From a virus: a stretch of 64,000 nt of DNA. The position numbers were made by a program, and so were the translations under genes. The DNA is taken from positions 26,449 to 90,448 of IMG/VR virus record IMGVR_UViG_3300036772_000557; one strand, 5' to 3'. Under the pieces are notes generated by a model. The model ran no database searches and had not been told where the DNA came from. It worked only from the letters and a program-made list of their open reading frames with translations. The first letter of the stretch is position 1. Every line of letters starts with the position of its first letter. Shown here piece after piece: positions 1 through 64,000 of the stretch.

Positions 1-17
1 TCGAGAGCGCGGAATGA
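1..17 (+). CDS. 3' end of an upstream small gene (partial)
   Basis: The first 17 bases read in one frame as Glu-Ser-Ala-Glu followed by TGA. The TGA overlaps the ATG of the next gene as ATGA. The next gene ends with the same four residues and the same junction, so this is probably the tail of one more member of the small-gene run. Only four codons are present. Confidence 0.35.
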
Positions 18-247
18 CCGATAGAGAAGACCGCCTAGAAGAGGCGCTTCACCGCATTATCGCTTGGGCAGAGGCGTACCCCTTGGACGCATTCCCGGAG
101 CCGACCAAGGAATATTATAAGAAGGCGCACGAAGTGCTGACTGCGAACGGGATGACGTTAGATCGCTTATCTGCCGCCGCCATGCGGCATGTTATAAGGG
201 GAGTCGGAAAGATCGCGCGTGACGCATTGACGGAGAGCGCGGAATGA
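14..247 (+). CDS. Small conserved phage protein, unknown function
   Basis: A 77-residue soluble, acidic, probably helical protein. The sequence AYPLDAFPEPT near residue 20 and the MRHVIRGVGKIARDAL tail are of a type I recall from many rhizobial phage and prophage small proteins, none with a known role. Its ATG overlaps the previous stop as ATGA, and its own stop overlaps the next start at 244 in the same way. The GAGAGCGCGG just before each start supplies the GGAG-like ribosome site. No membrane segment or catalytic motif is seen. Confidence 0.7.
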   Translation: MTDREDRLEEALHRIIAWAEAYPLDAFPEPTKEYYKKAHEVLTANGMTLDRLSAAAMRHVIRGVGKIARDALTESAE

Positions 248-543
248 CCGAGAGGAGCGAGCTTGTGGAACGATATCTCGGCATATTCCTTAGACATATG
301 GAGCAATCCGCCCCGAACAGCGCGACAGCCGACAATGCGAGTCGGGCCGCAGAATCACTGGTCGACGCGGTCCGCGAGGAGGGGCGGCGAGGGGCCGTGG
401 AGGATCTGGCCGAACTCCAAATGTATCGAGAAGCCGCCGTATATGACGCTTGCATGGGCGGGGCCACATTCAGAACCTGGAATAGATCGGCGCTTGACCG
501 CGCTCGCAAAGTGACAGAGCAGCGGAAGGAGAGCGCGGCCTGA
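244..543 (+). CDS. Small phage protein, unknown function
   Basis: A 99-residue helical, charged protein translationally coupled to the preceding gene by an ATGA overlap. It ends KESAA, close to the ESAE endings of its two predecessors, because the same GGAGAGCGCGG segment that serves as ribosome site closes each gene. There are no signal peptide, cysteine motif or recognised domain. It is the last gene of the left plus-strand run before a 140-base gap. Probably an early or regulatory accessory gene, by position only. Confidence 0.6.
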   Translation: MTERSELVERYLGIFLRHMEQSAPNSATADNASRAAESLVDAVREEGRRGAVEDLAELQMYREAAVYDACMGGATFRTWNRSALDRARKVTEQRKESAA

Positions 544-614
544 CAGAGCCTCCGCGTTTCTTGGCGAAGTTGCGTCTGTGTCCGGCGCCCCGTTAATCCC
601 GAGTATTTTACTGT

Positions 615-632
615 TGCAATTCCCGCATTGCA
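615..632. promoter_or_regulatory. Inverted repeat, possible operator
   Basis: A perfect 6-base dyad, TGCAAT / ATTGCA, separated by TCCCGC. It lies about 50 bases upstream of the probable start of the AT-hook protein gene at 684. No convincing -35/-10 pair was found around it. It could be an autoregulatory site for the DNA-binding protein encoded just downstream; this rests on position and symmetry alone. Confidence 0.3.
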
Positions 633-683
633 GTGATAAGCGCCACAGAGTGATCAACCATGATCAAGGTTTGCGAGGCAGAC

Positions 684-1211
684 ATGACTATGACACCAGC
701 GATGCTGGTAGCAGAGAAGACCCGGCTCACGGAGCGCATCGCCAAAATCGACATCGACCGCACCAGGTTGGCGACTGAACTGTACGACATCGAAGCCGCC
801 GAGCGGGCGATGGCGAAATTCGGGACGCCGGGCGCCGCAGCGCAGCGCGCAAGGGGACGACCGAGGAAGGAGGGTATTCAGCCGGCGGCGACGGAAACGG
901 TGCATGAGGCGACCAAGCCGACCAAGCCGACCAAGCCGACCACCAATAAGATCGCTCGCCCGCGGGCCGGAGGGGCAAAGGCCGCCACCGGTAACATGTC
1001 CCTGTCCGATGCAGTGCTGGCGGCCTGCGCCTCGTTCTCCGGCGGCGCGGAGCCGTCGAAAATTCTGACCGTTGTGGAGCGGCAACGCGGTATCACCGTG
1101 CGTCCGAACCACGTTGGGGCCGCGCTGGCGCGCCACGAGCGTGCCGGCCGCCTGAACAAGCACGACGGGCTCTGGTTCGTGCCAGAGGCCGCCAAGGCTA
1201 TCGCCGCCTGA
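684..1211 (+). CDS. AT-hook / winged-helix-like DNA-binding protein
   Basis: About 175 residues from the ATG at 684, which has GAGG six bases upstream; an earlier in-frame ATG at 660 lacks such a site. The N-terminus is a coiled coil (TRLTERIAKIDIDRTRL). It is followed by an AT-hook-like RGRPRKEG, a TKP tripeptide repeat and a C-terminal domain (SLSDAVLAACASF to GLWFVPEA) with the look of a winged helix: a helix-turn-helix over ITVRPNHVGAALARHE, then a GRLNKHDGLWFV hairpin. Probably binds DNA as a regulator or nucleoid-type protein. Transcription ends at the bidirectional terminator at 1235-1276. Confidence 0.6.
   Translation: MTMTPAMLVAEKTRLTERIAKIDIDRTRLATELYDIEAAERAMAKFGTPGAAAQRARGRPRKEGIQPAATETVHEATKPTKPTKPTTNKIARPRAGGAKAATGNMSLSDAVLAACASFSGGAEPSKILTVVERQRGITVRPNHVGAALARHERAGRLNKHDGLWFVPEAAKAIAA
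911..942 (+). repeat. 9-base tandem repeat (GACCAAGCC x3.5)
   Basis: Three full copies and a partial copy of GACCAAGCC inside the AT-hook gene, encoding a Thr-Lys-Pro repeat in the linker between the AT hook and the C-terminal domain. In-frame copy changes would lengthen or shorten the linker without breaking the gene. Confidence 0.8.
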
Positions 1212-1234
1212 GCAAAGTACGACCTGCAGGAATC

Positions 1235-1276
1235 AAAAAAGCCTGTCAGCCCCCCGCAAGGGGACTGACAGGCTTT
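1235..1276. terminator. Bidirectional rho-independent terminator
   Basis: A strong hairpin with stem AGCCTGTCAG plus a run of C/G pairs around the loop CGCAA, flanked by AAAAAA on the left and TTT on the right. It works in both directions and sits between the convergent genes ending at 1211 (plus) and 1308 (minus). Confidence 0.85.
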
Positions 1277-1307
1277 CCGTTCTTTGATGCGGTGTCGTCT
1301 TAGAGGG

Positions 1308-1592
1308 TTACGGCTTCTCCCCTCTGGCGATAGCGATCGCCTTCGCTAATGCCCTGTCAGCTGCGGCCGTCGCGGGCAGCAGGCCGGTCTGCTTAGCGTG
1401 ACCGAACAGCAACGCCGCTAGCTCGAGATAGCGATAAATGCGGGCGAGCCTGGTCCCGGCGGCCGGCGTCGGCGTTATCGACGTGATGACCGAGGCCGCG
1501 ATGACGATCGAGCCCACAACCGAGAGCGCCGTCTTGACCTGCTCCGCGGTCGGGATGAGCTGGCTCAGCGTCGAGAGAGAGCAACCGTCCAT
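1308..1592 (-). CDS. Holin-like small membrane protein
   Basis: 94 residues with one clear hydrophobic segment (VKTALSVVGSIVIAASVITS, about residues 19-38), then TPTPAAGT and an amphipathic helix. Small proteins of this layout with a TPTPA turn are common next to lysin genes in rhizobial phages, although I recall no verified holin among them. It starts two bases after the end of the lysozyme-like gene at 1594 and is the last gene of the minus-strand operon before the terminator. Role in lysis is inferred from position and topology. Confidence 0.55.
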   Translation of the reverse strand: MDGCSLSTLSQLIPTAEQVKTALSVVGSIVIAASVITSITPTPAAGTRLARIYRYLELAALLFGHAKQTGLLPATAAADRALAKAIAIARGEKP

Positions 1593-1593
1593 T

Positions 1594-2691
1594 TCAGCGG
1601 CCGCAGGGGGAATTGAGCAGCAACCGGCGAAGGTCGCCGGGCGGGCAGACCGCTAGCGGCTCCTTGTCCCATTTTGCGCTCTCATTTGAGGGCATTGAAA
1701 TCGCATGCAAATCCGCCTCCTGCGCGGGCGGGAAAATAAACATGGCCTTGGGTGCCGGGCCGTCCGCCCGCTGCATTCCGAGCAGCAGCATCGCAGCTGC
1801 GGCGGCTATCATCGGCACCCGCGCGATCATCGCCCGGGCCGCGGCCGCGATCGGCGCGAACACCGGGTGCGCCAGATCAAGGACGAGATGTGCCACGGCC
1901 GGCGGCGCCGCCGGCTTAACCACCGATATTGTGATCACCTGATCGGCTCCCCTCAGCGTCGTCGGGCCGAGCGCGAGAGGCGTGATTGCGAGTTCCATGC
2001 CCGCGATGCTCGCGGAGCAGACCGACGGGTCGTCGGGCGCGATCAGATCGGCGGGAATATCCGTCACTGCCGCGCCCGAGGCGTCTGTCGCGGAGAGGAT
2101 CGCGATCGTGCATTGCTGGTCGAGCGGGATCTCGAGGAGCGAGGGGGGCGGTGTGTCGATCGGGAACATGGCCAAGCTCTGAGCGTAGCGGGCCGGGAAA
2201 TTTGCATCCGCTCCAGCTGGCCAAGTCGCAATCAGCGCCGGGCTTACCGTATCAAGCTGCCCGGCCTGGAGCGCCGCGAGCAGATCGCCGCCGGCACGGA
2301 CTTTGAAATCGCGAACCGCGAGGACCCAGTTATTCGTGATCTGGCTCTGCGGCTCGACCTTGGAGTCGCCGGTCAGCGCGGCGATCTCGCCATAAGTCTG
2401 CGGCTCGTCCTGCCATACCCCGAAAGCGTGCGTGTTGTGCGCGGCATTGCCGCCCCAAGCGGGAAAGACGTCGAGCGCGTCGGTCCATTGGTGAAACCCG
2501 AATTCGCACCGGAACGGCGACCAGCTGTAGGGCCAGGCGAGCGGATCGCCGACCAGCGACTCGATCGATAGTGCGAGCATGGCCGCCTTGGCCTCTCGCG
2601 GGAGCGGCGATTTCGCGAGCTCGGCGATGACCTCACGCGCCGGGATGAAACTGATAGTCGCGGGGAGCCCCTCGACGGCAAGATCCGACAT
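1594..2691 (-). CDS. Candidate lysozyme-like protein with Ig-like domain and C-terminal membrane segment
   Basis: 365 residues. Residues 1-130 resemble lysozyme/transglycosylase-fold lysins: a helical start, an SIES segment at 42-45 whose Glu44 would be the catalytic acid, and a THAFGVWQDEP segment like the GxxQ/GLWQ motif of such enzymes. Residues about 190-270 look like an Ig-type beta domain (SATDASGAAV, IAGMELAITP). Residues about 290-310 form a hydrophobic helix (VPMIAAAAAMLLLGM). No N-terminal signal is seen. Position beside the holin-like gene supports a lysis role. Alternatively a membrane-anchored virion protein; the catalytic assignment is tentative. Confidence 0.45.
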   Translation of the reverse strand: MSDLAVEGLPATISFIPAREVIAELAKSPLPREAKAAMLALSIESLVGDPLAWPYSWSPFRCEFGFHQWTDALDVFPAWGGNAAHNTHAFGVWQDEPQTYGEIAALTGDSKVEPQSQITNNWVLAVRDFKVRAGGDLLAALQAGQLDTVSPALIATWPAGADANFPARYAQSLAMFPIDTPPPSLLEIPLDQQCTIAILSATDASGAAVTDIPADLIAPDDPSVCSASIAGMELAITPLALGPTTLRGADQVITISVVKPAAPPAVAHLVLDLAHPVFAPIAAAARAMIARVPMIAAAAAMLLLGMQRADGPAPKAMFIFPPAQEADLHAISMPSNESAKWDKEPLAVCPPGDLRRLLLNSPCGR

Positions 2692-2730
2692 TGCGTCTCT
2701 ACCTTTGGGAAAGCGCCGTGGCGCTAATTG

Positions 2731-3183
2731 TCAGGAGCGAGGCTCTCTCGACTGAGCCTGCAAATAGCACCAGAGCAGCGCTCCAACATGGAACGCGGCG
2801 GCCAGCATCGCGGGCGACTGATCGGCGATCAGAAAGGAATGATGGCGAGGCACGCCATCGGCGAACGTTGCGAGCCGCATCGCTTGCCACGCACTCAAGG
2901 CGGCCACCAACAGAACAATCTGCTGAGGCAGCATGCACGCCACCGTGCTAAGCCCGCGCATCTGCCGGAGGAGCGGCACCAGGGCAAGGCCAGCAACGAA
3001 CACGAGCAGCCACGGAAGTGTTGGGCCGATCTCGGCCAATTGGGATACGGCCGTGACGGATCTCGGCCCGTCCGGAGTCGGATCAATCCACAGGGTCAGC
3101 GCCCACACGAGATGCAATGACGAGCAATACCCAACGATCAAATGACCGCGAAAACGCATCAGGCTGCGGTGCAATTCACTCAT
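2731..3183 (-). CDS. Polytopic membrane protein, unknown function
   Basis: About 150 residues from an ATG that overlaps the previous gene's stop as ATGA; an upstream extension of the frame is only the shadow of that gene. Four hydrophobic segments are visible (for example GYCSSLHLVWALTLWI, LPWLLVFVAGLALVPLL and IVLLVAALSAWQAM). It pairs with the next membrane protein upstream, and both lie in the chain of overlapping small genes leading to the lysis genes. No family recognised. Confidence 0.6.
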   Translation of the reverse strand: MSELHRSLMRFRGHLIVGYCSSLHLVWALTLWIDPTPDGPRSVTAVSQLAEIGPTLPWLLVFVAGLALVPLLRQMRGLSTVACMLPQQIVLLVAALSAWQAMRLATFADGVPRHHSFLIADQSPAMLAAAFHVGALLWCYLQAQSREPRS

Positions 3184-3572
3184 GAACCCAGCAGCCCATA
3201 CGCCAGGAGATATGCGGCGATTAGGGAAGCGATCAGGCCGCGGACAATTATTTCTACGGCAATCCGCTGGTCTGAGAATGAATGAGAGATCCGCCAGCAC
3301 GGTACTAGGTGGACGATTGTCCCTGCCAGAATCATCGCGTCTGGAAGGATCACCAAATCGACAACCGGCAGGTTCTCAATGTTGTTATGGAAGAAATTGA
3401 AATGTCGTAAAAAGGTCCCAGCCTGCACCAGGGCGATCCCTAGCATCAGGACCGGCAACAGGCCCGCCGCCGCATCGGTTCGCACCTTGCGCCACCACAG
3501 GGCGTAGCGGATGCTGGTCTCGCAGCAGACGCCGATCAGCAGGAGGCGCAGGACCAGAACCAGGATGTTCAT
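3180..3572 (-). CDS. Polytopic membrane protein, unknown function
   Basis: 130 residues with about four transmembrane segments, beginning MNILVLVLRLLLIGV. It overlaps its upstream and downstream neighbours by ATGA, so the three genes are translated as a coupled set. The membrane cluster next to lysozyme and holin candidates suggests envelope or lysis functions, but no motif identifies it. Confidence 0.6.
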   Translation of the reverse strand: MNILVLVLRLLLIGVCCETSIRYALWWRKVRTDAAAGLLPVLMLGIALVQAGTFLRHFNFFHNNIENLPVVDLVILPDAMILAGTIVHLVPCWRISHSFSDQRIAVEIIVRGLIASLIAAYLLAYGLLGS

Positions 3573-3757
3573 TGCCGGAGGGCCCGCTCCAACCTCCGGA
3601 GCTCCTCCCGCAACTTCAGCGCTTCCGTATGCATGTGTTCGGCCGCGCGAGTCATCGCGCGCCGCTCTGGCTCATCGCGCAATGGCGCGATCGGGAACAA
3701 TTTTAGGCACTCCACAATTACTGTCATCATGCGCCTCAAGCGGTTCATCGTCGCCAC
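3569..3757 (-). CDS. Small coiled-coil protein
   Basis: 62 residues, basic, ending in a heptad-like helix (TEALKLREELRRLERALRQ). The stop overlaps the next start as ATGA, and the start lies inside the end of the upstream gene at 3745. Unknown role; the overlaps and the good coiled coil argue that it is real. Confidence 0.5.
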   Translation of the reverse strand: MATMNRLRRMMTVIVECLKLFPIAPLRDEPERRAMTRAAEHMHTEALKLREELRRLERALRQ

Positions 3758-4008
3758 GACCCGGGAAAGATTTGCCCGCGAAGCTCGGCTATTTGAATTG
3801 TCAGGGTCGCTAGGGAATCCGCTATCGCCTCGAAGGCTTTGGCGCGGACCGCGGCTTCTTCTTTGGCGGTCAGCCTGTCGCGTTCTCGGTCGATCCTGGA
3901 CTGGTTGAACAGCCAGGCTTGATAGATATTGCCGAGCAGCAAAGTCAGAGCGACGGTGCCGATCGCGCTCTGTAACGCCTCGATCAGGCCGTTATAGAGC
4001 GCGCCCAT
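3745..4008 (-). CDS. Single-span membrane protein with coiled coil
   Basis: 87 residues from the ATG at 4008, five bases after the gene ending at 4014, with AAGG upstream. The longer frame to 4362 is rejected because it would run antisense-like through a real neighbour. The N-terminal helix IGTVALTLLLGNIYQAWLF spans the membrane. It is followed by a charged coiled coil (SRIDRERDRLTAKEEAAV). The layout fits a holin, antiholin or spanin-type accessory protein, but no family is recognised. Confidence 0.5.
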   Translation of the reverse strand: MGALYNGLIEALQSAIGTVALTLLLGNIYQAWLFNQSRIDRERDRLTAKEEAAVRAKAFEAIADSLATLTIQIAELRGQIFPGSWRR

Positions 4009-4013
4009 CGCCT

Positions 4014-4223
4014 TTAGCGCCGGCGCCCGACGATGCGGATCCCGCGCGGCCCGAAGCTCAGCGTTTTGGTTTCGGTGGTCCCGTATGCGGTGACCTGCAG
4101 GCAGCACTCCCCGGTAGTCTCGTCGGCGGCAACGATTTCGCCCGGCACATCGGTGTAGTTGTCGGTACGGACGATCCTGTAACGCCGCTTGACGGCGTCG
4201 GTTTGCCAGCCTTCGAGTTTCAT
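4014..4223 (-). CDS. Small conserved phage protein (MKLEGWQ type)
   Basis: 69 residues, beta-rich, beginning MKLEGWQTDAVKRRYRIVRT and ending in an RGIRIVGRRR tail. Similar short proteins recur in rhizobial phages beside tail genes; their function is unknown. A GGAGG site lies eight bases before the ATG. No signal peptide. Confident as a gene, not in function. Confidence 0.65.
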   Translation of the reverse strand: MKLEGWQTDAVKRRYRIVRTDNYTDVPGEIVAADETTGECCLQVTAYGTTETKTLSFGPRGIRIVGRRR

Positions 4224-4237
4224 TTGGTAGCCTCCAT

Positions 4238-4699
4238 TTAAAATAGCCGCATCTTGACGGCTGCGCCTGCAGCATCCGCGGCGGTGATTGACAACTGTTT
4301 GGTCCCGTCGTCCCCGACGGTGAGCGAGCGCGCCAGCACCAGCTGCATCCCCCGAACGGCAATAAAGCTGGGATCGCTAGAAGTCAGCGTAATTGCGCCG
4401 ACGGCCGGAACCGTTCCGTCCGAATATTGCACGGTGGCGGTGGCAACTACGGTGCCGGCTGGAGAATTATCCGGGATGCTCGGAGCCGGCGGCGCGACCG
4501 ACATCACCAGCGTGCGCGCGGGTGGCGGCGGTGGGTTTTTAATGGTGACCAGCGAGCGCGAGTTCGTGTCTGTATTAACGAGCAGGTTTAACAGCAGGGT
4601 TTTCTTCGCGTCATAGATGCGGATCGCCACCTGTTTTGACGGCAGCTTGGCCTCGTCGATAACGATGCTGTGCGCATTCGCGAGTGTTTGGGCGGCCAT
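4238..4699 (-). CDS. Structural/tail accessory protein with Ig-like SDG domain
   Basis: 153 residues: a beta-rich N-terminal part (1-55), a PPPPPA linker, and an Ig-like domain (about 65-150) with IPDNSPAGTVVATATVQYSDG and GMQLVLARSLTVGDDG. The same domain recurs in at least five other proteins of this window. The start overlaps the stop of the larger upstream gene as TGATG, so the two are coupled and probably act together at the virion surface. No signal peptide. Confidence 0.55.
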   Translation of the reverse strand: MAAQTLANAHSIVIDEAKLPSKQVAIRIYDAKKTLLLNLLVNTDTNSRSLVTIKNPPPPPARTLVMSVAPPAPSIPDNSPAGTVVATATVQYSDGTVPAVGAITLTSSDPSFIAVRGMQLVLARSLTVGDDGTKQLSITAADAAGAAVKMRLF

Positions 4700-5802
4700 C
4701 AGGACAAGTCCTCTTCGGCACAGATCTCAAAGTCAAGAATCGCGCCGCTCGGCAACGTATCGCCGTTGCAATTGATGCAGATGAAATCATTGAGCCCGCG
4801 TAGCTCGATAGCCTTAACCGTGTCGCCGAAGGTCCAGATCGCGTCCGTACTCGGTCCGGTCGCCGCGACGTTCAGATACATGCGCTTGACGCCGGCATGG
4901 CCGCCTGCCGCAGTGCCGAGCGACCCGTAATTCGCGGTCTGGACATAGGAGACCGTGAGCGTCGCCGCCGCATCGTTGATGTCGTGCTGGAAAGCCGTGA
5001 TTGCGGTAAGCGTCGCCGATCCGAGTGTCCCGGCCGTCGAGCGCCGGATTATCTGGGCTGTAAGCTGGCCGGCTGTCGTCGCTTTGCCGCCGACCTTGAT
5101 GTATTTGATGCGGCCGGTCTTCGAAGCCGAGCCCTGGATCACGAGCACGTCGGTTGGCGTCGCTACCGGCGTGATGCCGGTCACCGAATAGCGATAGGTC
5201 GCCTTGGTCCCGTCTTGTGAGACAAGCGTAACCCCGGGACCGCCCGGCGCCTGCCGCGCTTGGTTGAACTTAAAAGCCGACGCGGTGTACGACGCGGTGT
5301 GCGTGAACAACGCGCCGCCGGCAGGGAACTGCACAGAGATGCTGGTGTTGGCGACGACCGCGGTGATCAGCGCCGATTCGTAGCTCGCCGTTCCGGGCTC
5401 GAAATTGGCCGTCCCGCCGACCACAAATCCGGTCGTGTTGGCGGTATTGAGTGTCGCCGTAACCGTTGCGGCAGCGCACGACGAGGTCATGGTCGTGAGA
5501 AATTCCTGTGCGAGGCTCGGCGCCGACGCGGGCACACCCCTCGCGGAAATCAGGTCGGAGCCGGCGTTGCGGAGCACGTCGAAATAGAGGCCCGCAGCGT
5601 TGCGCACCTTGACGACCGCGCCGACCAGCATGCTGTAGACGCCGCTGCCCAGGTTCTGGTTCTCGGCCGTATGGTTATCCACCACCGCCTGAACGCCGGT
5701 GACCGGGTCGGTGACGGAGGAGGAACTGACGTGCTGGCCGCTGACGACCTGAGTTTTCAGCGTCTGCGTGGTGCCGGAGGCGTCGGTAATATTAAGAGCC
5801 AA
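4699..5802 (-). CDS. Virion structural protein, probably tail-associated
   Basis: 367 residues, rich in Thr, Ser, Ala and Gly and in predicted beta strands. The start is TTG at 5802 with GGAG eight bases upstream; no ATG fits. The N-terminal MALNITDASGTTQTLKTQV and the Gly/Thr-rich body resemble phage tail or baseplate decoration proteins. It is coupled to the Ig-domain protein downstream. Function inferred from composition and position after the tail hub and fibre genes. Confidence 0.5.
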   Translation of the reverse strand: MALNITDASGTTQTLKTQVVSGQHVSSSSVTDPVTGVQAVVDNHTAENQNLGSGVYSMLVGAVVKVRNAAGLYFDVLRNAGSDLISARGVPASAPSLAQEFLTTMTSSCAAATVTATLNTANTTGFVVGGTANFEPGTASYESALITAVVANTSISVQFPAGGALFTHTASYTASAFKFNQARQAPGGPGVTLVSQDGTKATYRYSVTGITPVATPTDVLVIQGSASKTGRIKYIKVGGKATTAGQLTAQIIRRSTAGTLGSATLTAITAFQHDINDAAATLTVSYVQTANYGSLGTAAGGHAGVKRMYLNVAATGPSTDAIWTFGDTVKAIELRGLNDFICINCNGDTLPSGAILDFEICAEEDLS

Positions 5803-5912
5803 TGCAAATGCTCCGCGAGAAATAAAAGATCAAGACCAAAGGAACCACCAATAACGGCGTGCACTATGCCGCCCAGCGGTAAGCGTCGCCAACAAACAGA
5901 GATCCATTTGAT

Positions 5913-6863
5913 TCACACGAGTTGGTCGACCTGGAACGTACCCTTCCAAGTCGCGAATTGATCATTCGCGAATTGCTGATCGGTCGAGGCATATCCTGCG
6001 ACGCTGGTGCGTTCCAGGTTGTAGGTATCATCGGGGAACGGCACTACCGCGATCGGCGATGACTTGCCGTTGATTACTGCGAGGGCGAGCGGCCGCGAAA
6101 AAACCTGATCGCCGCGACCGACATAGATCCCATCCTGCAGCAGGAAATCGACGCCGAGGCTGAGTCGCCGGCTGATCGGGCGTTTGACGACATAGGTCGA
6201 GCCGAAGGTGACCCGGGTCACGTCGGAAAGATCGATGGTCGAGATCGACCAGCCGTAGGACATATTGACCGGCGCTTGCCAGATCTCGCAGGCGCCGAGG
6301 AACCCGATCTGAACCGGGATGATGCTGCCGCTGACCGAGACGTTTATCGAGTTGGCGCTTACTGGAACCGGCGGTACAAAAAATCGCGGCCGACCGAGCG
6401 CATACCATTCGACGGCCGGATAGACGCCGTTTCCGTCGTTCGCCCAGGCCGGCACATTCCCGCTCGTGTAAGTCCCCGCGGTGACCGAGATCGTGGCGCT
6501 GACGTCGGCGATAAGATTCTGAATGTGGATGAGGCCGATCGTGCGCGTTGCGCCGAGATTGAGCGTGAAGCTGACACTGCCGCCACTCGCGATCGCGGTC
6601 AGCTGAGGTCGCGGGATAAGCATGTTGCTCGCTGGCGCGTTCGCCTGAAATCCACCTCCGGTGATGCTGGCTCCCGGTGCCTGGCCCCAATCGTAGTAGG
6701 ACACGATGAGGTAGCGGTTCCCGCTGCCAAAGCTGGGGCCTGGCCCCGGCAGGGGGGGTGGCCCACCTGGCGGAGGTGGCGGCGGCGGCGGCGCCGATAT
6801 GGTCGGTGGGGTGCCTGGCGGTGCTGGTGGCTGGCCTGGGGGGGTTGGCGGACCAATCGGCAT
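5913..6863 (-). CDS. Tail protein with proline-rich leader and discoidin-like core
   Basis: 316 residues. Residues 1-45 form a proline-rich leader starting MPIGPPTPPGQPPAPPG, nearly the same as the leader of the 906-residue tail hub protein at 8497-11217. The core is of a type found in distal tail or tail-attached proteins: a jelly-roll part with IGLIHIQNLIADVSATISVT, then IGFLGACEIW and a SYGWSISTIDLSDVTR segment. It ends FATWKGTFQVDQLV. Ribosome site GCGGAGGC lies upstream, as in the 8497 gene. Likely part of the tail tip. Confidence 0.6.
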   Translation of the reverse strand: MPIGPPTPPGQPPAPPGTPPTISAPPPPPPPPGGPPPLPGPGPSFGSGNRYLIVSYYDWGQAPGASITGGGFQANAPASNMLIPRPQLTAIASGGSVSFTLNLGATRTIGLIHIQNLIADVSATISVTAGTYTSGNVPAWANDGNGVYPAVEWYALGRPRFFVPPVPVSANSINVSVSGSIIPVQIGFLGACEIWQAPVNMSYGWSISTIDLSDVTRVTFGSTYVVKRPISRRLSLGVDFLLQDGIYVGRGDQVFSRPLALAVINGKSSPIAVVPFPDDTYNLERTSVAGYASTDQQFANDQFATWKGTFQVDQLV

Positions 6864-6979
6864 TGCGTCGCACTGCCTCCGCCGCTAATGATGTGAGACC
6901 AGCCCATGCTGGGGGTAGGATCGCACCAGGGGAGAGGCTACGGCCTTTCCCCCCTTTTGCGGGGCTCAGAGCGCGTGTT

Positions 6980-7738
6980 TTACTGCGTCGCCTGGATCGT
7001 CACGTTTTCGATGGTGCCAGCCGCCGCGCCGACGCCCGGGCCCGACGGGTTGATGATAAGGTTCGAGCCGCTGATCGCGTAGACCCCGCCGCCGTCGTTG
7101 TATGGCGCGGCAAACCCGAGCGTGCCGGTAAAGGTCGATCCGTCGCTCCAGGAAGCGGTGATCGTGCCGACCGTCGACCCGAGGGCCGCATTATCGACAA
7201 TCGCAGGAGAAACGGGTGAGACCGAAACGCTGAGCGTGATGTCGCGCGTGATCGCCTGCAGGCTCCAAAATGTCGCGGCGCACTGCGTGTCGGCGCATCC
7301 CATGAGCCATCTTGAGCCGTTCCATTTGGCGACTACAAAGGCGAGGTAAACCCAGGATCCGGAGAGATCTCCCGAAGACAGGCTGAGATCCGCAGTTGCC
7401 AAACCCGGATAAAAACTGCCGAAAAGCGCCTGAGAGGATGTGAGCGCGACTTGCGTCCAACTCGCTCCGTCGGTGCTGTAATAAGCAAATTTGTAGACGT
7501 ATTCGGTGGTGTCGGTGGCTGAGCCTACCGTGAGGGTGGTAGCGGCCGTCGTGCAATCGACGCTGCCGAGCAGCGAGTTCGGCGGATTGAACAGGTCGTA
7601 AGCACCTGCCCAGCCCGCAGGGACGGGAAGGGACTTGGAATAATATTCGGTGCAGCTGCCGAGCGCATGAGCCGGTCCGGCGCCGAGGCTGATCGCTGCG
7701 ATTAAAGCGGCGATGGCGGTGAGCGTCCGGAAACTCAT
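6980..7738 (-). CDS. Secreted protein with C-terminal Ig-like SDG domain
   Basis: 253 residues from an ATG at 7738 that overlaps the previous stop as ATGA. It begins with a clear Sec signal peptide (MSFRTLTAIAALIAAISL, cleavage after PAHA). The body (about 26-165) is beta-rich with four cysteines and YYSTDGASWTQVALTS, a BNR/sialidase-type hairpin. The last 85 residues are the Ig-like domain with WSDGSTFTGTLGFAAPYNDG. A Sec signal in a protein embedded among tail genes is unusual. It may be exported rather than packaged. Confidence 0.6.
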   Translation of the reverse strand: MSFRTLTAIAALIAAISLGAGPAHALGSCTEYYSKSLPVPAGWAGAYDLFNPPNSLLGSVDCTTAATTLTVGSATDTTEYVYKFAYYSTDGASWTQVALTSSQALFGSFYPGLATADLSLSSGDLSGSWVYLAFVVAKWNGSRWLMGCADTQCAATFWSLQAITRDITLSVSVSPVSPAIVDNAALGSTVGTITASWSDGSTFTGTLGFAAPYNDGGGVYAISGSNLIINPSGPGVGAAAGTIENVTIQATQ

Positions 7739-8430
7739 GGGGCACCAATCGTCGTGACTTGCGCGGTGCCGTCGAGGCTCGGCGAGAGCGGCGCCGCGAG
7801 GACGACGTTGAAGCCGTCGATCCCGAATAATGGATTGCTCGAGGTTAATGTCCCCCCGTATGTAGATCCATCCGACATGTTCACCGTAGCGGTCGAAAGC
7901 ACCGTCCCCGTTGGCGTGTTGTCGGGAACCGTCACGCCTGACGGGTTCAACGTTATTGATGTGGGAGTCGACGTGGTTCCCTGGCCGCCGACGGCAGCAT
8001 AATAGGTATTGCCGCCCGCCACACTTACCGCGAGTGAGACCGATTGCGCAGCGGTACTGCTCGGAGTGAACGTCACGGTGACTCGGCATGTGGCCGCAGG
8101 AGGCGGGGGCGGGGGCGACGGCGGTGGCGTAACAGGGGCTCCCGGAGCGAGCGAGCCGGCGCAGTCGTTCGTCTGGGAAAAATCAGCCGTGTTGCCGCCG
8201 GTGAATGCGATTCCGAAAGAGATCGTCGATGTTCCGTCATTGGTCACATTGATGGTTTGGGAACTCGCGGTGCCGACGCCTATCGTAGGAAAGGTCAGAA
8301 ACGCTGGGCTGAAGGTGACCGTGTTTCCGATCGAGACCGCGACGTTCACCGTGGCTGTCGTCGCGGCAAGGAGCGTGCTGCTCGCCAGCAAGGCGCCCAT
8401 CAAGAACGGCAGAAGGAATCTCTTGTGCAT
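7735..8430 (-). CDS. Secreted choice-of-anchor-D-like protein with Ig-like SDG domain
   Basis: 231 residues from the ATG at 8430, which has GGAG upstream. Residues 1-23 form a signal peptide (MHKRFLLPFLMGALLASSTL). Residues about 30-140 match the ASPM/HYDIN-like 'choice-of-anchor D' beta domain: FPTIGVGTASSQTINVTNDG, then TCRVTVTFTPS, interrupted by a PPPSPPPPPP insert. The C-terminal 80 residues are the SDG Ig-like domain (MSDGSTYGGTL). It is coupled by ATGA to the next secreted protein. Probably a surface or secreted adhesin-like protein. Confidence 0.6.
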   Translation of the reverse strand: MHKRFLLPFLMGALLASSTLLAATTATVNVAVSIGNTVTFSPAFLTFPTIGVGTASSQTINVTNDGTSTISFGIAFTGGNTADFSQTNDCAGSLAPGAPVTPPPSPPPPPPAATCRVTVTFTPSSTAAQSVSLAVSVAGGNTYYAAVGGQGTTSTPTSITLNPSGVTVPDNTPTGTVLSTATVNMSDGSTYGGTLTSSNPLFGIDGFNVVLAAPLSPSLDGTAQVTTIGAP

Positions 8431-8496
8431 AAAAGAGGCTCCTTCCCAAAGGCCCAACACGAACGAAAGAAACGAATTAAACGAATAAAGCCCTCA

Positions 8497-11217
8497 TCAA
8501 GCCGACGGCGGCGCCAAAGCGCTGGTCGGGTTGTATGGTGTGACTGTCGATCCGGTGCTCTGCCAGTAGGCGACGTCAGCCGCGGTGAGATCGCCGACAT
8601 AGCCGGGCACGTTCGGATCGATCGCGGCGGTTGGCTGAATGATTTGATAAAGGCTGGCCCCGGGCCTCGGCGTCGGCAGGGTGCCTGCATATGGGGTCAC
8701 GGTGACCCCCGTGAGGCCTTGCCAATAGGCAAGATTGGCCGGCGTAAGATCCCCGACATAGGTTGGCCCGGTCGGCTGAGTGATGAAATACAGCGCCGTC
8801 GCTGGGCTTATCGTGATCGTTTCGGTGGCCGAGCCGGTTTGCCCGGCCTCCGTCGCGGCGACGGAGAAGGCGGCCCCGGGGTCGACCGTAGCCAGGTTGC
8901 GGCTGAGCACGAGATAGGTGGTGACCCCGAGGGGCAGGCCGGTCGGAGCCGTGTACGGGACGATGTTTGAACCGGTGCCCTGCCACCAGGCGACATCTGC
9001 CGCTGTCAAATCGCCGATATAGGCTGGCGCGCCGGGCTGGGGCTGGGTGATCTTATAGAGCGCCGCCCCCGGCCGCGGCGTCGGCAGGGTGCCGTTAAAA
9101 GGGGTGACCGTCGCGCTGGTGAGCTGCCACCATAGCAGGTTGCGCGGGGACAGCGCGCTAACGTAGGCCGGGCCGATTGGCTGGGTGATGCTGTAGAGGG
9201 CGGTGCCAGGCGGTGTGGTCAGGACCGGGACGGCGCTGCTGGCAGTCAGGTAATTGGTTGACCCGGCGAAAGATACCGACAGCGTCCCGGTAAATGCTGA
9301 CCCGTCGCTCATGCGGACCGAGACCGACGCGATGACTGTCCCGGCCGTCGAATTGGCCGCAATAGACACAGTCGCGGGCGTGAGGAGCACGCTCGGCACC
9401 GGAAGCCTCGCGGGGGGTGGCGGCGTCGTACCACCGCCGCCGGCGCCGGGACCACCGCCGCCGGTAGGCGGAGGCGGCGGCGTCATATAAGGCGGTGGCA
9501 AGGGCAGCGGGGTAGGCGCTGCGGGCACTGTGCCGAGGACCCCCCATAACTGCAATGTGGCCGGACCGCCACCGATGGCGCGAATCGCCGAGACGATGCG
9601 GAACGTCCCGGTGACCATCATGTAATCGAGCTCGACCGTGTCGTAGAGGATGATGTCTTCGGGGCGCATCCACGCGGTCACATCAAACACGGTGCGGTTG
9701 CCGCCCCATGCCGCGATCAGCCGCGTCTGCTCGTTGGCGGCATCGGTCGGCAAGGGGCTGGTGCCAGCGAGGAGCGGGACATCCACCGCCCGGGGCTCGA
9801 GGGCGAGCGCGTTGGGGTTCTCGTAGTGCGGCTCGTAGACCAGGCCCGGCGCCGACCATTTTGCAATGTCGGTTTGCAGCACAGCGTCGTCGAAGGAGCT
9901 CTCGGGTTGCCAGTTGCGCTGCGAGCCCACGCGGAGCCGCCACGCGAGGGGCTGGATCGTATTGAGCGCGATGCTGGCGATCTCGACTTCGGTCAGCTTG
10001 TAGCTAGCCGTGACGGCCGGCGCCGCAATCGCCGCTCCCGTCGCCCGGCCGAGCGGGTTGAACCCCCACCAACACCCGGCCGCGTTCACAAAATCATCGA
10101 TTGCGGCGAGGCGATTGACCGGTGTCGTAGTCGTGACGAGGCTGGCCAGTTGGTTTGCGGTCGCAAGATCGAGCGCGGCCAGAGCCGTCGCGTCGACCAG
10201 GCCGCCCGCGAACTGGACGACCGCCGTGATCAATTGGCCGACCGTGTAGGACGCGGCCACCCCGTCCGCCCGAACATCCTGCCCTTGTGGCGGCGAGCCG
10301 AGCTGGATGCGCTGCGGGACGCCCGCGATCGAGATTGGCGACCATTGCCCAGGCTGGGGCGGCGCGATCACCTCCGTCCACGGCACGCCGCCGACCCTGA
10401 CCTCATTGATCGTGGTGAGACCTTGCGGCAGCGATTGCAGTTCGTAGAGTTGCTGTGTCTCATCGACAATGACTGGCTGCGCCGAAAAGAACGCGCCCCG
10501 CGCCGTCGGCTTGGGCTTGCCTTGCAGCGCGACCGGAAACGTCACATCGTAAAAATTGGTGACCAGCGGGTTGTCGATGTCGAGGCTGGCGTCGGTCGTC
10601 TGGACCGTCGCGACGAGCGTGTCGTGGGTCAGCCCGAGGATGCGTCCGACATAGACCGGGACCATGTCGGCGTCGACATCAGCGACGGGGACCAAAGGGT
10701 TCGGCGGGGTGCCCTCGTAGACCCGGAAGGTTCGACCGATCCAATGGTAGGCCGTCCATATCCAGATCGACTCGTCGATGTGGAACTGGATCGCGCCGCG
10801 GTTCGGCTGCGTGCGGACTGGCTGGCCGTAATCAGTGACGGTGATCGCGGCGCCGAGTTGGATCGGTAATCCGGTGAGGCGCGGGGAATATTCAAAGAGC
10901 GCGCCGCCGAGCGTGCGAGTGACGGTGCCGCGGTTGCAGAGCATAAGGGTGACCAGCGTGCCGCTATCGTCGAGAACATCGAATTCAACCGCGACATATG
11001 GACTGACGCGCGGTGGCGGTGGCGGCGATCGCGGCGCCGCTGGCGGGGGTGCTGGCAGCGACGGTGGGGGCGCCGGCAGCGGAGGCGGTGGCGCCGGCAC
11101 GGGTGGCGGCGCGGTCGGTGGCGCTGGCGTAGGCGCTGGCGTCGGCGTCGACTCGGGTGGTGGTGCGCCCGGCAGTGCTGGCGGCTGGGATGGTGGGGTT
11201 GGTGGGCCAATCGGCAT
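8497..11217 (-). CDS. Tail tip/hub protein with split Ig-like domain and YVGDLTP repeats
   Basis: 906 residues. The proline-rich leader (1-70) begins MPIGPPTPPSQPPALPG. Residues about 75-560 are a phage tail-tip or baseplate hub type (NPLVTNFYDVTFPVALQGKP, YELQSLPQGLTTINEVRVGG, and a MRPEDIILYDTVELDYMMVT segment). A PPPPTGGGG linker follows. Then comes an Ig-like SDG domain that seems interrupted by a pair of 'LYxITQP...YVGDLTP' repeats; a second pair closes the protein. Position after the tape measure and fibre genes fits the hub role. Repeats and Ig domain probably face outward for host contact. Confidence 0.65.
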   Translation of the reverse strand: MPIGPPTPPSQPPALPGAPPPESTPTPAPTPAPPTAPPPVPAPPPPLPAPPPSLPAPPPAAPRSPPPPPRVSPYVAVEFDVLDDSGTLVTLMLCNRGTVTRTLGGALFEYSPRLTGLPIQLGAAITVTDYGQPVRTQPNRGAIQFHIDESIWIWTAYHWIGRTFRVYEGTPPNPLVPVADVDADMVPVYVGRILGLTHDTLVATVQTTDASLDIDNPLVTNFYDVTFPVALQGKPKPTARGAFFSAQPVIVDETQQLYELQSLPQGLTTINEVRVGGVPWTEVIAPPQPGQWSPISIAGVPQRIQLGSPPQGQDVRADGVAASYTVGQLITAVVQFAGGLVDATALAALDLATANQLASLVTTTTPVNRLAAIDDFVNAAGCWWGFNPLGRATGAAIAAPAVTASYKLTEVEIASIALNTIQPLAWRLRVGSQRNWQPESSFDDAVLQTDIAKWSAPGLVYEPHYENPNALALEPRAVDVPLLAGTSPLPTDAANEQTRLIAAWGGNRTVFDVTAWMRPEDIILYDTVELDYMMVTGTFRIVSAIRAIGGGPATLQLWGVLGTVPAAPTPLPLPPPYMTPPPPPTGGGGPGAGGGGTTPPPPARLPVPSVLLTPATVSIAANSTAGTVIASVSVRMSDGSAFTGTLSVSFAGSTNYLTASSAVPVLTTPPGTALYSITQPIGPAYVSALSPRNLLWWQLTSATVTPFNGTLPTPRPGAALYKITQPQPGAPAYIGDLTAADVAWWQGTGSNIVPYTAPTGLPLGVTTYLVLSRNLATVDPGAAFSVAATEAGQTGSATETITISPATALYFITQPTGPTYVGDLTPANLAYWQGLTGVTVTPYAGTLPTPRPGASLYQIIQPTAAIDPNVPGYVGDLTAADVAYWQSTGSTVTPYNPTSALAPPSA
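8500..9206 (-). repeat. Four 'ITQP / YVGDLTP' protein repeats (two A-B pairs)
   Basis: Within the tail hub gene, units of about 42-48 residues follow the pattern LYxITQPxxPxYVGDLTPxNLxWWQ, then a TVTP turn. Units alternate between type A (ending GTLPTPRPGA) and type B (with LTAADVAWWQ or LTAADVAYWQ). One A-B pair lies at about 8925-9206, the other at about 8500-8800; the spacer carries the second half of an Ig-like domain. The same pair occurs in the tape measure gene. Confidence 0.85.
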
Positions 11218-11262
11218 AGATCGGCCTCCGCCACAGCCGTCGCCTTGCCGGGATTTGCTAAA

Positions 11263-11330
11263 TTGCGCAAAAAGCGCAAACTGAAAGAGCGTCGAATTCG
11301 ACGCTGTTTGGGGTGGTACCCCGCGCGGGG
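11263..11330. other. Palindrome-rich intergenic segment
   Basis: Three dyads in 68 bases: TTGCGC/GCGCAA around AAAAA (11263-11279), the perfect 16-base palindrome GCGTCGAATTCGACGC (11289-11304), and CCCCGCGCGGGG (11319-11330). The last follows the stop of the 11352-12899 gene and may help end its transcript, although no T-run follows. The others lie upstream of the tail hub gene and could bind a dimeric protein. Confidence 0.5.
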
Positions 11331-11360
11331 TTTAAATACGTTTAAATACGTTTAAATACG
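11331..11360. repeat. 10-base tandem repeat TTTAAATACG x3
   Basis: Three exact head-to-tail copies of TTTAAATACG, very AT-rich in a GC-rich context. The rightmost copy contains the last codons and stop (TAA) of the 11352-12899 gene; each further copy repeats a TAA in the same sequence setting. The array adjoins the CCCCGCGCGGGG hairpin. Confidence 0.9.
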
Positions 11361-12899
11361 GTCGATCGCGTCAATCACTACAAGCAAATCGGTACCGCCT
11401 CCGCTATCGCCGACGAACCCGGTGTAAGGGTTGGAATAAACCCAAACCGCGGTGCCATCCATGGTGGTGGCGCCTATGCCAGACGTGTTCCAGGCCGGCT
11501 CTGTCAGGCCTGTCACCCCAGTGGTGAAAAGGCCGAACACAGATGAGCGCGCGCTGTCTGTTATCACCGTCCCCCGGTTGACGAAGTGGCTTCCCCCAAT
11601 CGTAGGCTCGGTCCAGCTCGGCGGTCTGGTATAAAACGGCGCGACATAAAAGCTCGTGCCGACATATTCCCAGGTAACTGTATGATCGACGGTCGATGCG
11701 CCGACTGCGCTCGTGTCCCAGATGGGTTCCACGGAGCCCGTATTACCTGTCTTGGTACAAGCAAAGATATGTAAGCGGCTGGCGTCGGTGACAAAGATGG
11801 ACGTGCTCAAGATTCCTTGCCCCCCGCCGTAGACCCGCCAGAGCGGCGGATTGTTCGAGGGAAAATCTAGCGGCGGCCCGGTGTTCCCAGCTGCCGCAAT
11901 GTCGCCGGCCGAATTGAGGTCGATCGTGAAGATCATGTATTGATTGAGATTGAAGAAGAGACCTCCCAGCGCAGGGAATAACCCTGAAAATACGGGGTTA
12001 GGATAGAGTTGCACGGCATCGGCGCCGAGCGGCTTATAGGCGCGATCGGGTGTCACATAACAAATGAATACGGTGCTTTGGTCGCCCTGCGTGGCCACAG
12101 GAAAGGATGGAAGCGAGCTGCCGGCAGTAGATATTTGAGATGCCGGCAGCCCTGGATCGGCGTCAAAGTCACCGGCGTTTTGCAGCGACCATACGGTGAC
12201 GTGCGGGACGAATGCGGAGCTGCTGAATACGGCGGTGACCTGCAGCGTCGTGCCGGCGGCGAGGCCGCTGCAATCGGCCCACCAAGTCTCGAAATTAATT
12301 CCCTGATTGCCGCCGAGATCAGTCGAAAACAGTGACGCGGTGTAGGCGCTGCGCTGGTGCCACGTCAGCCCTTGCGTGTCCGACACACCTGTCACTGTCG
12401 GTGCCGTGGATCCAGCGGGAGGCAAGCCTTCGGTGTAGATAAAACACAGGAGCCGGGTAGGAGTTTTGAAATTGCCGATCCCGAAATCCACTGTATTTAG
12501 GCGGATGGTCAAGGTCGCCGTGGTCAGCGATGATGCGATCGGGCCAGGTGGAGGATCCGTCGATGCGTCCTGACCTGCATCAACCCTGTCCCACCATTTG
12601 ATCCGGTAGGATTTTTGGAGCGGATTGGTGCACAGGCACACGACCACCCAATCGTTATTAGCCCCATCGGCTAATAGGTGAGCGCTCCCACCGGAGTCCC
12701 GCATGCCAAGGCTGGGTAGGCCACCGATGGTTCCGCTATTGGGAAAGATGGTATGGAAGTCGCCGTTGTTCTCTGTGGTCTTGACGACGAGTTCGTAGCC
12801 ATTGCACGTATTCGCCGCTGGTATAACGGTTGTTTTACGCCCTAAATCGGTCGACCGCCACACTACCGCTGTTTCGGGCTTGGTGAGCCTTACTGTCAT
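11352..12899 (-). CDS. Modular tail fibre / receptor-binding protein
   Basis: 515 residues. Residues 1-100 (MTVRLTKPETAVVWRS to NDWVVVCLC) form a 'WIV-cap' module shared with the next gene and with the C-terminus of the 16168 gene. Residues about 115-290 form a beta-sandwich (TVTGVSDTQGLTWHQRSAYT) that recurs in two secreted proteins at 48-53 kb. The rest contains two EPxWDTSxxGAxTxDGTxxW motifs, a short repeat found in many fibres. The start overlaps the stop of its downstream paralogue as ATGA. Probably a side fibre or receptor-binding protein. Confidence 0.6.
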   Translation of the reverse strand: MTVRLTKPETAVVWRSTDLGRKTTVIPAANTCNGYELVVKTTENNGDFHTIFPNSGTIGGLPSLGMRDSGGSAHLLADGANNDWVVVCLCTNPLQKSYRIKWWDRVDAGQDASTDPPPGPIASSLTTATLTIRLNTVDFGIGNFKTPTRLLCFIYTEGLPPAGSTAPTVTGVSDTQGLTWHQRSAYTASLFSTDLGGNQGINFETWWADCSGLAAGTTLQVTAVFSSSAFVPHVTVWSLQNAGDFDADPGLPASQISTAGSSLPSFPVATQGDQSTVFICYVTPDRAYKPLGADAVQLYPNPVFSGLFPALGGLFFNLNQYMIFTIDLNSAGDIAAAGNTGPPLDFPSNNPPLWRVYGGGQGILSTSIFVTDASRLHIFACTKTGNTGSVEPIWDTSAVGASTVDHTVTWEYVGTSFYVAPFYTRPPSWTEPTIGGSHFVNRGTVITDSARSSVFGLFTTGVTGLTEPAWNTSGIGATTMDGTAVWVYSNPYTGFVGDSGGGTDLLVVIDAIDRI

Positions 12900-13186
12900 A
12901 CCCTGGTGTTTCCGCAGAGACAGACCACGATCCAGTCGGTGTGCGCGGCGTCGCTTAACAGGCTGAGGCTACCGCCTCGGTCGATAAAGCTGTAGGACGA
13001 GACACCTTCGATCGTCCCAGACGTCGGGGTCACCGTGTGTGTGTCTCCGTTATTTCGCGGGGTGATGACGTCGAGGGCGTAGCCTTTGTTAGCCGAGGAG
13101 GAACCGGGGATCGACGTGCTTTTGGCGCCGGCGGCGGCCGACCTCCAGACCACGGCGGTTTTTACCTTCGATAGAGCTACCGTCAT
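12896..13186 (-). CDS. Small tail fibre module (paralogue of next gene's N-terminus)
   Basis: 96 residues, essentially one WIV-cap module: MTVALSKVKTAVVWRS, IPGSSSANKGYALDV, NNGDTHTVTPTSGTI, TDWIVVCLC. It is about as long as residues 1-100 of the neighbouring 515-residue protein and clearly related to it, so the pair arose by duplication. ATGA overlaps on both sides couple it to its neighbours. Likely a small tail or fibre component. Confidence 0.65.
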   Translation of the reverse strand: MTVALSKVKTAVVWRSAAAGAKSTSIPGSSSANKGYALDVITPRNNGDTHTVTPTSGTIEGVSSYSFIDRGGSLSLLSDAAHTDWIVVCLCGNTRV

Positions 13187-13716
13187 ACGGATGTGCCGGA
13201 ATTGACGTCCTGCATATCCCAGGTGTCGTCATCAGTGCCGCTGCCGCTGCCCGAGGTGATTGTCGCTGGGCACCATTCGCCGGTCGCCGCGTCGTAAGCC
13301 AGGACCTGCCCGTTGGTCGGCGCCGTATTACACAGCGCCAGCCCCTGTACGAGGGCATGCACGAGAACGCGAGTGCGGCCGCTCCAGTTGATCGGGTTGT
13401 TGCCGTTGCTGGATCCGAGAATGATCATCCGGCTGAGAGTGCCGGCGGCAGCATTGAAGGAGCCGATGACGTATTCGGTATTAGAGCTGTGGTCAGATGC
13501 CCGATAGACTACGGTCGCGCCGTCGCCATAAGAAGCGCTGAACGTCTTCCAGCTGCCAACCGCGCCCGCCAGCATGTAAGGCCCGGTCCCTGTGGAGTAG
13601 CTGTATTCGTAGACGACAGCGGAGTCGGCGAGCGGCGGGATCTTGGCGCCCGGAACCGGCGTGGTCGCCGCCGGCGCAATCGCAGCACTGCCGACGGGAG
13701 GATCGAGAACAGCCAT
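13183..13716 (-). CDS. Tail fibre/tip protein with 'TGTGPYxL' domain
   Basis: 177 residues. Residues about 35-125 are a common phage fibre domain (STGTGPYMLAGAVGSWKTF, EYVIGSFNAAAGTLSRMIIL, INWSGRTRVLV), also present at the N-terminus of the 16168-17100 protein. The tail (GSGSGTDDDTWDMQDVNSG) is flexible. No signal peptide. It is two bases after the repeat protein gene and overlaps the next gene by ATGA. Likely a tail-tip or fibre adaptor. Confidence 0.6.
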   Translation of the reverse strand: MAVLDPPVGSAAIAPAATTPVPGAKIPPLADSAVVYEYSYSTGTGPYMLAGAVGSWKTFSASYGDGATVVYRASDHSSNTEYVIGSFNAAAGTLSRMIILGSSNGNNPINWSGRTRVLVHALVQGLALCNTAPTNGQVLAYDAATGEWCPATITSGSGSGTDDDTWDMQDVNSGTSV

Positions 13717-13718
13717 GG

Positions 13719-14192
13719 TTACTGACTGACGTCCAGAAGCATCAGGGAACCCGGGACGCCGCCAGCGCCCGCGACGCCATCGATCACTGCATACGAATTG
13801 AGCTTGGAAGCAAACTCGCCTTGCGATAGCACGGCATAGCCGTTCAGTTTTGATGCTTTCTCGTCACCACCCAGCACGGCATAACTATTGATCTTAGAAG
13901 CATTTTCGGCTCCGATAGGCTGCATCACGGCATATCCGTTTAGCTTGGAAAGGTACTCTCCCTGCCCCAGCACAGCGTAGCCATTAATCTTCGAGGCACG
14001 CTCATCAATCGCGTTCAGAACGGCGGACCCCATGATCTTCGACGCGCGCTCATCAATCGGCTGCAGGACCGCATAGCTAGTGATCTTCGATGCGCACTCT
14101 GCTGCGCTACAGACGGCTTCTGCCGGATTGCTGTGTATGATGGCGGCGAGCAAGGGCCCGGCCAGCAGTGCGCGACGCAGCCACACTGACAT
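13719..14192 (-). CDS. Secreted protein with 'ASKxxxYAVL' tandem repeats
   Basis: 157 residues. A Sec signal peptide (MSVWLRRALLAGPLLAAIIH, cleavage near AEA) is followed by nearly seven imperfect repeats of 15-17 residues (34-138) with the pattern A-S-K-[IL]-N-[GS]-Y-A-V-L and variable tails such as QPIDER or GQGEY. It ends with a glycine-rich turn. The regular period suggests a short beta-solenoid or fibrous shaft. It sits among tail-tip genes, yet it has an export signal. No known family is recognised. Confidence 0.6.
   Translation of the reverse strand: MSVWLRRALLAGPLLAAIIHSNPAEAVCSAAECASKITSYAVLQPIDERASKIMGSAVLNAIDERASKINGYAVLGQGEYLSKLNGYAVMQPIGAENASKINSYAVLGGDEKASKLNGYAVLSQGEFASKLNSYAVIDGVAGAGGVPGSLMLLDVSQ
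13779..14093 (-). repeat. 6.7 imperfect protein repeats of 15-17 residues
   Basis: Copies begin at residues 34, 50, 66, 81, 98, 113 and 128 of the 13719-14192 protein. The core ASKI(N/T)xYAVL is kept while the spacer varies in length by one or two residues. Codons differ between copies, so the array is old rather than a recent slippage product. Confidence 0.85.
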
Positions 14193-14207
14193 ATCTTGTG
14201 CTCGTGG

Positions 14208-15314
14208 TTACGGCGTGCTCTCGATGCCGAGATTAAAGCCGCTCGCGACATCCGTGATCGCCCACGCAGCCGAGGTGTGCGGGTTTGTCGCCCAGATCTG
14301 ATTAGAGAAATTGGCGAAGGCTCCGACCGTCGGCGTGACCGTACCGGTCACATGATCGGATCCATCCTTGGTTCTTACCAGCCATTCGAAGGTTTGCGGC
14401 CCGGTCGTGCTCGTCTCGACCCGGGCCTCCTGTACGATCGCCAGCAAATTCCATGTTCCGGTCGGCGTGCTTGTGGGCGTCGTCCATTCGCTTAGCTGGC
14501 TCGACGAGGTGCTGCTGACGAAATTCGAATCAGTGATCGCCGTCGGATTGACGTTGCCGACGGTGTTCGGGGTCCAAGATTGTGTGTTCCCCGCTGCCTG
14601 CGGTGACAGGGTCCACAGCGCCATGCCGCGCGTATCGCTGTCGGCGACGATGACCTCTGACCATTGTGTGGCTGTCACCGTGCTGCCTTGGTTATTAAGG
14701 CTAGCTAACTCGACTTGATTGAGTTGGGTCGCCGCATCGGTACAGATGCTAGCGCCAGTGAAGGTTATGACCTGCGTGCCCGCGAGATACAGGTTCACCT
14801 GATCGCCGGCCGTGCACCCGTACACGATCTGCAGATCGATCGATGTGGTTGCCGTCGTAAGGTTGCCCGACGCGGTCGCCAGATCGGTGATGGTCCCGGC
14901 GGCGTTCCTCTTCGATACCTTCAGCTGTCCATTCGTACCCGTCTGCCGAACAACGATACGAGAAACCCCATCCGGGCTCCGGAAAAGGATGCCCTGCTCG
15001 TTGGCCGTCGTGGTGATACCGCCGTTGTTTTCGTTCACCTCTGCGTGAAACCACAGCGACGAGTTCGAAGTGAATGTCGGGGCCTGCATCCGGTTCGCCG
15101 GCGGGTCGGCGACCGTGGTGCTATTCTGTGTGGCGATGGAAGCCCTGGCGTACGAGCTCCGAAACTCGGAGGAAGTCCGCACGCCAATGGCCGCACCTAC
15201 GGCAGTAAAGCTGGTGTCCTCTCCTCCCGCGAAATATACGGTGACCGCGTTTGCGGCCGCTATCGGCAGCGTAAGAGCAGCTACTAGAATAAGGGCCTTC
15301 AACCCGCGCAGCAT
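14208..15314 (-). CDS. Secreted lectin-like (concanavalin-type) protein
   Basis: 368 residues from the ATG at 15314, with AGGAG upstream; the longer frame reads through the upstream gene's end. The signal peptide MLRGLKALILVAALTLPIA ends at ANA. The body is a jelly-roll lectin type: VYFAGGEDTSF, SSLWFHAEVN, QGILFRSPDGVSRIVVRQTG, then WSEVIVADSDTRGMALWTLS. The C-terminal 110 residues form a second beta domain. Concanavalin-like domains bind glycans. Its place between fibre genes suggests a surface adhesin, though the signal peptide suggests export. Confidence 0.6.
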   Translation of the reverse strand: MLRGLKALILVAALTLPIAAANAVTVYFAGGEDTSFTAVGAAIGVRTSSEFRSSYARASIATQNSTTVADPPANRMQAPTFTSNSSLWFHAEVNENNGGITTTANEQGILFRSPDGVSRIVVRQTGTNGQLKVSKRNAAGTITDLATASGNLTTATTSIDLQIVYGCTAGDQVNLYLAGTQVITFTGASICTDAATQLNQVELASLNNQGSTVTATQWSEVIVADSDTRGMALWTLSPQAAGNTQSWTPNTVGNVNPTAITDSNFVSSTSSSQLSEWTTPTSTPTGTWNLLAIVQEARVETSTTGPQTFEWLVRTKDGSDHVTGTVTPTVGAFANFSNQIWATNPHTSAAWAITDVASGFNLGIESTP

Positions 15315-15325
15315 TAGCAAGGCTC

Positions 15326-16168
15326 CTAATATTGATCGTAGAAAACGCCGAAATCCAGCGGGCCGGTCGAACTCGTATTCACGCAAAGCTGGTTGCTCGC
15401 GCCGGTGTTGAGGCCGCGGTAGAAGGCATTCGAGGCCTTGGCGGTCATGTTTGCCGTGGCTTGATGGAGGATGCCGATCTGCGTCAGCCCTCCGCACGTT
15501 CCCGACGTGCCTTTCTCAAGGAAGAAGTTTACGGCCCCGCCCGCCGAGAACTCGAAATCGCAGACGAAAATATTCGTCGATCCAGATGCGGCCAGCACTT
15601 GGGTGTCCGTCGCGCTGGTGATATGCACGAATTTGTAAGACCCGCACACATGAGCCTGTGCGTCGGCGTTGCCCGTGCTGAAATAAGAACGAGTGTTGAG
15701 CTTCGAACTCGACACAGCTCCTGCGAGAATATCGCCGCCTACGGTATAGGCGATGGTCGATCCGGAACCGGCCTCGCCGTGAACAGTCAGGGTGCCGGCG
15801 CTATAGGCGGTCAGGTTGAGCCGCACCTTTTGCAGGCCGCCGGCGGCGATGAGCCATTGGCCGGCGGTCGCGCTCAAGGTGCTGTTGACAAAGGCGAGTG
15901 GCGGGGTCGCCGTGGGATCCGCGTATGAAACGGTGAACCAATGCGTCCCGTCAGAGGTGCCCTGAAAATTATAGGTGAGCCCGCTCGCGCCGCTGCTCGA
16001 CAGGTTGAAGCTGACCGTGCCGGCCCCATTCGTCAGAAGGGCGCATGTGCCGGTGCCGGTCAGGGTGCAGTCTACCGTCGCATCGTTGTTTAACGTCGGG
16101 AGATTGGTCGCGAGCGCCGCTGACGCGCTCAGTAGAAGCATCAGCGCGCCGAAGATCAGATTGCGCAT
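15326..16168 (-). CDS. Secreted tail-cluster protein with discoidin-like domain
   Basis: 280 residues; its ATG at 16168 overlaps the previous stop as TGATG. The signal peptide is MRNLIFGALMLLLSASAALA. Residues about 40-140 match the phage jelly-roll type in which a strand (GTVSFNLSS) is followed by FQGTSDGTHWFTVSY and GLQKVRLNLTAYSAGTLTV. The C-terminal half contains several cysteines and LEKGTSGTCGGLTQIG. The domain normally belongs to virion surface proteins. Together with its signal peptide this makes it an odd hybrid. Confidence 0.6.
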   Translation of the reverse strand: MRNLIFGALMLLLSASAALATNLPTLNNDATVDCTLTGTGTCALLTNGAGTVSFNLSSSGASGLTYNFQGTSDGTHWFTVSYADPTATPPLAFVNSTLSATAGQWLIAAGGLQKVRLNLTAYSAGTLTVHGEAGSGSTIAYTVGGDILAGAVSSSKLNTRSYFSTGNADAQAHVCGSYKFVHITSATDTQVLAASGSTNIFVCDFEFSAGGAVNFFLEKGTSGTCGGLTQIGILHQATANMTAKASNAFYRGLNTGASNQLCVNTSSTGPLDFGVFYDQY

Positions 16169-17100
16169 CAACGGACTATCCACGTGTTGAGCGCGGCAAT
16201 CGCGCGCAATGACAAATTGCCGTAGGGCGAAGCGAGCCCTATTGTGGCCTGGGAGCCAAGGCCGGCGGCAGTGATCGTCCCGGTGCCGCCTGGCGTAATC
16301 GTTATCGGGTGAGCGCCTGAGTCGCCGAAATAGTCAAAAATGTCGAGATCATAGCCGTCATAGGCGGTCGGGTCGGGAATGCCCTGGCTCTTAGCGGCGC
16401 CCGAGCTGCTCTCCCAGGTGATCTGGGTGCGAGGCGCCGACAGGGCCGAGAGAGTGTCGCTCGATCCGCTGCTCACGCGGTGGATGGTTATTCCTGCGTT
16501 GACATCAATGCGATCAATCTGCCGCCATACCGAAAGGTCCGACGCGTAGGTCGCGGAAGACCCTGGACTGTGCGAATATGCCGTCGAGACGCCGAAGTTC
16601 TCGATCTGATCGCCGGTGTGGGGCGTAGCGTTGCACGCCGCCGTCCCGGAATTCTTCAGCTTAACACAATAGCCTTGCGGCACGGTCGATAGCGCGGGCA
16701 GCGTAAAGGTGCCGGTCGAGGCGCCAGTGAAGACGAACGATGTACCCCAATCCTGCAGCAGGACGGATTTTGAGCCGGTGAACGTCGCGACATAGGCGCT
16801 GCCCGAAATATCCCAAGCAAAAATTTGCTTGGTCATGCCGGTCCAGTTGACGGCGCTGTTGGCGTTCGAGCTCAACAGAATGGTCGCCCGCGCGATCGTG
16901 TTGGGCGTGCCGAGGGTCAGCGTGCCTACACCGATCTCGAAGCCGAATTGATTGTCGGTGGCGCAATAGGGGACGACCGCTCCATTGCCGTAGACCGCAT
17001 TAAAGGCGCGGAATGGCCCGGTCGGCGCGTCGAGCGTATAGGCCCCCGTCCCAACCGTCGTCGTCGTCTGGAGGACGCGGTCGGGGACGAGTATGCTCAA
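16168..17100 (-). CDS. Tail tip/fibre protein, two-module
   Basis: 310 residues starting at TTG (17100) with AGGG eight bases upstream; no ATG is available near the end of the tape measure gene. The N-terminal module (GTGAYTLDAPTGPFRAF to INW/NWTGMTKQIF) is the one seen in the 13183 gene. The middle is a strand-rich section with QDWGTSFVFTGASTGTFTLP. The C-terminal 75 residues are the WIV-cap module (YDGYDLDIFDYFG to NTWIVR) shared with the 11352 and 12896 genes. First gene after the tape measure, so probably a distal tail or fibre component. Confidence 0.6.
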   Translation of the reverse strand: MSILVPDRVLQTTTTVGTGAYTLDAPTGPFRAFNAVYGNGAVVPYCATDNQFGFEIGVGTLTLGTPNTIARATILLSSNANSAVNWTGMTKQIFAWDISGSAYVATFTGSKSVLLQDWGTSFVFTGASTGTFTLPALSTVPQGYCVKLKNSGTAACNATPHTGDQIENFGVSTAYSHSPGSSATYASDLSVWRQIDRIDVNAGITIHRVSSGSSDTLSALSAPRTQITWESSSGAAKSQGIPDPTAYDGYDLDIFDYFGDSGAHPITITPGGTGTITAAGLGSQATIGLASPYGNLSLRAIAALNTWIVR

Positions 17101-17104
17101 TTGC

Positions 17105-20100
17105 TTACCCTACGGCGCGGCGCGGAACCGGCGCGGCGATGGTTGTCCCGACGGTGCGGCGGATCTCAGCAAGGTGCGTATTGCCGGCGCGCGCGTCCTG
17201 CGCGGCCTGGACCTGACCGCCTTGGAGTTGCTTCCGGCCAGCCTGCAGCTCGGTGATGATCGCGGTCAGCTTCGCGATCGTCTCGGCCGAGGTCGCATCG
17301 GGTGCTCCGCCGCCCGCTTGACCGCCGGCCCACGAATAGGTCGGCGACCGCCAATCTGTGGTGCCGAGGGCGAAGGCCCGCCCCTCGGGCGGGGTGAGCG
17401 GGAACGGGATTATCGTTGCGCCGCCCGGCTGGTCGAGGATCTGCGGCCCGTGGACCCCGACCTGCGACCAGGAATTATCGTTCGCGGCGCGGTACCATTC
17501 CGGGCCCTGCTCGCCGACGAGGATCGCGCCAGGTGGCGTGCTCCCTGTGCCTTCGGCAAAGGCCGGCAGCCCTTTTATGAGCGTGTTGTAGGCAGTCTGG
17601 TTGTTGGGTATTTGGCTGAGCGAGGTGGCCTGCGCGTTGGCGATGGCACGGGCTCGCTGGATGATCGTGGCGTATTGCGGCTCAGAGGTCGGGTTCAAGA
17701 GGCCGGAGTTGATCGCCTGGTTGATGAGCGCCCACTCCTGGAGCGTCGGCGTGCCGTTGAGCGCATCTGAGAGGGCCTGGGAGAGCAGCTGGCTCGGGTT
17801 CGCCGCCCGCCCCGCTGCCCACTGCTGGGCCTGCTCGATGACGAGCGCATAGCCCGGCTGCGAGGTCGGCGAGAGGATGCCGGCCTGCACGGCTTGGTTG
17901 ATGACGGTCCAGTCCGCATCGCTCGCGGCGCCGGCGACGGCGTCGGCCAGCGCGCTGCTGAGCGTCGAGGCGCTCGGGTAGAGCGGGAAATTGGGCTGGA
18001 CTGCGGTGATGCCGGACCCGGTGAAACTCTGACCGGTGACCGGGTTTGTCGTCAGGCTGCTCGACGAAGACGCTCCCGATGTCGCCGTTGTCGCCAATGT
18101 CGCCGACGACGCGGCGGCCGCGGGCGCTGTATAGGGCGTGACCGTGGCTCCGGCGTTCTGCCACCAAGCCACATCGGCGGGGGTGAGATCGCCGACGTAA
18201 TCGGGCGCGGTCGGGTTGCTCGCCGAGCTCTGGGTGATGCTGTAGAGCGCGGCGCCCGCGCGCGGCGTCGGGAGCGCTCCCGTGGAGGGCGTCACCGTGG
18301 CGCCAGCGTTCTGCCACCAGGCGAGGTTTTGCGGTGTCAGGTCACCGACGTAGGACGGGCCGGAAGGTTGTGAGATCGAATAGAGCTGGGTCCCGGCCGG
18401 GGTCGCCAGCCCGGTGCCGTTGGATGTTGTGGCCGAGCCGGTCCCGGCAGTCGCGGCTGGGGCAGCGGCCGCGCCGACGGTACCGGTGCCTCCAGTCGTC
18501 CCGCCAGCTGACCCCGCGGCCGCGCCGGTAAGCGCGCTCGTCAGGTTTTGCAGCGCGGAAGTGTTCGCCCGAAGATCGCTCGTGGTGCCCGTCGCGGTCG
18601 CGCTCGCAGCGGTTCCGTTGGCGAGCGCGCTCGCTTGGCCCGTCGGATAGCCGCTCGCGGATACCAGGAACGGTGAGATCGAGGCGAGCACCTGCTCGCG
18701 CACCGAGGCGGTTTGCGGGCCGTTGCCATAAGCCTGCTGGGAGGCTTGCACGGCCGCCTGGCCGGCCGATGAGAGTTCGTTGATGAAGCTCGTGTTGCCG
18801 CCCTGGACGAGCGCGAGCACCGTGTTGAACTGCTCGAGCGCGGCGGTCACCTGATTGGCCGCGGTCAGACCGGACAGCGAACCGCCGGTGATCTCGTTCT
18901 TCAGGCTGGTGAGCTGCTGCGTCGCCTGGTACCAGATTTGCGCGATAGCGTCGGCATTCTCCTGTTGGACGCGCACGAGATTGGCGCCCGTCGCCTCGGC
19001 TATCTGCACACGCTGAATGCCGGCGGCCTGCTCCTTTTGGATGGCGAGCTGCAGCGGGGCGGTGACCGCTTCCTCGAGCTGGCCGACCCAATCCGGCAGC
19101 GGGCCGAGCGGAATCTGAGTGCCGGTCGCTTGCGCTGTCGCTTGCGCCACCTCGGCCGCGCCGAGCTGCTGGGCCTCGGCGACATTTTGGCCAGCGGCAG
19201 GCGCGGCTTGGATCTGTTCAAAGGCGAGCGCCTGGGCCTTCTGCACGGCGAGCACGCCCGCCTCGGTGATGGCCTCGGTCGCCTGCGAGAGGGCATCGGG
19301 AAGGGCGTTGCCGCTCGAGATGAGCGCGTTGATCATGGTCGTAAGCTCGGGGGCGACCGTGCCGAGCGCGGCGAGGAGTGCCTGCAGCTGGTCGGTACCG
19401 AGTCCGGCGATCGCCGGACCGGCTTGCAGCGCGGCGATCCCTTCCGGGCTGCCGTGCGCGACAAGCGCCTGCAGCGCCGCGGGATTGCTGATTTGCTGCA
19501 CGATGGCTTGCACGATCGAGGCCGTGTTGAGCGCGGCGACAGCGCTCGCGTTCTGCCCGGTGGCCCGTTGCACCTCGTTGCGACCCTGAGCTTGCGCGGC
19601 CTGCTGTTGGATCGCGAGGGCGATCGGGTTGACGATCCCCTCGAGCGCCTGGGTGATGGTGTCAGGCAGTTCGGTGCCTGTGATGATGAATTGCTGCGCG
19701 AGCGCGGCCAGGTCGGGCGCAACGTTGGCCGAGGCACCGATGAGCGCGGTCAGTTGCTGCCCGCTGAGGCCCGCCAGGGTTGGCGCGGCCTGCAGCGTCT
19801 CCTGTGCCTTCAGGTTGTTCGGGTAGACGAGCGCGTTGAGCGCGGTCGGATTGCTGAGGTTGCTCAGCACCGCCTGGATCATGTTTGCGGAGTTGAGTTC
19901 CTCGACCTTGACGAGGTCCTGGCCGGTCTGCTGCGCGACCGCGATCCTCTCCTGCCCCGCCGCCTTTTCCTTCTCGATGGCCAGCTGGAGCGGGTCGGTC
20001 AGAGCCTGAATGGCTTGCGTCAGGATATCCGGCAGGGCGTTGCCGCTGTCGATCAGGGCTTGCGCTTGCGCGGCGATTTCCGGCGCGACCTGGCCGAGAT

Positions 20101-23100
20101 CCTTAATGACCATCGTCAGCTGATCGACGCCGAGAGTCGCGAGCGTCGTTCCCGCCTGAAGCGCGGCGATGCCTTTGATCTGTTGGTTCGTCTGATCCGA
20201 CACGCCGAGCGCTGCGGCGTCCGAGGTGTTTTGGAGAAAGGCCTGGTGCACCTTGACCAGCGCGGCGACGAAATCGTTGCCGCCGCTTATCGCGGTTTGG
20301 AACGCCTCATCGAGAGAGGTCGTGAAATCGGTATTGAGGGTCTTGATGACCGCCTTCAAGCCGTTCGCGATCGGCGCGGTATCCACGCCGAATTGCGCCG
20401 CCTGAGAGGTCAGCTGGCTGAAGGTCGCGTTGATCTGAGTAAGGGCTTGGGCAAACGGCCCGACGGCATTCACGTTGCCGTTGAGGCTCGCCGTCAGTTG
20501 CGCCTCGGTGACGTTCAGCTTGTCGTAGACATCGGCGAACTGGACCGCCGCCTGAAGCTGCGACGGATCGTTGATGTTTTTGAGGACCTGCCCCAGCGTC
20601 CCGCTGACATTCGTCAGGCTTTGGATGATCTGAAGCTCGGTTTGCTGCACCGCACCAGCGGCGTTCTGATCGTATCGGCCGCCCGCGATGCCTGACCCGG
20701 TGACCCTGATTCCGGTCCTGTTGTCGGAGCTGACGACGGCAGTCGAAAGATTTGTGCCAATCGGCTGACCTTGCGCGTTGGTCAGCTGGCTCAGGGCGCG
20801 CACGAAGCTACCGATCTGGTCGGCTACCTGCTGAGATTGCTGAATGTTGGCCGCGCTGCCGCCCACCGTGTTCGTTTGGACTTGCCCGGTCGGGCCGATA
20901 ACTGCACCTGCGGATTGGCCAGGGGGGCCGCCGCCAAAAAGGCCGCCTACGCCGCCACCAAAAAGACCGCCTAAAAGGCCGCCTATCAGCGTCCCCACGC
21001 CCGGCACGATCGAGCCGATAAGGGCACCGGCCGCGCCGCCGCCGGCGCTCCCTATATTCCCACCTACGGCGTTCCCGCCGAGCAGCGAATTGAGGAGCGA
21101 TCCGGCCCCAAAGCCGGCGCCCGCGCCGGCCAGGACCGATCCGAGCGTGGCGCTGGTCGATAGGCCGAAGAGGCTGCCCTGCGAGACCGCATTCGCGCTC
21201 CCGCCCAATTCGAAGGGAACGGACGGGCCCGCAACACTGGCCGAGAACGGTGCTCCCGATATTCCTCCGATCGGTCCGGCCGCCGAAGCAAACCCGAGGT
21301 TGGGGCCGAGGTTCGAAAAGAAGCTGCCGACGTTGCCGAACAGGCCGCCTCCTCCTCCACTTCCGCCGCTCAAGAAATCTGGCAGGAAGCCAGGAAGGTT
21401 GCTGTTCAGCTTTTCGATCAGCCCGGCCAACGAGCCGATGTTCTGAAGACTGCCGAGACCGGATGTGGCCGCGGCTGGTGTGGCTGTCGCCGCGGTCGGC
21501 GCGGGCTGACCGGCCTGTGCCGCGCCGGCCGCAGAGGGAGCGGCTTGCGGCGCGATGCTGGCTGCACTCGCGATCGGCGTCTCGGTGCCCGGGATCAGGA
21601 ACACGGTCGGGCCGGCCGCGCCCGCCTCGGCCGTTGCCGCTGCCGCTGTGGGTTGCGCCTCGCCGCTCGCTGCCGCGGCCAACGCGGGGACGCTCGCCGA
21701 GATCGATGCGGCCGGTTGCTGTGCCCCGGTTGGCACAATGGCGGCGCTAAGCAGCGCCTGGAACTGTTGATCGGAAAGCCCGGCGGGGCTGGGTGCCGGG
21801 GCGGTTCCTCCGCTAGAGGCGGCCGGGGCGGTGGCTCCCTGAAGATTGAGGTTGTTGCCGCTGCCGCTCTGAAAGACGTAGCCGCCTTGCGTCGCGTTGA
21901 AGATGCCAGAGCCGCTCGAAAGGCCGCTGGCGGTGACGGTGATCTGTGAGCCCGAGATCCCTCCTGCCGACGCAGCCCCCGGATTGAGGCCGCCAAAGGT
22001 CCCGATTTGTTGTGCGGCCTGCCCAAAACCGAGGGCGCCCGCGAGCGTGCCGGTTACGGGCTTGATGAACGCCAGCTGCGCGATTTGCGAGGCAATATCG
22101 CCGAGCGTTGCCTTGAGGCCAGCCCTGAACTCGTCCCAATAATGCTTGATGTGCTCGCCCGCTTCAACCGGCGTGCGGATCAGCGCGTTGCGGATCGAGT
22201 TCGCGAGCTCGCCGTCGACAACCCCGGCGACCGAGCGGAACGCCTCGTTGAGCCTGGCGGTAGCTTCCTGGGCCTGGGTTAGCGCGGCGTTCTGCTGGAT
22301 GACGGCAGCCGTACTCGCGTAGATCGCGTCGCGCTGGCCTTGCGTCAGTTCCGTATAGCGCTGCTCGATTTCCTGCCGGGCGCGAAGTAGCTCGACCTGC
22401 GTACGGATCGCGTCGCTGCTCTGGCCTTGGATCGACAATTCGAGGGCGAGAACCTGAGACTGATCCCGGTTGCCCTGGAGTTGGTGGCCGGCTTCGATCG
22501 TCTGCTCTGCCGCGGCGCGGCGCCGTTCTTGCGCTTGCGCCGCCGCGTCGATGTCCCGCGCTACCGCTATGTAGGACAGCTTCGTCGACGCCACCGCCCG
22601 GTTTAACGCATCTTGGGTTTGAGCGGCGGCGGCGGCCTCGATTCGCGCCTTTTCCTCGGCGTCTCGGCTCTGTAATGCCGCGGCCGCGAGGCGTTCCTGC
22701 GCGGCGATCGCCGGTTCGGATAAAGCAATCCGCTCACGGCCGGTTTCTGTCGCAGCGACCGCTTGCCGGCTGAGGATATCTTGTTGCGCAGTCGGGATCT
22801 CGGCCGGCGATCCGCCCTTGGCGGCAATCTGCCGGCGGGCTTCGATCAGCGCTTGGTAGCGGTAACCTTCCGCGATGCTCGTCTGGAATGATGCGCCGAT
22901 CTTGATGTTGTCGGCGACTTCCTGTTCGTTCAGCCGGTGCTGCGTCTCTTGCGCGGTAGCCAGTTTTTGCCAGAAGCCGAGCATCCCCTCTTGCACGAAT
23001 CTGTTTTGATCGCCGAGCGGCAATTCCTTCGCTGCCACATCTTGCAGGCGTTGCCGCTCCTGCGCCGCCTCGCGCTCGACTCCTGGAAGCTGAGAGAGGA

Positions 23101-25753
23101 TGGCTATCTGGTCTTTGAGTTTCTGGTTCTGTGTCTCAATTGCGGAGTTTTGCGTCTCGGTCGGCCGGAACGGCGTCGTCGAGGTGCCCAATGCCTGCTC
23201 GGCGAAGGCAAGCCGCTGCGGCACTTCCTTCTCGTAATTGCCGGCGCCCTCGAATTTTTTTGTTAAAATCGAGTTCTGCTCTCCAAGCGTAGAGGCCGAG
23301 AAGAACTCTGGCGCCTTGGTTTGGATCTCCTTTTTTGCGAACTGCAGCTGGGTCCGATAATCCATCGGGTCGAGGCCGTTGAGTTGTGCCCAGGCCTGCA
23401 TCTGGCCCCATCGCTCGCTGTCCCACTGGAACAGGCCTTGGTGGGGGGTCCCCAATCCGGCGCCGGTATTGAACCCAGATTCCTGACGGGCTTGTCCAGC
23501 GAGCGCCGCCGCCTGGCTGGGAGTAAACCCGAGGGAGCCAGTCGCGTAATTGAGGAAGTCAGCCTGTTTGACCTCAGCGCCGCCGGTTAGCGGCCGCGGA
23601 GGTAGTGTGGCGGCCGCGCCCGGCTCTGGGTTCCCAGAGCCCGGACCATATTCAGGAAATAACTCTGCGCGCGCGCCAGCCGCGGAATGCGAGAACGGCG
23701 CCGAGAGTTTCCCTATTGAATCGGCAAGCCCTTGAATCGATGTGATGAATTCCTTCACATCGCCAAGCATGAGTTTTATTTGGGAGCTTATGACTCCCGG
23801 AACGTCACTGTGCGACAGGTCTAGAATAAAATCTTTCCAAGCGTTCTTAACTTCTAGGAGCGCCGCGCCGAGCGGGCTTAAATCTTCTGTGAATGCCGGG
23901 ATAGTTGCCCGCAGCGCGGCATACACCTGGCGGAGGGCTTCTGCCGATTGCGCATGCTGATCGAGATAATGAATGTTGGCGATCTGAGAGGCGCTGAGGG
24001 CGTGCAGCGATTCTGCGAATTTGACAGCTTCGTCGACGCCGCCACCGAAGGCTTTTATCAGGTTCTCGGCAGCAACTGGCGTGCCCGCCGCGCCTTCGCC
24101 GTTATACTCTGCAATATCCCTGGCGAGTCCCGCGAAATCTCCCGTGGATTGACCGGGCCGGACGAAGCCGGAGCGAGAAATCTCCGTTATGGTCTTCTTT
24201 GCGTCCTCGCCTGAGACGCCGGTGTGCTCTAGCTGCTCGGTGAATTTTTCCAGCTCGGCCGCACTGGTCAGGCTGCCGTCGCCCATCACCTTGACAGTCG
24301 CGCCGAATGATCGAAGATTCGCCTCGACCTGAGTCGCTTTATAAGCGGCGTCTGCCAGCACGCCGATCACTGCGGCTACGCCCAGCACGGCCGGATTTAA
24401 GAGAAGTCCCAGTGCGCCGAAGCGTTGTATTTCAATGGTCGCCGAGCCGATCAATCGGGTGAGATCGCCCCGAAAAAGCTCGCGAATTATCACGAACCCT
24501 TCGCGCACCCGGCCGCCGGCTCCAGCGGCATGTTCGCCAGCACTAGCCAATTCCTCGGTAGCCGCCGCGCCGGCATGTAAATCGCCAGCGCCACCTCGAA
24601 TGCCGGTGAACAGGTTCTTCAAGCTAGTCCAATAGGAGTCGGCTCCTTGCCGGGCTTTGTTCCACGCCTCGACGTCGACTTGGTTGATCGGATTGGTGAG
24701 TTCTAGCGGCGCGCGCGCCGCGTTAAAGGCGCCGACATTGATACCCGTCGGGCCTCTCGCGTGTTGTGCCGCCGCATCTTCGATGGACTGAAGGCTTGCG
24801 CGCTGCCCGGCCATCGCCGCGTCATGCGCGGCGGAAGCGACCGCAATAGTCCCGATGCTCTCGGCGCGCGCCTCGGCCCCGGCTATCGTGCCGAGGCTTT
24901 GCCGCTCCTCGTCCGTGACAGCACGGCGCGGCGGAGGAGGGGGTCCCGCTGGAGGGGAAACCGCCGCGGCGACCTGGGGACCCGCCGTTGCGGCTTGCGC
25001 GACAGCATTTCGGGCTTGAGTTGCAGACGCTTCCGTCGCCGCTGCGGCCCGGCTGTTTGCCGCCGCCAACCCTGCGATCTCGGTCGCCAAAAGCTGTTCC
25101 GGGGCTGGCGATGCCGCCGCGATACTCCCCGCCGCTTGCGCTGCCGAAGGTGTGGCCGCGGCCGCGACCGACTCCGAGGCGTGGAGCTTTGCGATATCGG
25201 CGCCGGCCGTCGAATCTGCAGTCTGCGCTTGCCGTACGAACCGGGTGGCCTGTGTTAGCGGACCGCCGGGGTGGATGCTGCTCAGCGCCGCATCGGTTAG
25301 GGGCGCGAGGGCCGCTGCTGTTACCGCGGTGGGCGCGAGCGACCGCTCGAACGGCATAGCGGAGATTCCGCCAGGCTCCGGGACTCTCCCAGCCTGGATA
25401 TTCTGGCGAATCTGAGTAAGCGATCCCAGCGCCGCCTGCGCGTCGAACACGTTGAACGCGCCCTGTTGCATCCGGCGGATGGTCTGCTCGTGCGCGTCCG
25501 CGAGTTCTTTAAGCGCCGCTTGGTATTTGCCGACACCGGCGATTTGCTGATCGAGAGCCGTGGCGCCTGTCGTCTGGCCGGCCCGGGCCATACGAGCACC
25601 AGTTTGGTCGACTGCCTGGCCGAGCCTATCAACAGCCGCGGTGGCCTGCTCTGATGAGCGCTGAACCCGGCCCGTCGCTGTCTCGAACTCTTGCGCACCA
25701 CGAACAGCCGGGGCTGCATCCAGAATCAGCTCGACGATCATCTGATCGGCCAT
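17105..25753 (-). CDS. Tape measure protein with embedded tail lysozyme
   Basis: 2882 residues, among the longer tape measures. Order: coiled-coil N-terminus; hydrophobic and helical region; phage tail lysozyme domain at about 725-870 (ALAGQARQESGFNTGAG, HQGLFQWDSERW); a long coiled coil; a glycine-rich hydrophobic segment near residue 1600 (LLGGLFGGGVGGLFGGG); about four repeats of roughly 120 residues (PLQLAIEKEKAAG / SGNALPD patterns); a Ser/Thr/Ala section with one pair of YVGDLTP repeats; and the usual end (FAEGTGS, LVGEQGPEWY). It sets tail length and helps DNA entry through the cell wall. It follows the G/GT chaperones. Confidence 0.9.
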   Translation of the reverse strand: MADQMIVELILDAAPAVRGAQEFETATGRVQRSSEQATAAVDRLGQAVDQTGARMARAGQTTGATALDQQIAGVGKYQAALKELADAHEQTIRRMQQGAFNVFDAQAALGSLTQIRQNIQAGRVPEPGGISAMPFERSLAPTAVTAAALAPLTDAALSSIHPGGPLTQATRFVRQAQTADSTAGADIAKLHASESVAAAATPSAAQAAGSIAAASPAPEQLLATEIAGLAAANSRAAAATEASATQARNAVAQAATAGPQVAAAVSPPAGPPPPPRRAVTDEERQSLGTIAGAEARAESIGTIAVASAAHDAAMAGQRASLQSIEDAAAQHARGPTGINVGAFNAARAPLELTNPINQVDVEAWNKARQGADSYWTSLKNLFTGIRGGAGDLHAGAAATEELASAGEHAAGAGGRVREGFVIIRELFRGDLTRLIGSATIEIQRFGALGLLLNPAVLGVAAVIGVLADAAYKATQVEANLRSFGATVKVMGDGSLTSAAELEKFTEQLEHTGVSGEDAKKTITEISRSGFVRPGQSTGDFAGLARDIAEYNGEGAAGTPVAAENLIKAFGGGVDEAVKFAESLHALSASQIANIHYLDQHAQSAEALRQVYAALRATIPAFTEDLSPLGAALLEVKNAWKDFILDLSHSDVPGVISSQIKLMLGDVKEFITSIQGLADSIGKLSAPFSHSAAGARAELFPEYGPGSGNPEPGAAATLPPRPLTGGAEVKQADFLNYATGSLGFTPSQAAALAGQARQESGFNTGAGLGTPHQGLFQWDSERWGQMQAWAQLNGLDPMDYRTQLQFAKKEIQTKAPEFFSASTLGEQNSILTKKFEGAGNYEKEVPQRLAFAEQALGTSTTPFRPTETQNSAIETQNQKLKDQIAILSQLPGVEREAAQERQRLQDVAAKELPLGDQNRFVQEGMLGFWQKLATAQETQHRLNEQEVADNIKIGASFQTSIAEGYRYQALIEARRQIAAKGGSPAEIPTAQQDILSRQAVAATETGRERIALSEPAIAAQERLAAAALQSRDAEEKARIEAAAAAQTQDALNRAVASTKLSYIAVARDIDAAAQAQERRRAAAEQTIEAGHQLQGNRDQSQVLALELSIQGQSSDAIRTQVELLRARQEIEQRYTELTQGQRDAIYASTAAVIQQNAALTQAQEATARLNEAFRSVAGVVDGELANSIRNALIRTPVEAGEHIKHYWDEFRAGLKATLGDIASQIAQLAFIKPVTGTLAGALGFGQAAQQIGTFGGLNPGAASAGGISGSQITVTASGLSSGSGIFNATQGGYVFQSGSGNNLNLQGATAPAASSGGTAPAPSPAGLSDQQFQALLSAAIVPTGAQQPAASISASVPALAAAASGEAQPTAAAATAEAGAAGPTVFLIPGTETPIASAASIAPQAAPSAAGAAQAGQPAPTAATATPAAATSGLGSLQNIGSLAGLIEKLNSNLPGFLPDFLSGGSGGGGGLFGNVGSFFSNLGPNLGFASAAGPIGGISGAPFSASVAGPSVPFELGGSANAVSQGSLFGLSTSATLGSVLAGAGAGFGAGSLLNSLLGGNAVGGNIGSAGGGAAGALIGSIVPGVGTLIGGLLGGLFGGGVGGLFGGGPPGQSAGAVIGPTGQVQTNTVGGSAANIQQSQQVADQIGSFVRALSQLTNAQGQPIGTNLSTAVVSSDNRTGIRVTGSGIAGGRYDQNAAGAVQQTELQIIQSLTNVSGTLGQVLKNINDPSQLQAAVQFADVYDKLNVTEAQLTASLNGNVNAVGPFAQALTQINATFSQLTSQAAQFGVDTAPIANGLKAVIKTLNTDFTTSLDEAFQTAISGGNDFVAALVKVHQAFLQNTSDAAALGVSDQTNQQIKGIAALQAGTTLATLGVDQLTMVIKDLGQVAPEIAAQAQALIDSGNALPDILTQAIQALTDPLQLAIEKEKAAGQERIAVAQQTGQDLVKVEELNSANMIQAVLSNLSNPTALNALVYPNNLKAQETLQAAPTLAGLSGQQLTALIGASANVAPDLAALAQQFIITGTELPDTITQALEGIVNPIALAIQQQAAQAQGRNEVQRATGQNASAVAALNTASIVQAIVQQISNPAALQALVAHGSPEGIAALQAGPAIAGLGTDQLQALLAALGTVAPELTTMINALISSGNALPDALSQATEAITEAGVLAVQKAQALAFEQIQAAPAAGQNVAEAQQLGAAEVAQATAQATGTQIPLGPLPDWVGQLEEAVTAPLQLAIQKEQAAGIQRVQIAEATGANLVRVQQENADAIAQIWYQATQQLTSLKNEITGGSLSGLTAANQVTAALEQFNTVLALVQGGNTSFINELSSAGQAAVQASQQAYGNGPQTASVREQVLASISPFLVSASGYPTGQASALANGTAASATATGTTSDLRANTSALQNLTSALTGAAAGSAGGTTGGTGTVGAAAAPAATAGTGSATTSNGTGLATPAGTQLYSISQPSGPSYVGDLTPQNLAWWQNAGATVTPSTGALPTPRAGAALYSITQSSASNPTAPDYVGDLTPADVAWWQNAGATVTPYTAPAAAASSATLATTATSGASSSSSLTTNPVTGQSFTGSGITAVQPNFPLYPSASTLSSALADAVAGAASDADWTVINQAVQAGILSPTSQPGYALVIEQAQQWAAGRAANPSQLLSQALSDALNGTPTLQEWALINQAINSGLLNPTSEPQYATIIQRARAIANAQATSLSQIPNNQTAYNTLIKGLPAFAEGTGSTPPGAILVGEQGPEWYRAANDNSWSQVGVHGPQILDQPGGATIIPFPLTPPEGRAFALGTTDWRSPTYSWAGGQAGGGAPDATSAETIAKLTAIITELQAGRKQLQGGQVQAAQDARAGNTHLAEIRRTVGTTIAAPVPRRAVG
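18130..18400 (-). repeat. A-B pair of YVGDLTP repeats in the tape measure
   Basis: One type A unit (LYSISQPSGPSYVGDLTP, NLAWWQNAGATVTP, TPRAGAA) followed by one type B unit (LYSITQSSAS, YVGDLTPADVAWWQNAG, TVTPYTAP). It is the same arrangement as the two pairs in the tail hub protein at 8500-9206, at both protein and DNA level. Confidence 0.85.
18950..20170 (-). repeat. About four 120-residue internal repeats in the tape measure
   Basis: Repeated landmarks are LAIEKEKAAGQER / LAIQQQAAQAQGR / LAVQKAQALAFEQ / LAIQKEQAAGIQR, the blocks SGNALPD or TGTELPD, and SNPTALNALV / SNPAALQALV. The spacing is roughly 370 bases. The third copy has lost its SNPAAL block. Such repeats change tail length by copy number. 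Confidence 0.7.
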
Positions 25754-25777
25754 GCTGATCTCCGGCGACTGCGGGGT

Positions 25778-26134
25778 TTATCGGTTTGGCGTTTGGGATT
25801 TCGGGTCCGGTTTGTGCAATTCCGAATAGATCGCCAGCCATTCGCCGTCGAGCGCCCGGATAACGCCGAATTCCCATGGTGTGAGCCGGTGCCCCGCCAA
25901 TCCAGCCCAGGCTGCTATTTCGGTCGCGGTCAGGCAGTTCGGGCCCCAGCCGTTGGAGCCGCGCCCGGCCGATGCCTCGGAAAACCACCGGTATAGATAT
26001 TCGCTGCCTTCGGGGAACGCGGGCCCATCTAGATCCGTCCGCATCTTCGCATAATCGGCCTCATCGTTGGGCCGGGTCAGCCGAGGATCGTCCAGTCGCC
26101 TTTCCAGGCGCTCCAGCTCCTTTTCCATTGACAC
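25778..26134 (-). CDS. Tail assembly chaperone, T frame (GT fusion part)
   Basis: 118 residues if started at GTG 26134. The frame is open without a stop up to about 26229, reading IKAASHQFELNIPDKRGLAL before the GTG, which looks like real protein. The downstream part (GPAFPEGSEYLYRWFSEASA, LTPWEFGVIRALDGEWLA) is of the type found after G-like chaperones in rhizobial phages. It lies between the G-like gene and the tape measure, the classical place for a G-T product made by -1 frameshift. A separate start cannot be excluded. Confidence 0.7.
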   Translation of the reverse strand: MSMEKELERLERRLDDPRLTRPNDEADYAKMRTDLDGPAFPEGSEYLYRWFSEASAGRGSNGWGPNCLTATEIAAWAGLAGHRLTPWEFGVIRALDGEWLAIYSELHKPDPKSQTPNR

Positions 26135-26196
26135 GCGCAGCGCGAGACCGCGCTTATCCGGGATATTGAGCTCGAACTGATGCGAGGCAGCTTTGA

Positions 26197-26661
26197 TCAG
26201 TTCTCTTTGGAGCTGTGGATAAACCCCACGTCAGCCGCTAGGAATTGTGCGACTTGGCGGTATAGCCAAAAATAACTCGGCGAGGCGAGCAGCTTTATGG
26301 CGGCCGTGTGCGCGAATTCGAGCGGCGGCTCGTCCTTGACCAGCCGCACCGCCGGTTCCCAGCCGAGCATACGCTTGGCATAGAACTTGGCATTCTCTTC
26401 GCGGTTCTGCTCGGGCGTCTCGTCTTCGGGCTTCCACTTGCGGCCATTGACCTGGGCCGCCTCCTTCGCCTTTCGGTCCCGGATCGCGCGACGAGCGATC
26501 TCGTCGCCGAGCTCGACGCTGATCGGGTGGCCCGGCCCGGCGAAGGTGATTTTCCAGCCCGTCGGCTCGCCGGTGACCGGATGCTCGACCTCCATCACTG
26601 CAGTATCGGCATAGGCCAGCGAGGAAAGATCGAACGCCGCGCCAGCATTAGTCTCGGACAT
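26197..26661 (-). CDS. Tail assembly chaperone, G-like
   Basis: About 154 residues from the ATG at 26661 with GAGG upstream; another in-frame start eight codons earlier lacks a site. The sequence starts with an acidic, Ala/Ser-rich stretch, then a strand pair (MEVEHPVTGEPTGWKITFAG) and a charged helical section ending YRQVAQFLAADVGFIHSS. By position before the tape measure and by the overlapping frame downstream it is the G protein of a G/GT pair that keeps the tape measure in shape during tail assembly. Confidence 0.75.
   Translation of the reverse strand: MSETNAGAAFDLSSLAYADTAVMEVEHPVTGEPTGWKITFAGPGHPISVELGDEIARRAIRDRKAKEAAQVNGRKWKPEDETPEQNREENAKFYAKRMLGWEPAVRLVKDEPPLEFAHTAAIKLLASPSYFWLYRQVAQFLAADVGFIHSSKEN
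26200..26229 (-). promoter_or_regulatory. Probable -1 programmed frameshift region
   Basis: Between the last stop in the T frame (just before 26229) and the G stop (26199-26197) the two frames overlap. The zero frame contains G GGG TTT at 26227-26221, where a -1 slip keeps the glycine codon paired; a second, weaker site is TCC AAA GAG nearer the stop. The geometry (T frame is -1 of G) is as in lambda-type G/GT genes. Confidence 0.55.
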
Positions 26662-26710
26662 GGAACCTCGTTTTGTGGTAGACATGCAGAACCTTTGGTA
26701 GGAGGCGGCA

Positions 26711-27187
26711 ATGGCTGATCGGGAGTCTGGAGCCTATTGGATAAGGGACACAGGCGGCGACTGGGTCGTCGCTTATTGGGAAGGTGACCCCAGAGTTGCC
26801 GAGTGGTACGGCTTCGGCGACGATCGGCCGATCGACCCTAAATGGATCGCCGAGATCGGCGATCGTGTCGTTCGCCGCTCAGTAACCGCTGAGGCGACGC
26901 TAGCCGGCCGTCTCGTCGATTACGACCTCACGGCACCGACCAAATATCTGCGCTTCCCAGGCTTCGAGGAATGGCCCGAGCCGCAGCCGATCACCGAGGC
27001 GCAGAAGACCGGCGAGCGGTTCCTGGTGTGGAACGATAGCGAGTACCCTGATACTCGCGGTTGGTTCACTGCATTTTACGACGGCAAAATCGATGGTTGG
27101 CTTACGGGTGCCTTGGGTGGCTATACAGAATTAGATAGAGTTGCTGCCGTTTACCTGCCGCAGCCGACGCCGTACGTGAAACCGTGA
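26711..27187 (+). CDS. Opposite-strand accessory protein, unknown function
   Basis: 158 residues with a strong GGAGG site before the ATG. Acidic and rich in aromatic residues (YWIRDTGGDWVVAYWEG, WLTGALGGYTELDRVAAVYL); probably a beta-rich soluble protein. It is transcribed against the surrounding tail operon, diverging from the G chaperone gene and converging on the zincin-like gene. This is the pattern of a phage moron. No known domain recognised. Confidence 0.6.
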   Translation: MADRESGAYWIRDTGGDWVVAYWEGDPRVAEWYGFGDDRPIDPKWIAEIGDRVVRRSVTAEATLAGRLVDYDLTAPTKYLRFPGFEEWPEPQPITEAQKTGERFLVWNDSEYPDTRGWFTAFYDGKIDGWLTGALGGYTELDRVAAVYLPQPTPYVKP

Positions 27188-27202
27188 GGGCGGCCGGAGT
27201 AA

Positions 27203-27880
27203 TTACTTCAGACGCCCAATCATCCGATGGCTGTGCCGCGCGCGCCGGCTCATGAGGCCATTTTCCTCGCGCTTGACGATCTGGGTCCATTGTCCGTCCG
27301 GCAGCTGGATCCCGAGATAGCCGCCGTGCAGCAATGTCGGGACATGGCCGGGCAGCTTACCCATGAAATCGAAGGTCGGGCCGCCCTTGCCGGTGAAATA
27401 GCCCGGCAGCACAAAGTCCGTTACCTTGACGCCCATCTTTTCGTAGGCGTATTGGTCGGACTCGACGGCATCGCAGACTTCCTGGAGGCAATGCAGCGGC
27501 GTGTATGGGATCGGGAAGATGGCATTGACCTGGGGGTCGCCGAGCATTTCGAGCAGTTCGTGCGTTGCATCGACGGTCCACGCCTCACCGCGCTCGATCG
27601 CGTCAGCGGCAAAGACCTTGCCTTGCACGAGGCTGCCGTCATCATCATGATATCCACCGGCATCGGGAATGTCGGTATGGTCTAGGATGAACAGCGGCCA
27701 CATGCCCATTGGAATTGAGGCATCTTTCCCGGCGAACTGCAGCGTTGTACCACGGCCCGGCCAATGCGGCAGCCAGTCCTCGGTCACTTGCGCCTGGAAT
27801 GCGGGGATCACCGACTCGATTTCGTGATCCTGCAGAACAGTGCTACGGTTGACGAGCACAATGTCAGCAATATGAATCAT
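27203..27880 (-). CDS. Zincin-like protein with HELLEMLGDP motif
   Basis: About 225 residues from the ATG at 27880; a TTG two codons earlier has better AGGA spacing and may be the true start. WTVDATHELLEMLGDP (about residues 103-118) has His-Glu at 109-110 and a downstream Asp-Pro, as in small zincin-like proteins with a HExxE...DP signature in phages and bacteria. No signal peptide; ends basic (MSRRARHSHRMIGRLK). It could be a protease or a metal-binding structural protein. It sits in the accessory island between chaperones and tail tube. Confidence 0.5.
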   Translation of the reverse strand: MIHIADIVLVNRSTVLQDHEIESVIPAFQAQVTEDWLPHWPGRGTTLQFAGKDASIPMGMWPLFILDHTDIPDAGGYHDDDGSLVQGKVFAADAIERGEAWTVDATHELLEMLGDPQVNAIFPIPYTPLHCLQEVCDAVESDQYAYEKMGVKVTDFVLPGYFTGKGGPTFDFMGKLPGHVPTLLHGGYLGIQLPDGQWTQIVKREENGLMSRRARHSHRMIGRLK

Positions 27881-27915
27881 GGACAATGCTTTCCTGCAAT
27901 GAGGAGATACCTGAA

Positions 27916-28104
27916 ATGACCGACTGGCATCCGATTGAGTTGGCGACCGGAGAGGTAAGGAAAAGCATTGATCGTGCCCAACCCCCGGTCGTAGGGACTC
28001 ATATCGGGCGATGCTGTACGCTTCCAGATGGGAGATGGTTGATTATTAAGTTCAACAACCCGAGCGGCGAGCCCGAGGCCTACTTCATTTTACCGCCACC
28101 GTGA
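27916..28104 (+). CDS. Small opposite-strand protein, unknown function
   Basis: 62 residues from the ATG at 27916, preceded by GGAGATACCTGAA. Sequence MTDWHPIELATGEVRKSIDR, then CCTLPDGRWLIIKF: a small beta protein with two adjacent cysteines. It ends exactly where the convergent glycosyltransferase gene ends. The good ribosome site supports it; no family recognised. Confidence 0.5.
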   Translation: MTDWHPIELATGEVRKSIDRAQPPVVGTHIGRCCTLPDGRWLIIKFNNPSGEPEAYFILPPP

Positions 28105-29589
28105 TCAACCGGTCATATGCTGCTGCAATAACTCGCCGAGCGTGCCGCTGTAATCGGTCTCGCCGATGTGGCTCAGCGTTATCGACGGGTCGATCCACAC
28201 TCTGCCGCCGAGATCATTCCAGCGCTCGCAGAACGCGAAGTCCTCGCCGCCATCGTTCAGATCATCAGGGTCATTCAGAAACAACTTGTAATAATATTTT
28301 GTGATCTCGGGGTCGATCGAGGCCGGCAGTGGGCGCTTCCATTCCGGGTGCGCGCCGATCATCTTCTCGATTACATGACGCTGGATGACCATAAAGGCTG
28401 CGCCGGCTTTGGTGCCTTCGGTCGTGAAGTTCCCCAAGGCATCCCATTCCATCACCGCGTTGCGCGGCGCAAAAAAGCACCAGACGCCGGCATCGCTATT
28501 CGGCCGCGCATCTTTCTTTCGCCCGACAGCGGCAATGACATCGTGCTGAGCCATAATGAGACGCAGCGCCGATTGCGGAGCCCACCCCATATCGTCGTCG
28601 ATCAGCAGCGCATGGGTGAACTGGCCACCATCGGAGGTCTTGGCGGCCATGAACTGTGCTATCAGGAAGTTCCTCGCCTTCGGAATATTTGACATGCCGA
28701 TGACGCGGCGCCGATCCCACTCGACGCCGAGGCGCTCGAAGTCGCGTATCGTCGCGCCGTAGGAGTCGGCGTATTGCCAGACCGGCCGCCCGCCGTGCGG
28801 CGTCAGGATCATAGCCTTGCAGGTCTTGAGGTATTCGATCCTCGCGAGCTCTACGGAGTGATCGGGCGAGCCCCCGATCGCTGGAGCGGCTGGCGTCGCC
28901 TGGCGCAGCTTCCGAGCGGCCGCGACGGCGACGTGGCGTTCGTCTTCGAGCCATTCCCTGAAGACGCCCGCATCCGACGCCCACAGCCCGCCAGCGGGCT
29001 GGGTGGGGTAATTGACGCCGTACACCTTCTCGTGCGTCTCGTCGGCTGGCGCATCGCCCTTGAGCACGTGGCGGTGCCGGACCATGACGCCCATGTCCAT
29101 CGTCGAGCACTCGGCCTCGCGGCCGATGGTCTCCCATACGTCGTCGACGTAGAGGTGATGCAGCCCAGGCGGAAAGATGTAGCCGATCGCGCGCACAAGC
29201 GGGCCCGAGATGACCCAGCAATTCCCGATGCGATTCGGCGCCTGCCAGCCGTCGTTGCAAGCGACGAAGTTGGACCCGTCGAGCTGGGCGACCAGCCGCC
29301 TGTCCCAGGCCGGGGTCTCGGGAACGCAGTCGTCGCCGATCAGCCCGAGCCAGGCGCAGTCTACGACCTGCTCCCAGACCATGGTGATCTTTTCACCCTG
29401 GGTCTCGCCGTGCGTGTAATGGACGAACCAGCCGAGTGGCAGTTCGAGCGCGTCGTAGGCGGCGCAATTGTCGGCGTAATCCGCGACGTCGACTAGGAGC
29501 ATACCGGGCGTCGAGCCGCCTGTCGCGTTGTAGGTGGCGAAGAAACGCTGTAGGTTGGCGACGCGCCTACGTGAAGGCAGGAGCCACAT
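28105..29589 (-). CDS. Double glycosyltransferase (two GT-A-like domains)
   Basis: About 494 residues from the ATG at 29589. The first domain (about 1-200) has a GT-A layout with LGLIGDDCVP and LYVDDVWETIG. The second (about 255-494) is GT2-like: SNIPKARNFLIAQF, HALLIDDDMGW as the DxD-type metal site, then GGEDFAFCERW and VWIDPSITLSHIG. Fused tandem glycosyltransferases are found in phages, where they glycosylate virion proteins, DNA or host surface sugars; the target here is unknown. It neighbours the radical SAM and zincin-like genes. Confidence 0.7.
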   Translation of the reverse strand: MWLLPSRRRVANLQRFFATYNATGGSTPGMLLVDVADYADNCAAYDALELPLGWFVHYTHGETQGEKITMVWEQVVDCAWLGLIGDDCVPETPAWDRRLVAQLDGSNFVACNDGWQAPNRIGNCWVISGPLVRAIGYIFPPGLHHLYVDDVWETIGREAECSTMDMGVMVRHRHVLKGDAPADETHEKVYGVNYPTQPAGGLWASDAGVFREWLEDERHVAVAAARKLRQATPAAPAIGGSPDHSVELARIEYLKTCKAMILTPHGGRPVWQYADSYGATIRDFERLGVEWDRRRVIGMSNIPKARNFLIAQFMAAKTSDGGQFTHALLIDDDMGWAPQSALRLIMAQHDVIAAVGRKKDARPNSDAGVWCFFAPRNAVMEWDALGNFTTEGTKAGAAFMVIQRHVIEKMIGAHPEWKRPLPASIDPEITKYYYKLFLNDPDDLNDGGEDFAFCERWNDLGGRVWIDPSITLSHIGETDYSGTLGELLQQHMTG

Positions 29590-29592
29590 TTT

Positions 29593-29781
29593 TTGCAAAC
29601 CACCGAATTTGTTTTGCGGGGCGGCAAGTCTATTCGATACGTCGCCGAGGCGATCAGGCATGAAATCGAGCGCCTTATGTCCATCGCGGACAATCCGGCC
29701 GATCAGAATGCTCAGGCGGACGCGCTAAACGACATTGGCCTCTACGAAGCCATTCTTGCCGAGATCGTTAAGGCCGGATGA
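29593..29781 (+). CDS. Small opposite-strand helical protein
   Basis: 62 residues starting at TTG 29593 with AGGAG eight bases upstream. The sequence (FVLRGGKSIRYVAEAIRHEI, ADALNDIGLYEAILAEI) looks like a small soluble helical protein. Its start lies head-to-head with the glycosyltransferase start, and its ribosome site is inside that gene's first codons. It overlaps the convergent gene at 29768. Plausible but not certain. Confidence 0.45.
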   Translation: MQTTEFVLRGGKSIRYVAEAIRHEIERLMSIADNPADQNAQADALNDIGLYEAILAEIVKAG

Positions 29782-30043
29782 TCGCCTCATATTCGTTGAG
29801 CGCGTCGGCTACGGACGGGCAATACCGCGGCTTCGGGACGAAGACCTTCTTTACGATTGTCGGACCGGGAACAGGAACCTCCATCGGAACGTCGACATAC
29901 TCGATCCTGGCGTGATCAAAGCCGCGCTCAAACCCGGCCTTATAGCCGCCGATGGCAAATCCGATGGCCAGTACCATTGCAATCGCCGCCGTTATCATCG
30001 GATGCCATAGCTTTTGGGACTTATCTGTATCATAACCGGCCAT
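29768..30043 (-). CDS. Small single-span membrane protein
   Basis: About 91 residues from the ATG at 30043 (GGGA nine bases upstream; an ATG six bases earlier is also possible). Short cytoplasmic start, transmembrane helix (MITAAIAMVLAIGFAIGGY), then a periplasmic part with VPMEVPVPGPTIVKKVFVP and one cysteine. Its topology resembles spanin- or superinfection-type small membrane proteins, but it is far from the lysis genes. Unknown function. Confidence 0.5.
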   Translation of the reverse strand: MAGYDTDKSQKLWHPMITAAIAMVLAIGFAIGGYKAGFERGFDHARIEYVDVPMEVPVPGPTIVKKVFVPKPRYCPSVADALNEYEAIIRP

Positions 30044-30308
30044 GATCATCTTTCCCGCTGATACAGCCAGATTAATAAGCCAATCAGAAATCGATAGGTT
30101 GCAAGCCGCGCTGCGCCGTCTTGAGCGATCGGTCAGCACACCGGCGTCTACGCCTGAGCTGCCTCAGCGCGTCATCCGACGTGCGATCGGCGGGATTTAT
30201 CCTTATCGCAAGCCCGACAGCGGTGTTGGAAAATGGTGGCGGCGGCGATGGTTACGGAAGGATCCCGCAAATTCAGGATGGCTCGCCAAAGAGAAGGAGT
30301 TGATCTGA
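30042..30308 (+). CDS. Small basic protein, unknown function
   Basis: 88 residues with a coiled coil (SEIDRLQAALRRLERSV) and a basic tryptophan-rich tail (VGKWWRRRWLRKDP). The start shares the sequence CATGATCATG with the divergent membrane protein start, and no ribosome site is evident. Its last codons (AAGGAG) supply the ribosome site of the next gene, which argues for coupled translation. Moderate support. Confidence 0.45.
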   Translation: MIIFPADTARLISQSEIDRLQAALRRLERSVSTPASTPELPQRVIRRAIGGIYPYRKPDSGVGKWWRRRWLRKDPANSGWLAKEKELI

Positions 30309-30312
30309 CGAG

Positions 30313-30573
30313 ATGACCTGCGAAACGATCCGGCTGACCGGCGGCGGTAGCACGGAACTGGCTGATTCTGTTCCGAGCAAACGCGCCCTCGCAGCCGCAG
30401 AGGCCGTCCTGCAACACCGCCGCATCTGGCACGCCTTCCTTGGGGGCCTCGGGCTGCGCGATGCGGTCGCGATGTTGATCGACACAGAGCGCGAGTGCTG
30501 CGCGATCATCGCCGAACATTACCCCGAGGCTGGCGGCGCCGAAATCGCCGCGCGCATCAGGGCGATGCGATGA
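30313..30573 (+). CDS. Small helical protein, unknown function
   Basis: 86 residues, mostly helical (KRALAAAEAVLQHRRIWHAF, TERECCAIIAEHYPEAGGAE), four bases after the preceding gene and using its AAGGAG. It is the last of the plus-strand genes in the island. Soluble, no signal, no recognised domain. Confidence 0.5.
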   Translation: MTCETIRLTGGGSTELADSVPSKRALAAAEAVLQHRRIWHAFLGGLGLRDAVAMLIDTERECCAIIAEHYPEAGGAEIAARIRAMR

Positions 30574-30600
30574 CAGACGATAGACCGCATCGCAAACGGT

Positions 30601-30789
30601 TTACAGCTGTTTGGGCCAGCAATCGAACACGACATTGCTGTCGGGCCACCGCCGAAAGATTGGATACCAGGACTTCAGATCAGCCCTGCACAGCGCCGCG
30701 GTTGGATATGCGTTTCCAATCTCCTGGACGGTGCCTTGGGAGAAGGCAACTATTGTCCAGAATAGGATTCCAGATGCCATGAGGCTCAT
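30601..30789 (-). CDS. Small secreted or membrane peptide coupled to radical SAM gene
   Basis: 62 residues from the ATG at 30789, which overlaps the radical SAM stop as ATGA. The N-terminus (MSLMASGILFWTIVAFSQG) is a signal peptide or anchor; the rest has two cysteines (ALCRADLKSWYPIFRRW, VVFDCWPK). Tight coupling raises the possibility that it is a substrate or partner of the enzyme, though it lacks the usual look of a peptide-modification precursor. It could equally be an unrelated small periplasmic protein. Confidence 0.5.
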   Translation of the reverse strand: MSLMASGILFWTIVAFSQGTVQEIGNAYPTAALCRADLKSWYPIFRRWPDSNVVFDCWPKQL

Positions 30790-32018
30790 GGCAAAAGTTC
30801 CCGCACCACTGTCCGAGCGTCCGCGAACGGCTCCACCTTGACGACGTGCGCCGCGCGGTACCGTAGTCGCTCGCGGTCGATCAGATCGCCCCGGAATGTG
30901 TCGTATGGCTCCAGCTCGCCGTCGCCGCGCCGTGAGAGGTAATTGCCGTCGACCCCATCGCAGACTGGCATCGCGCGGCAAGAGCCGCATTTCTTCGCCG
31001 TGAAGACCTTGCCGGCGCCGCGGGCCGCGATAATGTCCGGCCGTTTATCGGTTGGGTCGGGCATCGTCATGTTCACTTTGAGTGGATAATGCGTCTCGTG
31101 ATCCCGCAGCGGCAGCCGCCGGCCCATCACCTCGGGATCGGCCGCACCGGGCTTCGCCATGTGGTCGATCGCGTTCATCCACTCGTGCGGGTCGTGGCGC
31201 ACGCCGACGACGCCCACGAGGTTTCGCTCGAGCCCCCGCATCGTGCACAGCGGCGCGTAGCGGACGTTGACGGCGATGCCGGCGGCCTCGAGGATGTCGC
31301 GGGCTTCAATCAGATAGGGTCGCACCTCGCTGTAATGCGCTTGCACCTCTGTCGCCTTGCCGCCAGGTCGCGACCAGGCGTGGTAGGCGTTCATTATGAT
31401 AAAATTCGCGATGTAGACGCGGTGCGCGGCGATCTCGCGCGCGATCTGCGGCAGCAATCGAAAGTTCTCTTCGCACACCGTCGTGTTGGTGCCGTAGTCG
31501 AACCCGGCGTCGAGATCGGCCATCGCCGCCAGCAATTGCCGCCAAGAGCCGCCGGTGATCGATGAGAATCGCTCCTCGTCGACGGCATGAATCGACAGCA
31601 GGAAATCGGCCACGCCGGCGTCAAGTAGGCCAGCGAGCAGCGTCGGATACCCCGCCGCTGATTTCATCTTTCGCTTCAGGTATTGCCCGAGCGTGATGAT
31701 GCGCGGCGCGAGGCCGACCTTGCGGGCGTGCACGACGAGCTCAACGATCCCCGGGTGGAGACACGGCTCGCCGCCGGTGACGTCGAAGCCGAGGAAGCCG
31801 TTGGCGTTGAGGGACGAAGCGAGCCGCTTGATATGGTCGGTCGAGTGGAACTCGGCCGTGCGCATCCCGGCGAACTGATCAGCCTCATCATTCAACCAGG
31901 AGTAGTAGCACCACTGACAGCTATGGACGCACTTCAGGCCGACATCCACGACGCCCCACCGCGACAGGCGGCCGGGTTCGTGGAGATGGACTCCAACGAG
32001 AGCCTCTTTGGAATCCAT
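30786..32018 (-). CDS. Radical SAM enzyme with SPASM-like tail
   Basis: 410 residues with AAGGGAG before the ATG. Cysteines 30, 34 and 37 (CVHSCQWCYYS) form the CxxxCxxC cluster site for S-adenosylmethionine cleavage, followed by FDVTGGEPCLHPG, the GGE motif. A C-terminal cysteine-rich segment (KKCGSCRAMPVCDGVDGNYL) may bind a second Fe-S cluster, as in SPASM/twitch enzymes that modify peptides. The substrate is unknown. It lies between the tail decoration gene and the glycosyltransferase, next to a small coupled peptide gene. Confidence 0.8.
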   Translation of the reverse strand: MDSKEALVGVHLHEPGRLSRWGVVDVGLKCVHSCQWCYYSWLNDEADQFAGMRTAEFHSTDHIKRLASSLNANGFLGFDVTGGEPCLHPGIVELVVHARKVGLAPRIITLGQYLKRKMKSAAGYPTLLAGLLDAGVADFLLSIHAVDEERFSSITGGSWRQLLAAMADLDAGFDYGTNTTVCEENFRLLPQIAREIAAHRVYIANFIIMNAYHAWSRPGGKATEVQAHYSEVRPYLIEARDILEAAGIAVNVRYAPLCTMRGLERNLVGVVGVRHDPHEWMNAIDHMAKPGAADPEVMGRRLPLRDHETHYPLKVNMTMPDPTDKRPDIIAARGAGKVFTAKKCGSCRAMPVCDGVDGNYLSRRGDGELEPYDTFRGDLIDRERLRYRAAHVVKVEPFADARTVVRELLP

Positions 32019-32039
32019 TCGATCTCCCTTGGCAAGGAA

Positions 32040-32075
32040 AAGCCGGCGGAGCGATAGCCCCGCCGTAGTCGGCTG
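32040..32075 (-). terminator. Probable terminator after the decoration-like gene
   Basis: On the minus strand a CGGCGG/CCGCCG stem around GGCTATCGCT, inside a longer imperfect AGCCG/CGGCT pairing, is followed by TTTTCC. It separates the tail tube block from the radical SAM gene, so the accessory island may be transcribed separately. Confidence 0.5.
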
Positions 32076-32087
32076 CTTGAATATACC

Positions 32088-32480
32088 TTACGGCAGAGTC
32101 AGAACTGCAAATTGGACGTTGGTCGAGGTCGGGTTCAAGTAGAGCCCAGCCGGGGAAGTGTTGTTCCAGCCGGCTGGCGTCGTCTGAAATGGCCCAAAGC
32201 AGGAAGTCTTCTGCGCAAGGATCGCATAGTTCGTGATGTCGCCGGTGCGGCCCTGAGCGTCCGCCACCGAGATGATCGACAAGGTGAAGGTAGTGGTGGC
32301 GTGCGCATTAAACGCGAGCACCACGGTCTTGCCGCTGACGATCGGGACAACGTTCTCGTTGCCGCTGTCGCCAGCGGTGAAAACGAGGTCAGCCGAAGTC
32401 GCAGTAATCGGCAGGGCCGGGAAATAGGAAGCGCCACTGGCGAGCGGCAGGACTTGGGGGGTCAAAGCAGTGCGAGCCAT
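32088..32480 (-). CDS. Small virion protein (decoration or tail-associated)
   Basis: 130 residues with GAGGAGG before the ATG. The start MARTALTPQVLPLASGASYF is typical of a family of small phage structural proteins that begin MARTALTP and lie next to capsid or tail tube genes. Beta-rich, with a C-terminal STNVQFAVLTLP strand. Its place just after the tail tube suggests a tail-surface protein. Function within the virion is inferred. Confidence 0.6.
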   Translation of the reverse strand: MARTALTPQVLPLASGASYFPALPITATSADLVFTAGDSGNENVVPIVSGKTVVLAFNAHATTTFTLSIISVADAQGRTGDITNYAILAQKTSCFGPFQTTPAGWNNTSPAGLYLNPTSTNVQFAVLTLP

Positions 32481-32534
32481 GAAATAGCCTCCTCAGAAAA
32501 TAACGACAGTTGGAAATGGGCAGGTTGGTAGGGT

Positions 32535-33545
32535 TTAGGTGCTGCGCTCGATGATCACCATCGTTGCGGCATTCGGCCCGCCCGAGAGGTCGATACCGAC
32601 GCGGGCATCCGGAACCTGAACGTTCCTGGTCAAAGGGCCGCCATCACGCTTCATCTCGGATTTGGTCGCTTGGCCCAAGGTCAGGTTGGGGATCGTGAAC
32701 TTGAGGACTCCGGTTCCGGGCGACGGCTCCGTAACGGTGCAGCTCAGGGCCAGCGGCGTTTCGTTGATGAAATCGTTGAAGGCCACTAGGCTCGATTCCA
32801 TGATCGTGAAGCCCGGAACCGAGACCTTCATCACGCCGTCGAATACGTCCGGCGAGACCTTGGATCCAGCCACCGCAGGCGCTACAGCGCCGAGATCGAC
32901 GGTCATCTGGAAAGAGGTAATGTCGGCCTGCAAGACTGGCGTCCCGGGCAAGGGCCCGTTACCTAGGCTTATCGACATATCGATCGCCGCCAGCGGCGTG
33001 AAGCTGTTATTGGCATAGCTCGGGCTGCTGAAATTGAACGCCGCCCCGGTCGTGCTCGTCGCTACGCCGGTCCCCATCCACGACGGTGTCGTGATAAACA
33101 TGCCGTTCGGTTGGGCGTTAAACTCGAATTTCGTCCAGACGCAATCCTGGTAGACCTGGGAAATGCCGAGATCGAGCTCGACCTCTTCGATCGTGAAGTA
33201 CCGGCGCACCAGCGCGCCGGCTGGCGGGTTGGTCAGAATATGACCGCCCAGCGAGCCGCCGCCCGTCCAGGTGCCGCGCATGACCGCCTCGAATATGGAG
33301 TCGTAATTCCCCATATTCAGCTCACCTGGGTACTGGCCCGCAGTGGCGAATGTGCCGCCCCGACCGCGCAGCGACATGCCGTCCTGACGGACCAGGATCG
33401 AGTTGATAGGCGTCTGCGTGACGTTGCCCGTCCCGCCGGATAAAGTGATGAAATTCGCGCCGGCGCCGGTGGCAAGTGTCCCTAAGCCGGATTGGGCTTT
33501 GAAGGCTGCATAGGCGTTCCATTGCCGCTGAAGTGAAAGAGCCAT
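32535..33545 (-). CDS. Major tail tube protein
   Basis: 336 residues with a CGGAGAA ribosome site. It has the tail-tube layout of siphophages: N-terminal MALSLQRQWNAYAAFKAQSG, two similar beta-sandwich halves, and VYQDCVWTKFEFNAQPNGMF in the middle. It lies between the tail terminator and the tape measure, the expected order. It is longer than simple tube proteins, which suggests a fused or duplicated domain. Expected to be one of the most abundant virion proteins. Confidence 0.75.
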   Translation of the reverse strand: MALSLQRQWNAYAAFKAQSGLGTLATGAGANFITLSGGTGNVTQTPINSILVRQDGMSLRGRGGTFATAGQYPGELNMGNYDSIFEAVMRGTWTGGGSLGGHILTNPPAGALVRRYFTIEEVELDLGISQVYQDCVWTKFEFNAQPNGMFITTPSWMGTGVATSTTGAAFNFSSPSYANNSFTPLAAIDMSISLGNGPLPGTPVLQADITSFQMTVDLGAVAPAVAGSKVSPDVFDGVMKVSVPGFTIMESSLVAFNDFINETPLALSCTVTEPSPGTGVLKFTIPNLTLGQATKSEMKRDGGPLTRNVQVPDARVGIDLSGGPNAATMVIIERST

Positions 33546-33581
33546 AAGTATTCTCCGCCGTGATTATTCGTGTCGGTCAAT

Positions 33582-33604
33582 AAAAAAGGCCCGCACAGGC
33601 CCTT
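33582..33604 (-). terminator. Rho-independent terminator before the tail tube gene
   Basis: On the minus strand AAGGGCC, a TGTGC loop, GGGCCTT (one central mismatch) and then TTTT. It overlaps the stop codon of the tail terminator gene and precedes the tail tube gene, probably setting different expression levels. Confidence 0.7.
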
Positions 33605-34076
33605 AACTGCGATAAAAGAATTCATAGGGTACAGTGACGGTGCGGACGAAGCGGTTCGCCGCCTCGACTGCGGCGACATTGTCGTCGGTGCGTGCAGGAT
33701 ACGTCGTGAGCCGCTCCCACAAGCTCGTGTCGAGCATGATGGTCTTCTGGTTCAGCCCGGCCTCGATCGCGTCTACGTGCGCGTCCAGATCCACGGTGCC
33801 GATGCCTTGCGGGTAGATGCAGTGGATTTGGAGCAGTCCGTTGCGGCGCGCCTGGCGGTTGCCTTCGCCGCCGATCGCGGTGAGCGGGGTGCCGTGGATC
33901 ACCCTCGCGTAGATGCACGGCAGCGGCGATCCGTCAGGGTTTACGGGCAGGTTGCCGTTGGAGAAATCAAGGTTCAGACCGGGCGGCCACGGCTCGTTGG
34001 GCCAGCGGATCGGCCAGTCGGTGACGATGCCTTCGAGCGCGCTGCGCAGCTCCGACTCGATAATCGTGACGGTCAC
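33603..34076 (-). CDS. Tail terminator protein (DUF4128-like)
   Basis: 157 residues starting at GTG with GGAG upstream. N-terminal helix (IIESELRSALEGIV), IRWPNEPW, then CIYARVIHGTPLTAIGG and a LLQIHCIYPQGIG strand, matching the layout of tail terminator proteins of the DUF4128 kind. These close the head-proximal end of the tail tube. Position just before the tail tube gene agrees. Confidence 0.75.
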   Translation of the reverse strand: MTVTIIESELRSALEGIVTDWPIRWPNEPWPPGLNLDFSNGNLPVNPDGSPLPCIYARVIHGTPLTAIGGEGNRQARRNGLLQIHCIYPQGIGTVDLDAHVDAIEAGLNQKTIMLDTSLWERLTTYPARTDDNVAAVEAANRFVRTVTVPYEFFYRS

Positions 34077-34091
34077 TGCGATGCTCCATAA

Positions 34092-34361
34092 TCAGCGCCG
34101 GGTGCGCATCTCCGCGGCGATAGCTTCGAGTTTCGCGTTGGTTGTCGCCGCGGTACGATTGATCGCGCCGAGTGCGCCGGCCGTCGCGATGCGGGTCGTT
34201 TGAATCTCGTCGGCGATATTGCGCAGATGGCTCAGCTGTCGAGCGGCAGAGATCTCTTCGTGCATTTCTTCGAGGTGAGAGTTCAGAACGTAGATCAGGC
34301 CGGCAAAGCCGAAGCTGACGACAATCAACAATGCCACGTCCAGTGCAGCCGCTAGCGTCAT
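34092..34361 (-). CDS. Small membrane-anchored coiled-coil protein
   Basis: 89 residues from the ATG at 34361, which overlaps the previous stop as ATGA. N-terminal transmembrane helix (AALDVALLIVVSFGFAGLIY), then a long coiled coil (LNSHLEEMHEEISAARQL, NAKLEAIAAEM). Unusual inside the head-tail connector cluster; perhaps a moron. No family recognised. Confidence 0.55.
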   Translation of the reverse strand: MTLAAALDVALLIVVSFGFAGLIYVLNSHLEEMHEEISAARQLSHLRNIADEIQTTRIATAGALGAINRTAATTNAKLEAIAAEMRTRR

Positions 34362-34975
34362 CTCGATGCCCTCACTGAAATGCTCGGGAACGCATAGGTG
34401 GCTTTGACCGGCCACGGGATCGGCACGGGCACCTCCCCCTCACTGACATAGGAGAACGTGATCGCCGCGTCGGGGAAGCGCTCGCGCGCGGCCATGGCCG
34501 TCAATTCGTAGACGCCGTCTGGCGCCTGGACCGAAAGGCCATGCTCGATCTTGCGCGCATAGGGTCTGGCGTTGACGAAGACGCATTCCGCATTCGCGCG
34601 GATTTGCATCGCCTCGGCGGCTTCAGGCACGTCGACCCAAACGCCGTCGACGATCAGCCAGTGAACCTGGAAATAGTGAGGCTGACCGCGCTCGGGGCCG
34701 ATCGGCGAGTGCGTGACGAGCTCGTGCCAGATCCAATCGAGGATCGGGCCGAGGTCGAGAAAGATAAAGCGAATGTTGCCGAACGGCCGGACGCTATCGA
34801 GCGGCGCTCCAGGGCGCCCGTCGACCAGCGTTCTCGACGGCGGACCTTGCTTGGCCTGCAGCGCGGCGAGTTGTTGCCGCGCCAGGTTCGCTGTGAGGCG
34901 CGGGACGTCCTGCTCGCGCAGGCGTGTGACGAGCGCGGTGGCCTGCGCGGTGGTGATCGGGCGGCTTGCTCGCAT
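34358..34975 (-). CDS. Head-tail connection / tail completion protein
   Basis: About 205 residues from the ATG at 34975 (a TTG two codons earlier is also possible). N-terminal helix (TTAQATALVTRLREQDVPRL), central FGNIRFIFLDLGPILDWIWH and a C-terminal strand (FPDAAITFSYVSEGEVPVPI). Proteins between the connectors and the tail terminator usually complete the neck; this is assigned from position. Confidence 0.5.
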   Translation of the reverse strand: MRASRPITTAQATALVTRLREQDVPRLTANLARQQLAALQAKQGPPSRTLVDGRPGAPLDSVRPFGNIRFIFLDLGPILDWIWHELVTHSPIGPERGQPHYFQVHWLIVDGVWVDVPEAAEAMQIRANAECVFVNARPYARKIEHGLSVQAPDGVYELTAMAARERFPDAAITFSYVSEGEVPVPIPWPVKATYAFPSISVRASR

Positions 34976-35020
34976 CTGCAAACCCGCCCGGAATTATGCA
35001 AAGTCTATGCGCGATGGGGG

Positions 35021-35051
35021 GTAGGCCCGGTTAGGCCCGGTTAGGCCCGGT
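35021..35051. repeat. 10-base tandem repeat TTAGGCCCGG x3
   Basis: Three near-exact head-to-tail copies in the short gap upstream of the 34358-34975 gene. Similar in unit length and copy number to the TTTAAATACG array at 11331-11360, but different in sequence. It occupies the leader region of the downstream gene. Confidence 0.85.
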
Positions 35052-35063
35052 AAGTGCCGACGC

Positions 35064-35255
35064 TCACGATTTCGGCCCCGTGACAATCACCCCGCCGCTA
35101 ACGCGAGGATCAGGATAAGCAACCTCAAGAGCTTCGATCAGCCCATAGGCCGTGGCACAGCACGGACACCCTGGCGCGTTATTGTGGCCCCAGGCCTTCA
35201 TTTTGTCCCGGATTAACTTTATAACACGGGCCTTATCCATCGGTTCGGTCGGCAT
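35064..35255 (-). CDS. Small cysteine-containing protein
   Basis: 63 residues: a charged helix (KARVIKLIRDKMKAW), then NNAPGCPCCATAYGLIEAL. The C-P-C-C cluster could bind metal, though only three cysteines are present. It sits between neck protein genes. No recognised family. Confidence 0.5.
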   Translation of the reverse strand: MPTEPMDKARVIKLIRDKMKAWGHNNAPGCPCCATAYGLIEALEVAYPDPRVSGGVIVTGPKS

Positions 35256-35274
35256 TATCTGTCGCGCCCCTCTC

Positions 35275-35649
35275 TTAGCCTCTGACCAAAAGATTGATCC
35301 TCACGACTTGCTCGCTGATTTTCAGCACATCCACGCCCTGCACATTCCGCTGAAACCCGGCGTAGCTGACCTTGTCGGTTGCGCGCGGTGCCGTGCCGAG
35401 GCGCTGTGCGAGAGAAGGGATCGAGTCGCCCTCGATGGCGATATTTGAATCGCCTTGCATAAGACTGCCGCCCGGGATGATTTCCTGTGGTCGGTAATTG
35501 CGCACGAAGCCGGGGCATGAAGCCGAGACGGTGGTCGGCGGCGTCGTCCTGACGTCGATGATCCGCGTAAAGGTGATTGTGGTTCCGTTGCCGCCGAGCC
35601 CGGGATCGATAAAGGCATTCGTGAGCTCGATCGCGTCGCTCGGATCCAT
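35275..35649 (-). CDS. Neck / head-tail adaptor protein
   Basis: 124 residues, beta-rich, starting MDPSDAIELTNAFIDPG and ending KISEQVVRINLLVRG. It lies between the gp6-like connector and the tail completion gene. The start is an ATG at 35649 with a weak site. Function from position. Confidence 0.45.
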   Translation of the reverse strand: MDPSDAIELTNAFIDPGLGGNGTTITFTRIIDVRTTPPTTVSASCPGFVRNYRPQEIIPGGSLMQGDSNIAIEGDSIPSLAQRLGTAPRATDKVSYAGFQRNVQGVDVLKISEQVVRINLLVRG

Positions 35650-35665
35650 GAGGCGCTACCTACGA

Positions 35666-36019
35666 TTATTGGGTCGCGACGATGCTAACCATTTGTGTAG
35701 TGTCGCCATCGGCTCCGAGACCCGGCCCATCCGGATTGACGATCACATTATTTCCGGAGAGCGCAAACGTCGAGGAATCGTCAGAAAATGGTGTCGTGAA
35801 GGCAATCGTTCCCGTGAACGGTGCCCCGTTCGACCAAGTCACATTGACTGCGCTGACCACCGTGCTTCCAGACGCATCAGACGAGAGCGACGGCGTCGGT
35901 GGATCGAAGGTTATGACCAGCTGGGGCACGTGATGCAGGATTACGTTCCCCATGACATTTATGGCCAGCATCATCGCCGTCGAAATGGCGAATAGGAACC
36001 AAAACAGCCGCTGATTCAC
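35666..36019 (-). CDS. Membrane-anchored Ig-like SDG domain protein
   Basis: About 117 residues from a GTG that overlaps the connector stop as GTGA. An N-terminal hydrophobic helix (LFWFLFAISTAMMLAINVMG) acts as anchor or signal. The rest is one Ig-like domain (SLSSDASGSTVVSAVNVTW, TFALSGNNVIVNPDGPG), nearly the minimal unit of the domain also found at the C-termini of the 6980 and 55762 proteins. Coupling to a connector gene is striking for an exported protein. Confidence 0.6.
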   Translation of the reverse strand: MNQRLFWFLFAISTAMMLAINVMGNVILHHVPQLVITFDPPTPSLSSDASGSTVVSAVNVTWSNGAPFTGTIAFTTPFSDDSSTFALSGNNVIVNPDGPGLGADGDTTQMVSIVATQ

Positions 36020-37005
36020 TGCACGAACACGGTAAGGACACCGACAGCGCTCCCGGCGGCCCAATTGCCCCCGGTCGAGATAAGGCCCAGCCGATCCCCG
36101 GCCGCGAGCGATGTAGTCGTGACCGTTAACAGCTGTTCCGTCGCCGCGGTGCCGTTTGCGTCGAACGAGCCGGAATGAAGGACGGTGCCAGAACTGAGAG
36201 CCGTTCCGCTCGCGGCCTTGACGATAGAAATGGTGCCAGCGGCCCCTATGGGGACCTCGACAGTCCCGCGAATTGCCACGATCGTCATCGCCTGTCGTAT
36301 ATCCGCGAATGGCGTATTGCCTGGATCTAGCCCCGCCTGATAACTGATTGATAGGGGGATCGTTTGCTCAACCAAAGAGGGGCCGCCGATGGGCGTTCCG
36401 CCGAGGAGAATTCCGGAGATCGGCGCGACCCGGCGCCGTAGGTCGAGATCGCGTTGCGTTTCGGGCAGCAACATGGCCACAGAATACGTGCGCGACCCTA
36501 TGCCCGCAGCGCTCTCGCTCGACACGCCGATGCGCGTGCGCTGCCGATATTTCTGCGCGACCAACTCGATGCAGGCCTGCTCGATGTCGGCCGGGGCCGT
36601 GGTATAGCCAGCAGTGTACGAGAACGAGACGCAGAGCGGGAGGAGCGGGACGGAAACGCCGTAAAACACCAGCTTGTCGGCGAGCGCCGCATAGCCGACT
36701 GAAAACGCCGCGGTCATCGGCAAGGTGAGCGGTGGAATCGCCTGGCCCGCGACGCTGACCGCACTCACCGCAGAGACCGGCCGCGCCGCGAACACGTAGG
36801 TCGGGTTGCGGATGTAGAGCCCGACCCCATCGCGATATTCGGTGTAATTGGCGGCCAGGAAATTATCGCTGCAGTAATTGATTATCCACTGCGTCGCGCC
36901 GGTGATGAGCTTGTCGATCTCGGCAACGTCGAAGCTGTTGGCGTTCGCGCTCGTCTGCAGGTAGGCGATGACTGCGTCGGACGTCGTGAAGTCGCCAGCC
37001 GCCAT
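36016..37005 (-). CDS. Head-tail connector (gp6-like) with C-terminal extension
   Basis: 329 residues. Residues 1-180 have the helical connector layout (TTSDAVIAYLQTSANANSF, ATQWIINYCSDNFLA, DIEQACIELVAQKYRQRTR). Residues about 220-329 form an added beta domain (PIGAAGTISIVKAASGTALS to GVLTVFVQ) absent from simple gp6 proteins. It follows the terminator at 37016-37063 and precedes the neck genes, as expected for the adaptor binding the portal. Confidence 0.65.
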   Translation of the reverse strand: MAAGDFTTSDAVIAYLQTSANANSFDVAEIDKLITGATQWIINYCSDNFLAANYTEYRDGVGLYIRNPTYVFAARPVSAVSAVSVAGQAIPPLTLPMTAAFSVGYAALADKLVFYGVSVPLLPLCVSFSYTAGYTTAPADIEQACIELVAQKYRQRTRIGVSSESAAGIGSRTYSVAMLLPETQRDLDLRRRVAPISGILLGGTPIGGPSLVEQTIPLSISYQAGLDPGNTPFADIRQAMTIVAIRGTVEVPIGAAGTISIVKAASGTALSSGTVLHSGSFDANGTAATEQLLTVTTTSLAAGDRLGLISTGGNWAAGSAVGVLTVFVQ

Positions 37006-37015
37006 GATCGCCTCT

Positions 37016-37063
37016 TAAAAATAACCGCCCCCTAGCTCTCCGCGTTGAGCTGGGGGCGGTTCT
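37016..37063 (-). terminator. Rho-independent terminator before the connector gene
   Basis: On the minus strand GAACCGCCCCCAGCTC, a short loop, GAGCTAGGGGGCGGTT and then ATTTTT. A long, almost perfect stem directly upstream of the connector gene start and after the gene ending at 37094. Confidence 0.85.
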
Positions 37064-37093
37064 CGCCAGGTTATTCGCGGCCCGGCGAAACCT

Positions 37094-37600
37094 CTATTCG
37101 TCCCCGCTCTCGCGCTTGGTGCGCCGGCTCTTCGAGCCAGAGGACGCATTGTCCTCGAGGACCGGCGCCGGCGGCTCGCTCGGATCAGGTGGCGGTGCCG
37201 GAGGCGGCATGAAGTCCGCCATGGACAGAACCGACACGCCTTGATGCACGCCGACGACGTCCGCCACGCCTTCGGACGGGAACGCCATGACGTGCTGCAG
37301 TTCCCCGTTGGGCATCGTCGTCTCTTCGGAATGATATTCGACACCATCGAACGATAGCGAGAACGGGCCGTCTGTGTGCACCAGCGGCATCGTTTGGCCG
37401 GATAGTTCACGGCGTTTGACGAATCCTGGCAAGGCAAAGCCTCCTTTGTGCAAAAACTCGGCGGCTGCGGCCGGCGTCACGTTGACTAGCCAGCGGTCGC
37501 CCGGGGCGGCGCGGTAAGGCTCGAAGCTGCGGTCGTGCGAACAAATCGGGAAGCTATAGGTCTCGCCGAGCGGGCAGACCAGCGTGATTAGCTCTTCCAT
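37094..37600 (-). CDS. Structural or assembly protein, unknown function
   Basis: 168 residues from the ATG at 37600, overlapping the upstream gene by 13 bases. MEELITLVCPLGETYSFPIC, then a beta section (PFSLSFDGVEYHSEETTMPN) and a proline-rich acidic/basic tail (PPPAPPPDPSEPPAP, SRRTKRESGDE). Located between capsid and connectors, so perhaps a head accessory protein. No recognised family. Confidence 0.5.
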   Translation of the reverse strand: MEELITLVCPLGETYSFPICSHDRSFEPYRAAPGDRWLVNVTPAAAAEFLHKGGFALPGFVKRRELSGQTMPLVHTDGPFSLSFDGVEYHSEETTMPNGELQHVMAFPSEGVADVVGVHQGVSVLSMADFMPPPAPPPDPSEPPAPVLEDNASSGSKSRRTKRESGDE

Positions 37601-37863
37601 GGTTTTGCTTTTCCCTGTTCTGCCGCCAACTCGGCGACGATTGCGCGGCGCGTGCGGGCTATCGTTTCTGTGATCGCCTCGCTCAGCACGGCCGATATCG
37701 CCTGCTCCTGGTGCTGGCGATGGTCGCCGGTTTTGCGGCTGACGCGGAGGGCGCAATTCTCGCGGTTCCGCTCGGCGCGCCATGCGACATAATCTGGATC
37801 GCGGTTGTGCTCGTATTCAGACGCGCGGGCGACCCCGCTGCGATCGTATTCGCCTCGTGGCAT
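37588..37863 (-). CDS. Small basic helical protein
   Basis: 91 residues. The N-terminal half is rich in Arg/Asp/Tyr (YEHNRDPDYVAWRAERNREN) and the C-terminal half is a helix (AISAVLSEAITETIARTRRA). No signal or known domain. The overlap with the next gene and the even spacing support it. Confidence 0.5.
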   Translation of the reverse strand: MPRGEYDRSGVARASEYEHNRDPDYVAWRAERNRENCALRVSRKTGDHRQHQEQAISAVLSEAITETIARTRRAIVAELAAEQGKAKPWKS

Positions 37864-37886
37864 TTGCGGTCTTTCAAAATGGAAAC

Positions 37887-37948
37887 GGCCCCGGAAAGGG
37901 GCCGAGTTACTGCAGGTGTCTGCAGCTAGCCGACCGGCGGTCGGTTAG
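37887..37948 (-). terminator. Two tandem hairpins, probable terminator
   Basis: On the minus strand CTAACCGACCGCCGGTCGGCTAG (nearly perfect palindrome) is followed by GGCCCCTTTCCGGGGCC and a T-rich stretch. Located between the genes ending at 37963 and starting at 37863. Confidence 0.6.
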
Positions 37949-37962
37949 CTGTGGTCGCCACC

Positions 37963-38271
37963 TCACCGAATCAGCGGTCTTGTGTTATAGGGATCGAGGT
38001 ATTGAGGACTCAGCGTCCTCTCCGTCGCCCTGATCAGGCTCTTGGCATCGTTGTTAGACATGGCGCGATCTATGATGCGAGCGCATTCGCTCGCCGATTT
38101 GTTGTGTTCCGCCGGCGATCCGTGTGGGGTCGGCTTCGCCCAACGCCCAGGCCGGACCGCGGTGCCGCCCTTCTTGGGCTTGTTCTGCACGATCCGGCCG
38201 TCCTCGGTGATCCACACCGTGATCGCGAGCCCATCGGCTAGGTTCTGTGCCTTCTCTTGCGTCGTCAGCAT
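37963..38271 (-). CDS. Small hypothetical phage protein
   Basis: 102 residues, hydrophilic: TTQEKAQNLADGLAITVWIT, a lysine-rich middle (NKPKKGGTAVRPGRW) and a helical end. Possibly nucleic-acid binding from its basic middle, but no motif is decisive. Lies in the small-gene run after the capsid. Confidence 0.5.
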   Translation of the reverse strand: MLTTQEKAQNLADGLAITVWITEDGRIVQNKPKKGGTAVRPGRWAKPTPHGSPAEHNKSASECARIIDRAMSNNDAKSLIRATERTLSPQYLDPYNTRPLIR

Positions 38272-38330
38272 GCGGCTATCCTAGCACAATTTGACGGGTG
38301 GCAAGCGCCGCCTTGCAGAAGGCGAAGAGT

Positions 38331-38597
38331 TCAAGGTTCGTCATCGGGCGGCGGCCAATAATGTGCATCGGGCGGCGGCCAAAAATCTGCGAACAGCTGC
38401 AAGAGATGAAGCATGAAGCGTCGTAACGATTCGTTTGGGTCATCCGAGGCCAAGCATAGATTCACAATGACGTCCGCAAGCGCCGGTAATGCAGTGTATG
38501 GCGAATAACCGCCTTCGTTAATGTCGCGGCCTATCTTCTCGATCAGGTCGCCCACGCGCTCGACGAACTCGTCGCCTTCGAGGTCATCGTCGCTCAT
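38331..38597 (-). CDS. Small acidic protein
   Basis: 88 residues, acidic and helical (DDDLEGDEFVERVGDLIEKI, ESLRRFMLHLLQLFADF). It ends with a duplicated WPPPD motif (FWPPPDAHYWPPPDDEP) encoded by a short DNA repeat. Unknown function. Confidence 0.5.
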   Translation of the reverse strand: MSDDDLEGDEFVERVGDLIEKIGRDINEGGYSPYTALPALADVIVNLCLASDDPNESLRRFMLHLLQLFADFWPPPDAHYWPPPDDEP

Positions 38598-38613
38598 TTG
38601 GGCTGCGCCGTGG

Positions 38614-39231
38614 TCATGCTCGGCCCTTTGGGGTCGCGATCATCAACGCTATAATGGGCTTGTCCGCCAAGTTTACTACCGTGCGGCACATCTCAACGAA
38701 TTCATCGTCAGTGAAACGCTGTCGCGCGACATTCGCCCAATGCGTCACTAACCGCACATTACTCCGAACATAGGGACCAACCGCATCTATTCTGTCAATC
38801 GATAGCGTATCAGGGCCTCGATTGCTGTCGATTCCCCATTTTAATTCTCGCCCCGTTAACGCGCATTTGCCGTCCTGGTGTTCGTATATCGCCAGCACAT
38901 CGTCAGTCGTTAGGGTAAAAAGAATTTTGGCTTTGCGGCATTGTTGCCGACGTGTGGTCAGATTGGTGTTGACCCAACCACGAAGGTTTGATCTGTTCCT
39001 GACGTATTTAGCGCGCGCGTGCCGCCGGAACATTTCCACATTCTTAGCATAATACGCCTTCCGCCCCGCTGGATTTTTCGCCCGCGATGCGCGGGTCCTT
39101 ACTCCGAAACAGATCTTGCACTCTGGCTTATGTTTTCCCGGTTGATCGGACCGCCGATAAAATTCGGAGATAGGTTTTACCTGTCGGCATTTGCTGCAGC
39201 GTTTTTGGTCGGATAAGATAAACAGAGCCAT
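38614..39231 (-). CDS. HNH endonuclease, free-standing homing type
   Basis: 205 residues. The N-terminus carries two CxxC pairs (C12, C15, C38, C41; KRCSKCRQVKPISEFYRR) as a zinc ribbon. The C-terminal half has the HNH layout with LTGRELKWG, TLSIDRIDAVG and RSNVRLVTHWAN. Such genes cut DNA and spread as selfish elements between phage structural genes, here between the capsid and connector block. The gene looks more AT-rich than its neighbours, which fits recent transfer. Confidence 0.75.
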   Translation of the reverse strand: MALFILSDQKRCSKCRQVKPISEFYRRSDQPGKHKPECKICFGVRTRASRAKNPAGRKAYYAKNVEMFRRHARAKYVRNRSNLRGWVNTNLTTRRQQCRKAKILFTLTTDDVLAIYEHQDGKCALTGRELKWGIDSNRGPDTLSIDRIDAVGPYVRSNVRLVTHWANVARQRFTDDEFVEMCRTVVNLADKPIIALMIATPKGRA

Positions 39232-39334
39232 GACCGCGCTCCTACGCGATTGTGGTGAGGGGGTCGAGAGACGGTTGCCACGTCCTCGATCCCCGCCATC
39301 ATATCGCGCCTAGAGCTAACGTCAACTCCTATCG

Positions 39335-40864
39335 TCAGCCGTTTGCAATATTACTGATGACGCCCATAGCAAAAGGAGCATAGACGGCCAGTACCTCTTC
39401 CGCATAAACACCGACTTGTCTCTCTCTGGTAACTATCGGCCAGTCTAACTGATAGTAGTCCTGCCTCACTTTAACCTCAGCTACATTAGGAACCTCGTTC
39501 GACTGGTACTGGATCGGGAGGTTCTCGGCCCAGCCGACGATGGTGCCTGATGGCAGGTTGGGGTGCAGCCGGATGGGGATGCGCAGGCCGCCGTTGAGGG
39601 CGAAGGGGTTGTAGTAATATTGGATCACGCCCGATGCGGTCAGCTGGTACTCGCCGCCGCTTCCGTCTGCCGGGCTGTCGTAGCGCAGCAGCGGGCCCGC
39701 GGTATTGGACAGCACCTTGCTGGTGATGTTCTTCAGCTCTTGCGAATTGACGTACAGCACGGTCGGGCTGACCCGGAACGTATCCCACATCTTTTGGAAC
39801 ATCGTGTCGATCTCGACGACCGAGCCGCGGCCGGAAGCGGTCAACGTTGTGCCGGTGCCGGCGGTGCCGGTCGCCAGGGTGTTGACATAGGCGTTGTTCG
39901 CCGAGTTCAGGGCTGTGGTCAGGAGACCATCGAAGGCGGTGGTCGTCCCGCCGGCGAGGGAGCCGTTGTTGGCCGAATGATCGCCGGTGACGGCGGTCAC
40001 TAATTGGCCTGTTCCGAGCAGCGGGGCGCTGAACGCTGCGCTGTTGATCGTGGTGATCGCCTCAAGCTTCTCGGCGCCACTGGTGGTGCTGACATACCAG
40101 GCATAGGCGACGGCACCCTGGATGGCGGCAACTGAGCAAAACAGCGTGTTTCCAAGGGTGACGGATTGGGATGCTTCGGCGCTCGCCGCCGAAGAACCAC
40201 CATTCTGGACATAATTCTTACCGTCCGCGCCCGTGATGGAGTTCTGCACCGCGACCCCGGCGGTGAGGCTCGCGGCGCTGTATCCCTCGAGCGTCAGGGC
40301 GACGACCTTGACATAATAGGTAGTCGGCGAGCCCGGCAGGGTGGCGCCTGAACCGGAAGCCGAAAGGGTCGGCGTGCCGGGGGTGCCGAGTGCGATGCTG
40401 AAATTGCCGCCGAGCAGCGCGAACTCTTCTTTTTCCATCATCATCTGCAGGAGACGGAAGGCCATCATCGCCTGGATGTCTTCGAAGGTACGACCTGCGC
40501 TGATCGCTTCGAAGGTCGCCGAGTCCTCTTCGCCGAGCGTGACGAACGAGGCGCTCTTATTCGCCGTCGTGTAACTCATCTTGGCCGAGCGCTGGCCTTC
40601 AGGGACCCAGCCCATCGAGCGCACGCCTGAGCCGAGGATGGCGGAAACGACGCGCCAGTTGGTCATCGTGCCGACGCCCCCGCCGATGCGCGGCAGTACG
40701 TTGCGGATCGGGGTGATGAACGGATAGAGGTTCTTGGCCGGCGCCTGGAGATCGTAAGCGACCAAGCCCGTGCCGGCGACGGAAATAGACTTTGCTAGAT
40801 TATCGTTGGGTGCCCGCAGGGCCTGTTTCATCAGGTCCAGCGATTCTTGGGTAATGGTATCCAT
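39335..40864 (-). CDS. Major capsid protein, HK97 fold, with inserted beta domain
   Basis: 509 residues with a GGAGGA site. The N-arm and early strands (MDTITQESLDLMKQALRAPN, GWVPEGQRSAKMSYTTANKS, FVTLGEEDSATFEA) and the spine helix (FEDIQAMMAFRLLQMMMEKE) are HK97-like. Residues about 158-290 insert a fibronectin/Ig-type domain (PTTYYVKVVALTLEGYSAAS, VAYAWYVSTTSGAEKL). After it the capsid fold resumes (GLLTTALNSANNAYVNTL, LYVNSQELKNITSKV). It ends EVLAVYAPFAMGV. It follows the protease and a terminator, as expected. Confidence 0.85.
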   Translation of the reverse strand: MDTITQESLDLMKQALRAPNDNLAKSISVAGTGLVAYDLQAPAKNLYPFITPIRNVLPRIGGGVGTMTNWRVVSAILGSGVRSMGWVPEGQRSAKMSYTTANKSASFVTLGEEDSATFEAISAGRTFEDIQAMMAFRLLQMMMEKEEFALLGGNFSIALGTPGTPTLSASGSGATLPGSPTTYYVKVVALTLEGYSAASLTAGVAVQNSITGADGKNYVQNGGSSAASAEASQSVTLGNTLFCSVAAIQGAVAYAWYVSTTSGAEKLEAITTINSAAFSAPLLGTGQLVTAVTGDHSANNGSLAGGTTTAFDGLLTTALNSANNAYVNTLATGTAGTGTTLTASGRGSVVEIDTMFQKMWDTFRVSPTVLYVNSQELKNITSKVLSNTAGPLLRYDSPADGSGGEYQLTASGVIQYYYNPFALNGGLRIPIRLHPNLPSGTIVGWAENLPIQYQSNEVPNVAEVKVRQDYYQLDWPIVTRERQVGVYAEEVLAVYAPFAMGVISNIANG

Positions 40865-40893
40865 TGGGAAAATTCCTCCCGTCTGGGGGGCAA

Positions 40894-40915
40894 TAAAAAA
40901 CCCGCCGGCGGCGGG
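40894..40915 (-). terminator. Rho-independent terminator between capsid and protease genes
   Basis: On the minus strand a CCCGCC/GGCGGG stem around GCC is followed by TTTTTTATTG. It sits between the protease gene stop (40942) and the capsid start (40864), within the capsid leader, probably allowing the two proteins to be made at different levels. Confidence 0.85.
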
Positions 40916-40941
40916 TCGGTGAAATTACTGTGATGCCAGAG

Positions 40942-43470
40942 TTAGCGGGGCGGAGCCTGGCGGTCGCGGAGTTCCGATAGGCCGGCGAGCGATCGCGGCA
41001 GCGGCATCGGCGTGCGCGTGCCTTTGAATATCGCTAGGTCGCGGTCCTGCGGGCTCATAGCCGCGAGCGCATCGGCAACGTCGTTATGCGTGGGCTGTTG
41101 ACCCGAGCCGGCCGGCGCGTTGTCGGCCGCTTTCGTGGTCGGTGTTCCGCCGCGCACGACCGCCATCGGCGGGAATGGTGTGCTGGCGATCTGCTCGACG
41201 CGTCCGCCCATTTTCTCGACCCACTCCTGCAACTTGGTGAGCATCGGCACAATCGCGGTAACCGTTTTGACCAACTCCTCGTTCAGAGCGGTCTTTAGAG
41301 CGAGCTCGCCCTGCACCTTGGCAAGCGCATCGGGCTCAGCAACAACGGCCTTTGCGGTGCTTGATGCGCCCTGGCCTTCCTCCTCGCCCTCCGGCATCGG
41401 AGTGCCGCCCGGGGTCTCAGCCGAGTGGGCATGATCCGCCCCACCGGCGCATGTGACCCCGCCGACTTGGGTGAGACATCCGTGTGCCTTGTGCATGCTG
41501 GCCATGGTTTGCCCGTCATGCCGTTCCGGATCTGGCACATCGGCTTTGCAGGTCGAGCCATCGCAAAATGCGGCCACCGACTTGTGGGCCATCTGGACGA
41601 GGACCTGGTGCGGCTTGGCGCCGGCCTTCTGCATATCGCCGGCGAGCCCCGCGAATTCGAGGACGAGCTCGGCTTGCTCGCCGCCCGCCTTCGAAAGGTT
41701 CGATGTCATCTTGCTGAGCGCGTTCGCGAGCAGCGAGGTGTCCGAGGCCTTCGGCATCGGCGATGCCGGCACGGCGCCGGCGGATGACTGCGGCGTTGCA
41801 ATCTCTCCGTTCCTGCCGGTGTCTTGCGTCGCATTCGGCGGCGGCGAGCCCAAAGGCGGGCCGGCCACCGAGCAGGCACCACTATCGATGACCGCTTTGC
41901 GCGCGTCGCCGAGAGCCACCTTGTCGGTCTTGCTCGGCCCCGACATATCCAGGGCCAAGCCTATCGCGTATGCGGCATTGTCCGCATGCACCGTATCGGA
42001 TGCGCTGAACCGCGCGCCCTTCTCTACCACGCTGTTCACTAGCGCCTCCAATATTGCGGGATCTGAAATGGTTTTGTGCAATGACGTGATGATGGCCGAC
42101 ATATTGACGGGGCCCACTCCGAGGGGGCCGACCATCATTTCGCTATCGGAGACAATCTCCTGAGTCTCTTCGGCGACGAGCGCATTCAGAAAGTCGCAGA
42201 GCTCGGCGACGATCGTCTGAAGCCGGGACGGCTGCGGGCTGTCGTCTCCCTCCATCTCGGCCTCGATCGCGAGCCACGACGATAGCGAGTCGAGGCGGAG
42301 GATGGTGTCGGCGACTTGGGCGACATCCATCAAATGCTTGGCGAGGTCCTCGCGGGTGACCGCCTTCTCGCTCGCCGACGGCGGGCCGTCCTTGTCAATC
42401 TTCGACTTCCAAGCCGAGATGATCTTCGACTTGATCGCCTTGAGATCCTCGGCGCTGTATTTTCCGGCGTTCTTGGGCTTATTGATGTAATTCCACGCCG
42501 CCCGGATGTGCTCCGGGGTGTCGATCGGGTAGCGCTTCTTTCCGTCGGCCTGATGCCCCGAGTCCGCGTAGGATACGTCGCCGTAGGGCTTCGATCCGTC
42601 GCCCGAAGCATCGCCGCCTTTCGCCGCAGGATCTTCCTCGGCCTCGGTCGCCTCGCCCTGGATAGCCGGAGGCTCGACAGGCGCGCCCATGCGTGCCAGC
42701 ACGGCCTGCCCGCGCTCCATCGCCGCCCGAGCGGCTTCGAGCGCGGCCTGTGTCTCGTCCGGAGCCGCTGTGGCATGCTCGGCGGTCTCGGCCGGGGTTT
42801 CGGTGCCGGCGCCGGTCTCGGCGACCGTAGCGCCTTCTGCGGGGCTCTCAGCCGCCTTCGCGGTCTCCTCGTCGAGGCACTTAACCGCCTCGGCCTTCGC
42901 GAGGTGCCGATGCTCGGCGTTGCCGCAGGCCCACACCTGGACCGGCTCGGCACGCGCCTGCTTGGCCGCGAGGATTTCGCCGATATTGGCGAGCCCATCG
43001 GGCATGTCGGGTGTTCCTTCAATTGTTTCGGTGACTGCGGCGGCTTTCCAGCAGTCGAAAATAGCTTCCGGGTTTGCCGGTCGGTCAACGAGGCTAATCT
43101 CGTTTAATCTTAGACCAGTAATGATCTTACGATTGGTATGATCGCGTTCAGTAACCTGACCACCAATCGAGAAGCCTCGATAGACCTGATTTCTTACCTT
43201 GGCCACCGCAACCGGATCGACAACATGGGCGACAATGCGGGTAGTGCCGTCCTCGGAGACTTCGGCTTCAAGGGTCGATCCGGCGGCGGAAAGCTGGTGC
43301 ATTTCTCTGAGAGCGGGGAACCGCATATAGTCCGGGATCGCCGCACGAATGGCATCCGAGCGGACTATCTCTCCCTGGTCGTCGATCGCCTCGCTTGATG
43401 CGATTCCCTCTACCTTGACAGTGCCGTCGTCTTGCGGCTCTACCTTGCTAATGACGCCATAGAGCCGCAT
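40942..43470 (-). CDS. Prohead protease fused to scaffold-like region
   Basis: 842 residues with GGAGG upstream. Residues 1-135 are an HK97-type prohead protease (VEGIASSEAIDDQGEIVRSD, MHQLSAAGS with His58, YRGFSIGGQV with Ser101, EISLVDRPANPEA). Residues about 290-370 match the DUF6582-type segment (KRYPIDTPEHIRAAWNYINK). The rest is Ala/Glu-rich and helical, with a cysteine and histidine cluster (AAFCDGSTCKADVPDPERHD), and probably acts as scaffold. It processes the capsid during maturation. Immediately downstream of the secreted cluster. Confidence 0.75.
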   Translation of the reverse strand: MRLYGVISKVEPQDDGTVKVEGIASSEAIDDQGEIVRSDAIRAAIPDYMRFPALREMHQLSAAGSTLEAEVSEDGTTRIVAHVVDPVAVAKVRNQVYRGFSIGGQVTERDHTNRKIITGLRLNEISLVDRPANPEAIFDCWKAAAVTETIEGTPDMPDGLANIGEILAAKQARAEPVQVWACGNAEHRHLAKAEAVKCLDEETAKAAESPAEGATVAETGAGTETPAETAEHATAAPDETQAALEAARAAMERGQAVLARMGAPVEPPAIQGEATEAEEDPAAKGGDASGDGSKPYGDVSYADSGHQADGKKRYPIDTPEHIRAAWNYINKPKNAGKYSAEDLKAIKSKIISAWKSKIDKDGPPSASEKAVTREDLAKHLMDVAQVADTILRLDSLSSWLAIEAEMEGDDSPQPSRLQTIVAELCDFLNALVAEETQEIVSDSEMMVGPLGVGPVNMSAIITSLHKTISDPAILEALVNSVVEKGARFSASDTVHADNAAYAIGLALDMSGPSKTDKVALGDARKAVIDSGACSVAGPPLGSPPPNATQDTGRNGEIATPQSSAGAVPASPMPKASDTSLLANALSKMTSNLSKAGGEQAELVLEFAGLAGDMQKAGAKPHQVLVQMAHKSVAAFCDGSTCKADVPDPERHDGQTMASMHKAHGCLTQVGGVTCAGGADHAHSAETPGGTPMPEGEEEGQGASSTAKAVVAEPDALAKVQGELALKTALNEELVKTVTAIVPMLTKLQEWVEKMGGRVEQIASTPFPPMAVVRGGTPTTKAADNAPAGSGQQPTHNDVADALAAMSPQDRDLAIFKGTRTPMPLPRSLAGLSELRDRQAPPR

Positions 43471-43520
43471 GGCGAGCCTCCTTCTCGTGATTTTATTGCT
43501 ATCGAAAAATTAGAGGCGGA

Positions 43521-44123
43521 TTAAAATACGAAGCCCCAGATGTAGACGTCTGCGGTCGCGGCCGCACCCTGCGCAGTCGTGAGCGAAAGAATCGGCGGCG
43601 TGGATTGCGCGAGATATTGGTTCAAACCGCCGGCCGCAGCAGCGATGTACTGATCAGTAAGCCCCGTCCCGGTGCAGCCCGTAAACGCCTGGGTGGTGCC
43701 GCTGCCGATAATGATCGTGCCGCCCTTGCTCGCCGCTGGATAGACCGCTCCGGCGGCTGTCGTCAGGGACACGCTGCAGTTTTTTGCCACCATGTAGAGT
43801 GGGATATAATGCTGCGACGAATTGATCAGCAGCGTGACTGTTTGGTCGGCGGTGGAGTTCATATTCGCGCCGATCAGCCGCCCGATCAATGTTGGGCCGC
43901 CGATGCCGACTTGCACACAGCCGGACTGCTCCAGATCGATAATGTCGTTCGCAGCGACGCCGGTCACGATGCCGTCGGCGGCTGCTGTATATGGGCCGCT
44001 CGACGGGAAGGGGTTGGGCGCGATCGTTTGAAACGGTGCACACTGCATTGTGGCGGCAAACGAGGGGCTTGCCGTTGCCAATGCAAGCGCCGCAGCGAGC
44101 CCGAACTTCGTAATATGACGCAT
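43521..44123 (-). CDS. Secreted protein, unknown function
   Basis: About 200 residues from the ATG at 44123 with GGAGG upstream. The signal peptide is MRHITKFGLAAALALATASP, cleavage near SFA. The body is Thr/Ala/Gly-rich and beta-predicted, with four cysteines. NIIDLEQSG-like and LLINSSQHYIPLYMVAKNC segments are seen, but no family is recognised. Last gene of the secreted cluster, 51 bases before the protease gene. Confidence 0.55.
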   Translation of the reverse strand: MRHITKFGLAAALALATASPSFAATMQCAPFQTIAPNPFPSSGPYTAAADGIVTGVAANDIIDLEQSGCVQVGIGGPTLIGRLIGANMNSTADQTVTLLINSSQHYIPLYMVAKNCSVSLTTAAGAVYPAASKGGTIIIGSGTTQAFTGCTGTGLTDQYIAAAAGGLNQYLAQSTPPILSLTTAQGAAATADVYIWGFVF

Positions 44124-44160
44124 GATGAAAAAACCTCCGGGGTTTGGAAAATCGTAAAAC

Positions 44161-44796
44161 CTAATTTGCGGTCGCGGTCCAAATCGTCTGGATCGTCGGA
44201 CTGAAGAGCAGCGCGCCGGGGTCGCCGGTTGCGGTCCCATTCAGGGCTAAGTACCGGCCGGTGGTAAGATCCTTGATGATCCAACCGCCCCCGGATGCGG
44301 TAATCGAAAATTTATCGCCGGAAGCGGCGAGACGAGCACGACCGGAGGAATCGACCAGGTATCCTGTAATCCCGACGCAAGAGCCAAGATTGGGCGTCTG
44401 TAGAGTGCTGCCGTTCCAGATCCACTTCTGGCAGCTATTTCCAGAACCCGATGACCCATAGGTCCCGACGTCCGGACTCCATCCGGCATCCGCGGCAAGT
44501 CCGTTAGGAGATGCCTTGCCGTTCCACACCGTGTATCGGCCGCTGGCGAGAGGGCCGCCGGGAGGCGGCGGCGGTGGCGGCGGAGGAGGAGGAACAACGG
44601 GCATGGCGAGGCTGGCCGCCATAGTGGTGACGTTGGTACACGTCATGACCTGCGGATGCGCACTAGAGATCGTGCATCCCTTGGAGGGGGCAGACCATGT
44701 CCCCGACGAAGCCGTGATTGTACCGGTAAATGTCTGAGCCATCGCGGGCGAAGACAATATAGCCAAGGTAACGGCTGCTCCTAAAATCCTATGCAT
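44161..44796 (-). CDS. Secreted lectin-like (beta-trefoil type) protein
   Basis: 211 residues: signal peptide (MHRILGAAVTLAILSSP, cleavage AMA), a 40-residue strand-rich part with two cysteines, a run of eleven prolines, then a 125-residue domain with KWIWNGSTLQTPNLGSCVG and GRYLALNGTATGDPGALLF, which looks like a ricin-type beta-trefoil. Such domains bind sugars. The start overlaps the membrane protein gene by eight bases, with a GAGGAGCGGGCA leader also used by the 53762 gene. Confidence 0.55.
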   Translation of the reverse strand: MHRILGAAVTLAILSSPAMAQTFTGTITASSGTWSAPSKGCTISSAHPQVMTCTNVTTMAASLAMPVVPPPPPPPPPPPGGPLASGRYTVWNGKASPNGLAADAGWSPDVGTYGSSGSGNSCQKWIWNGSTLQTPNLGSCVGITGYLVDSSGRARLAASGDKFSITASGGGWIIKDLTTGRYLALNGTATGDPGALLFSPTIQTIWTATAN

Positions 44797-45712
44797 GTGC
44801 CCGCTCCTCTGATCGGAATAATTGGGGTGACTGCTTTACGACAGCGAAGGCCAATCCAATGGAAGCCCGCACTGCTGGATCGCTGAGCTTGTAGACCCAG
44901 CGGTCGTAGAGGAAGTGCACGAAGCCCAGCCCGGCGCGTAACGCCACGGCGGTCACCGTTATCCGCATTGAGAGCCCTGGCGCGTAGAACAGCAGCCAAA
45001 AGACGATGGCGCCGACGATGAGCAGCAGAGCAACGAATAGCCACGGCGACCGCCCATGCTGGTTCGCCATCACATGGCTCGATATCCCGATGGCCGTCAG
45101 CGAGTGGTTGAAGATGAGGAAACCCAACATGAACAGGGACTCCTGGTGGAGCGCCCACGGGCTCAGATAACCTCTCATCTCGGCGAAGGGCATGAGAATC
45201 CTTGGTAGCAGGATCATTCCAAGGAGGGTCGTCAGGACAAGGCAAAGCGTCATGGCGACGCGGCGCTGGCCTACGACATCGGCACCTCTATGCTTTCTCC
45301 TGTAGATCTGGATCACGCCGAAGTGCTGCATCCCGAAGTGGTAGGCGTTCCAGAAGAAATAGATCACCAGCATGATCACAAAGGGCTGGCGGTAGTCGCT
45401 CCAATGGTAGACCCGCACTCCCAAAGTGGCAGGGTTTATCTCGTAGACCTTGTCGACGAAGACCCCGCTGAGCATCGCCGCGAGCATGATACAGGCCGGA
45501 ACCAGGATGAACTTCACCCAGCGCTCGACCATGATCTGGCGGAACGACCGGCTTCCCCAGGCGACAGCCAGGGGCATGATGAGATGCGCGGAGTTGAAGA
45601 CAACGAAGAGACCCATCATAACCGGAAACGGGGCAAAGAGCATCGCCACCCCGACCACCGGCCCGCTCAAGATCCATACGCCGTCCCACAGCGGGCCGCG
45701 TATCCAGGTCAT
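44789..45712 (-). CDS. Histidine-rich polytopic membrane protein
   Basis: 307 residues from the ATG at 45712, which overlaps the glycanase stop as ATGA. Seven to eight transmembrane segments. Conserved-looking histidine sites are FNSAHLIMP, FFWNAYHFGMQHFGVIQIYR, FNHSLTAIGISSHVM and LGFVHFLYDRWVYKLSDP. Spaced histidines on membrane helices occur in di-iron membrane oxygenases and Brp/Blh-type carotenoid enzymes, so a metal-dependent membrane enzyme is possible. I do not recognise an exact family. It is rare for a phage and is coupled to secreted glycanases. Confidence 0.55.
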   Translation of the reverse strand: MTWIRGPLWDGVWILSGPVVGVAMLFAPFPVMMGLFVVFNSAHLIMPLAVAWGSRSFRQIMVERWVKFILVPACIMLAAMLSGVFVDKVYEINPATLGVRVYHWSDYRQPFVIMLVIYFFWNAYHFGMQHFGVIQIYRRKHRGADVVGQRRVAMTLCLVLTTLLGMILLPRILMPFAEMRGYLSPWALHQESLFMLGFLIFNHSLTAIGISSHVMANQHGRSPWLFVALLLIVGAIVFWLLFYAPGLSMRITVTAVALRAGLGFVHFLYDRWVYKLSDPAVRASIGLAFAVVKQSPQLFRSEERAHA

Positions 45713-46827
45713 GGCGTGAGCTTTATCCCTGTGTTGCACTGCCCACTTGCCCAGTTGGCGCAGGAGAATACACGGATGTATTGAACGCGCATGTGCTGAG
45801 TCACGTTGGGGGCGGCGCAGGGGCCACCGAAGTAGCACTGCTGGAACTCCTGGGCGCCCAACATCAGACCCCAGAATTGACGTTGACTGTATTGAAAGCC
45901 GGCGCTTCCGCCGTCCCAGTGCTCGTAGCAGCCGGTAGGGCTGGCGCCCTGGTTGCCGGTAGTGGTATGAACACCGTCTATATAGGTGCACTTGGCAATA
46001 CCCGTCGCGCCGTCAGTGGTCAGCAACACCCCATAATCGTGGTAGCTGAACTCGTTGTTGGGAGCGGGCGAACCGCCATTCCACAAGAAGTTGCCGCCCG
46101 AGTACGCGAACGCGCCGTTGCCACTATAACCCGTGTCCGACTCTATGAAATCCCACTCGTTGAATGGCCCCGCTGTATTGAGGCTGAAGAAGCCGAACTC
46201 CTCGCAGTAGGTGCCTCCCGGCTGGCCCTGGGCGCAATCGGGCACACCGGCGTATGGGTTGACATCGCTCGGAAGTATTTGCAAGGCAAACTGCAGGTAG
46301 ATGCCCTGTGGAAAGTTATTGGTCTGGGCTGGGGTTCCCCCGCCCCACCCTCCGTTGCCCAGACTCATGGTCGTTGCCGAGACGCCGTTGTTGCCATCGG
46401 CGTTGGTGAATGCCATCTCGAGGACGTTCTTTCCGATCGACGAGTCGTTTATTATATTGAAGTCGGAGCAGGGCGCCGTGCCGGGCGAGTTATACGATGA
46501 GGGCCACCACAGCGCCGTGCTCTGTCCATTGCACCCAAGCCAGGTGGCTATATTCGAGAAGTTGTAGGTATTGCCGTTTACGGTGAAATCGTTCGTGGTC
46601 GAGAAGTCGTAATTGGCGGCGCAAGTCGTGTACCCTGCCGCCACTGCGGGGGCCGGCAGGTCGCCGATAATGTCTGGGCCAATGTCGCAGTGGGTGCCGC
46701 CACCCGACGTGGGCGCGGGCACCACAGTTACCGTAAGGTTCGCAGTCGGTGCGGCGAAGATGGCTGCTGGCGTTAAGACCAACGCTCCAGCGAATATAAT
46801 GGCCGTCGCTTGCTTTAAAACGCTCAT
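45709..46827 (-). CDS. Secreted GH16-like glycanase
   Basis: 372 residues with a GGAGAGG site. Signal peptide MSVLKQATAIIFAGALVL (cleavage near IFA), a post-signal strand ANLTVTVVPAPTSGGG, then a concanavalin-type catalytic domain. The motif E224-W-D226-F-I-E229 (NEWDFIESDTG) matches the GH16 catalytic ExDxxE, and the end MRVQYIRVFSC matches the usual final strand. GH16 enzymes cut beta-glucans, agar-type or capsule-like galactans. The substrate is unknown. Next to the GH30-like gene in one operon. Confidence 0.75.
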   Translation of the reverse strand: MSVLKQATAIIFAGALVLTPAAIFAAPTANLTVTVVPAPTSGGGTHCDIGPDIIGDLPAPAVAAGYTTCAANYDFSTTNDFTVNGNTYNFSNIATWLGCNGQSTALWWPSSYNSPGTAPCSDFNIINDSSIGKNVLEMAFTNADGNNGVSATTMSLGNGGWGGGTPAQTNNFPQGIYLQFALQILPSDVNPYAGVPDCAQGQPGGTYCEEFGFFSLNTAGPFNEWDFIESDTGYSGNGAFAYSGGNFLWNGGSPAPNNEFSYHDYGVLLTTDGATGIAKCTYIDGVHTTTGNQGASPTGCYEHWDGGSAGFQYSQRQFWGLMLGAQEFQQCYFGGPCAAPNVTQHMRVQYIRVFSCANWASGQCNTGIKLTP

Positions 46828-46880
46828 TTACAACAACCTCTCCGATCAAAAATACGGTCAGGGAGCATGATCGTCATACT

Positions 46881-48263
46881 CTACCTAGTTGTCCCGACGA
46901 ACGTCGTTATGCCGTAAGGAACGGTGGACGTGAACACGCCGGCACTGGGAACCAGATAGGACGGCACGCCAGAGGACGCGGAGCCCGCAGATAGGTTGCC
47001 GTCTGTCCCCAGCCACCCGATGGGTGTGCCGGAAGTGATGTAGGGGGTGACATTGCCGGTTATGGTAGCATTCTGAAGGCCGAACGTGATGCTCGGAGCG
47101 TCTGAGCCGTAGTTGAGGGCGATGATCGCGAATTTGGCGCTGTCTGGGCTCTTGAAAGCTGCGATAAAGATGTTCGGATACCCCGGCCCCGATGTCCCGA
47201 TCCGCACCCACCCGGGCCGGACAAACCTCGACCAGTTCCCAAAACCATAGTAACGCTTGGGGATCTGACCGAGGCCCAACGCAACGTCACCCACAACCCC
47301 GCCATTGCAGTTGCACACCGCGTTCCAGTAGTTCCAGGCGTTGACCCCACCAGTGACAACCGCGTCGTATATCCAGTGTTGAGACCCGCCGAGGGCGTCG
47401 TTGATGTCGTAGTTCGCGGCACCGGAAAAATCAGATGCCTCATCCTCCCAGACATGGCGCGTGCCGTCCACGGTCATGCAGGTGATGCAACCGTATTGGT
47501 GCGTCGAAAACATATCGACCTGCGCGTTCGCTGTGGGATTTCCCTCGATCGCCGAAATGTAGGAATTGAAATTATCCGGGGCCTCCGTTTCGGGAGAAAT
47601 CAACTTGACTGGCGGATTTAACGCATGCAGCAGGGGTCCAAGGACGGCCGCATAATTTGCTGTGGCGTCCGCGGAATAGAGGAAACCGCCGCAGCAATCG
47701 GGTTCATTTTCCGTCGTCATAGCGTATATGGGAATACCGGCGGCAGCCTGACCGGCAGCCCAGTTGGCGAGCCCTTGAGCCGAGATCTGATAGTTAGCCG
47801 AGGCCCCATAGGTACTCGGGTTGACCGTCCACGCGGTCGCGAACAGCGTGGCGCCGCGCGCCTTAGCGCCAGCAGACGAGACAGCGGAGGGAATGCCCTG
47901 GCCATCACCCGCCACTATAGTGTCTTTAAATGTTACGCCGTTGTCCGGGGTATCTATGCCTTCCCGCAGCAAGGTCAATCCAATGCCCGGCCCCGAGCAC
48001 CCCGGATCAGTGGCGTCCACGCAGTACAGCGCATCCAGCGTGGGGGGATTGAGGTTCCCGACCCAGGCGTTGGAGGCTCCGAAACCGTCTATGGTCTGGT
48101 GCACGTCGCTAAAGTTGGCGACGAAGGCGGCTGGAGGGGGCGGTCCGTCCGCAACGATCTCTACCGATAAGGTCGCGGCGGACGTGGCGGCCTGCACCGC
48201 GCGCGGTACACCCGCCAAAAGCACAGCCAGGAGTGCGACCGAAGCCACCCACGATACTCTCAT
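46881..48263 (-). CDS. Secreted GH30-like glycanase
   Basis: 460 residues from the ATG at 48263 with GGAGGAG upstream. Signal peptide MRVSWVASVALLAVLLAGVP, cleavage AVQA; then a PPPPAA linker and a GH30-type barrel beginning VHQTIDGFGASNAWVGNL. The acid/base Glu lies in YAMTTENEPDCC (Glu187) and the nucleophile in HVWEDEASDF (Glu275). The C-terminal 120 residues form the side beta domain usual in GH30. The family includes glucuronoxylanases and other beta-glycanases. Probably degrades exopolysaccharide or plant-derived xylan outside the cell. Confidence 0.8.
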   Translation of the reverse strand: MRVSWVASVALLAVLLAGVPRAVQAATSAATLSVEIVADGPPPPAAFVANFSDVHQTIDGFGASNAWVGNLNPPTLDALYCVDATDPGCSGPGIGLTLLREGIDTPDNGVTFKDTIVAGDGQGIPSAVSSAGAKARGATLFATAWTVNPSTYGASANYQISAQGLANWAAGQAAAGIPIYAMTTENEPDCCGGFLYSADATANYAAVLGPLLHALNPPVKLISPETEAPDNFNSYISAIEGNPTANAQVDMFSTHQYGCITCMTVDGTRHVWEDEASDFSGAANYDINDALGGSQHWIYDAVVTGGVNAWNYWNAVCNCNGGVVGDVALGLGQIPKRYYGFGNWSRFVRPGWVRIGTSGPGYPNIFIAAFKSPDSAKFAIIALNYGSDAPSITFGLQNATITGNVTPYITSGTPIGWLGTDGNLSAGSASSGVPSYLVPSAGVFTSTVPYGITTFVGTTR

Positions 48264-48280
48264 GATCCTAAACTCCTCCG

Positions 48281-48329
48281 GGCCCCGGACAATAGAAATG
48301 CCCGGCACGACTCCGGGCCGACGTCACCA
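48281..48329 (-). repeat. Leader repeat copy 2 (hairpin upstream of GH30 gene)
   Basis: About 50 bases homologous to 49148-49195: both begin TGGTGACG, contain a GC hairpin (here CCCGG/CCGGG) followed by a T-rich ATTTCTATTGTCCGGGGCC, then the AGGAGG-type ribosome site. It lies between the stop of the 48330 gene and the GH30 start. A terminator- or attenuator-like leader. Confidence 0.7.
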
Positions 48330-49127
48330 CTAATGGATGGACGCGCCCATCATGACAGTAGTGCAACCTGTGCCATCACTGGGACTGCCGTCCGAACATT
48401 GCGACGCATTCCAGTAAGGGTCCTGCCACGTGAACGTGACTGGCCCGGGGCCTACGGCGCCGGGGCTGCCCAACACGGTAATTCCGTCTGTGTTGCAGTC
48501 ATCAACTAATACAGAATAGCCACCAGGATCGATGTTATTTCCCTGACAGACGTCCCCCGCGGAGAACACCCAGAGTAGGGATGAATACGCTGTCGGCGAT
48601 ATCGTCATGGACGGATTTAACGCGTCTTGATCAATCGGTCCGGTGATCGTATCGACAGAGGCCGCGCCGGAATACTCGACAATTCCGCAGTCGCAGAAAT
48701 TATCAGAAGGAAGGGTACCTGTATAGTTAACAAATATTTGCGTTGGATTTCCCGTAACGCCCACTTTGTACCACATTAATATGTATTCACTATACGGATC
48801 CCATGTAACTGGCGGGGTAAGGTTGTAAGAATTACCGGCATTGTCCGTGATAGAAGTCGGAGCGGAACCATTTTGGTGAGAATATGCAACCACAGTATTG
48901 CCACTGCCGATCGCCGCCGGAAGGTTCCAGGTAACCGTACTGCCTGAAATCGTGGTACTGTGATGACTTGTTACTCCACGTACCACAGCGACGCCGCCAC
49001 CTGAGGGCTGGGAGGGCTGGATGGTCATCGTCAGGGTTGCGCTGGGCGCGGCCGTGCCAGCTACTGCCGGCACCAGAGTCAGCGCCGCGGCGGCCATAAG
49101 GCCAGCAACTCGCGTTGCAACACGCAT
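48330..49127 (-). CDS. Secreted beta-sandwich protein
   Basis: 265 residues from the ATG at 49127, with AGGAGG twelve bases upstream. Signal peptide MRVATRVAGLMAAAALTLVP; post-signal strand SATLTMTIQPSQPSGGG as in the GH16-like protein. The body is one copy of the beta-sandwich module (VVAYSHQNGSAPTSITDNAG, SEYILMWYKVGVTG, CDCGIVEYSGAASVDTI) also found in the 50047 and 11352 proteins. Several cysteine pairs. No catalytic motif. Perhaps a glycan-binding protein working with the glycanases. Confidence 0.55.
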   Translation of the reverse strand: MRVATRVAGLMAAAALTLVPAVAGTAAPSATLTMTIQPSQPSGGGVAVVRGVTSHHSTTISGSTVTWNLPAAIGSGNTVVAYSHQNGSAPTSITDNAGNSYNLTPPVTWDPYSEYILMWYKVGVTGNPTQIFVNYTGTLPSDNFCDCGIVEYSGAASVDTITGPIDQDALNPSMTISPTAYSSLLWVFSAGDVCQGNNIDPGGYSVLVDDCNTDGITVLGSPGAVGPGPVTFTWQDPYWNASQCSDGSPSDGTGCTTVMMGASIH

Positions 49128-49147
49128 GGATGCGAAAATCCTCCTGG

Positions 49148-49195
49148 CCCCGGACAATAAAAATCGCCGGGCGGGACGCCGCACCGGCGTCACCA
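49148..49195 (-). repeat. Leader repeat copy 1 (hairpin upstream of 48330 gene)
   Basis: Homologous to 48281-48329. On the minus strand TGGTGACGCCGG opens a GCCGG/CCGGC hairpin followed by GATTTTTATTGTCCGGGGCC and the ribosome site. The hairpin plus T-run looks like a terminator or attenuator placed inside a leader. Confidence 0.7.
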
Positions 49196-49221
49196 TGAAA
49201 TTGCGCCGTATAACGGCGTTA

Positions 49222-49812
49222 TTACAGAAGCGAGAGGTCCGCGCGATTGCGATCGAAAGTCAGGAAGAAGGGCATCGTCAGCCGTTGCCTTCCCTCTACT
49301 CGCGTCACCCCATGCTCGTGATCTAAACTGGCGGTAAACGCGATGAGCATGCCCGTCTTCGGCTTGATCACTATATCGAGACCGGTGAAATAGAACTCTC
49401 CACCCTGATACTCGTCATTGAGGTAGACGATTCCAGAGAAGTCACGGTGAGCCATGGCGTGCAGTGAGCCGTCTGGATTAGCATTATCGGCGTGCGGCGG
49501 CATTTGGGTGCCCACCGGCCAGCTCATGATTTGCAGCAGGTCTGGATAAACCGGTTGCTTCAGCCGATACAACTCCGCGATGAGGGCTGTCGCCCGGCGC
49601 AACGCATCACGCATATGGCCAGCCAGCTCGCAGTACACCTTTGCCACATCTGAATACCAGATGAAACGCTTATCCCAAAAGCCAGGCGCGCGATTGACAA
49701 TTAGAGTCGACAGGTTTCGGTATGCTTCGCAAAGGTCGTCACAAACAGTGGCTTCGAGAAACTTTTCCCTGATCAAGCACGTTTCGCCCGCCTCCGGCAG
49801 GTTTACTGCCAT
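49222..49812 (-). CDS. 2-oxoglutarate/Fe(II)-dependent oxygenase (prolyl hydroxylase type)
   Basis: 196 residues from the ATG at 49812, overlapping the upstream gene by ten bases. The iron site H107-x-D109 (MPPHADNAN) is followed by GIVYLNDEYQGGEFYF, and the distal site HEHGVTRVEGRQRLTM gives His167 and an Arg for 2-oxoglutarate. No signal peptide, so it acts in the cytoplasm. Phage enzymes of this fold hydroxylate proteins or modify bases. In this operon a substrate among the secreted proline-rich proteins is possible but unproven. Confidence 0.75.
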   Translation of the reverse strand: MAVNLPEAGETCLIREKFLEATVCDDLCEAYRNLSTLIVNRAPGFWDKRFIWYSDVAKVYCELAGHMRDALRRATALIAELYRLKQPVYPDLLQIMSWPVGTQMPPHADNANPDGSLHAMAHRDFSGIVYLNDEYQGGEFYFTGLDIVIKPKTGMLIAFTASLDHEHGVTRVEGRQRLTMPFFLTFDRNRADLSLL

Positions 49813-50042
49813 ACGGCTACAATGTTCGTCGCGGCTGTTCCGGTGCTCCACACCCGTTTCACACGGATCGGATGCCAGCCCGCCGCCGCGGCAGTAAAGG
49901 TCACCGTCTCGCCATTCAGCATGGTCACCGTTAGATCTCCGGCGATTCCGACATAGAGCGCGGTCGTCTTTGCCGGCAAGTCGACGCTGTCGCTGGGCGT
50001 TACCGCGACGGCATTTGGAACCGGATCGGAAATGTCAGCCAT
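49803..50042 (-). CDS. Small phage virion-type beta protein
   Basis: 79 residues from the ATG at 50042, four bases after the beta-helix gene. Short strands with VDLPAKTTALYVGIAGDLTV, ETVTFTAAAAGWHPIRVKRV and a final ATNIVAVW. This is the layout of a small phage structural protein seen in many tail and head operons, and the only clear virion-type protein inside the secreted cluster. It overlaps the oxygenase start. Confidence 0.6.
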   Translation of the reverse strand: MADISDPVPNAVAVTPSDSVDLPAKTTALYVGIAGDLTVTMLNGETVTFTAAAAGWHPIRVKRVWSTGTAATNIVAVWQ

Positions 50043-50046
50043 ATTA

Positions 50047-53010
50047 TCAAACCACCCACGTACCGAAGCCGAGGCGGATTTTGAAGAGGCCGCCCGCGGA
50101 GAAGCCGACGCCGCCATACGCCCCGATATTGAAGCGCGAGGCTAGCGGGATCGTGTTGCCGTAGAAGTCCTGCGGCCCGGGGTTGATGGAATACGCGGCG
50201 CTCAAATCCAGCCCCGCGCCGATCATCGGCGAGCTCGGCAATAGCTGGTAGGCAGTCGGTTGCGGCCGCCCATATCCACCCACTACGCCACCCGAGCCAG
50301 CTTTCACGAGCTTCGGGTCCACCGATAAGCCGTTCGCTTCCTGGCTCGCGCCGGATTTGAAGGCAGCAAACGAGGTGTAAGAAGTGCCGTTGTAGCTGAC
50401 GTGAAAATTAGTTGGCTGCAGGTAATCGTTGCCGTTCAACGTCGCTCCCGAGCCGTACACGGCGACGGGTTGACTGCTACCACTTACGATCGAATAGAAG
50501 ATGTTATTTGTTATGTGACCAGTAGTAGCGTTGTACTGCACGACAATGGCCGATCGCCCCGTCGTGTAAACCGTATTGTTATGCACGAGTACGCCAGTAG
50601 GCGCATTACCTGACGAATCCGAGCCGATCGAGATATCCGCGTAGACAGAATTGGCGGTGGCAAACGAGTCGTTTCCTTCAAGGATATTGTACCGCGCCAC
50701 ACAACCCGAATGCGTGCCACCGCTAAAGTTATAGAAAAAGATCCCGGCACCAAAGCACTCATGGATATAATTGTACTCCATGACGCAATTCTGGCAGTCG
50801 ATATCAAAATCTATGCCGTCGCCGTCTATATTCACGTTGCACTTCTGCAGGTAGACTTCATTGAATTTTATGACGGAGTCTGTGGCCCAATTATATTCGA
50901 TGCCAGCGTTGCCTTGGTTGTCCGCAGCGCCGCAATTATTGACGTAATTGAAACTTATCTCTGAATTGGTACACTGCGTTACGAGGATGCCGGAACCGCT
51001 CTGGTATGTTGGGCCCGATCCTGACCCCGGGCAAGCCGAGACCACACAGCGCGTCACCAGCACATTGTCGAAGAGCCGATGAGTTGAAAATCCAGATGAG
51101 CCGGTATTAAGCCACGGCCCGCTGAAAGCGATACCGGCAGCGCCGCCGACCGAACCTGTCGCGCCCGTGCAATTTGAGACGGTGCAATCCTCGATTGTAA
51201 CGTTGCTCAGCACAGCGGTCGCATGGTCGGCAGCGATGCAGAGGATGCCACCACGACCAAAGGCGCTGATATCGAGGTTCGACAGGACGATGTCGGAGAG
51301 ACCGGTTGTGACTGTTATGTTGAGGAAGACTCCGCTAAAGCCGGTTGAGCCATCTCCTGTAATGACGAGATCGTGGACCACGATGTCGCCGATATTGGTC
51401 AACTCGACCCCATGCGCGCCCGCAGCTGATATGGTGGCCGTTCCCGTCCCATAACTCCCGATCGTCAGAGGGCTCGCGGATGTTGGAGGGGTACCTGAGT
51501 AATTTGCAGTGCCGAGCGCCAGGCCACCCGTGAAAACATTGGCACCCTCGAAGAGGATCGTGTCCCCCGCAGAATAGGTCTGTGCCGCGACGTGAGCAGT
51601 CGTCTGCCAAGGAGTGGACGGAGAGGTGCCGTTGTTCGAATTGCTGCCGGAATTCGCCACATAGTAGGTTGTGCCGCCCGGTGGAGGCGGAGGAGGTGGA
51701 GGAGGCGGTGCGGATCCCAGAGAAAAACCCCATAGAGCACTGCCGTCACCGCTTCCTGTGGTTGCTGATACAGTATCCGTCGAACCTGTACCATCTTTCC
51801 ATTCTGACAGCCACGTGCTGGAAACGTTCTGGGCCGATGTAAAGCCTGACCCGATAGTGACCGAACCACTTCCGACATCGACACAATAGCCGAGGACCAA
51901 GTCCGAAGCGTCGGACGGTATCGAAACCGAAAGCGTAGAAGCGCCACTCGTGGCGTTTGTAGGGCTGGAGCCGGTCTCGGAATATGAGCCGGAGAATCCA
52001 GACCATTCGTCGATCATCATGACAGCAAAAGCTGGTGACGTGCCGCCGTCAGATATCGTCGCCGTTATGGTCGATGGACTATTTGTTAGCTCTGCATTCG
52101 AAAAGAATGTCGCCCAATAGTATGGAGTACCGCCGCCGCCTGAATAAAACCCATACTTCGTCCCGACGACAGTGTAGGAATTCGACTTGTCATCAGTGAC
52201 CGAGGCCAGAGTGGCCAGGCCGCTGCTTGCGCCGACCCATCCCACGACCCCAGTAACAACGTCGCCGGACGTAACCGGAGACGTAAAGGTGGCGGCGGGA
52301 TTATCACCGGATTGCCCACTGGTTGCTTTACCCTGGACATGAGCATAACTCGGGGGCGGTGGCGGTGGAGGCGGAGGTGGCGGAGGCGCCCCCGATGGAA
52401 TTAGCGCCATAGCCTTTATATATGCCGCGGCCGCGCCTGTATACGTCGGCGCCATAACCTGACTGGTGCCGGTCGCTGTGGTCCATTCACCTAAAAAGAA
52501 ATTATTATGCTCAGTTACCGGCAGATCCGCCGTAAGAACCGAACCTCCACCATATGCGTCCGCATACGCGATACACAGATCGCCGACATTGATCGGTGAG
52601 AGCGTAGTCGAAATCGTCCCGCTACCCGCGCTGTTTATTGTACTGCTGTCTGCCGAGGACGACACGGCGCCGGAACCGAGGCCATTCCATTCGTCAATTA
52701 TCAAACCCGCGAAGTTCGCCACTGAGCCGGTAATTGTCCCCGTAACGATGGTCGGTCCATTGGTAATCGGATTAGTGGAATAAAATGCTACTATATACCA
52801 ATTGTTGCCGCTATCGAATAGGTGAGGAAGAGTCGTGTACGCATTGGACTGATCGTCTGTTACCGTAAGGGTATCGGTACCGGATGAATTTCCCTGCCAT
52901 CCCACATGGCCAGTGACAACATTCCCAGACGTGACGGCAGTAGAAAACGTTGCGCTAGGAGTATTGCTGCCGGGTTGGTTTAAGGTGCCTTGGACATGAG
53001 TAAATGACAT
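50047..53010 (-). CDS. Beta-helix tailspike-like protein with two beta-sandwich modules
   Basis: 987 residues without signal peptide. Residues 1-205 and about 218-440 are two copies of the beta-sandwich module (VTGHVGWQGNSSGTDTLTVT; VTGVVGWVGASSGLATLASV), each followed by a PPPPPPPPPP linker. The rest is a right-handed parallel beta-helix of the polysaccharide-lyase type (YYVANSGSNSNNGTSPSTPW, GDTILFEGANVFTGG), ending in the common SPMIGAGLDLSAAY and FNIGAYGG segment. The lack of a signal fits a virion spike that binds or cuts host surface sugars. No catalytic residues assigned. Confidence 0.65.
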   Translation of the reverse strand: MSFTHVQGTLNQPGSNTPSATFSTAVTSGNVVTGHVGWQGNSSGTDTLTVTDDQSNAYTTLPHLFDSGNNWYIVAFYSTNPITNGPTIVTGTITGSVANFAGLIIDEWNGLGSGAVSSSADSSTINSAGSGTISTTLSPINVGDLCIAYADAYGGGSVLTADLPVTEHNNFFLGEWTTATGTSQVMAPTYTGAAAAYIKAMALIPSGAPPPPPPPPPPPPSYAHVQGKATSGQSGDNPAATFTSPVTSGDVVTGVVGWVGASSGLATLASVTDDKSNSYTVVGTKYGFYSGGGGTPYYWATFFSNAELTNSPSTITATISDGGTSPAFAVMMIDEWSGFSGSYSETGSSPTNATSGASTLSVSIPSDASDLVLGYCVDVGSGSVTIGSGFTSAQNVSSTWLSEWKDGTGSTDTVSATTGSGDGSALWGFSLGSAPPPPPPPPPPGGTTYYVANSGSNSNNGTSPSTPWQTTAHVAAQTYSAGDTILFEGANVFTGGLALGTANYSGTPPTSASPLTIGSYGTGTATISAAGAHGVELTNIGDIVVHDLVITGDGSTGFSGVFLNITVTTGLSDIVLSNLDISAFGRGGILCIAADHATAVLSNVTIEDCTVSNCTGATGSVGGAAGIAFSGPWLNTGSSGFSTHRLFDNVLVTRCVVSACPGSGSGPTYQSGSGILVTQCTNSEISFNYVNNCGAADNQGNAGIEYNWATDSVIKFNEVYLQKCNVNIDGDGIDFDIDCQNCVMEYNYIHECFGAGIFFYNFSGGTHSGCVARYNILEGNDSFATANSVYADISIGSDSSGNAPTGVLVHNNTVYTTGRSAIVVQYNATTGHITNNIFYSIVSGSSQPVAVYGSGATLNGNDYLQPTNFHVSYNGTSYTSFAAFKSGASQEANGLSVDPKLVKAGSGGVVGGYGRPQPTAYQLLPSSPMIGAGLDLSAAYSINPGPQDFYGNTIPLASRFNIGAYGGVGFSAGGLFKIRLGFGTWVV

Positions 53011-53013
53011 GAT

Positions 53014-53760
53014 TCATTTATCCCGACAGTCTAGGGGTTTACGAGCGCGCAATTTATTGACATGACCATCAACGGGCGTGCCGTCTGGGTGCCGGCCCAT
53101 GAAGTAGTGCTTTCGCCAAGCAGCCTTTAGCGTGTCTGCATCGCCAGCATGAAACCGACGCATGAAGTCGTTACGCGAAGCCGTGAAAGCCGCATATCGG
53201 GTCTGCAGCTCACGGTTCCCCGAGAGGTCTCGGAGTTCGGGATGACAGTCGCTTATCGCCTGCTTGCGTACCGGGAAGATGAAGCAGAAGGGCTCCCCCT
53301 TCTCAAAGGCGACCGATCCTGGCGCCGTCATCCGCCAGTTCATCGTGAAGGGATACGGCAACCAGTCGCTCTCCATGATCCCGGTCAGCGGAGAGATCCC
53401 GTGTTTGGGCGAATTGAACGGCCCGGTGGCAAGCAAATCCCATTCCGCGTCGGTCTGAAAGATGTAGTCGGTGTGAAACGTCACGACGCCGCTCGTGAAG
53501 TGAGAGCGGCAGAAGTTTGCCACGTATTGGTTGGGCTCAAGCGAACGGACGATCAGGTCCTCGGCCCGTGGCCCGCCGTTCCATTCGAGCGATACGCCAA
53601 ACGGGCAGAGAATGTCCCAGCCGTGGGCATTGGCTATCGTCAGCGGCAGACAGCGATAGGCATGGCGCGCCGGAAATTCGTCCATCCATTTGCGTGCTAC
53701 CTGCGCTGGTGCAATTTCGGGCGGCTGTCGATTGAGCGCAAAACAAGTGAGGGCGGTCAT
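53014..53760 (-). CDS. DUF6065 family protein
   Basis: 248 residues, soluble. Matches DUF6065 features: LPLTIANAHGWDILCPFGVS, VVTFHTDYIFQTDAEWDLLA, WLPYPFTMNWRMTAPGSVAF, then KGEPFCFIFPVRKQAI. The family has no known biochemical role; members occur in phages and bacteria, often near 2-oxoglutarate oxygenases or surface-sugar genes. One base and three bases separate it from its neighbours, so it is in the same operon as the beta-helix proteins. Confidence 0.75.
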   Translation of the reverse strand: MTALTCFALNRQPPEIAPAQVARKWMDEFPARHAYRCLPLTIANAHGWDILCPFGVSLEWNGGPRAEDLIVRSLEPNQYVANFCRSHFTSGVVTFHTDYIFQTDAEWDLLATGPFNSPKHGISPLTGIMESDWLPYPFTMNWRMTAPGSVAFEKGEPFCFIFPVRKQAISDCHPELRDLSGNRELQTRYAAFTASRNDFMRRFHAGDADTLKAAWRKHYFMGRHPDGTPVDGHVNKLRARKPLDCRDK

Positions 53761-53761
53761 T

Positions 53762-55750
53762 TTATTGTAGACACGTCGGCATCATCCCATGCTCGTAACA
53801 GTATTTCGCAGGCAGTGTATATGTGGTTCCCGACAATGGATCGACCAACGGCCACCGATCCGAACCGAAGAACACTGGCTTCGAGCTCAGATAAAACGAG
53901 AGCGGTATATTCTGATCGCTAATGGCCGGATCCCATACAACCGCATTGTGGAAAAAGTCGTAATTTCCATGACGGATCGCGGGACACTTGTCCCCGTTCG
54001 CCGATACACAGGACGCGGCGGCAGAGCCGATATCGCTCAGAATCTCAGGGTCTCCCCCGTGCCCATAAGCAGTATCGTTGGCTTCGCCGCCGAGCGAGAA
54101 GATGGCAGGGCCAGGGGAGTTGAAAACGTAGCTCTGGTAAACCCAACCATGCGCCGCGTCGCTGCGTCCAGGAGTACCCATGACGTTGCCAATAAAGGAG
54201 TGCCAGTAGTAATAAGACGCTAATTGAGAGGCGCGGATCGGGTAGCAGCAGCCGCCTGGAGTCCCATTGATGTCATCGTATGTAATGTTGTTGATATAAT
54301 CGGTAAACTTCGTACGATACCCGGTCAATTGATTGCGGAAATAGGTCTGATATGGATTCGACCCCCACGTACCATCACCATCGACACTAAAGGACCAGTT
54401 GCCCTCGAACAGAACGTGGTGTGCGCCCATCCAGTGACTAGCGTTGAGCCCGCTCTCGATATTCGGCCCCTCACTAAAGCCGAAGGCGTCATCGACGTAG
54501 TTGTACGCGATCACCGAGCCGTTGCCACCCTTCCGCATCACCATCGGCTTGTTATTAAGCATCGAGATGCTGTTTTCGATCAGAACCTCAGACGTCCCTT
54601 CATCAAGCGTCCAGTTGTAGCCGGCGCCGCCACTGGTCGGCCACGCTCCCTTGTGGTCGTAAACCCCTTCTACCTGATCACGAAAGCCGGAAACGATCCA
54701 GATCGTTCCGTTCGCTGAGATTGTGTCCTCGACGTTTTTGACCCAGCAATAGGCACACACGACCATGCGCACATCCGCAAAGTCCGCATTTCGCAGGGTC
54801 ATATCTTCAAGGCCAGCATAAGTCGTAAACGTCTGGCTAAACCGCGCTAGATGCGCCGCCCGACTGGTTCGATAGGTGATCATTACCGGATCATCAAACG
54901 TGACCGTGCAACTCGTTCCAGGGCATGGACCAGGTCCGACCGTCGCGATTTGTTTCATCTCCTCAATGTAACGATCACAGCCATCATTGCAAAAAAAGTC
55001 AGGCGGTTGGCCACCCGCTTGATCGTTGGGCAAAGCCGGATTGTGTCCGTTAAACGAGATCCGCCGATCGGGCGTTGCCAACACCTGACCGCCGAATGCC
55101 CAATCTGGTTGCCATCCCAAATTCGAGGATTCATCAAGCAAAACGATCTGCCCGACCGAGAGACCAGACGTACTGGCAACTTGTATAGTGTTCGACCCAG
55201 ATACTGCATCGACAGCCAGATTCGTGCTCCCGGCAAGGCTGTTATCGAATTCATTAGGCCCCATAATGAAGTGCGCCGAGGCGCAGTTTCCGCCTTGAAC
55301 GCCGACGCTTGCCCCGTCTGTACGTTGAATAAGCGTTCCGTCCGTCCCTGCCCCCGCGCCACGCACAGTTACGGATTTGTTGATGAATACTTGGTGGCAA
55401 TCACCGATAGTGAATGTTCCAGCAGAGAGCGAGACTACTTGACCAGTGGGGCAGCCATCCACGGCAGCTTGAATGCTCGCGGCGTCGTCCATACCGCCGC
55501 CCCTCGGGCTGACCGTCGCACACACGGTGCTGCGGCTCGGAATGCCGCCCACCGATTGCAACCCCGCCATTTTCCAATTTGCGTATGCGCTCCTCTCGGG
55601 TGGAAGCAGGCCCACTGTCGGATCGCTGCCACCTCCGCTAGCCGAGGTGACTGTGATCGCGAGATTCTTCGTCACACTGGCCGCATGCGCAGTCGCCATC
55701 GCCATCGCGGATGCAAAGACGGCCACAGCAAAAAGAAGAGGTTTTCCCAT
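53762..55750 (-). CDS. Secreted pectate-lyase-like beta-helix protein
   Basis: 662 residues from the ATG at 55750 with GAGGAGC upstream. Signal peptide MGKPLLFAVAVFASAMAMAT, cleavage AHA; then LAITVTSASGGG, the same kind of post-signal leader as in the GH16-like and 48330 proteins. The rest is a long parallel beta-helix (DDAASIQAAVDGCPTGQVVS, HHVLFEGNWSFSVDGDG, YRNQ-type FRNQLTGYRTKF). Folds of this type are mostly polysaccharide lyases or hydrolases; catalytic residues were not assigned. Coupled to the DUF4082 gene. Confidence 0.65.
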   Translation of the reverse strand: MGKPLLFAVAVFASAMAMATAHAASVTKNLAITVTSASGGGSDPTVGLLPPERSAYANWKMAGLQSVGGIPSRSTVCATVSPRGGGMDDAASIQAAVDGCPTGQVVSLSAGTFTIGDCHQVFINKSVTVRGAGAGTDGTLIQRTDGASVGVQGGNCASAHFIMGPNEFDNSLAGSTNLAVDAVSGSNTIQVASTSGLSVGQIVLLDESSNLGWQPDWAFGGQVLATPDRRISFNGHNPALPNDQAGGQPPDFFCNDGCDRYIEEMKQIATVGPGPCPGTSCTVTFDDPVMITYRTSRAAHLARFSQTFTTYAGLEDMTLRNADFADVRMVVCAYCWVKNVEDTISANGTIWIVSGFRDQVEGVYDHKGAWPTSGGAGYNWTLDEGTSEVLIENSISMLNNKPMVMRKGGNGSVIAYNYVDDAFGFSEGPNIESGLNASHWMGAHHVLFEGNWSFSVDGDGTWGSNPYQTYFRNQLTGYRTKFTDYINNITYDDINGTPGGCCYPIRASQLASYYYWHSFIGNVMGTPGRSDAAHGWVYQSYVFNSPGPAIFSLGGEANDTAYGHGGDPEILSDIGSAAASCVSANGDKCPAIRHGNYDFFHNAVVWDPAISDQNIPLSFYLSSKPVFFGSDRWPLVDPLSGTTYTLPAKYCYEHGMMPTCLQ

Positions 55751-55761
55751 TTGCCCGCTCC

Positions 55762-56616
55762 TCACTGCACGGCGGTGAGGGTGACGTTCTGAACGGTTCC
55801 GCCGTCTTTGCTGACGCCGGAGCCTGCCGGATCGATGTAGAGGCTGCTTCCAGATAGGGCAAAGGTGCCCCCGTCATTACTGTAGGGCTGCGCAAAACCA
55901 ATGGTGCCAGCAAATGGGTGGCTCCCGTTCACATCGTCGCTCCAATCCACATTTACGGTAGCGACCGCGGTGCCGGGAGGGCTATCGGCTGTGATCGTCG
56001 GATTAGCTGGATTGAAGCTCATCACGAGGCTCGGAGGCGGCGGCGCGCTCGGGGTAAAGGAGATATCCACCCAATAGTTGCTCGCCTGCCAGGTACTGTT
56101 AGGCCGCAGCAGTGACGATCCGTAGATGTAGACCCCGTTTCCCAAAGGCGCGGCGCCGTTTGCCAGCGCGATCAGCGGCCCCGAGGTTACCTGATTGGCC
56201 AACCCTTGCTGGTCATCGGCGTAATGGCCGCCCTTGACGAAATAGGTCGCGATGTAGGTTTTGTTGGCCGTGATCGTCAGCGGCGTGGAGAAATCCAGCT
56301 CTTCCCAACATGGCACCGAGCGGCAAGGTTCGGTGGAGACGCTCTTGAAGGCCAGCCGCGCGCCGCTCGTGTCATCAAAGATGCCGACCGAATATCCGCT
56401 CGAGCTCTTCGCGCCTCGGTAAAACCGCACGCCCTTAATGGTTCCGGCCTGCGTGCTGTAGAACTGCACGCCGAGAGTGACCGAGTTCGTGTCGGGATCG
56501 ACCGGTGTCTTGGGAGTGTCGGTCCCGAAAAGCGTAACCACCGTCTGCGCGTGAGCCGTCATGGAGAGGAGGGCTGCCGCAACAATCAACAGCCACGCCG
56601 TCGAGCCGATTTTCAT
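55762..56616 (-). CDS. Secreted DUF4082 plus Ig-like SDG protein, first gene of the cluster
   Basis: 284 residues from the ATG at 56616 with GGGGGA upstream. Signal peptide MKIGSTAWLLIVAAALLSMT, cleavage AHA. Residues about 35-185 match DUF4082: VTLGVQFYSTQAGTIKGVRF, FSTPLTITANKTYIATYFVK, ASNYWVDISFTP. A PPPPS linker leads to the Ig-like domain (TAVATVNVDWSDD, GGTFALSGSSLYIDPAG). DUF4082 occurs in large secreted carbohydrate-active proteins. It is the first gene after the candidate promoter and operator. Confidence 0.75.
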   Translation of the reverse strand: MKIGSTAWLLIVAAALLSMTAHAQTVVTLFGTDTPKTPVDPDTNSVTLGVQFYSTQAGTIKGVRFYRGAKSSSGYSVGIFDDTSGARLAFKSVSTEPCRSVPCWEELDFSTPLTITANKTYIATYFVKGGHYADDQQGLANQVTSGPLIALANGAAPLGNGVYIYGSSLLRPNSTWQASNYWVDISFTPSAPPPPSLVMSFNPANPTITADSPPGTAVATVNVDWSDDVNGSHPFAGTIGFAQPYSNDGGTFALSGSSLYIDPAGSGVSKDGGTVQNVTLTAVQ

Positions 56617-56631
56617 AACGATCCCCCAGCT

Positions 56632-56652
56632 TGTCATGCAAATGTCATGACA
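56632..56652. promoter_or_regulatory. Operator candidate: TGTCATG dyads
   Basis: TGTCATG at 56632-56638 and the perfect palindrome TGTCATGACA at 56643-56652 together give a larger TGTCATG/CATGACA dyad with a 7-base centre. The site starts just downstream of the candidate minus-strand -10 and lies between the DUF4082 gene and a divergent ribbon-helix-helix gene. Short repeated half-sites of this kind are typical targets of such regulators. Confidence 0.55.
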
Positions 56653-56660
56653 GGAGCAAC

Positions 56661-56689
56661 ACGTTATGGTTCAACCAGCATTATGTCAA
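56661..56689 (-). promoter_or_regulatory. Candidate sigma-70 promoter of the secreted cluster
   Basis: On the minus strand a perfect TTGACA (56689-56684) is followed after exactly 17 bases by TAACGT (56666-56661), a weak -10. Transcription would begin near 56654, inside or next to the TGTCATGACA palindrome, and read into the DUF4082 gene 38 bases further on. Confidence 0.5.
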
Positions 56690-56703
56690 CACCGCTGTCC
56701 TAA

Positions 56704-56898
56704 ATGCGACCGATGAAAACCGCGAACATGCAGGTCCGCCTGACGCAACCGGAGAAGGAAGCGTTTGAGAAAGCAGCGCAATTGTCCGGAATTTCGCTGT
56801 CGTCCTGGGTGTGCGAACGGCTCCGCAGGGCGGCGATCGTCGAATTGCGCGAAGCGGGTCTCTCGATCCCGTTCCTGGAGGGATTCGGTGACGATTAG
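56704..56898 (+). CDS. Ribbon-helix-helix DNA-binding protein
   Basis: 64 residues, or 56-61 if a later ATG is used; no clear ribosome site. MQVRLTQPEKEAFEKAAQLS followed by ISLSSWVCERLRRAA is the strand-helix-helix pattern of Arc/MetJ-type and DUF1778-like regulators. It is divergent from the secreted cluster with the palindromic sites between them, so it is the obvious candidate regulator. No toxin gene lies beside it. Its end overlaps the convergent portal gene by a few bases. Confidence 0.65.
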   Translation: MRPMKTANMQVRLTQPEKEAFEKAAQLSGISLSSWVCERLRRAAIVELREAGLSIPFLEGFGDD

Positions 56899-59408
56899 TC
56901 TGCCATCCAGGGGGTAAGCCAGCAGCGGCACCCGTTATGCGCGAGCGGCGCGGCATGTCCTGACGGGAACAGATGCCCGAGCCGCACCGGGCTCGCGGCC
57001 TCGTTCAATAGACACGTCGCCTCGACTTTGAGGTCAGCGACGGTATTCCAATACGAGCCCTTGACCCGGTTGCTCGCCTTGAAGGCCCGCATCGTCGCGT
57101 CGTGCAGCGCGCTCTTCGTCTCGTAATCGGCGATCGCGCGCGCTCGAGTTGGCGAGAAGGCGTAGGTATTTTGGAGTACGCCGGTCAGCTCCTCGACCGT
57201 GGACTTTTGCGCGATCGCCTGACGCACATTTTCGGCAATCATGCGCGCGGTCGAATCCGTGATGTCGAGATCGGCGGTCGTGTCCGGGATAGTCCGGCCG
57301 CCGACATGGCTGCGTCCGACGAGCTCGGCTGCCCGGTCCCGGGCCCATTTGCGTGCCTCGGCCTTGGCCGCCTCGACCTGAGCGTCGGTCAACTCCGCAT
57401 GGACCGCAGCAAGCGTATCGGAGATGGTCTGTGTCGCCGTGTCCTCGAGGTGCGGCGCGATCTCGCCGACGATGTCGTTCCACCGCGCGAAGTCGATGCC
57501 GGCGATTGCTGCGGCGGCTGCTGCCGAAAGCTGTCGATTCCGGTGCGCATCTGCGGCCGGGGTGACGCCGTGCTGATCCGGATCCGTGTGGTCGGAGGCC
57601 TTCGAGTTATAATTTGAGTTATAATTTGAGTTATATTTTGCGGTCGTTTTCCGCGCGAGCACGTCGCGCGCGACGCGTGGCGCCTCGCCCTTAAAGAAGA
57701 CCTCGATGCTCCGGGCTATGCCGTCCCGCGCCGTCGCCAGATAGCGCCTCGACGCCGGATCGCCAAAAGGGTCGGTGCCTGCTTTGGCTACCCCCTGAAC
57801 TTTAGCAGATTTAGCAGGGGCTTTTCCGGTTGGAGCCGGCTTGCCCTTGGGCTTGGCCGGCCCCTTCCCCGGCGCACCGCCGCCGCCCATGCCCGCGCCG
57901 ATCGGCGGGGGCGGTGGCGGGTTTGCCATGTTGTCGCTGATCGCCGCGACATCGCTCAGGAGCACGGGACCGGTTGGTAGATAGATCATCGGATCATCGC
58001 CGCCCTCGACCGGATCCATGCCGAGCACGTCGCGCGCCTCATTAAGCGTGTAGCTCCCGTTCCGCACATAGGTATCGAGGATCGTGGCCTGTTCAGCCGG
58101 ATCGAGGTCGCGCTTCTCGGCCCACGCGAACTCCAGGTCCGCATAGCCCATCAAATCCTGGATCACCCCGTCGCACAGACGCTTGACCCAGGCCATGATC
58201 GGGGCGAGGCCTTCCTCGAGCGCCACCTCTTGCGCGGTCTGCGCGGTCGCTCGGTTGACCTGATGCGTGAAGGCGCTCGGCGGCAATGAAAAGGCGTAGC
58301 ACACGATGCGCGCTAGCCACTCGTCGAACTCGTCCTTGTAGGGCGGCTCGGTGAAGGGCTGGTATTTGGCTCCGAACGGGCCCCAGATAAGGCGTGTCTG
58401 ATTTTGCAGATTGCCCGCCAGGATGGAGTTGAACCATTCCGCGTATTCGGCGATCTGCTGGGGACTCCAGCCTTCGGGACTATTCAATAGCCCGGGCGGT
58501 ATGTTCCCGTCCGTGAAATGAAGTAACTGCTTGGCCTGCCGGCGCAAGCCGATGTTGATGGTCGTGTAAATTTGCTCGATTGGGCTGAAGCCGTAGCCCT
58601 TATAGATCCGCGGGTTGCGGGGCAGGTAGATCAGCTGGCCGTCGTTGAACTGGTTGACGACGTCGCCCTCGTCGGTATTGGCCCTGCTGCCGTCTTCGAG
58701 GAGCACCCATGGCCGCCCGTGAATGACCTGCTCGTAGGCCGGCGCCGGGGGTCGCGGGCGGCGCCCCGTCTCATCGAGCAGCACTTTGATGGTCGAGCCG
58801 TCGACTTGGTCGAGGCCGATGATCTCGTTCGCGCGATTGCGGCGCACTTCGAGCGCTGGCGCATCGATCACCAGCACGTCGTCGAGGAGCTCGCGGATCC
58901 AGGTCGCGAACGGCCTGATCCCATCTGGCTTGCGAAAGAAGTCTTCGATCTCGTCGCAGCGACTGTCCGCCTCTTTTTTCGGGTCGCGCGGCTTAACCTG
59001 AAATTGCTGGGACTCGATTTGATCCTTACGCGTCTCGATCGCAAGCCGGGTGATGTCGTGGCCGCTTGCCAGCGCGCGCAACTCCTCAAAGCCGATTGGC
59101 TCATAGGATCGCGGCCGATAATTCGTGTTCCACGCTGTGGGGTAATTCCACAGCCGCACATTTTGCCGGTCAGTTGGCACCAGCGGATAGTTCGGCGAGA
59201 ACATTCCCGCCGTCGGCTGGAACACCGGCGCGAACTGCGAGATGTCGCCGCGCGCATTGCCGCTCAAACCAGTCGGATCATTGCCCATAGTGTAGCTGGC
59301 GATTGGCGCGCCTTTTTTCTGCTGCGGCTGCCCACGGAAGCGCGAGGTCAGCCAGCTCACCATGCCGGCAAGAGAGGTTTGCGAGCCGCCAGAACCGGGA
59401 GCAGGCAT
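56895..59408 (-). CDS. Portal protein fused to MuF-like minor head protein
   Basis: 837 residues with GGGAG upstream. Residues about 60-490 are a phage portal: NVRLWNYPTAWNTNYRPRSY, DIEDFF-type EIEDFFRKPDG, IYKGYGFSPIEQIYTTINIG, LPPSAFTHQVNRATAQTAQE. A Pro/Gly/Lys linker (490-560) follows. Residues about 600-837 are an SPP1 gp7/Mu F-type minor head domain, including TRARAIADYETKSALHDATM and the end LAHNGCRCWLTPW. The portal drives DNA entry; MuF proteins are packed in the head. Normally they are separate genes. Confidence 0.85.
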   Translation of the reverse strand: MPAPGSGGSQTSLAGMVSWLTSRFRGQPQQKKGAPIASYTMGNDPTGLSGNARGDISQFAPVFQPTAGMFSPNYPLVPTDRQNVRLWNYPTAWNTNYRPRSYEPIGFEELRALASGHDITRLAIETRKDQIESQQFQVKPRDPKKEADSRCDEIEDFFRKPDGIRPFATWIRELLDDVLVIDAPALEVRRNRANEIIGLDQVDGSTIKVLLDETGRRPRPPAPAYEQVIHGRPWVLLEDGSRANTDEGDVVNQFNDGQLIYLPRNPRIYKGYGFSPIEQIYTTINIGLRRQAKQLLHFTDGNIPPGLLNSPEGWSPQQIAEYAEWFNSILAGNLQNQTRLIWGPFGAKYQPFTEPPYKDEFDEWLARIVCYAFSLPPSAFTHQVNRATAQTAQEVALEEGLAPIMAWVKRLCDGVIQDLMGYADLEFAWAEKRDLDPAEQATILDTYVRNGSYTLNEARDVLGMDPVEGGDDPMIYLPTGPVLLSDVAAISDNMANPPPPPPIGAGMGGGGAPGKGPAKPKGKPAPTGKAPAKSAKVQGVAKAGTDPFGDPASRRYLATARDGIARSIEVFFKGEAPRVARDVLARKTTAKYNSNYNSNYNSKASDHTDPDQHGVTPAADAHRNRQLSAAAAAAIAGIDFARWNDIVGEIAPHLEDTATQTISDTLAAVHAELTDAQVEAAKAEARKWARDRAAELVGRSHVGGRTIPDTTADLDITDSTARMIAENVRQAIAQKSTVEELTGVLQNTYAFSPTRARAIADYETKSALHDATMRAFKASNRVKGSYWNTVADLKVEATCLLNEAASPVRLGHLFPSGHAAPLAHNGCRCWLTPWMAD
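57602..57637 (-). repeat. 12-base tandem repeat x3 inside the portal-MuF gene
   Basis: Three copies of a 12-base AT-rich unit (AATTTGAGTTAT type, last copy one base different), encoding a Tyr-Asn-Ser-Asn repeat just before the MuF domain. It is in frame and sits in the linker, so copy changes would only alter linker length. Confidence 0.85.
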
Positions 59409-59441
59409 TTTCAGCTACTCCCTTATTCCAGCGATATTAAT

Positions 59442-60587
59442 TCAAGCAGCTGAGCGTAATTTTGCTGCTGCTCGATCTGTGGATTTCGGCGCGCTGATGC
59501 GGCGCTCGGCCATCGCGGCGTAAGCGGGGTTGAGTTCGATGCCGATGCAGTCGCGCCCTAGCCGATCGGCGACCAGCGCTGTCGTTCCGGCACCGAGGAA
59601 CGGATCGCAGACAGTGGCCGGTATTGGATCGCCAGCATTGCAGGAGCAGGAGGGGCGCCAGCCGATGGTCGCGTTGCTCGAATACCAAGGCGCCTCACAC
59701 TTCGGGCAGACGCCCCGAGCGGAGGTGCCGGCGAGGATGCACGGCTCGACCAGAGCCGGCGGGAAGGTCGCGAAATGCGCCTCGGGATAGGGCGAGGTCG
59801 CGATCGTCCAGACCGAGCGCTTGTTGCGCGTCCCAGACGATGAATATTCTTGGTCGCCCCGATGCGCATTGGCGGCGACCAACTGTTCCGAGCGTCCAAA
59901 GCGAGATAATGATCCGCCCCGAGACTTTCCGGCTGGATCGACGCTTGGCTCCTTGATCGCCTCGCCGTCGTAGTAATAATGGGCCGTTTTGCTCAGCAGA
60001 AACAAATATTCATGCGCCGACGTCGGGCGATCACGCACCGATTCCGGCATTGGGTTAGGCTTCGACCAAATGATGTCTCTCCGCAGCCACCAGCCATCGG
60101 CCCGTAGGGCGAGCGCCAGCTGGGCGGGAATCATTAGGAGGTCTTTGGGCTTATATGCCGTTTGCAGCGACCGTGAGCCTTCATCTTTCGCTTCGGTATT
60201 GCCGGGGAAAGCCGGGTTCCTCGCCGCCGCCGCAACTTGTACTGGGGATAGGGACTCGAGTTTTGGTCCTCCCCCAATGTGCCCATTGCCACGCAATGTA
60301 GAATGTTTGCTCGGCGGGCCACCTCGGCTCTGTCCCAAGGAAGCGTAGCTATCCCCGATATTGAGCCACAGCGTGCCGTCCTTGCGGAGCACCCGCCGCA
60401 CCTCGCGGAACACCGCAACCAATGCGGCGATATATTCGTCAGGCGACTTCTCAAGTCCAATCTGCCCCGACACCCCATAGTCGCGCAGTCCGTAGTACGG
60501 CGGGCTCGTCACGCAGCAATGCACGCTGTCGGCAGGCATGGCACGCAGGCACGCCAACGCGCTGCCGATCTGAATCGAGATCGCCAC
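59442..60587 (-). CDS. DNA methyltransferase (TSPPY type)
   Basis: 381 residues starting at GTG directly after the terminase stop. The catalytic motif TSPPYYGLRDYG (from residue 27) precedes the SAM motif (DPFLGAGTTALVADRLGRDC, GIELNPAYAAMAE), the beta-class order of N4-cytosine and some N6-adenine enzymes. A central DIIWSKPNPMPESV and a CPKCEAPW-type cysteine insert are present. No restriction partner is visible, so it is probably an orphan enzyme that protects phage DNA or marks it during packaging. Confidence 0.8.
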   Translation of the reverse strand: MAISIQIGSALACLRAMPADSVHCCVTSPPYYGLRDYGVSGQIGLEKSPDEYIAALVAVFREVRRVLRKDGTLWLNIGDSYASLGQSRGGPPSKHSTLRGNGHIGGGPKLESLSPVQVAAAARNPAFPGNTEAKDEGSRSLQTAYKPKDLLMIPAQLALALRADGWWLRRDIIWSKPNPMPESVRDRPTSAHEYLFLLSKTAHYYYDGEAIKEPSVDPAGKSRGGSLSRFGRSEQLVAANAHRGDQEYSSSGTRNKRSVWTIATSPYPEAHFATFPPALVEPCILAGTSARGVCPKCEAPWYSSNATIGWRPSCSCNAGDPIPATVCDPFLGAGTTALVADRLGRDCIGIELNPAYAAMAERRISAPKSTDRAAAKLRSAA

Positions 60588-62015
60588 TCAACCACCATCT
60601 TCTCGCTGCTGCATTTCGTATTCCACGCTGCCCCGCGCATATACTGGCTTTGGCGCCGGCGGCGGTTTCGGTTTCAGAGACTCGGCTTTAGCCTTGGCCC
60701 AGAGGAAATGACCCTCGCTCGCCATCTGCTCGACGAGGAGATCACTGAATGCCCAGACCAGTGCGTCGACGCGGTCGGGCGAAAACCCTGCCGCGACGCG
60801 GTCAAAATCCGTCGTGAACCCGCACATCTGATCTTCGAGTGTCGGGAACGCGCCGACGTGATGGATGCGGCCTTGCTCGTACAATGCCGCGACGGGCTCA
60901 GCCCGCACGACTTTGCCACGCGTCGCTCGCACTGCGGAATAACTCACATTATTGTCGACCATGCGAATGGTCGCTTCGACCATGTCGCCGCCGTTGTTGA
61001 CCTCGGCGACGATGCGGTCGGCCTTGTGCTGCCGGTAGAGAGAGATTGCCTTGCGCGCCCATTCGGTAGGCGGATAGCGCCCGGATTGATCGGCGAGCAC
61101 ATAACCGTGTCCGTCGGCGTCTTTGCCGGCGACGATGATGCCCGTTTCGTCCGAGTCCTCGCCGGTGGACACTGCAGGATCGATTGCTACTGCGATCCGC
61201 ACTAGGTCAGGCACATTCTTGTGCACTGGCCAGCGCGATGCTTCGAGCAATTCGCGGTTCCACAGTGCGCCCGGAACATCGTCGAGGAGCTCGGCGTTGA
61301 GTTCCTGGCGGCCGAGGCGGGTGCCCTCGTACTTGCGGATGATCTGGTGCAGAAAGCCCGGTGCCAAATTGGCCCGGTTGTCGTATGTCGAGCCGCGCGT
61401 GATCACCGTGGTTGGGTCGGTGAGGAGCTCGCGGATGATCTTGATCGGCTTTGGCGTGGTGGTAACGACGACGCGCGGGTCATCACCGAGACGCAGCCCG
61501 AACATGAGCATGTCCCAGGCTTCCGGGTAGCGCCAGCTAGCTATCTCATCGCACCACGCGGCGTCGTGCTGCGGCCCGCGTAATCGCTCTGGTTCGTCGG
61601 CGCTGTAAGTCGTGGCGATGGCCCCATTGGGCCAAGTGAGCCGCCGCTTCGAAGGTTCGTAAAGCGGCCGCTCTTGCGGTAACCCGATCGCAAGAATTCC
61701 GCTCTCGCCCTCGACCATGACATCGCGGGCGTCGCCAGCCGTTGGTGCAACTAGAGCGATCCGGCGCCGACCGTGGTTGATAACCTGATCTTGCACATAT
61801 TCCGCGCCGGTTCGGGTCTTGCCGAAGCCGCGACCAGCCAACAATAGCCATGTGCGCCAGGCACCGGCCGGCGGTAATTGATTAGGCCGCGCCCACCATT
61901 TCCAGCCATGCTCAAAGACGGCAATATCGTCCTCATTCAGGCTTCGTAAAAACGCCGCTCGCTTCAATGGCGGCAGCAATGCGATCGAGCTTACGTCCGA
62001 CACGTTCTCGTGCAT
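60588..62015 (-). CDS. terL: Terminase large subunit
   Basis: 475 residues. Walker A LAGRGFGKTRTGAEY (Lys66), Walker B HDAAWCDEIASW (Asp155-Glu156), and the RNase-H-like nuclease with AIDPAVSTGEDSDETGI (Asp278) and a DRIVAEVNNGGDM segment. It packs DNA into the prohead through the portal encoded downstream. The first 27 codons overlap the small subunit gene by 83 bases; the sequence LLPPLKRAAFLRSLNEDDIA there looks genuine for this family, so the long start is kept. Confidence 0.9.
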   Translation of the reverse strand: MHENVSDVSSIALLPPLKRAAFLRSLNEDDIAVFEHGWKWWARPNQLPPAGAWRTWLLLAGRGFGKTRTGAEYVQDQVINHGRRRIALVAPTAGDARDVMVEGESGILAIGLPQERPLYEPSKRRLTWPNGAIATTYSADEPERLRGPQHDAAWCDEIASWRYPEAWDMLMFGLRLGDDPRVVVTTTPKPIKIIRELLTDPTTVITRGSTYDNRANLAPGFLHQIIRKYEGTRLGRQELNAELLDDVPGALWNRELLEASRWPVHKNVPDLVRIAVAIDPAVSTGEDSDETGIIVAGKDADGHGYVLADQSGRYPPTEWARKAISLYRQHKADRIVAEVNNGGDMVEATIRMVDNNVSYSAVRATRGKVVRAEPVAALYEQGRIHHVGAFPTLEDQMCGFTTDFDRVAAGFSPDRVDALVWAFSDLLVEQMASEGHFLWAKAKAESLKPKPPPAPKPVYARGSVEYEMQQREDGG

Positions 62016-62358
62016 TCGACGCGTCTATTTCCTTGTGTTCGATCACCGCGGTCTCTTTCCAGCCCATCTGCGTCTTGGCAAAAAAGATCGCGGCGGCGAC
62101 GCGCGCGCGCCCGTCAGTGACAGGCGGCCGGTTGGGAATCGGCATTCCGATGATCGTCGAGAAGATAAATTCGCCGACCTGCACCTTTGCCTTCGTCGCG
62201 CCCGTTTCGAGCTCTTCCTTGAAGTGCTTCAGCAGCGTCGGTTTGGTTATGCCGATCGCGCGGGCGGCTTCGTCGTGATTGATCCCGTAGCGAGCCATTG
62301 CCTCGACTTGGCCGCGCTGCCTCTCTGTCGGCTCAAATCCGGGGCGGCCACGGGTCAT
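61933..62358 (-). CDS. terS: Terminase small subunit
   Basis: 141 residues, starting MTRGRPGFEPTERQRGQVEA, with a helix-turn-helix (YGINHDEAARAIGITKPTLL) for DNA recognition and a helical oligomerisation region (FFAKTQMGWKETAVIEHK). It overlaps and precedes the large subunit gene as usual. It selects the packaging site; no pac or cos sequence could be identified by eye. First gene of the rightmost minus-strand operon. Confidence 0.85.
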   Translation of the reverse strand: MTRGRPGFEPTERQRGQVEAMARYGINHDEAARAIGITKPTLLKHFKEELETGATKAKVQVGEFIFSTIIGMPIPNRPPVTDGRARVAAAIFFAKTQMGWKETAVIEHKEIDASNARERVGRKLDRIAAAIEASGVFTKPE

Positions 62359-62448
62359 TAAAATATTCTCACGTTAAAGCGGAATTCAACTGGACTTCGT
62401 GCACGCGTGGAGCGTGTCTGTGTCTGCGTCGTTATTGGAGTAGGCCAA

Positions 62449-63174
62449 ATGGAACAGACCACTTTCACGAAGCGCAACAATGCCAAGCGGGCGGCGGAGC
62501 GCATGATCGCTAAGGGCGATGCACCTAGCATCGATTACAAACTGCACGAACGCGAAGACGGCCGTCTCGAGATTCAATGGAAGACCGGCGTAGTGACGAC
62601 TGAGGAAACCAGCGAAGACCCTTGGGCTGATCCCGAAGAGGAAACGCACGACGGTGCTGAAGATAACGGCTTAGGCCCAGACCCCTGGCCCCCGGGCGCT
62701 CGCGTCCGAGTAGCGGTGACGAAACGCAAGATCCGCACGGGAACCGTCGACTACCAAGTCGACGAGAAATATTGGCGCGTGTTTCTCGACGGGCCCGCTA
62801 AAATATCCAACCTCTACCGAGGCGACCAACTCTCGGCACCCGGCGCCGATGCTCCAGAGCCGGCGCCGAAGGCGCGCGCAAAAAAGGAGCGGGCGGCGGC
62901 GGCGGCCCCGAAACGTACGAGCAAGACCGCAGAGTTAGACGCGGCGGCCGCTCGCGGCGTGATGCCCGAAAAGCCGATCTGCACCTCAGAAGCCAATAAA
63001 AAGCAGTATCAGCCGCGCTTCGACTTCCTCGCCGAGCGCGCTGCAGCGGGCGATTGGGACGCCGTGCGAAATTACGAGGTCAAGGGCGTCAACAGCTACG
63101 CGAAGATGGTGAAGCAATACCGCGAGCGGCTGCTCACCGCGCACGAGGCACAGCAGGCGAGCGAGGCCGCGTGA
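62449..63174 (+). CDS. Plus-strand phage protein, unknown function
   Basis: 241 residues from the ATG at 62449 with GGAGTAGG upstream. N-terminal NAKRAAERMIAKGDAPSIDY (helical, recurrent in rhizobial phage proteins), an acidic middle, a small beta domain (GARVRVAVTKRKIRTGTVDY, DEKYWRVFLDG), a Lys/Ala-rich linker and a helical C-terminus (QYRERLLTAHEAQQ). The layout suggests a DNA-associated protein, but no defined family is recognised. Divergent from terminase; coupled by TGATG to the next gene. Confidence 0.6.
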   Translation: MEQTTFTKRNNAKRAAERMIAKGDAPSIDYKLHEREDGRLEIQWKTGVVTTEETSEDPWADPEEETHDGAEDNGLGPDPWPPGARVRVAVTKRKIRTGTVDYQVDEKYWRVFLDGPAKISNLYRGDQLSAPGADAPEPAPKARAKKERAAAAAPKRTSKTAELDAAAARGVMPEKPICTSEANKKQYQPRFDFLAERAAAGDWDAVRNYEVKGVNSYAKMVKQYRERLLTAHEAQQASEAA

Positions 63175-63347
63175 TGGAAGGCATAATCACGCCTTGCCGC
63201 TGGTGGCTGCGGTGGTTTTGCCGCGCGCCTATTCAGCCATGCGCGCTGGACTGGCAATGTACGGTCTGCAAAAAGTTCCCGAGCCGCCTTAAACACCGGA
63301 CGGAAGTCGATCAGGCAGCGGCCTCGGGCCTCGGCGCCGCTTGCTGA
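63174..63347 (+). CDS. Small cysteine-rich protein
   Basis: 57 residues whose ATG overlaps the previous stop as TGATG. MEGIITPCRWWLRWFCRAPI then QPCALDWQCTVCKKF: five cysteines in the first thirty residues with a CxxC pair, suggesting a small zinc-binding protein. The end overlaps the convergent methyltransferase by 37 bases. Confidence 0.5.
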   Translation: MEGIITPCRWWLRWFCRAPIQPCALDWQCTVCKKFPSRLKHRTEVDQAAASGLGAAC

Positions 63348-64000
63348 GGCACCCGCTGGGCGGCGACGTCGTCGAATCCTCGACCGTCGCCGTCTAGCGT
63401 TGCCTGCTTGCCTGTGAAATCCTGCCAGCGCTTGACCGCCATGTCGGCGTATTGCGGGGCGATCTCAATCGCGTGCGCCACGCGGCCGGTCATTTCGGCC
63501 GCGATAATCGTTGTGCCGCTGCCGCTGAACGGCTCGTAGACCGCCTGCCCGGGCGACGAGTTATTCTCGATCGGGCGCTTCATGCACTCGACCGGCTTCT
63601 GGGTGCCGTGTCCGGTCTCCGATTTCAAATTCTTGTCGATCTTCCACAGCGTGGTCTGCGTCCGGTCGCCGGCCCAATGGCCGGTGGCGTTTTTTTTGAC
63701 GGCGTACCAGCACGGCTCGTGCTGCATGTGGTAATGACCGCGGCCGATCGCGAAATTGTTCTTCGCCCAGATGATCTGGGTCCGCACCTCGATACCGCAG
63801 GCCGCCAGGCTCTCCTGGACGATCGCAGCTTTAGTACAAGCGTGCCACACATAGGCGACGGCGCCGGGGAATAGGGCCCAGGCCTCGCGCCAATCAGCCC
63901 GGTCGTCATTCACGACCTCGCCGATGGCACGCGATGCCTTTTTCTGCCCGATGATCCCCTGGGCTGCGGCGCGATTCCGCCACGCCGGATCGTAACTCAC
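63311..64000 (-). CDS. DNA methyltransferase, 5' end cut by the window (second)
   Basis: At least 229 residues; the window end cuts the start, and GTG at the edge is not a real start. The first residues SYDPAWRNRAAAQG normally follow a DPPYGV catalytic motif, so the catalytic motif is just outside. Later features are KNNFAIGRGHYHMQHEPCWY, TQKPVECMKRPIENN and the SAM motif YEPFSGSGTTIIAAEM. This is the adenine-methyltransferase type often joined to a ParB-like N-terminal domain in phages and prophages. Confidence 0.75.
   Translation of the reverse strand: MSYDPAWRNRAAAQGIIGQKKASRAIGEVVNDDRADWREAWALFPGAVAYVWHACTKAAIVQESLAACGIEVRTQIIWAKNNFAIGRGHYHMQHEPCWYAVKKNATGHWAGDRTQTTLWKIDKNLKSETGHGTQKPVECMKRPIENNSSPGQAVYEPFSGSGTTIIAAEMTGRVAHAIEIAPQYADMAVKRWQDFTGKQATLDGDGRGFDDVAAQRVPQQAAPRPEAAA

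Follow-up and report, generated by a model that had tools for sequence, protein, structure and literature searches.

A variable slot between the portal and protease genes of a soil phage lineage and its predicted exported, glycan-directed cargo

Introduction

What is a 13-kb set of genes, many of them predicted to encode exported and carbohydrate-directed proteins, doing inside the head operon of a phage? Phage glycanases are usually viewed as virion spikes or as single auxiliary genes, and the accessory genes that phages carry inserted between structural genes are known as morons. The set lies in a window of 64,000 nucleotides (the whole stretch analysed, bases 26449-90448 of the 90,448-bp IMG/VR viral contig IMGVR_UViG_3300036772_000557), and positions given without a locus name are those of the window. 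An initial annotation had described it as a lone insertion at a junction that is normally closed, with functions unlike those of lysis or tail genes.

Results

The phage and the borders of the slot

The minus strand of the window encodes a terminase, a portal-MuF fusion, a head-maturation protease, a capsid-like protein, head-tail connectors and a 2882-aa tape measure. The portal gene, fused to a MuF domain (56895-59408, minus strand; PF04860 Phage_portal, 1.4e-21; PF04233, 3e-6; phrog_2662, 1.9e-86), forms the left border of the slot. The protease gene (40942-43470, minus strand; phrog_1028, 8e-10; phrog_21715, 2.5e-60; Peptidase_S78 match weak) forms the right border. The phage is probably temperate, because a tyrosine integrase (PF00589, 2.7e-18) is encoded in the rest of the contig, outside the window. 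The relatives of the portal and a DUF6065 gene in the cassette point to an alphaproteobacterial host.

Comparison of the window with related loci L005 and L016 revealed a second variable slot between terminase and portal. It is filled by an N6/N4 DNA methylase in the window (59442-60587) and empty in L005 (L005:4830-4833). In L016 (L016:3850-10016) it spans ~6 kb, with a gene for a signal-peptide protein of 855 aa among its contents. The tail module of the window includes a radical SAM protein (30786-32018) and a glycosyltransferase-like protein (28105-29661). Two possible lysis genes at the tail end (1308-2691), encoding a holin-like protein of 94 aa and a 365-aa protein that is muramidase-like by eye, had no family match.

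Layout and integrity of the cassette

Between the portal-MuF and protease genes are twelve ORFs (g1 to g12, from the portal end; 43521-56616, ~13 kb), all on the minus strand as the initial annotation stated, although it counted thirteen. Intergenic gaps range from -10 to +93 bp, with ORFs overlapping through the block, and the border gaps are 278 bp after the portal and 50 bp before the protease. GC content is 0.582 in the cassette versus 0.622 in the other window genes (p = 2e-4), T is more frequent at third positions, and AT skew flips sign at the borders. A consensus scan for promoters and terminators gave site counts in the cassette not above shuffled expectation, and the idea that it forms its own transcription unit was dropped. 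No endolysin, holin or spanin was recognised in the cassette.

The lower GC would suit an assembly chimera or host DNA within the contig, as would the finding that the middle genes, g3 and g6-g11, occur in this contig only, with no copy in any other viral contig or phage searched. Against this, the ORFs overlap throughout, g4 and g5 have phage relatives, and both ends are confirmed independently. Loci L004 and L005 carry the order portal, DUF4082 gene, beta-helix gene seen at the portal end of the cassette; L125 and L126 both have g12 upstream of their protease. The cassette ends are therefore not a join; L004/L005 at the portal end and L125/L126/L006 at the protease end rule one out, and an artefact or host fragment is very improbable. 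An assembly join, named initially as a possible refutation, is thus discounted for the ends, and the middle genes stay particular to this contig. Searches of 50,697 phage records with g2, g3, g8, g9 and g12 gave no match, and IMG/VR searches with g1, g8, g9 and the DUF6065 gene returned L004 alone or nothing. Origin of the whole cassette as a bacterial island was rejected for g1, g2, g4, g5 and g12 on account of their relatives in phages.

Genes with phage relatives at the slot

The first gene, g1 (55762-56616, minus strand), encodes a signal peptide, DUF4082 (PF13313, 8e-35) and an Ig-like domain, and is 72-73% identical to its L004 and L005 counterparts at the same location. Its Ig-like domain is reused, being present in four window genes of the head, tail end and cassette (35666-36019, 6980-7738, 4238-4699 and 55762-56616).

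The product of g2 (53762-55750, minus strand) has a signal peptide followed by a right-handed beta-helix resembling tailspike depolymerases. A nine-sequence profile matched polygalacturonase 1bhe (2.6e-4), and a Foldseek search with the predicted model, which is confident in the N-terminal half only (pTM 0.47), returned K1 capsule lyase 7w1c (3e-11) as well as the phi297 and LKA1 tailspikes. Modelling thus gives good support to a phage-depolymerase-like beta-helix fold for g2. No virion anchor domain was found in g2; the signal peptide is followed by ~45 residues leading to the helix. In L005, g1 and g2 form a single ORF with one signal peptide (signal peptide, DUF4082, Ig, beta-helix). In the window and in L004 they are two ORFs, each with a signal peptide of its own.

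At the other end, g12 (43521-44123, minus strand) encodes a signal peptide and a domain common to the C-terminus of exported spikes in sister phages. Identity is 65-66% to L125/L126, 41% to L006 and 41% to the spike C-terminus in L036/L037/L046. The domain is also C-terminal in non-exported spike-like proteins of L192 and L194. A phage late region, L104:1075-12268, contains a run of about ten signal-peptide genes, several of them tail-fibre-like and one a g2 homologue.

Candidate glycanases

The g8 product (46881-48263, minus strand) comprises a signal peptide and a GH30 glycanase domain related to AcXbh30A and the XynC-type xylanases. Against the PDB, phmmer gave 7n6h (AcXbh30A) at 1.7e-26, and the match to 5cxp covers residues 50-429, the full domain. 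The acid/base glutamate is kept (TENEPD aligned over QNEPD), as is the nucleophile (VWEDEASD aligned over IWMTEVSD). The similarity is remote and falls below the NCBIfam XynC cut-off. The alignments confirm the initial GH30 reading, with g8 predicted to be a xylanase-type enzyme retaining both catalytic glutamates. The neighbouring g9 (45709-46827, minus strand) encodes a signal peptide and a GH16-like protein with 12 cysteines that carries the GH16 active-site motif ExDxxE as EWDFIESD. It had no Pfam, NCBIfam or PDB match and its single-sequence fold model reached a pLDDT of 30, so that the GH16 assignment made initially is probable, by motif, rather than shown. No donor for either gene was matched in 289 alphaproteobacterial genomes. 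Among 199 genomes of the phylum of an acidobacterial MAG, GH30 gave weak matches only (~30% identity) and g9 none.

The remaining cassette genes

Three of the twelve genes, g3, g6 and g10, have no link to glycans. The product of g3 (53014-53760, minus strand) is a DUF6065 protein without a signal peptide (PF19541, 7e-92), from a family that is alphaproteobacterial and chromosomal, occurring in 23 of 240 alphaproteobacterial genomes at 33-48% identity. A pairing of DUF6065 with the oxygenase in bacteria was rejected, as the neighbours of DUF6065 genes were unrelated. A 2OG-Fe(II) oxygenase of the prolyl-hydroxylase type is encoded by g6 (49222-49812, minus strand; PF13640, 7e-11; phrog_61, 4e-16), with its HxD...H...R motif intact by eye. 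The third, g10 (44789-45712, minus strand), encodes a polytopic membrane protein, judged by hydrophobic segments in the translation, with no family match.

The largest product, that of g4 (50047-53010, minus strand), has two N-terminal beta-domains, polyproline linkers and a C-terminal Beta_helix (PF13229, 1.1e-13), and no signal peptide. It has a homologue in L100, and its N-terminal domain is related to g7 (2e-9), which encodes a signal peptide and the beta-domain present twice in g4 (48330-49127, minus strand). The small structural-like protein g5 (49803-50042, minus strand) is 42% identical to L125:1339-1656, upstream of the L125 protease. A signal peptide, a polyproline stretch and a small beta domain make up g11 (44161-44796, minus strand). 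The proposed lectin identity of g11 was not upheld, since the PDB matches fell in a low-complexity stretch and were to propellers and trefoils of designed origin. Pfam matches upheld the other families named initially, namely DUF4082, DUF6065, the 2OG-Fe(II) oxygenase and the Beta_helix of g4. The prolyl-hydroxylase-type oxygenase lies beside the long polyproline linkers of g4 and g11 (44161-53010), and a putative enzyme-substrate link between them is possible.

Export signals

Seven of the twelve genes (g1, g2, g7, g8, g9, g11 and g12) start with a Sec-type signal peptide under a rule requiring a charged, hydrophobic, small-residue N-terminus. Because this rule is crude and is not SignalP, we measured its background on calls for terminase, portal, protease and capsid, of which 2 in 222 were positive. 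In the dereplicated relatives, signal-peptide genes made up 42 of 125 plus-strand slot genes versus 84 of 498 other non-core genes (p = 9e-5). Cysteine content was 1.41 per 100 aa in signal-peptide proteins versus 0.89 (p = 1e-10), as would be predicted for proteins that fold oxidatively outside the cytoplasm. Selection for export is hinted at most strongly by the g1/g2 split, in which both halves carry a signal peptide. Export of the seven products, as predicted by the rule, is well supported. With the flanking genes identified by Pfam and PHROG, this bears out the initial description of an exported, largely carbohydrate-directed gene set with seven Sec signals inside the head operon. Five further signal-peptide proteins are encoded in the tail region of the window (6980-8430, 13719-16168), and the cassette is thus not the sole source of exported proteins.

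The beta-helix, Ig and g12 proteins could instead be spike or decoration parts of the virion, their N-terminal hydrophobic segments not being working signal peptides. The g2 fold and the L036 spike resemble tail spikes, the g12 domain ends the non-exported spike-like proteins noted above, and related late regions often encode tail-fibre-like proteins. On the other side, g2 lacks an anchor between signal peptide and helix, both products of the split ORF have kept a signal peptide, the exported proteins are cysteine-rich, and such N-termini are all but missing from the core virion calls. We judge a virion role to be improbable.

The portal-protease interval in relatives

The portal was found at about 95 related loci, 57 from IMG/VR and 39 from bacterial contigs. 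Portal and protease lie within ~140 bp of each other in records of Rhizobium, Caulobacter, Sphingomonas, Methylobacterium, Beijerinckia, Frateuria and Limnobacter, those of Rhizobium, Caulobacter, Sphingomonas, Methylobacterium and Frateuria being prophages. They adjoin in the isolated Brevundimonas phage Polewnik, in which a lysozyme-like gene follows the tail genes, and nearly adjoin in Arthrobacter phage Sonali, with one 216-aa gene between them. In the soil clade, 0.6-8.6 kb of cargo separates the two. A large group carries paired cargo, a ~150-aa exported protein and a longer exported one (480-915 aa) whose start is of the pectate-lyase type and whose L036 copy matches a tail-spike PHROG (1.8e-6). 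L087 and L090 have a GH108 endolysin in the interval. In L125 and L126 the genes upstream of the protease include g12, a GH25 lysozyme and exported beta-helix proteins, and the L126 portal lies elsewhere. Caulobacteraceae records hold minus-strand DUF6491 genes in the gap. On a 66-row portal tree the slot state (empty, exported or other) changes at least 21 times, a count that takes in seven rows of unknown state, and the states are clustered by clade.

The portal-protease interval is thus a variable slot, filled in most relatives of the lineage and empty in others, rather than a normally closed junction with one isolated insertion. Nor is its content foreign to lysis and tail functions, as had been proposed. 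The g2 fold matches tailspike depolymerases, GH108 and GH25 enzymes sit in the slot or before the protease in sister phages, and the tail end of the window itself has counterparts of slot genes.

Other features of related loci were also seen. In L038, L041, L049, L052, L012, L021 and L024 the portal C-terminus is variably extended and small genes (DUF1835/DUF3658, TPR) come next, an arrangement that recalls polymorphic MuF toxins (PMC5576092). The first four of these carry additional partial portal copies downstream, one of them fused to a DPBB domain. Portal-fragment duplication was not adopted as a mechanism of insertion, as it was seen at these four loci only and is absent in the window. 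The L031 gap has a minus-strand pair resembling an ABC transporter (ATPase and permease; L031:6633-8950). L002:8129-9943 encodes a 604-aa protein that is alpha-amylase-like by eye, with no Pfam or PHROG match.

Exchange and selection of slot genes

Homologues of three tail-end genes of the window (13719-14192, 12896-13153 and 4014-4223) lie within the slots of L006, L057, L023 and L067. Between the window and L004, dS was 0.37 for the portal, 1.68 for g1 and 2.4 for g2. Between the window and L005 it was 0.30 for the terminase, 0.72 for the portal, 1.55 for g1 and 3.0 for g2, values above ~2 being saturated and indicating direction only. Backbone dS against these near relatives (0.30-0.77) is thus far below that of the slot genes (1.55-3.0), which implies exchange of the cargo for diverged alleles through recombination. 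dN/dS was 0.13 for g1 and 0.20-0.26 for g2. On these substitution rates, the cargo is shown to be swapped by recombination and kept functional by purifying selection acting on g1 and g2.

Discussion

The reading that we lean towards, with somewhat better than even confidence, is that the 13-kb block is host-interaction cargo of a slot in temperate alphaproteobacterial soil phages, a late-made set of Sec-exported, glycan-active proteins that aids spread. We infer the timing of expression, the release, the substrate and the benefit of the cargo as follows. The genes would be expressed as part of the late head transcript or alongside it, and the seven Sec-exported products would fold in the oxidising periplasm. 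This set would comprise glycanases of GH30 and probably GH16 type, an anchor-free depolymerase-type beta-helix, and Ig or binding modules. Set free with the progeny at lysis, or before it, the proteins would act on polysaccharide around the dying cell, whether capsule, exopolysaccharide or xylan from plants, by cutting or binding it, and this clearing or binding may let virions escape and reach new hosts. The DUF6065 protein, the 2OG oxygenase and the membrane protein would be passengers captured from bacteria.

The same genes could act earlier, as a lysogenic-conversion moron expressed in the lysogen, by which a living host uses or remodels plant or microbial polysaccharide. Such a role would fit the integrase on the contig, the xylanase-type g8, the host family of DUF6065 and a cassette composition unlike that of the backbone; soil phages with GH AMGs and integrases have been reported (PMC10127799). 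We nevertheless consider it unlikely, as independent promoters or terminators did not exceed chance, the cassette shares strand and tight packing with the late genes, and g1, g2, g4, g5 and g12 are phage-type genes recurring in late regions of other phages. 

A broader and more tentative proposal is that this lineage has a dedicated, recombining head-operon 'secretome slot', through which lysogens or infected cells export whole sets of glycan-degrading and glycan-binding proteins that alter the polysaccharide around them, to the benefit of phage spread or host nutrition. Habitat remodelling by the cassette products, as suggested initially, is possible.

With a defined slot that is variously empty or occupied by an endolysin, an exported depolymerase or several enzymes, one can ask directly if soil phages secrete enzymes that degrade polysaccharide, either at lysis or ahead of it, and how cargo of this kind comes to be exchanged. 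The portal-to-protease interval also offers a simple rule for mining exported phage glycan enzymes.

Comparison with known systems places the cassette near several of them. Like morons, it consists of accessory genes of differing composition among late genes and is missing at the same junction in many relatives; unlike them, it is same-strand, twelve genes long and partly of phage ancestry, with no promoter or terminator of its own found. The g8 protein shares fold-length similarity and both catalytic glutamates with the GH30 xylanases AcXbh30A and XynC, from which it is remote. With the tailspike and capsule depolymerases (K1 lyase, phi297 gp61, LKA1 gp49), g2 shares a right-handed beta-helix and a polygalacturonase/pectate-lyase-type start, but it has a signal peptide instead of a virion anchor and sits in the head module. 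Glycanase genes of soil viruses are already known, and a recombining portal-protease slot with exported glycan-active sets was not found described in the literature searched, which was covered in part. Reported cases include an active GH5 endomannanase from a permafrost soil virus (PMC6786970), mangrove virus CAZymes (PMC6460857), a tundra prophage-like contig with GH16 and an integrase (PMC10127799) and the active chitosanase V-Csn of a soil virus (PMC9485262). The term 'signal peptide' was not found in the texts of these four papers, nor was 'secret-' in PMC6786970 and PMC9485262. The soil-virus auxiliary genes resemble the window in being virus-encoded glycanases, GH16 included, some with integrases; the window differs in that its set comprises several genes, most of them for exported proteins, and occupies a defined slot shared within a phage lineage.
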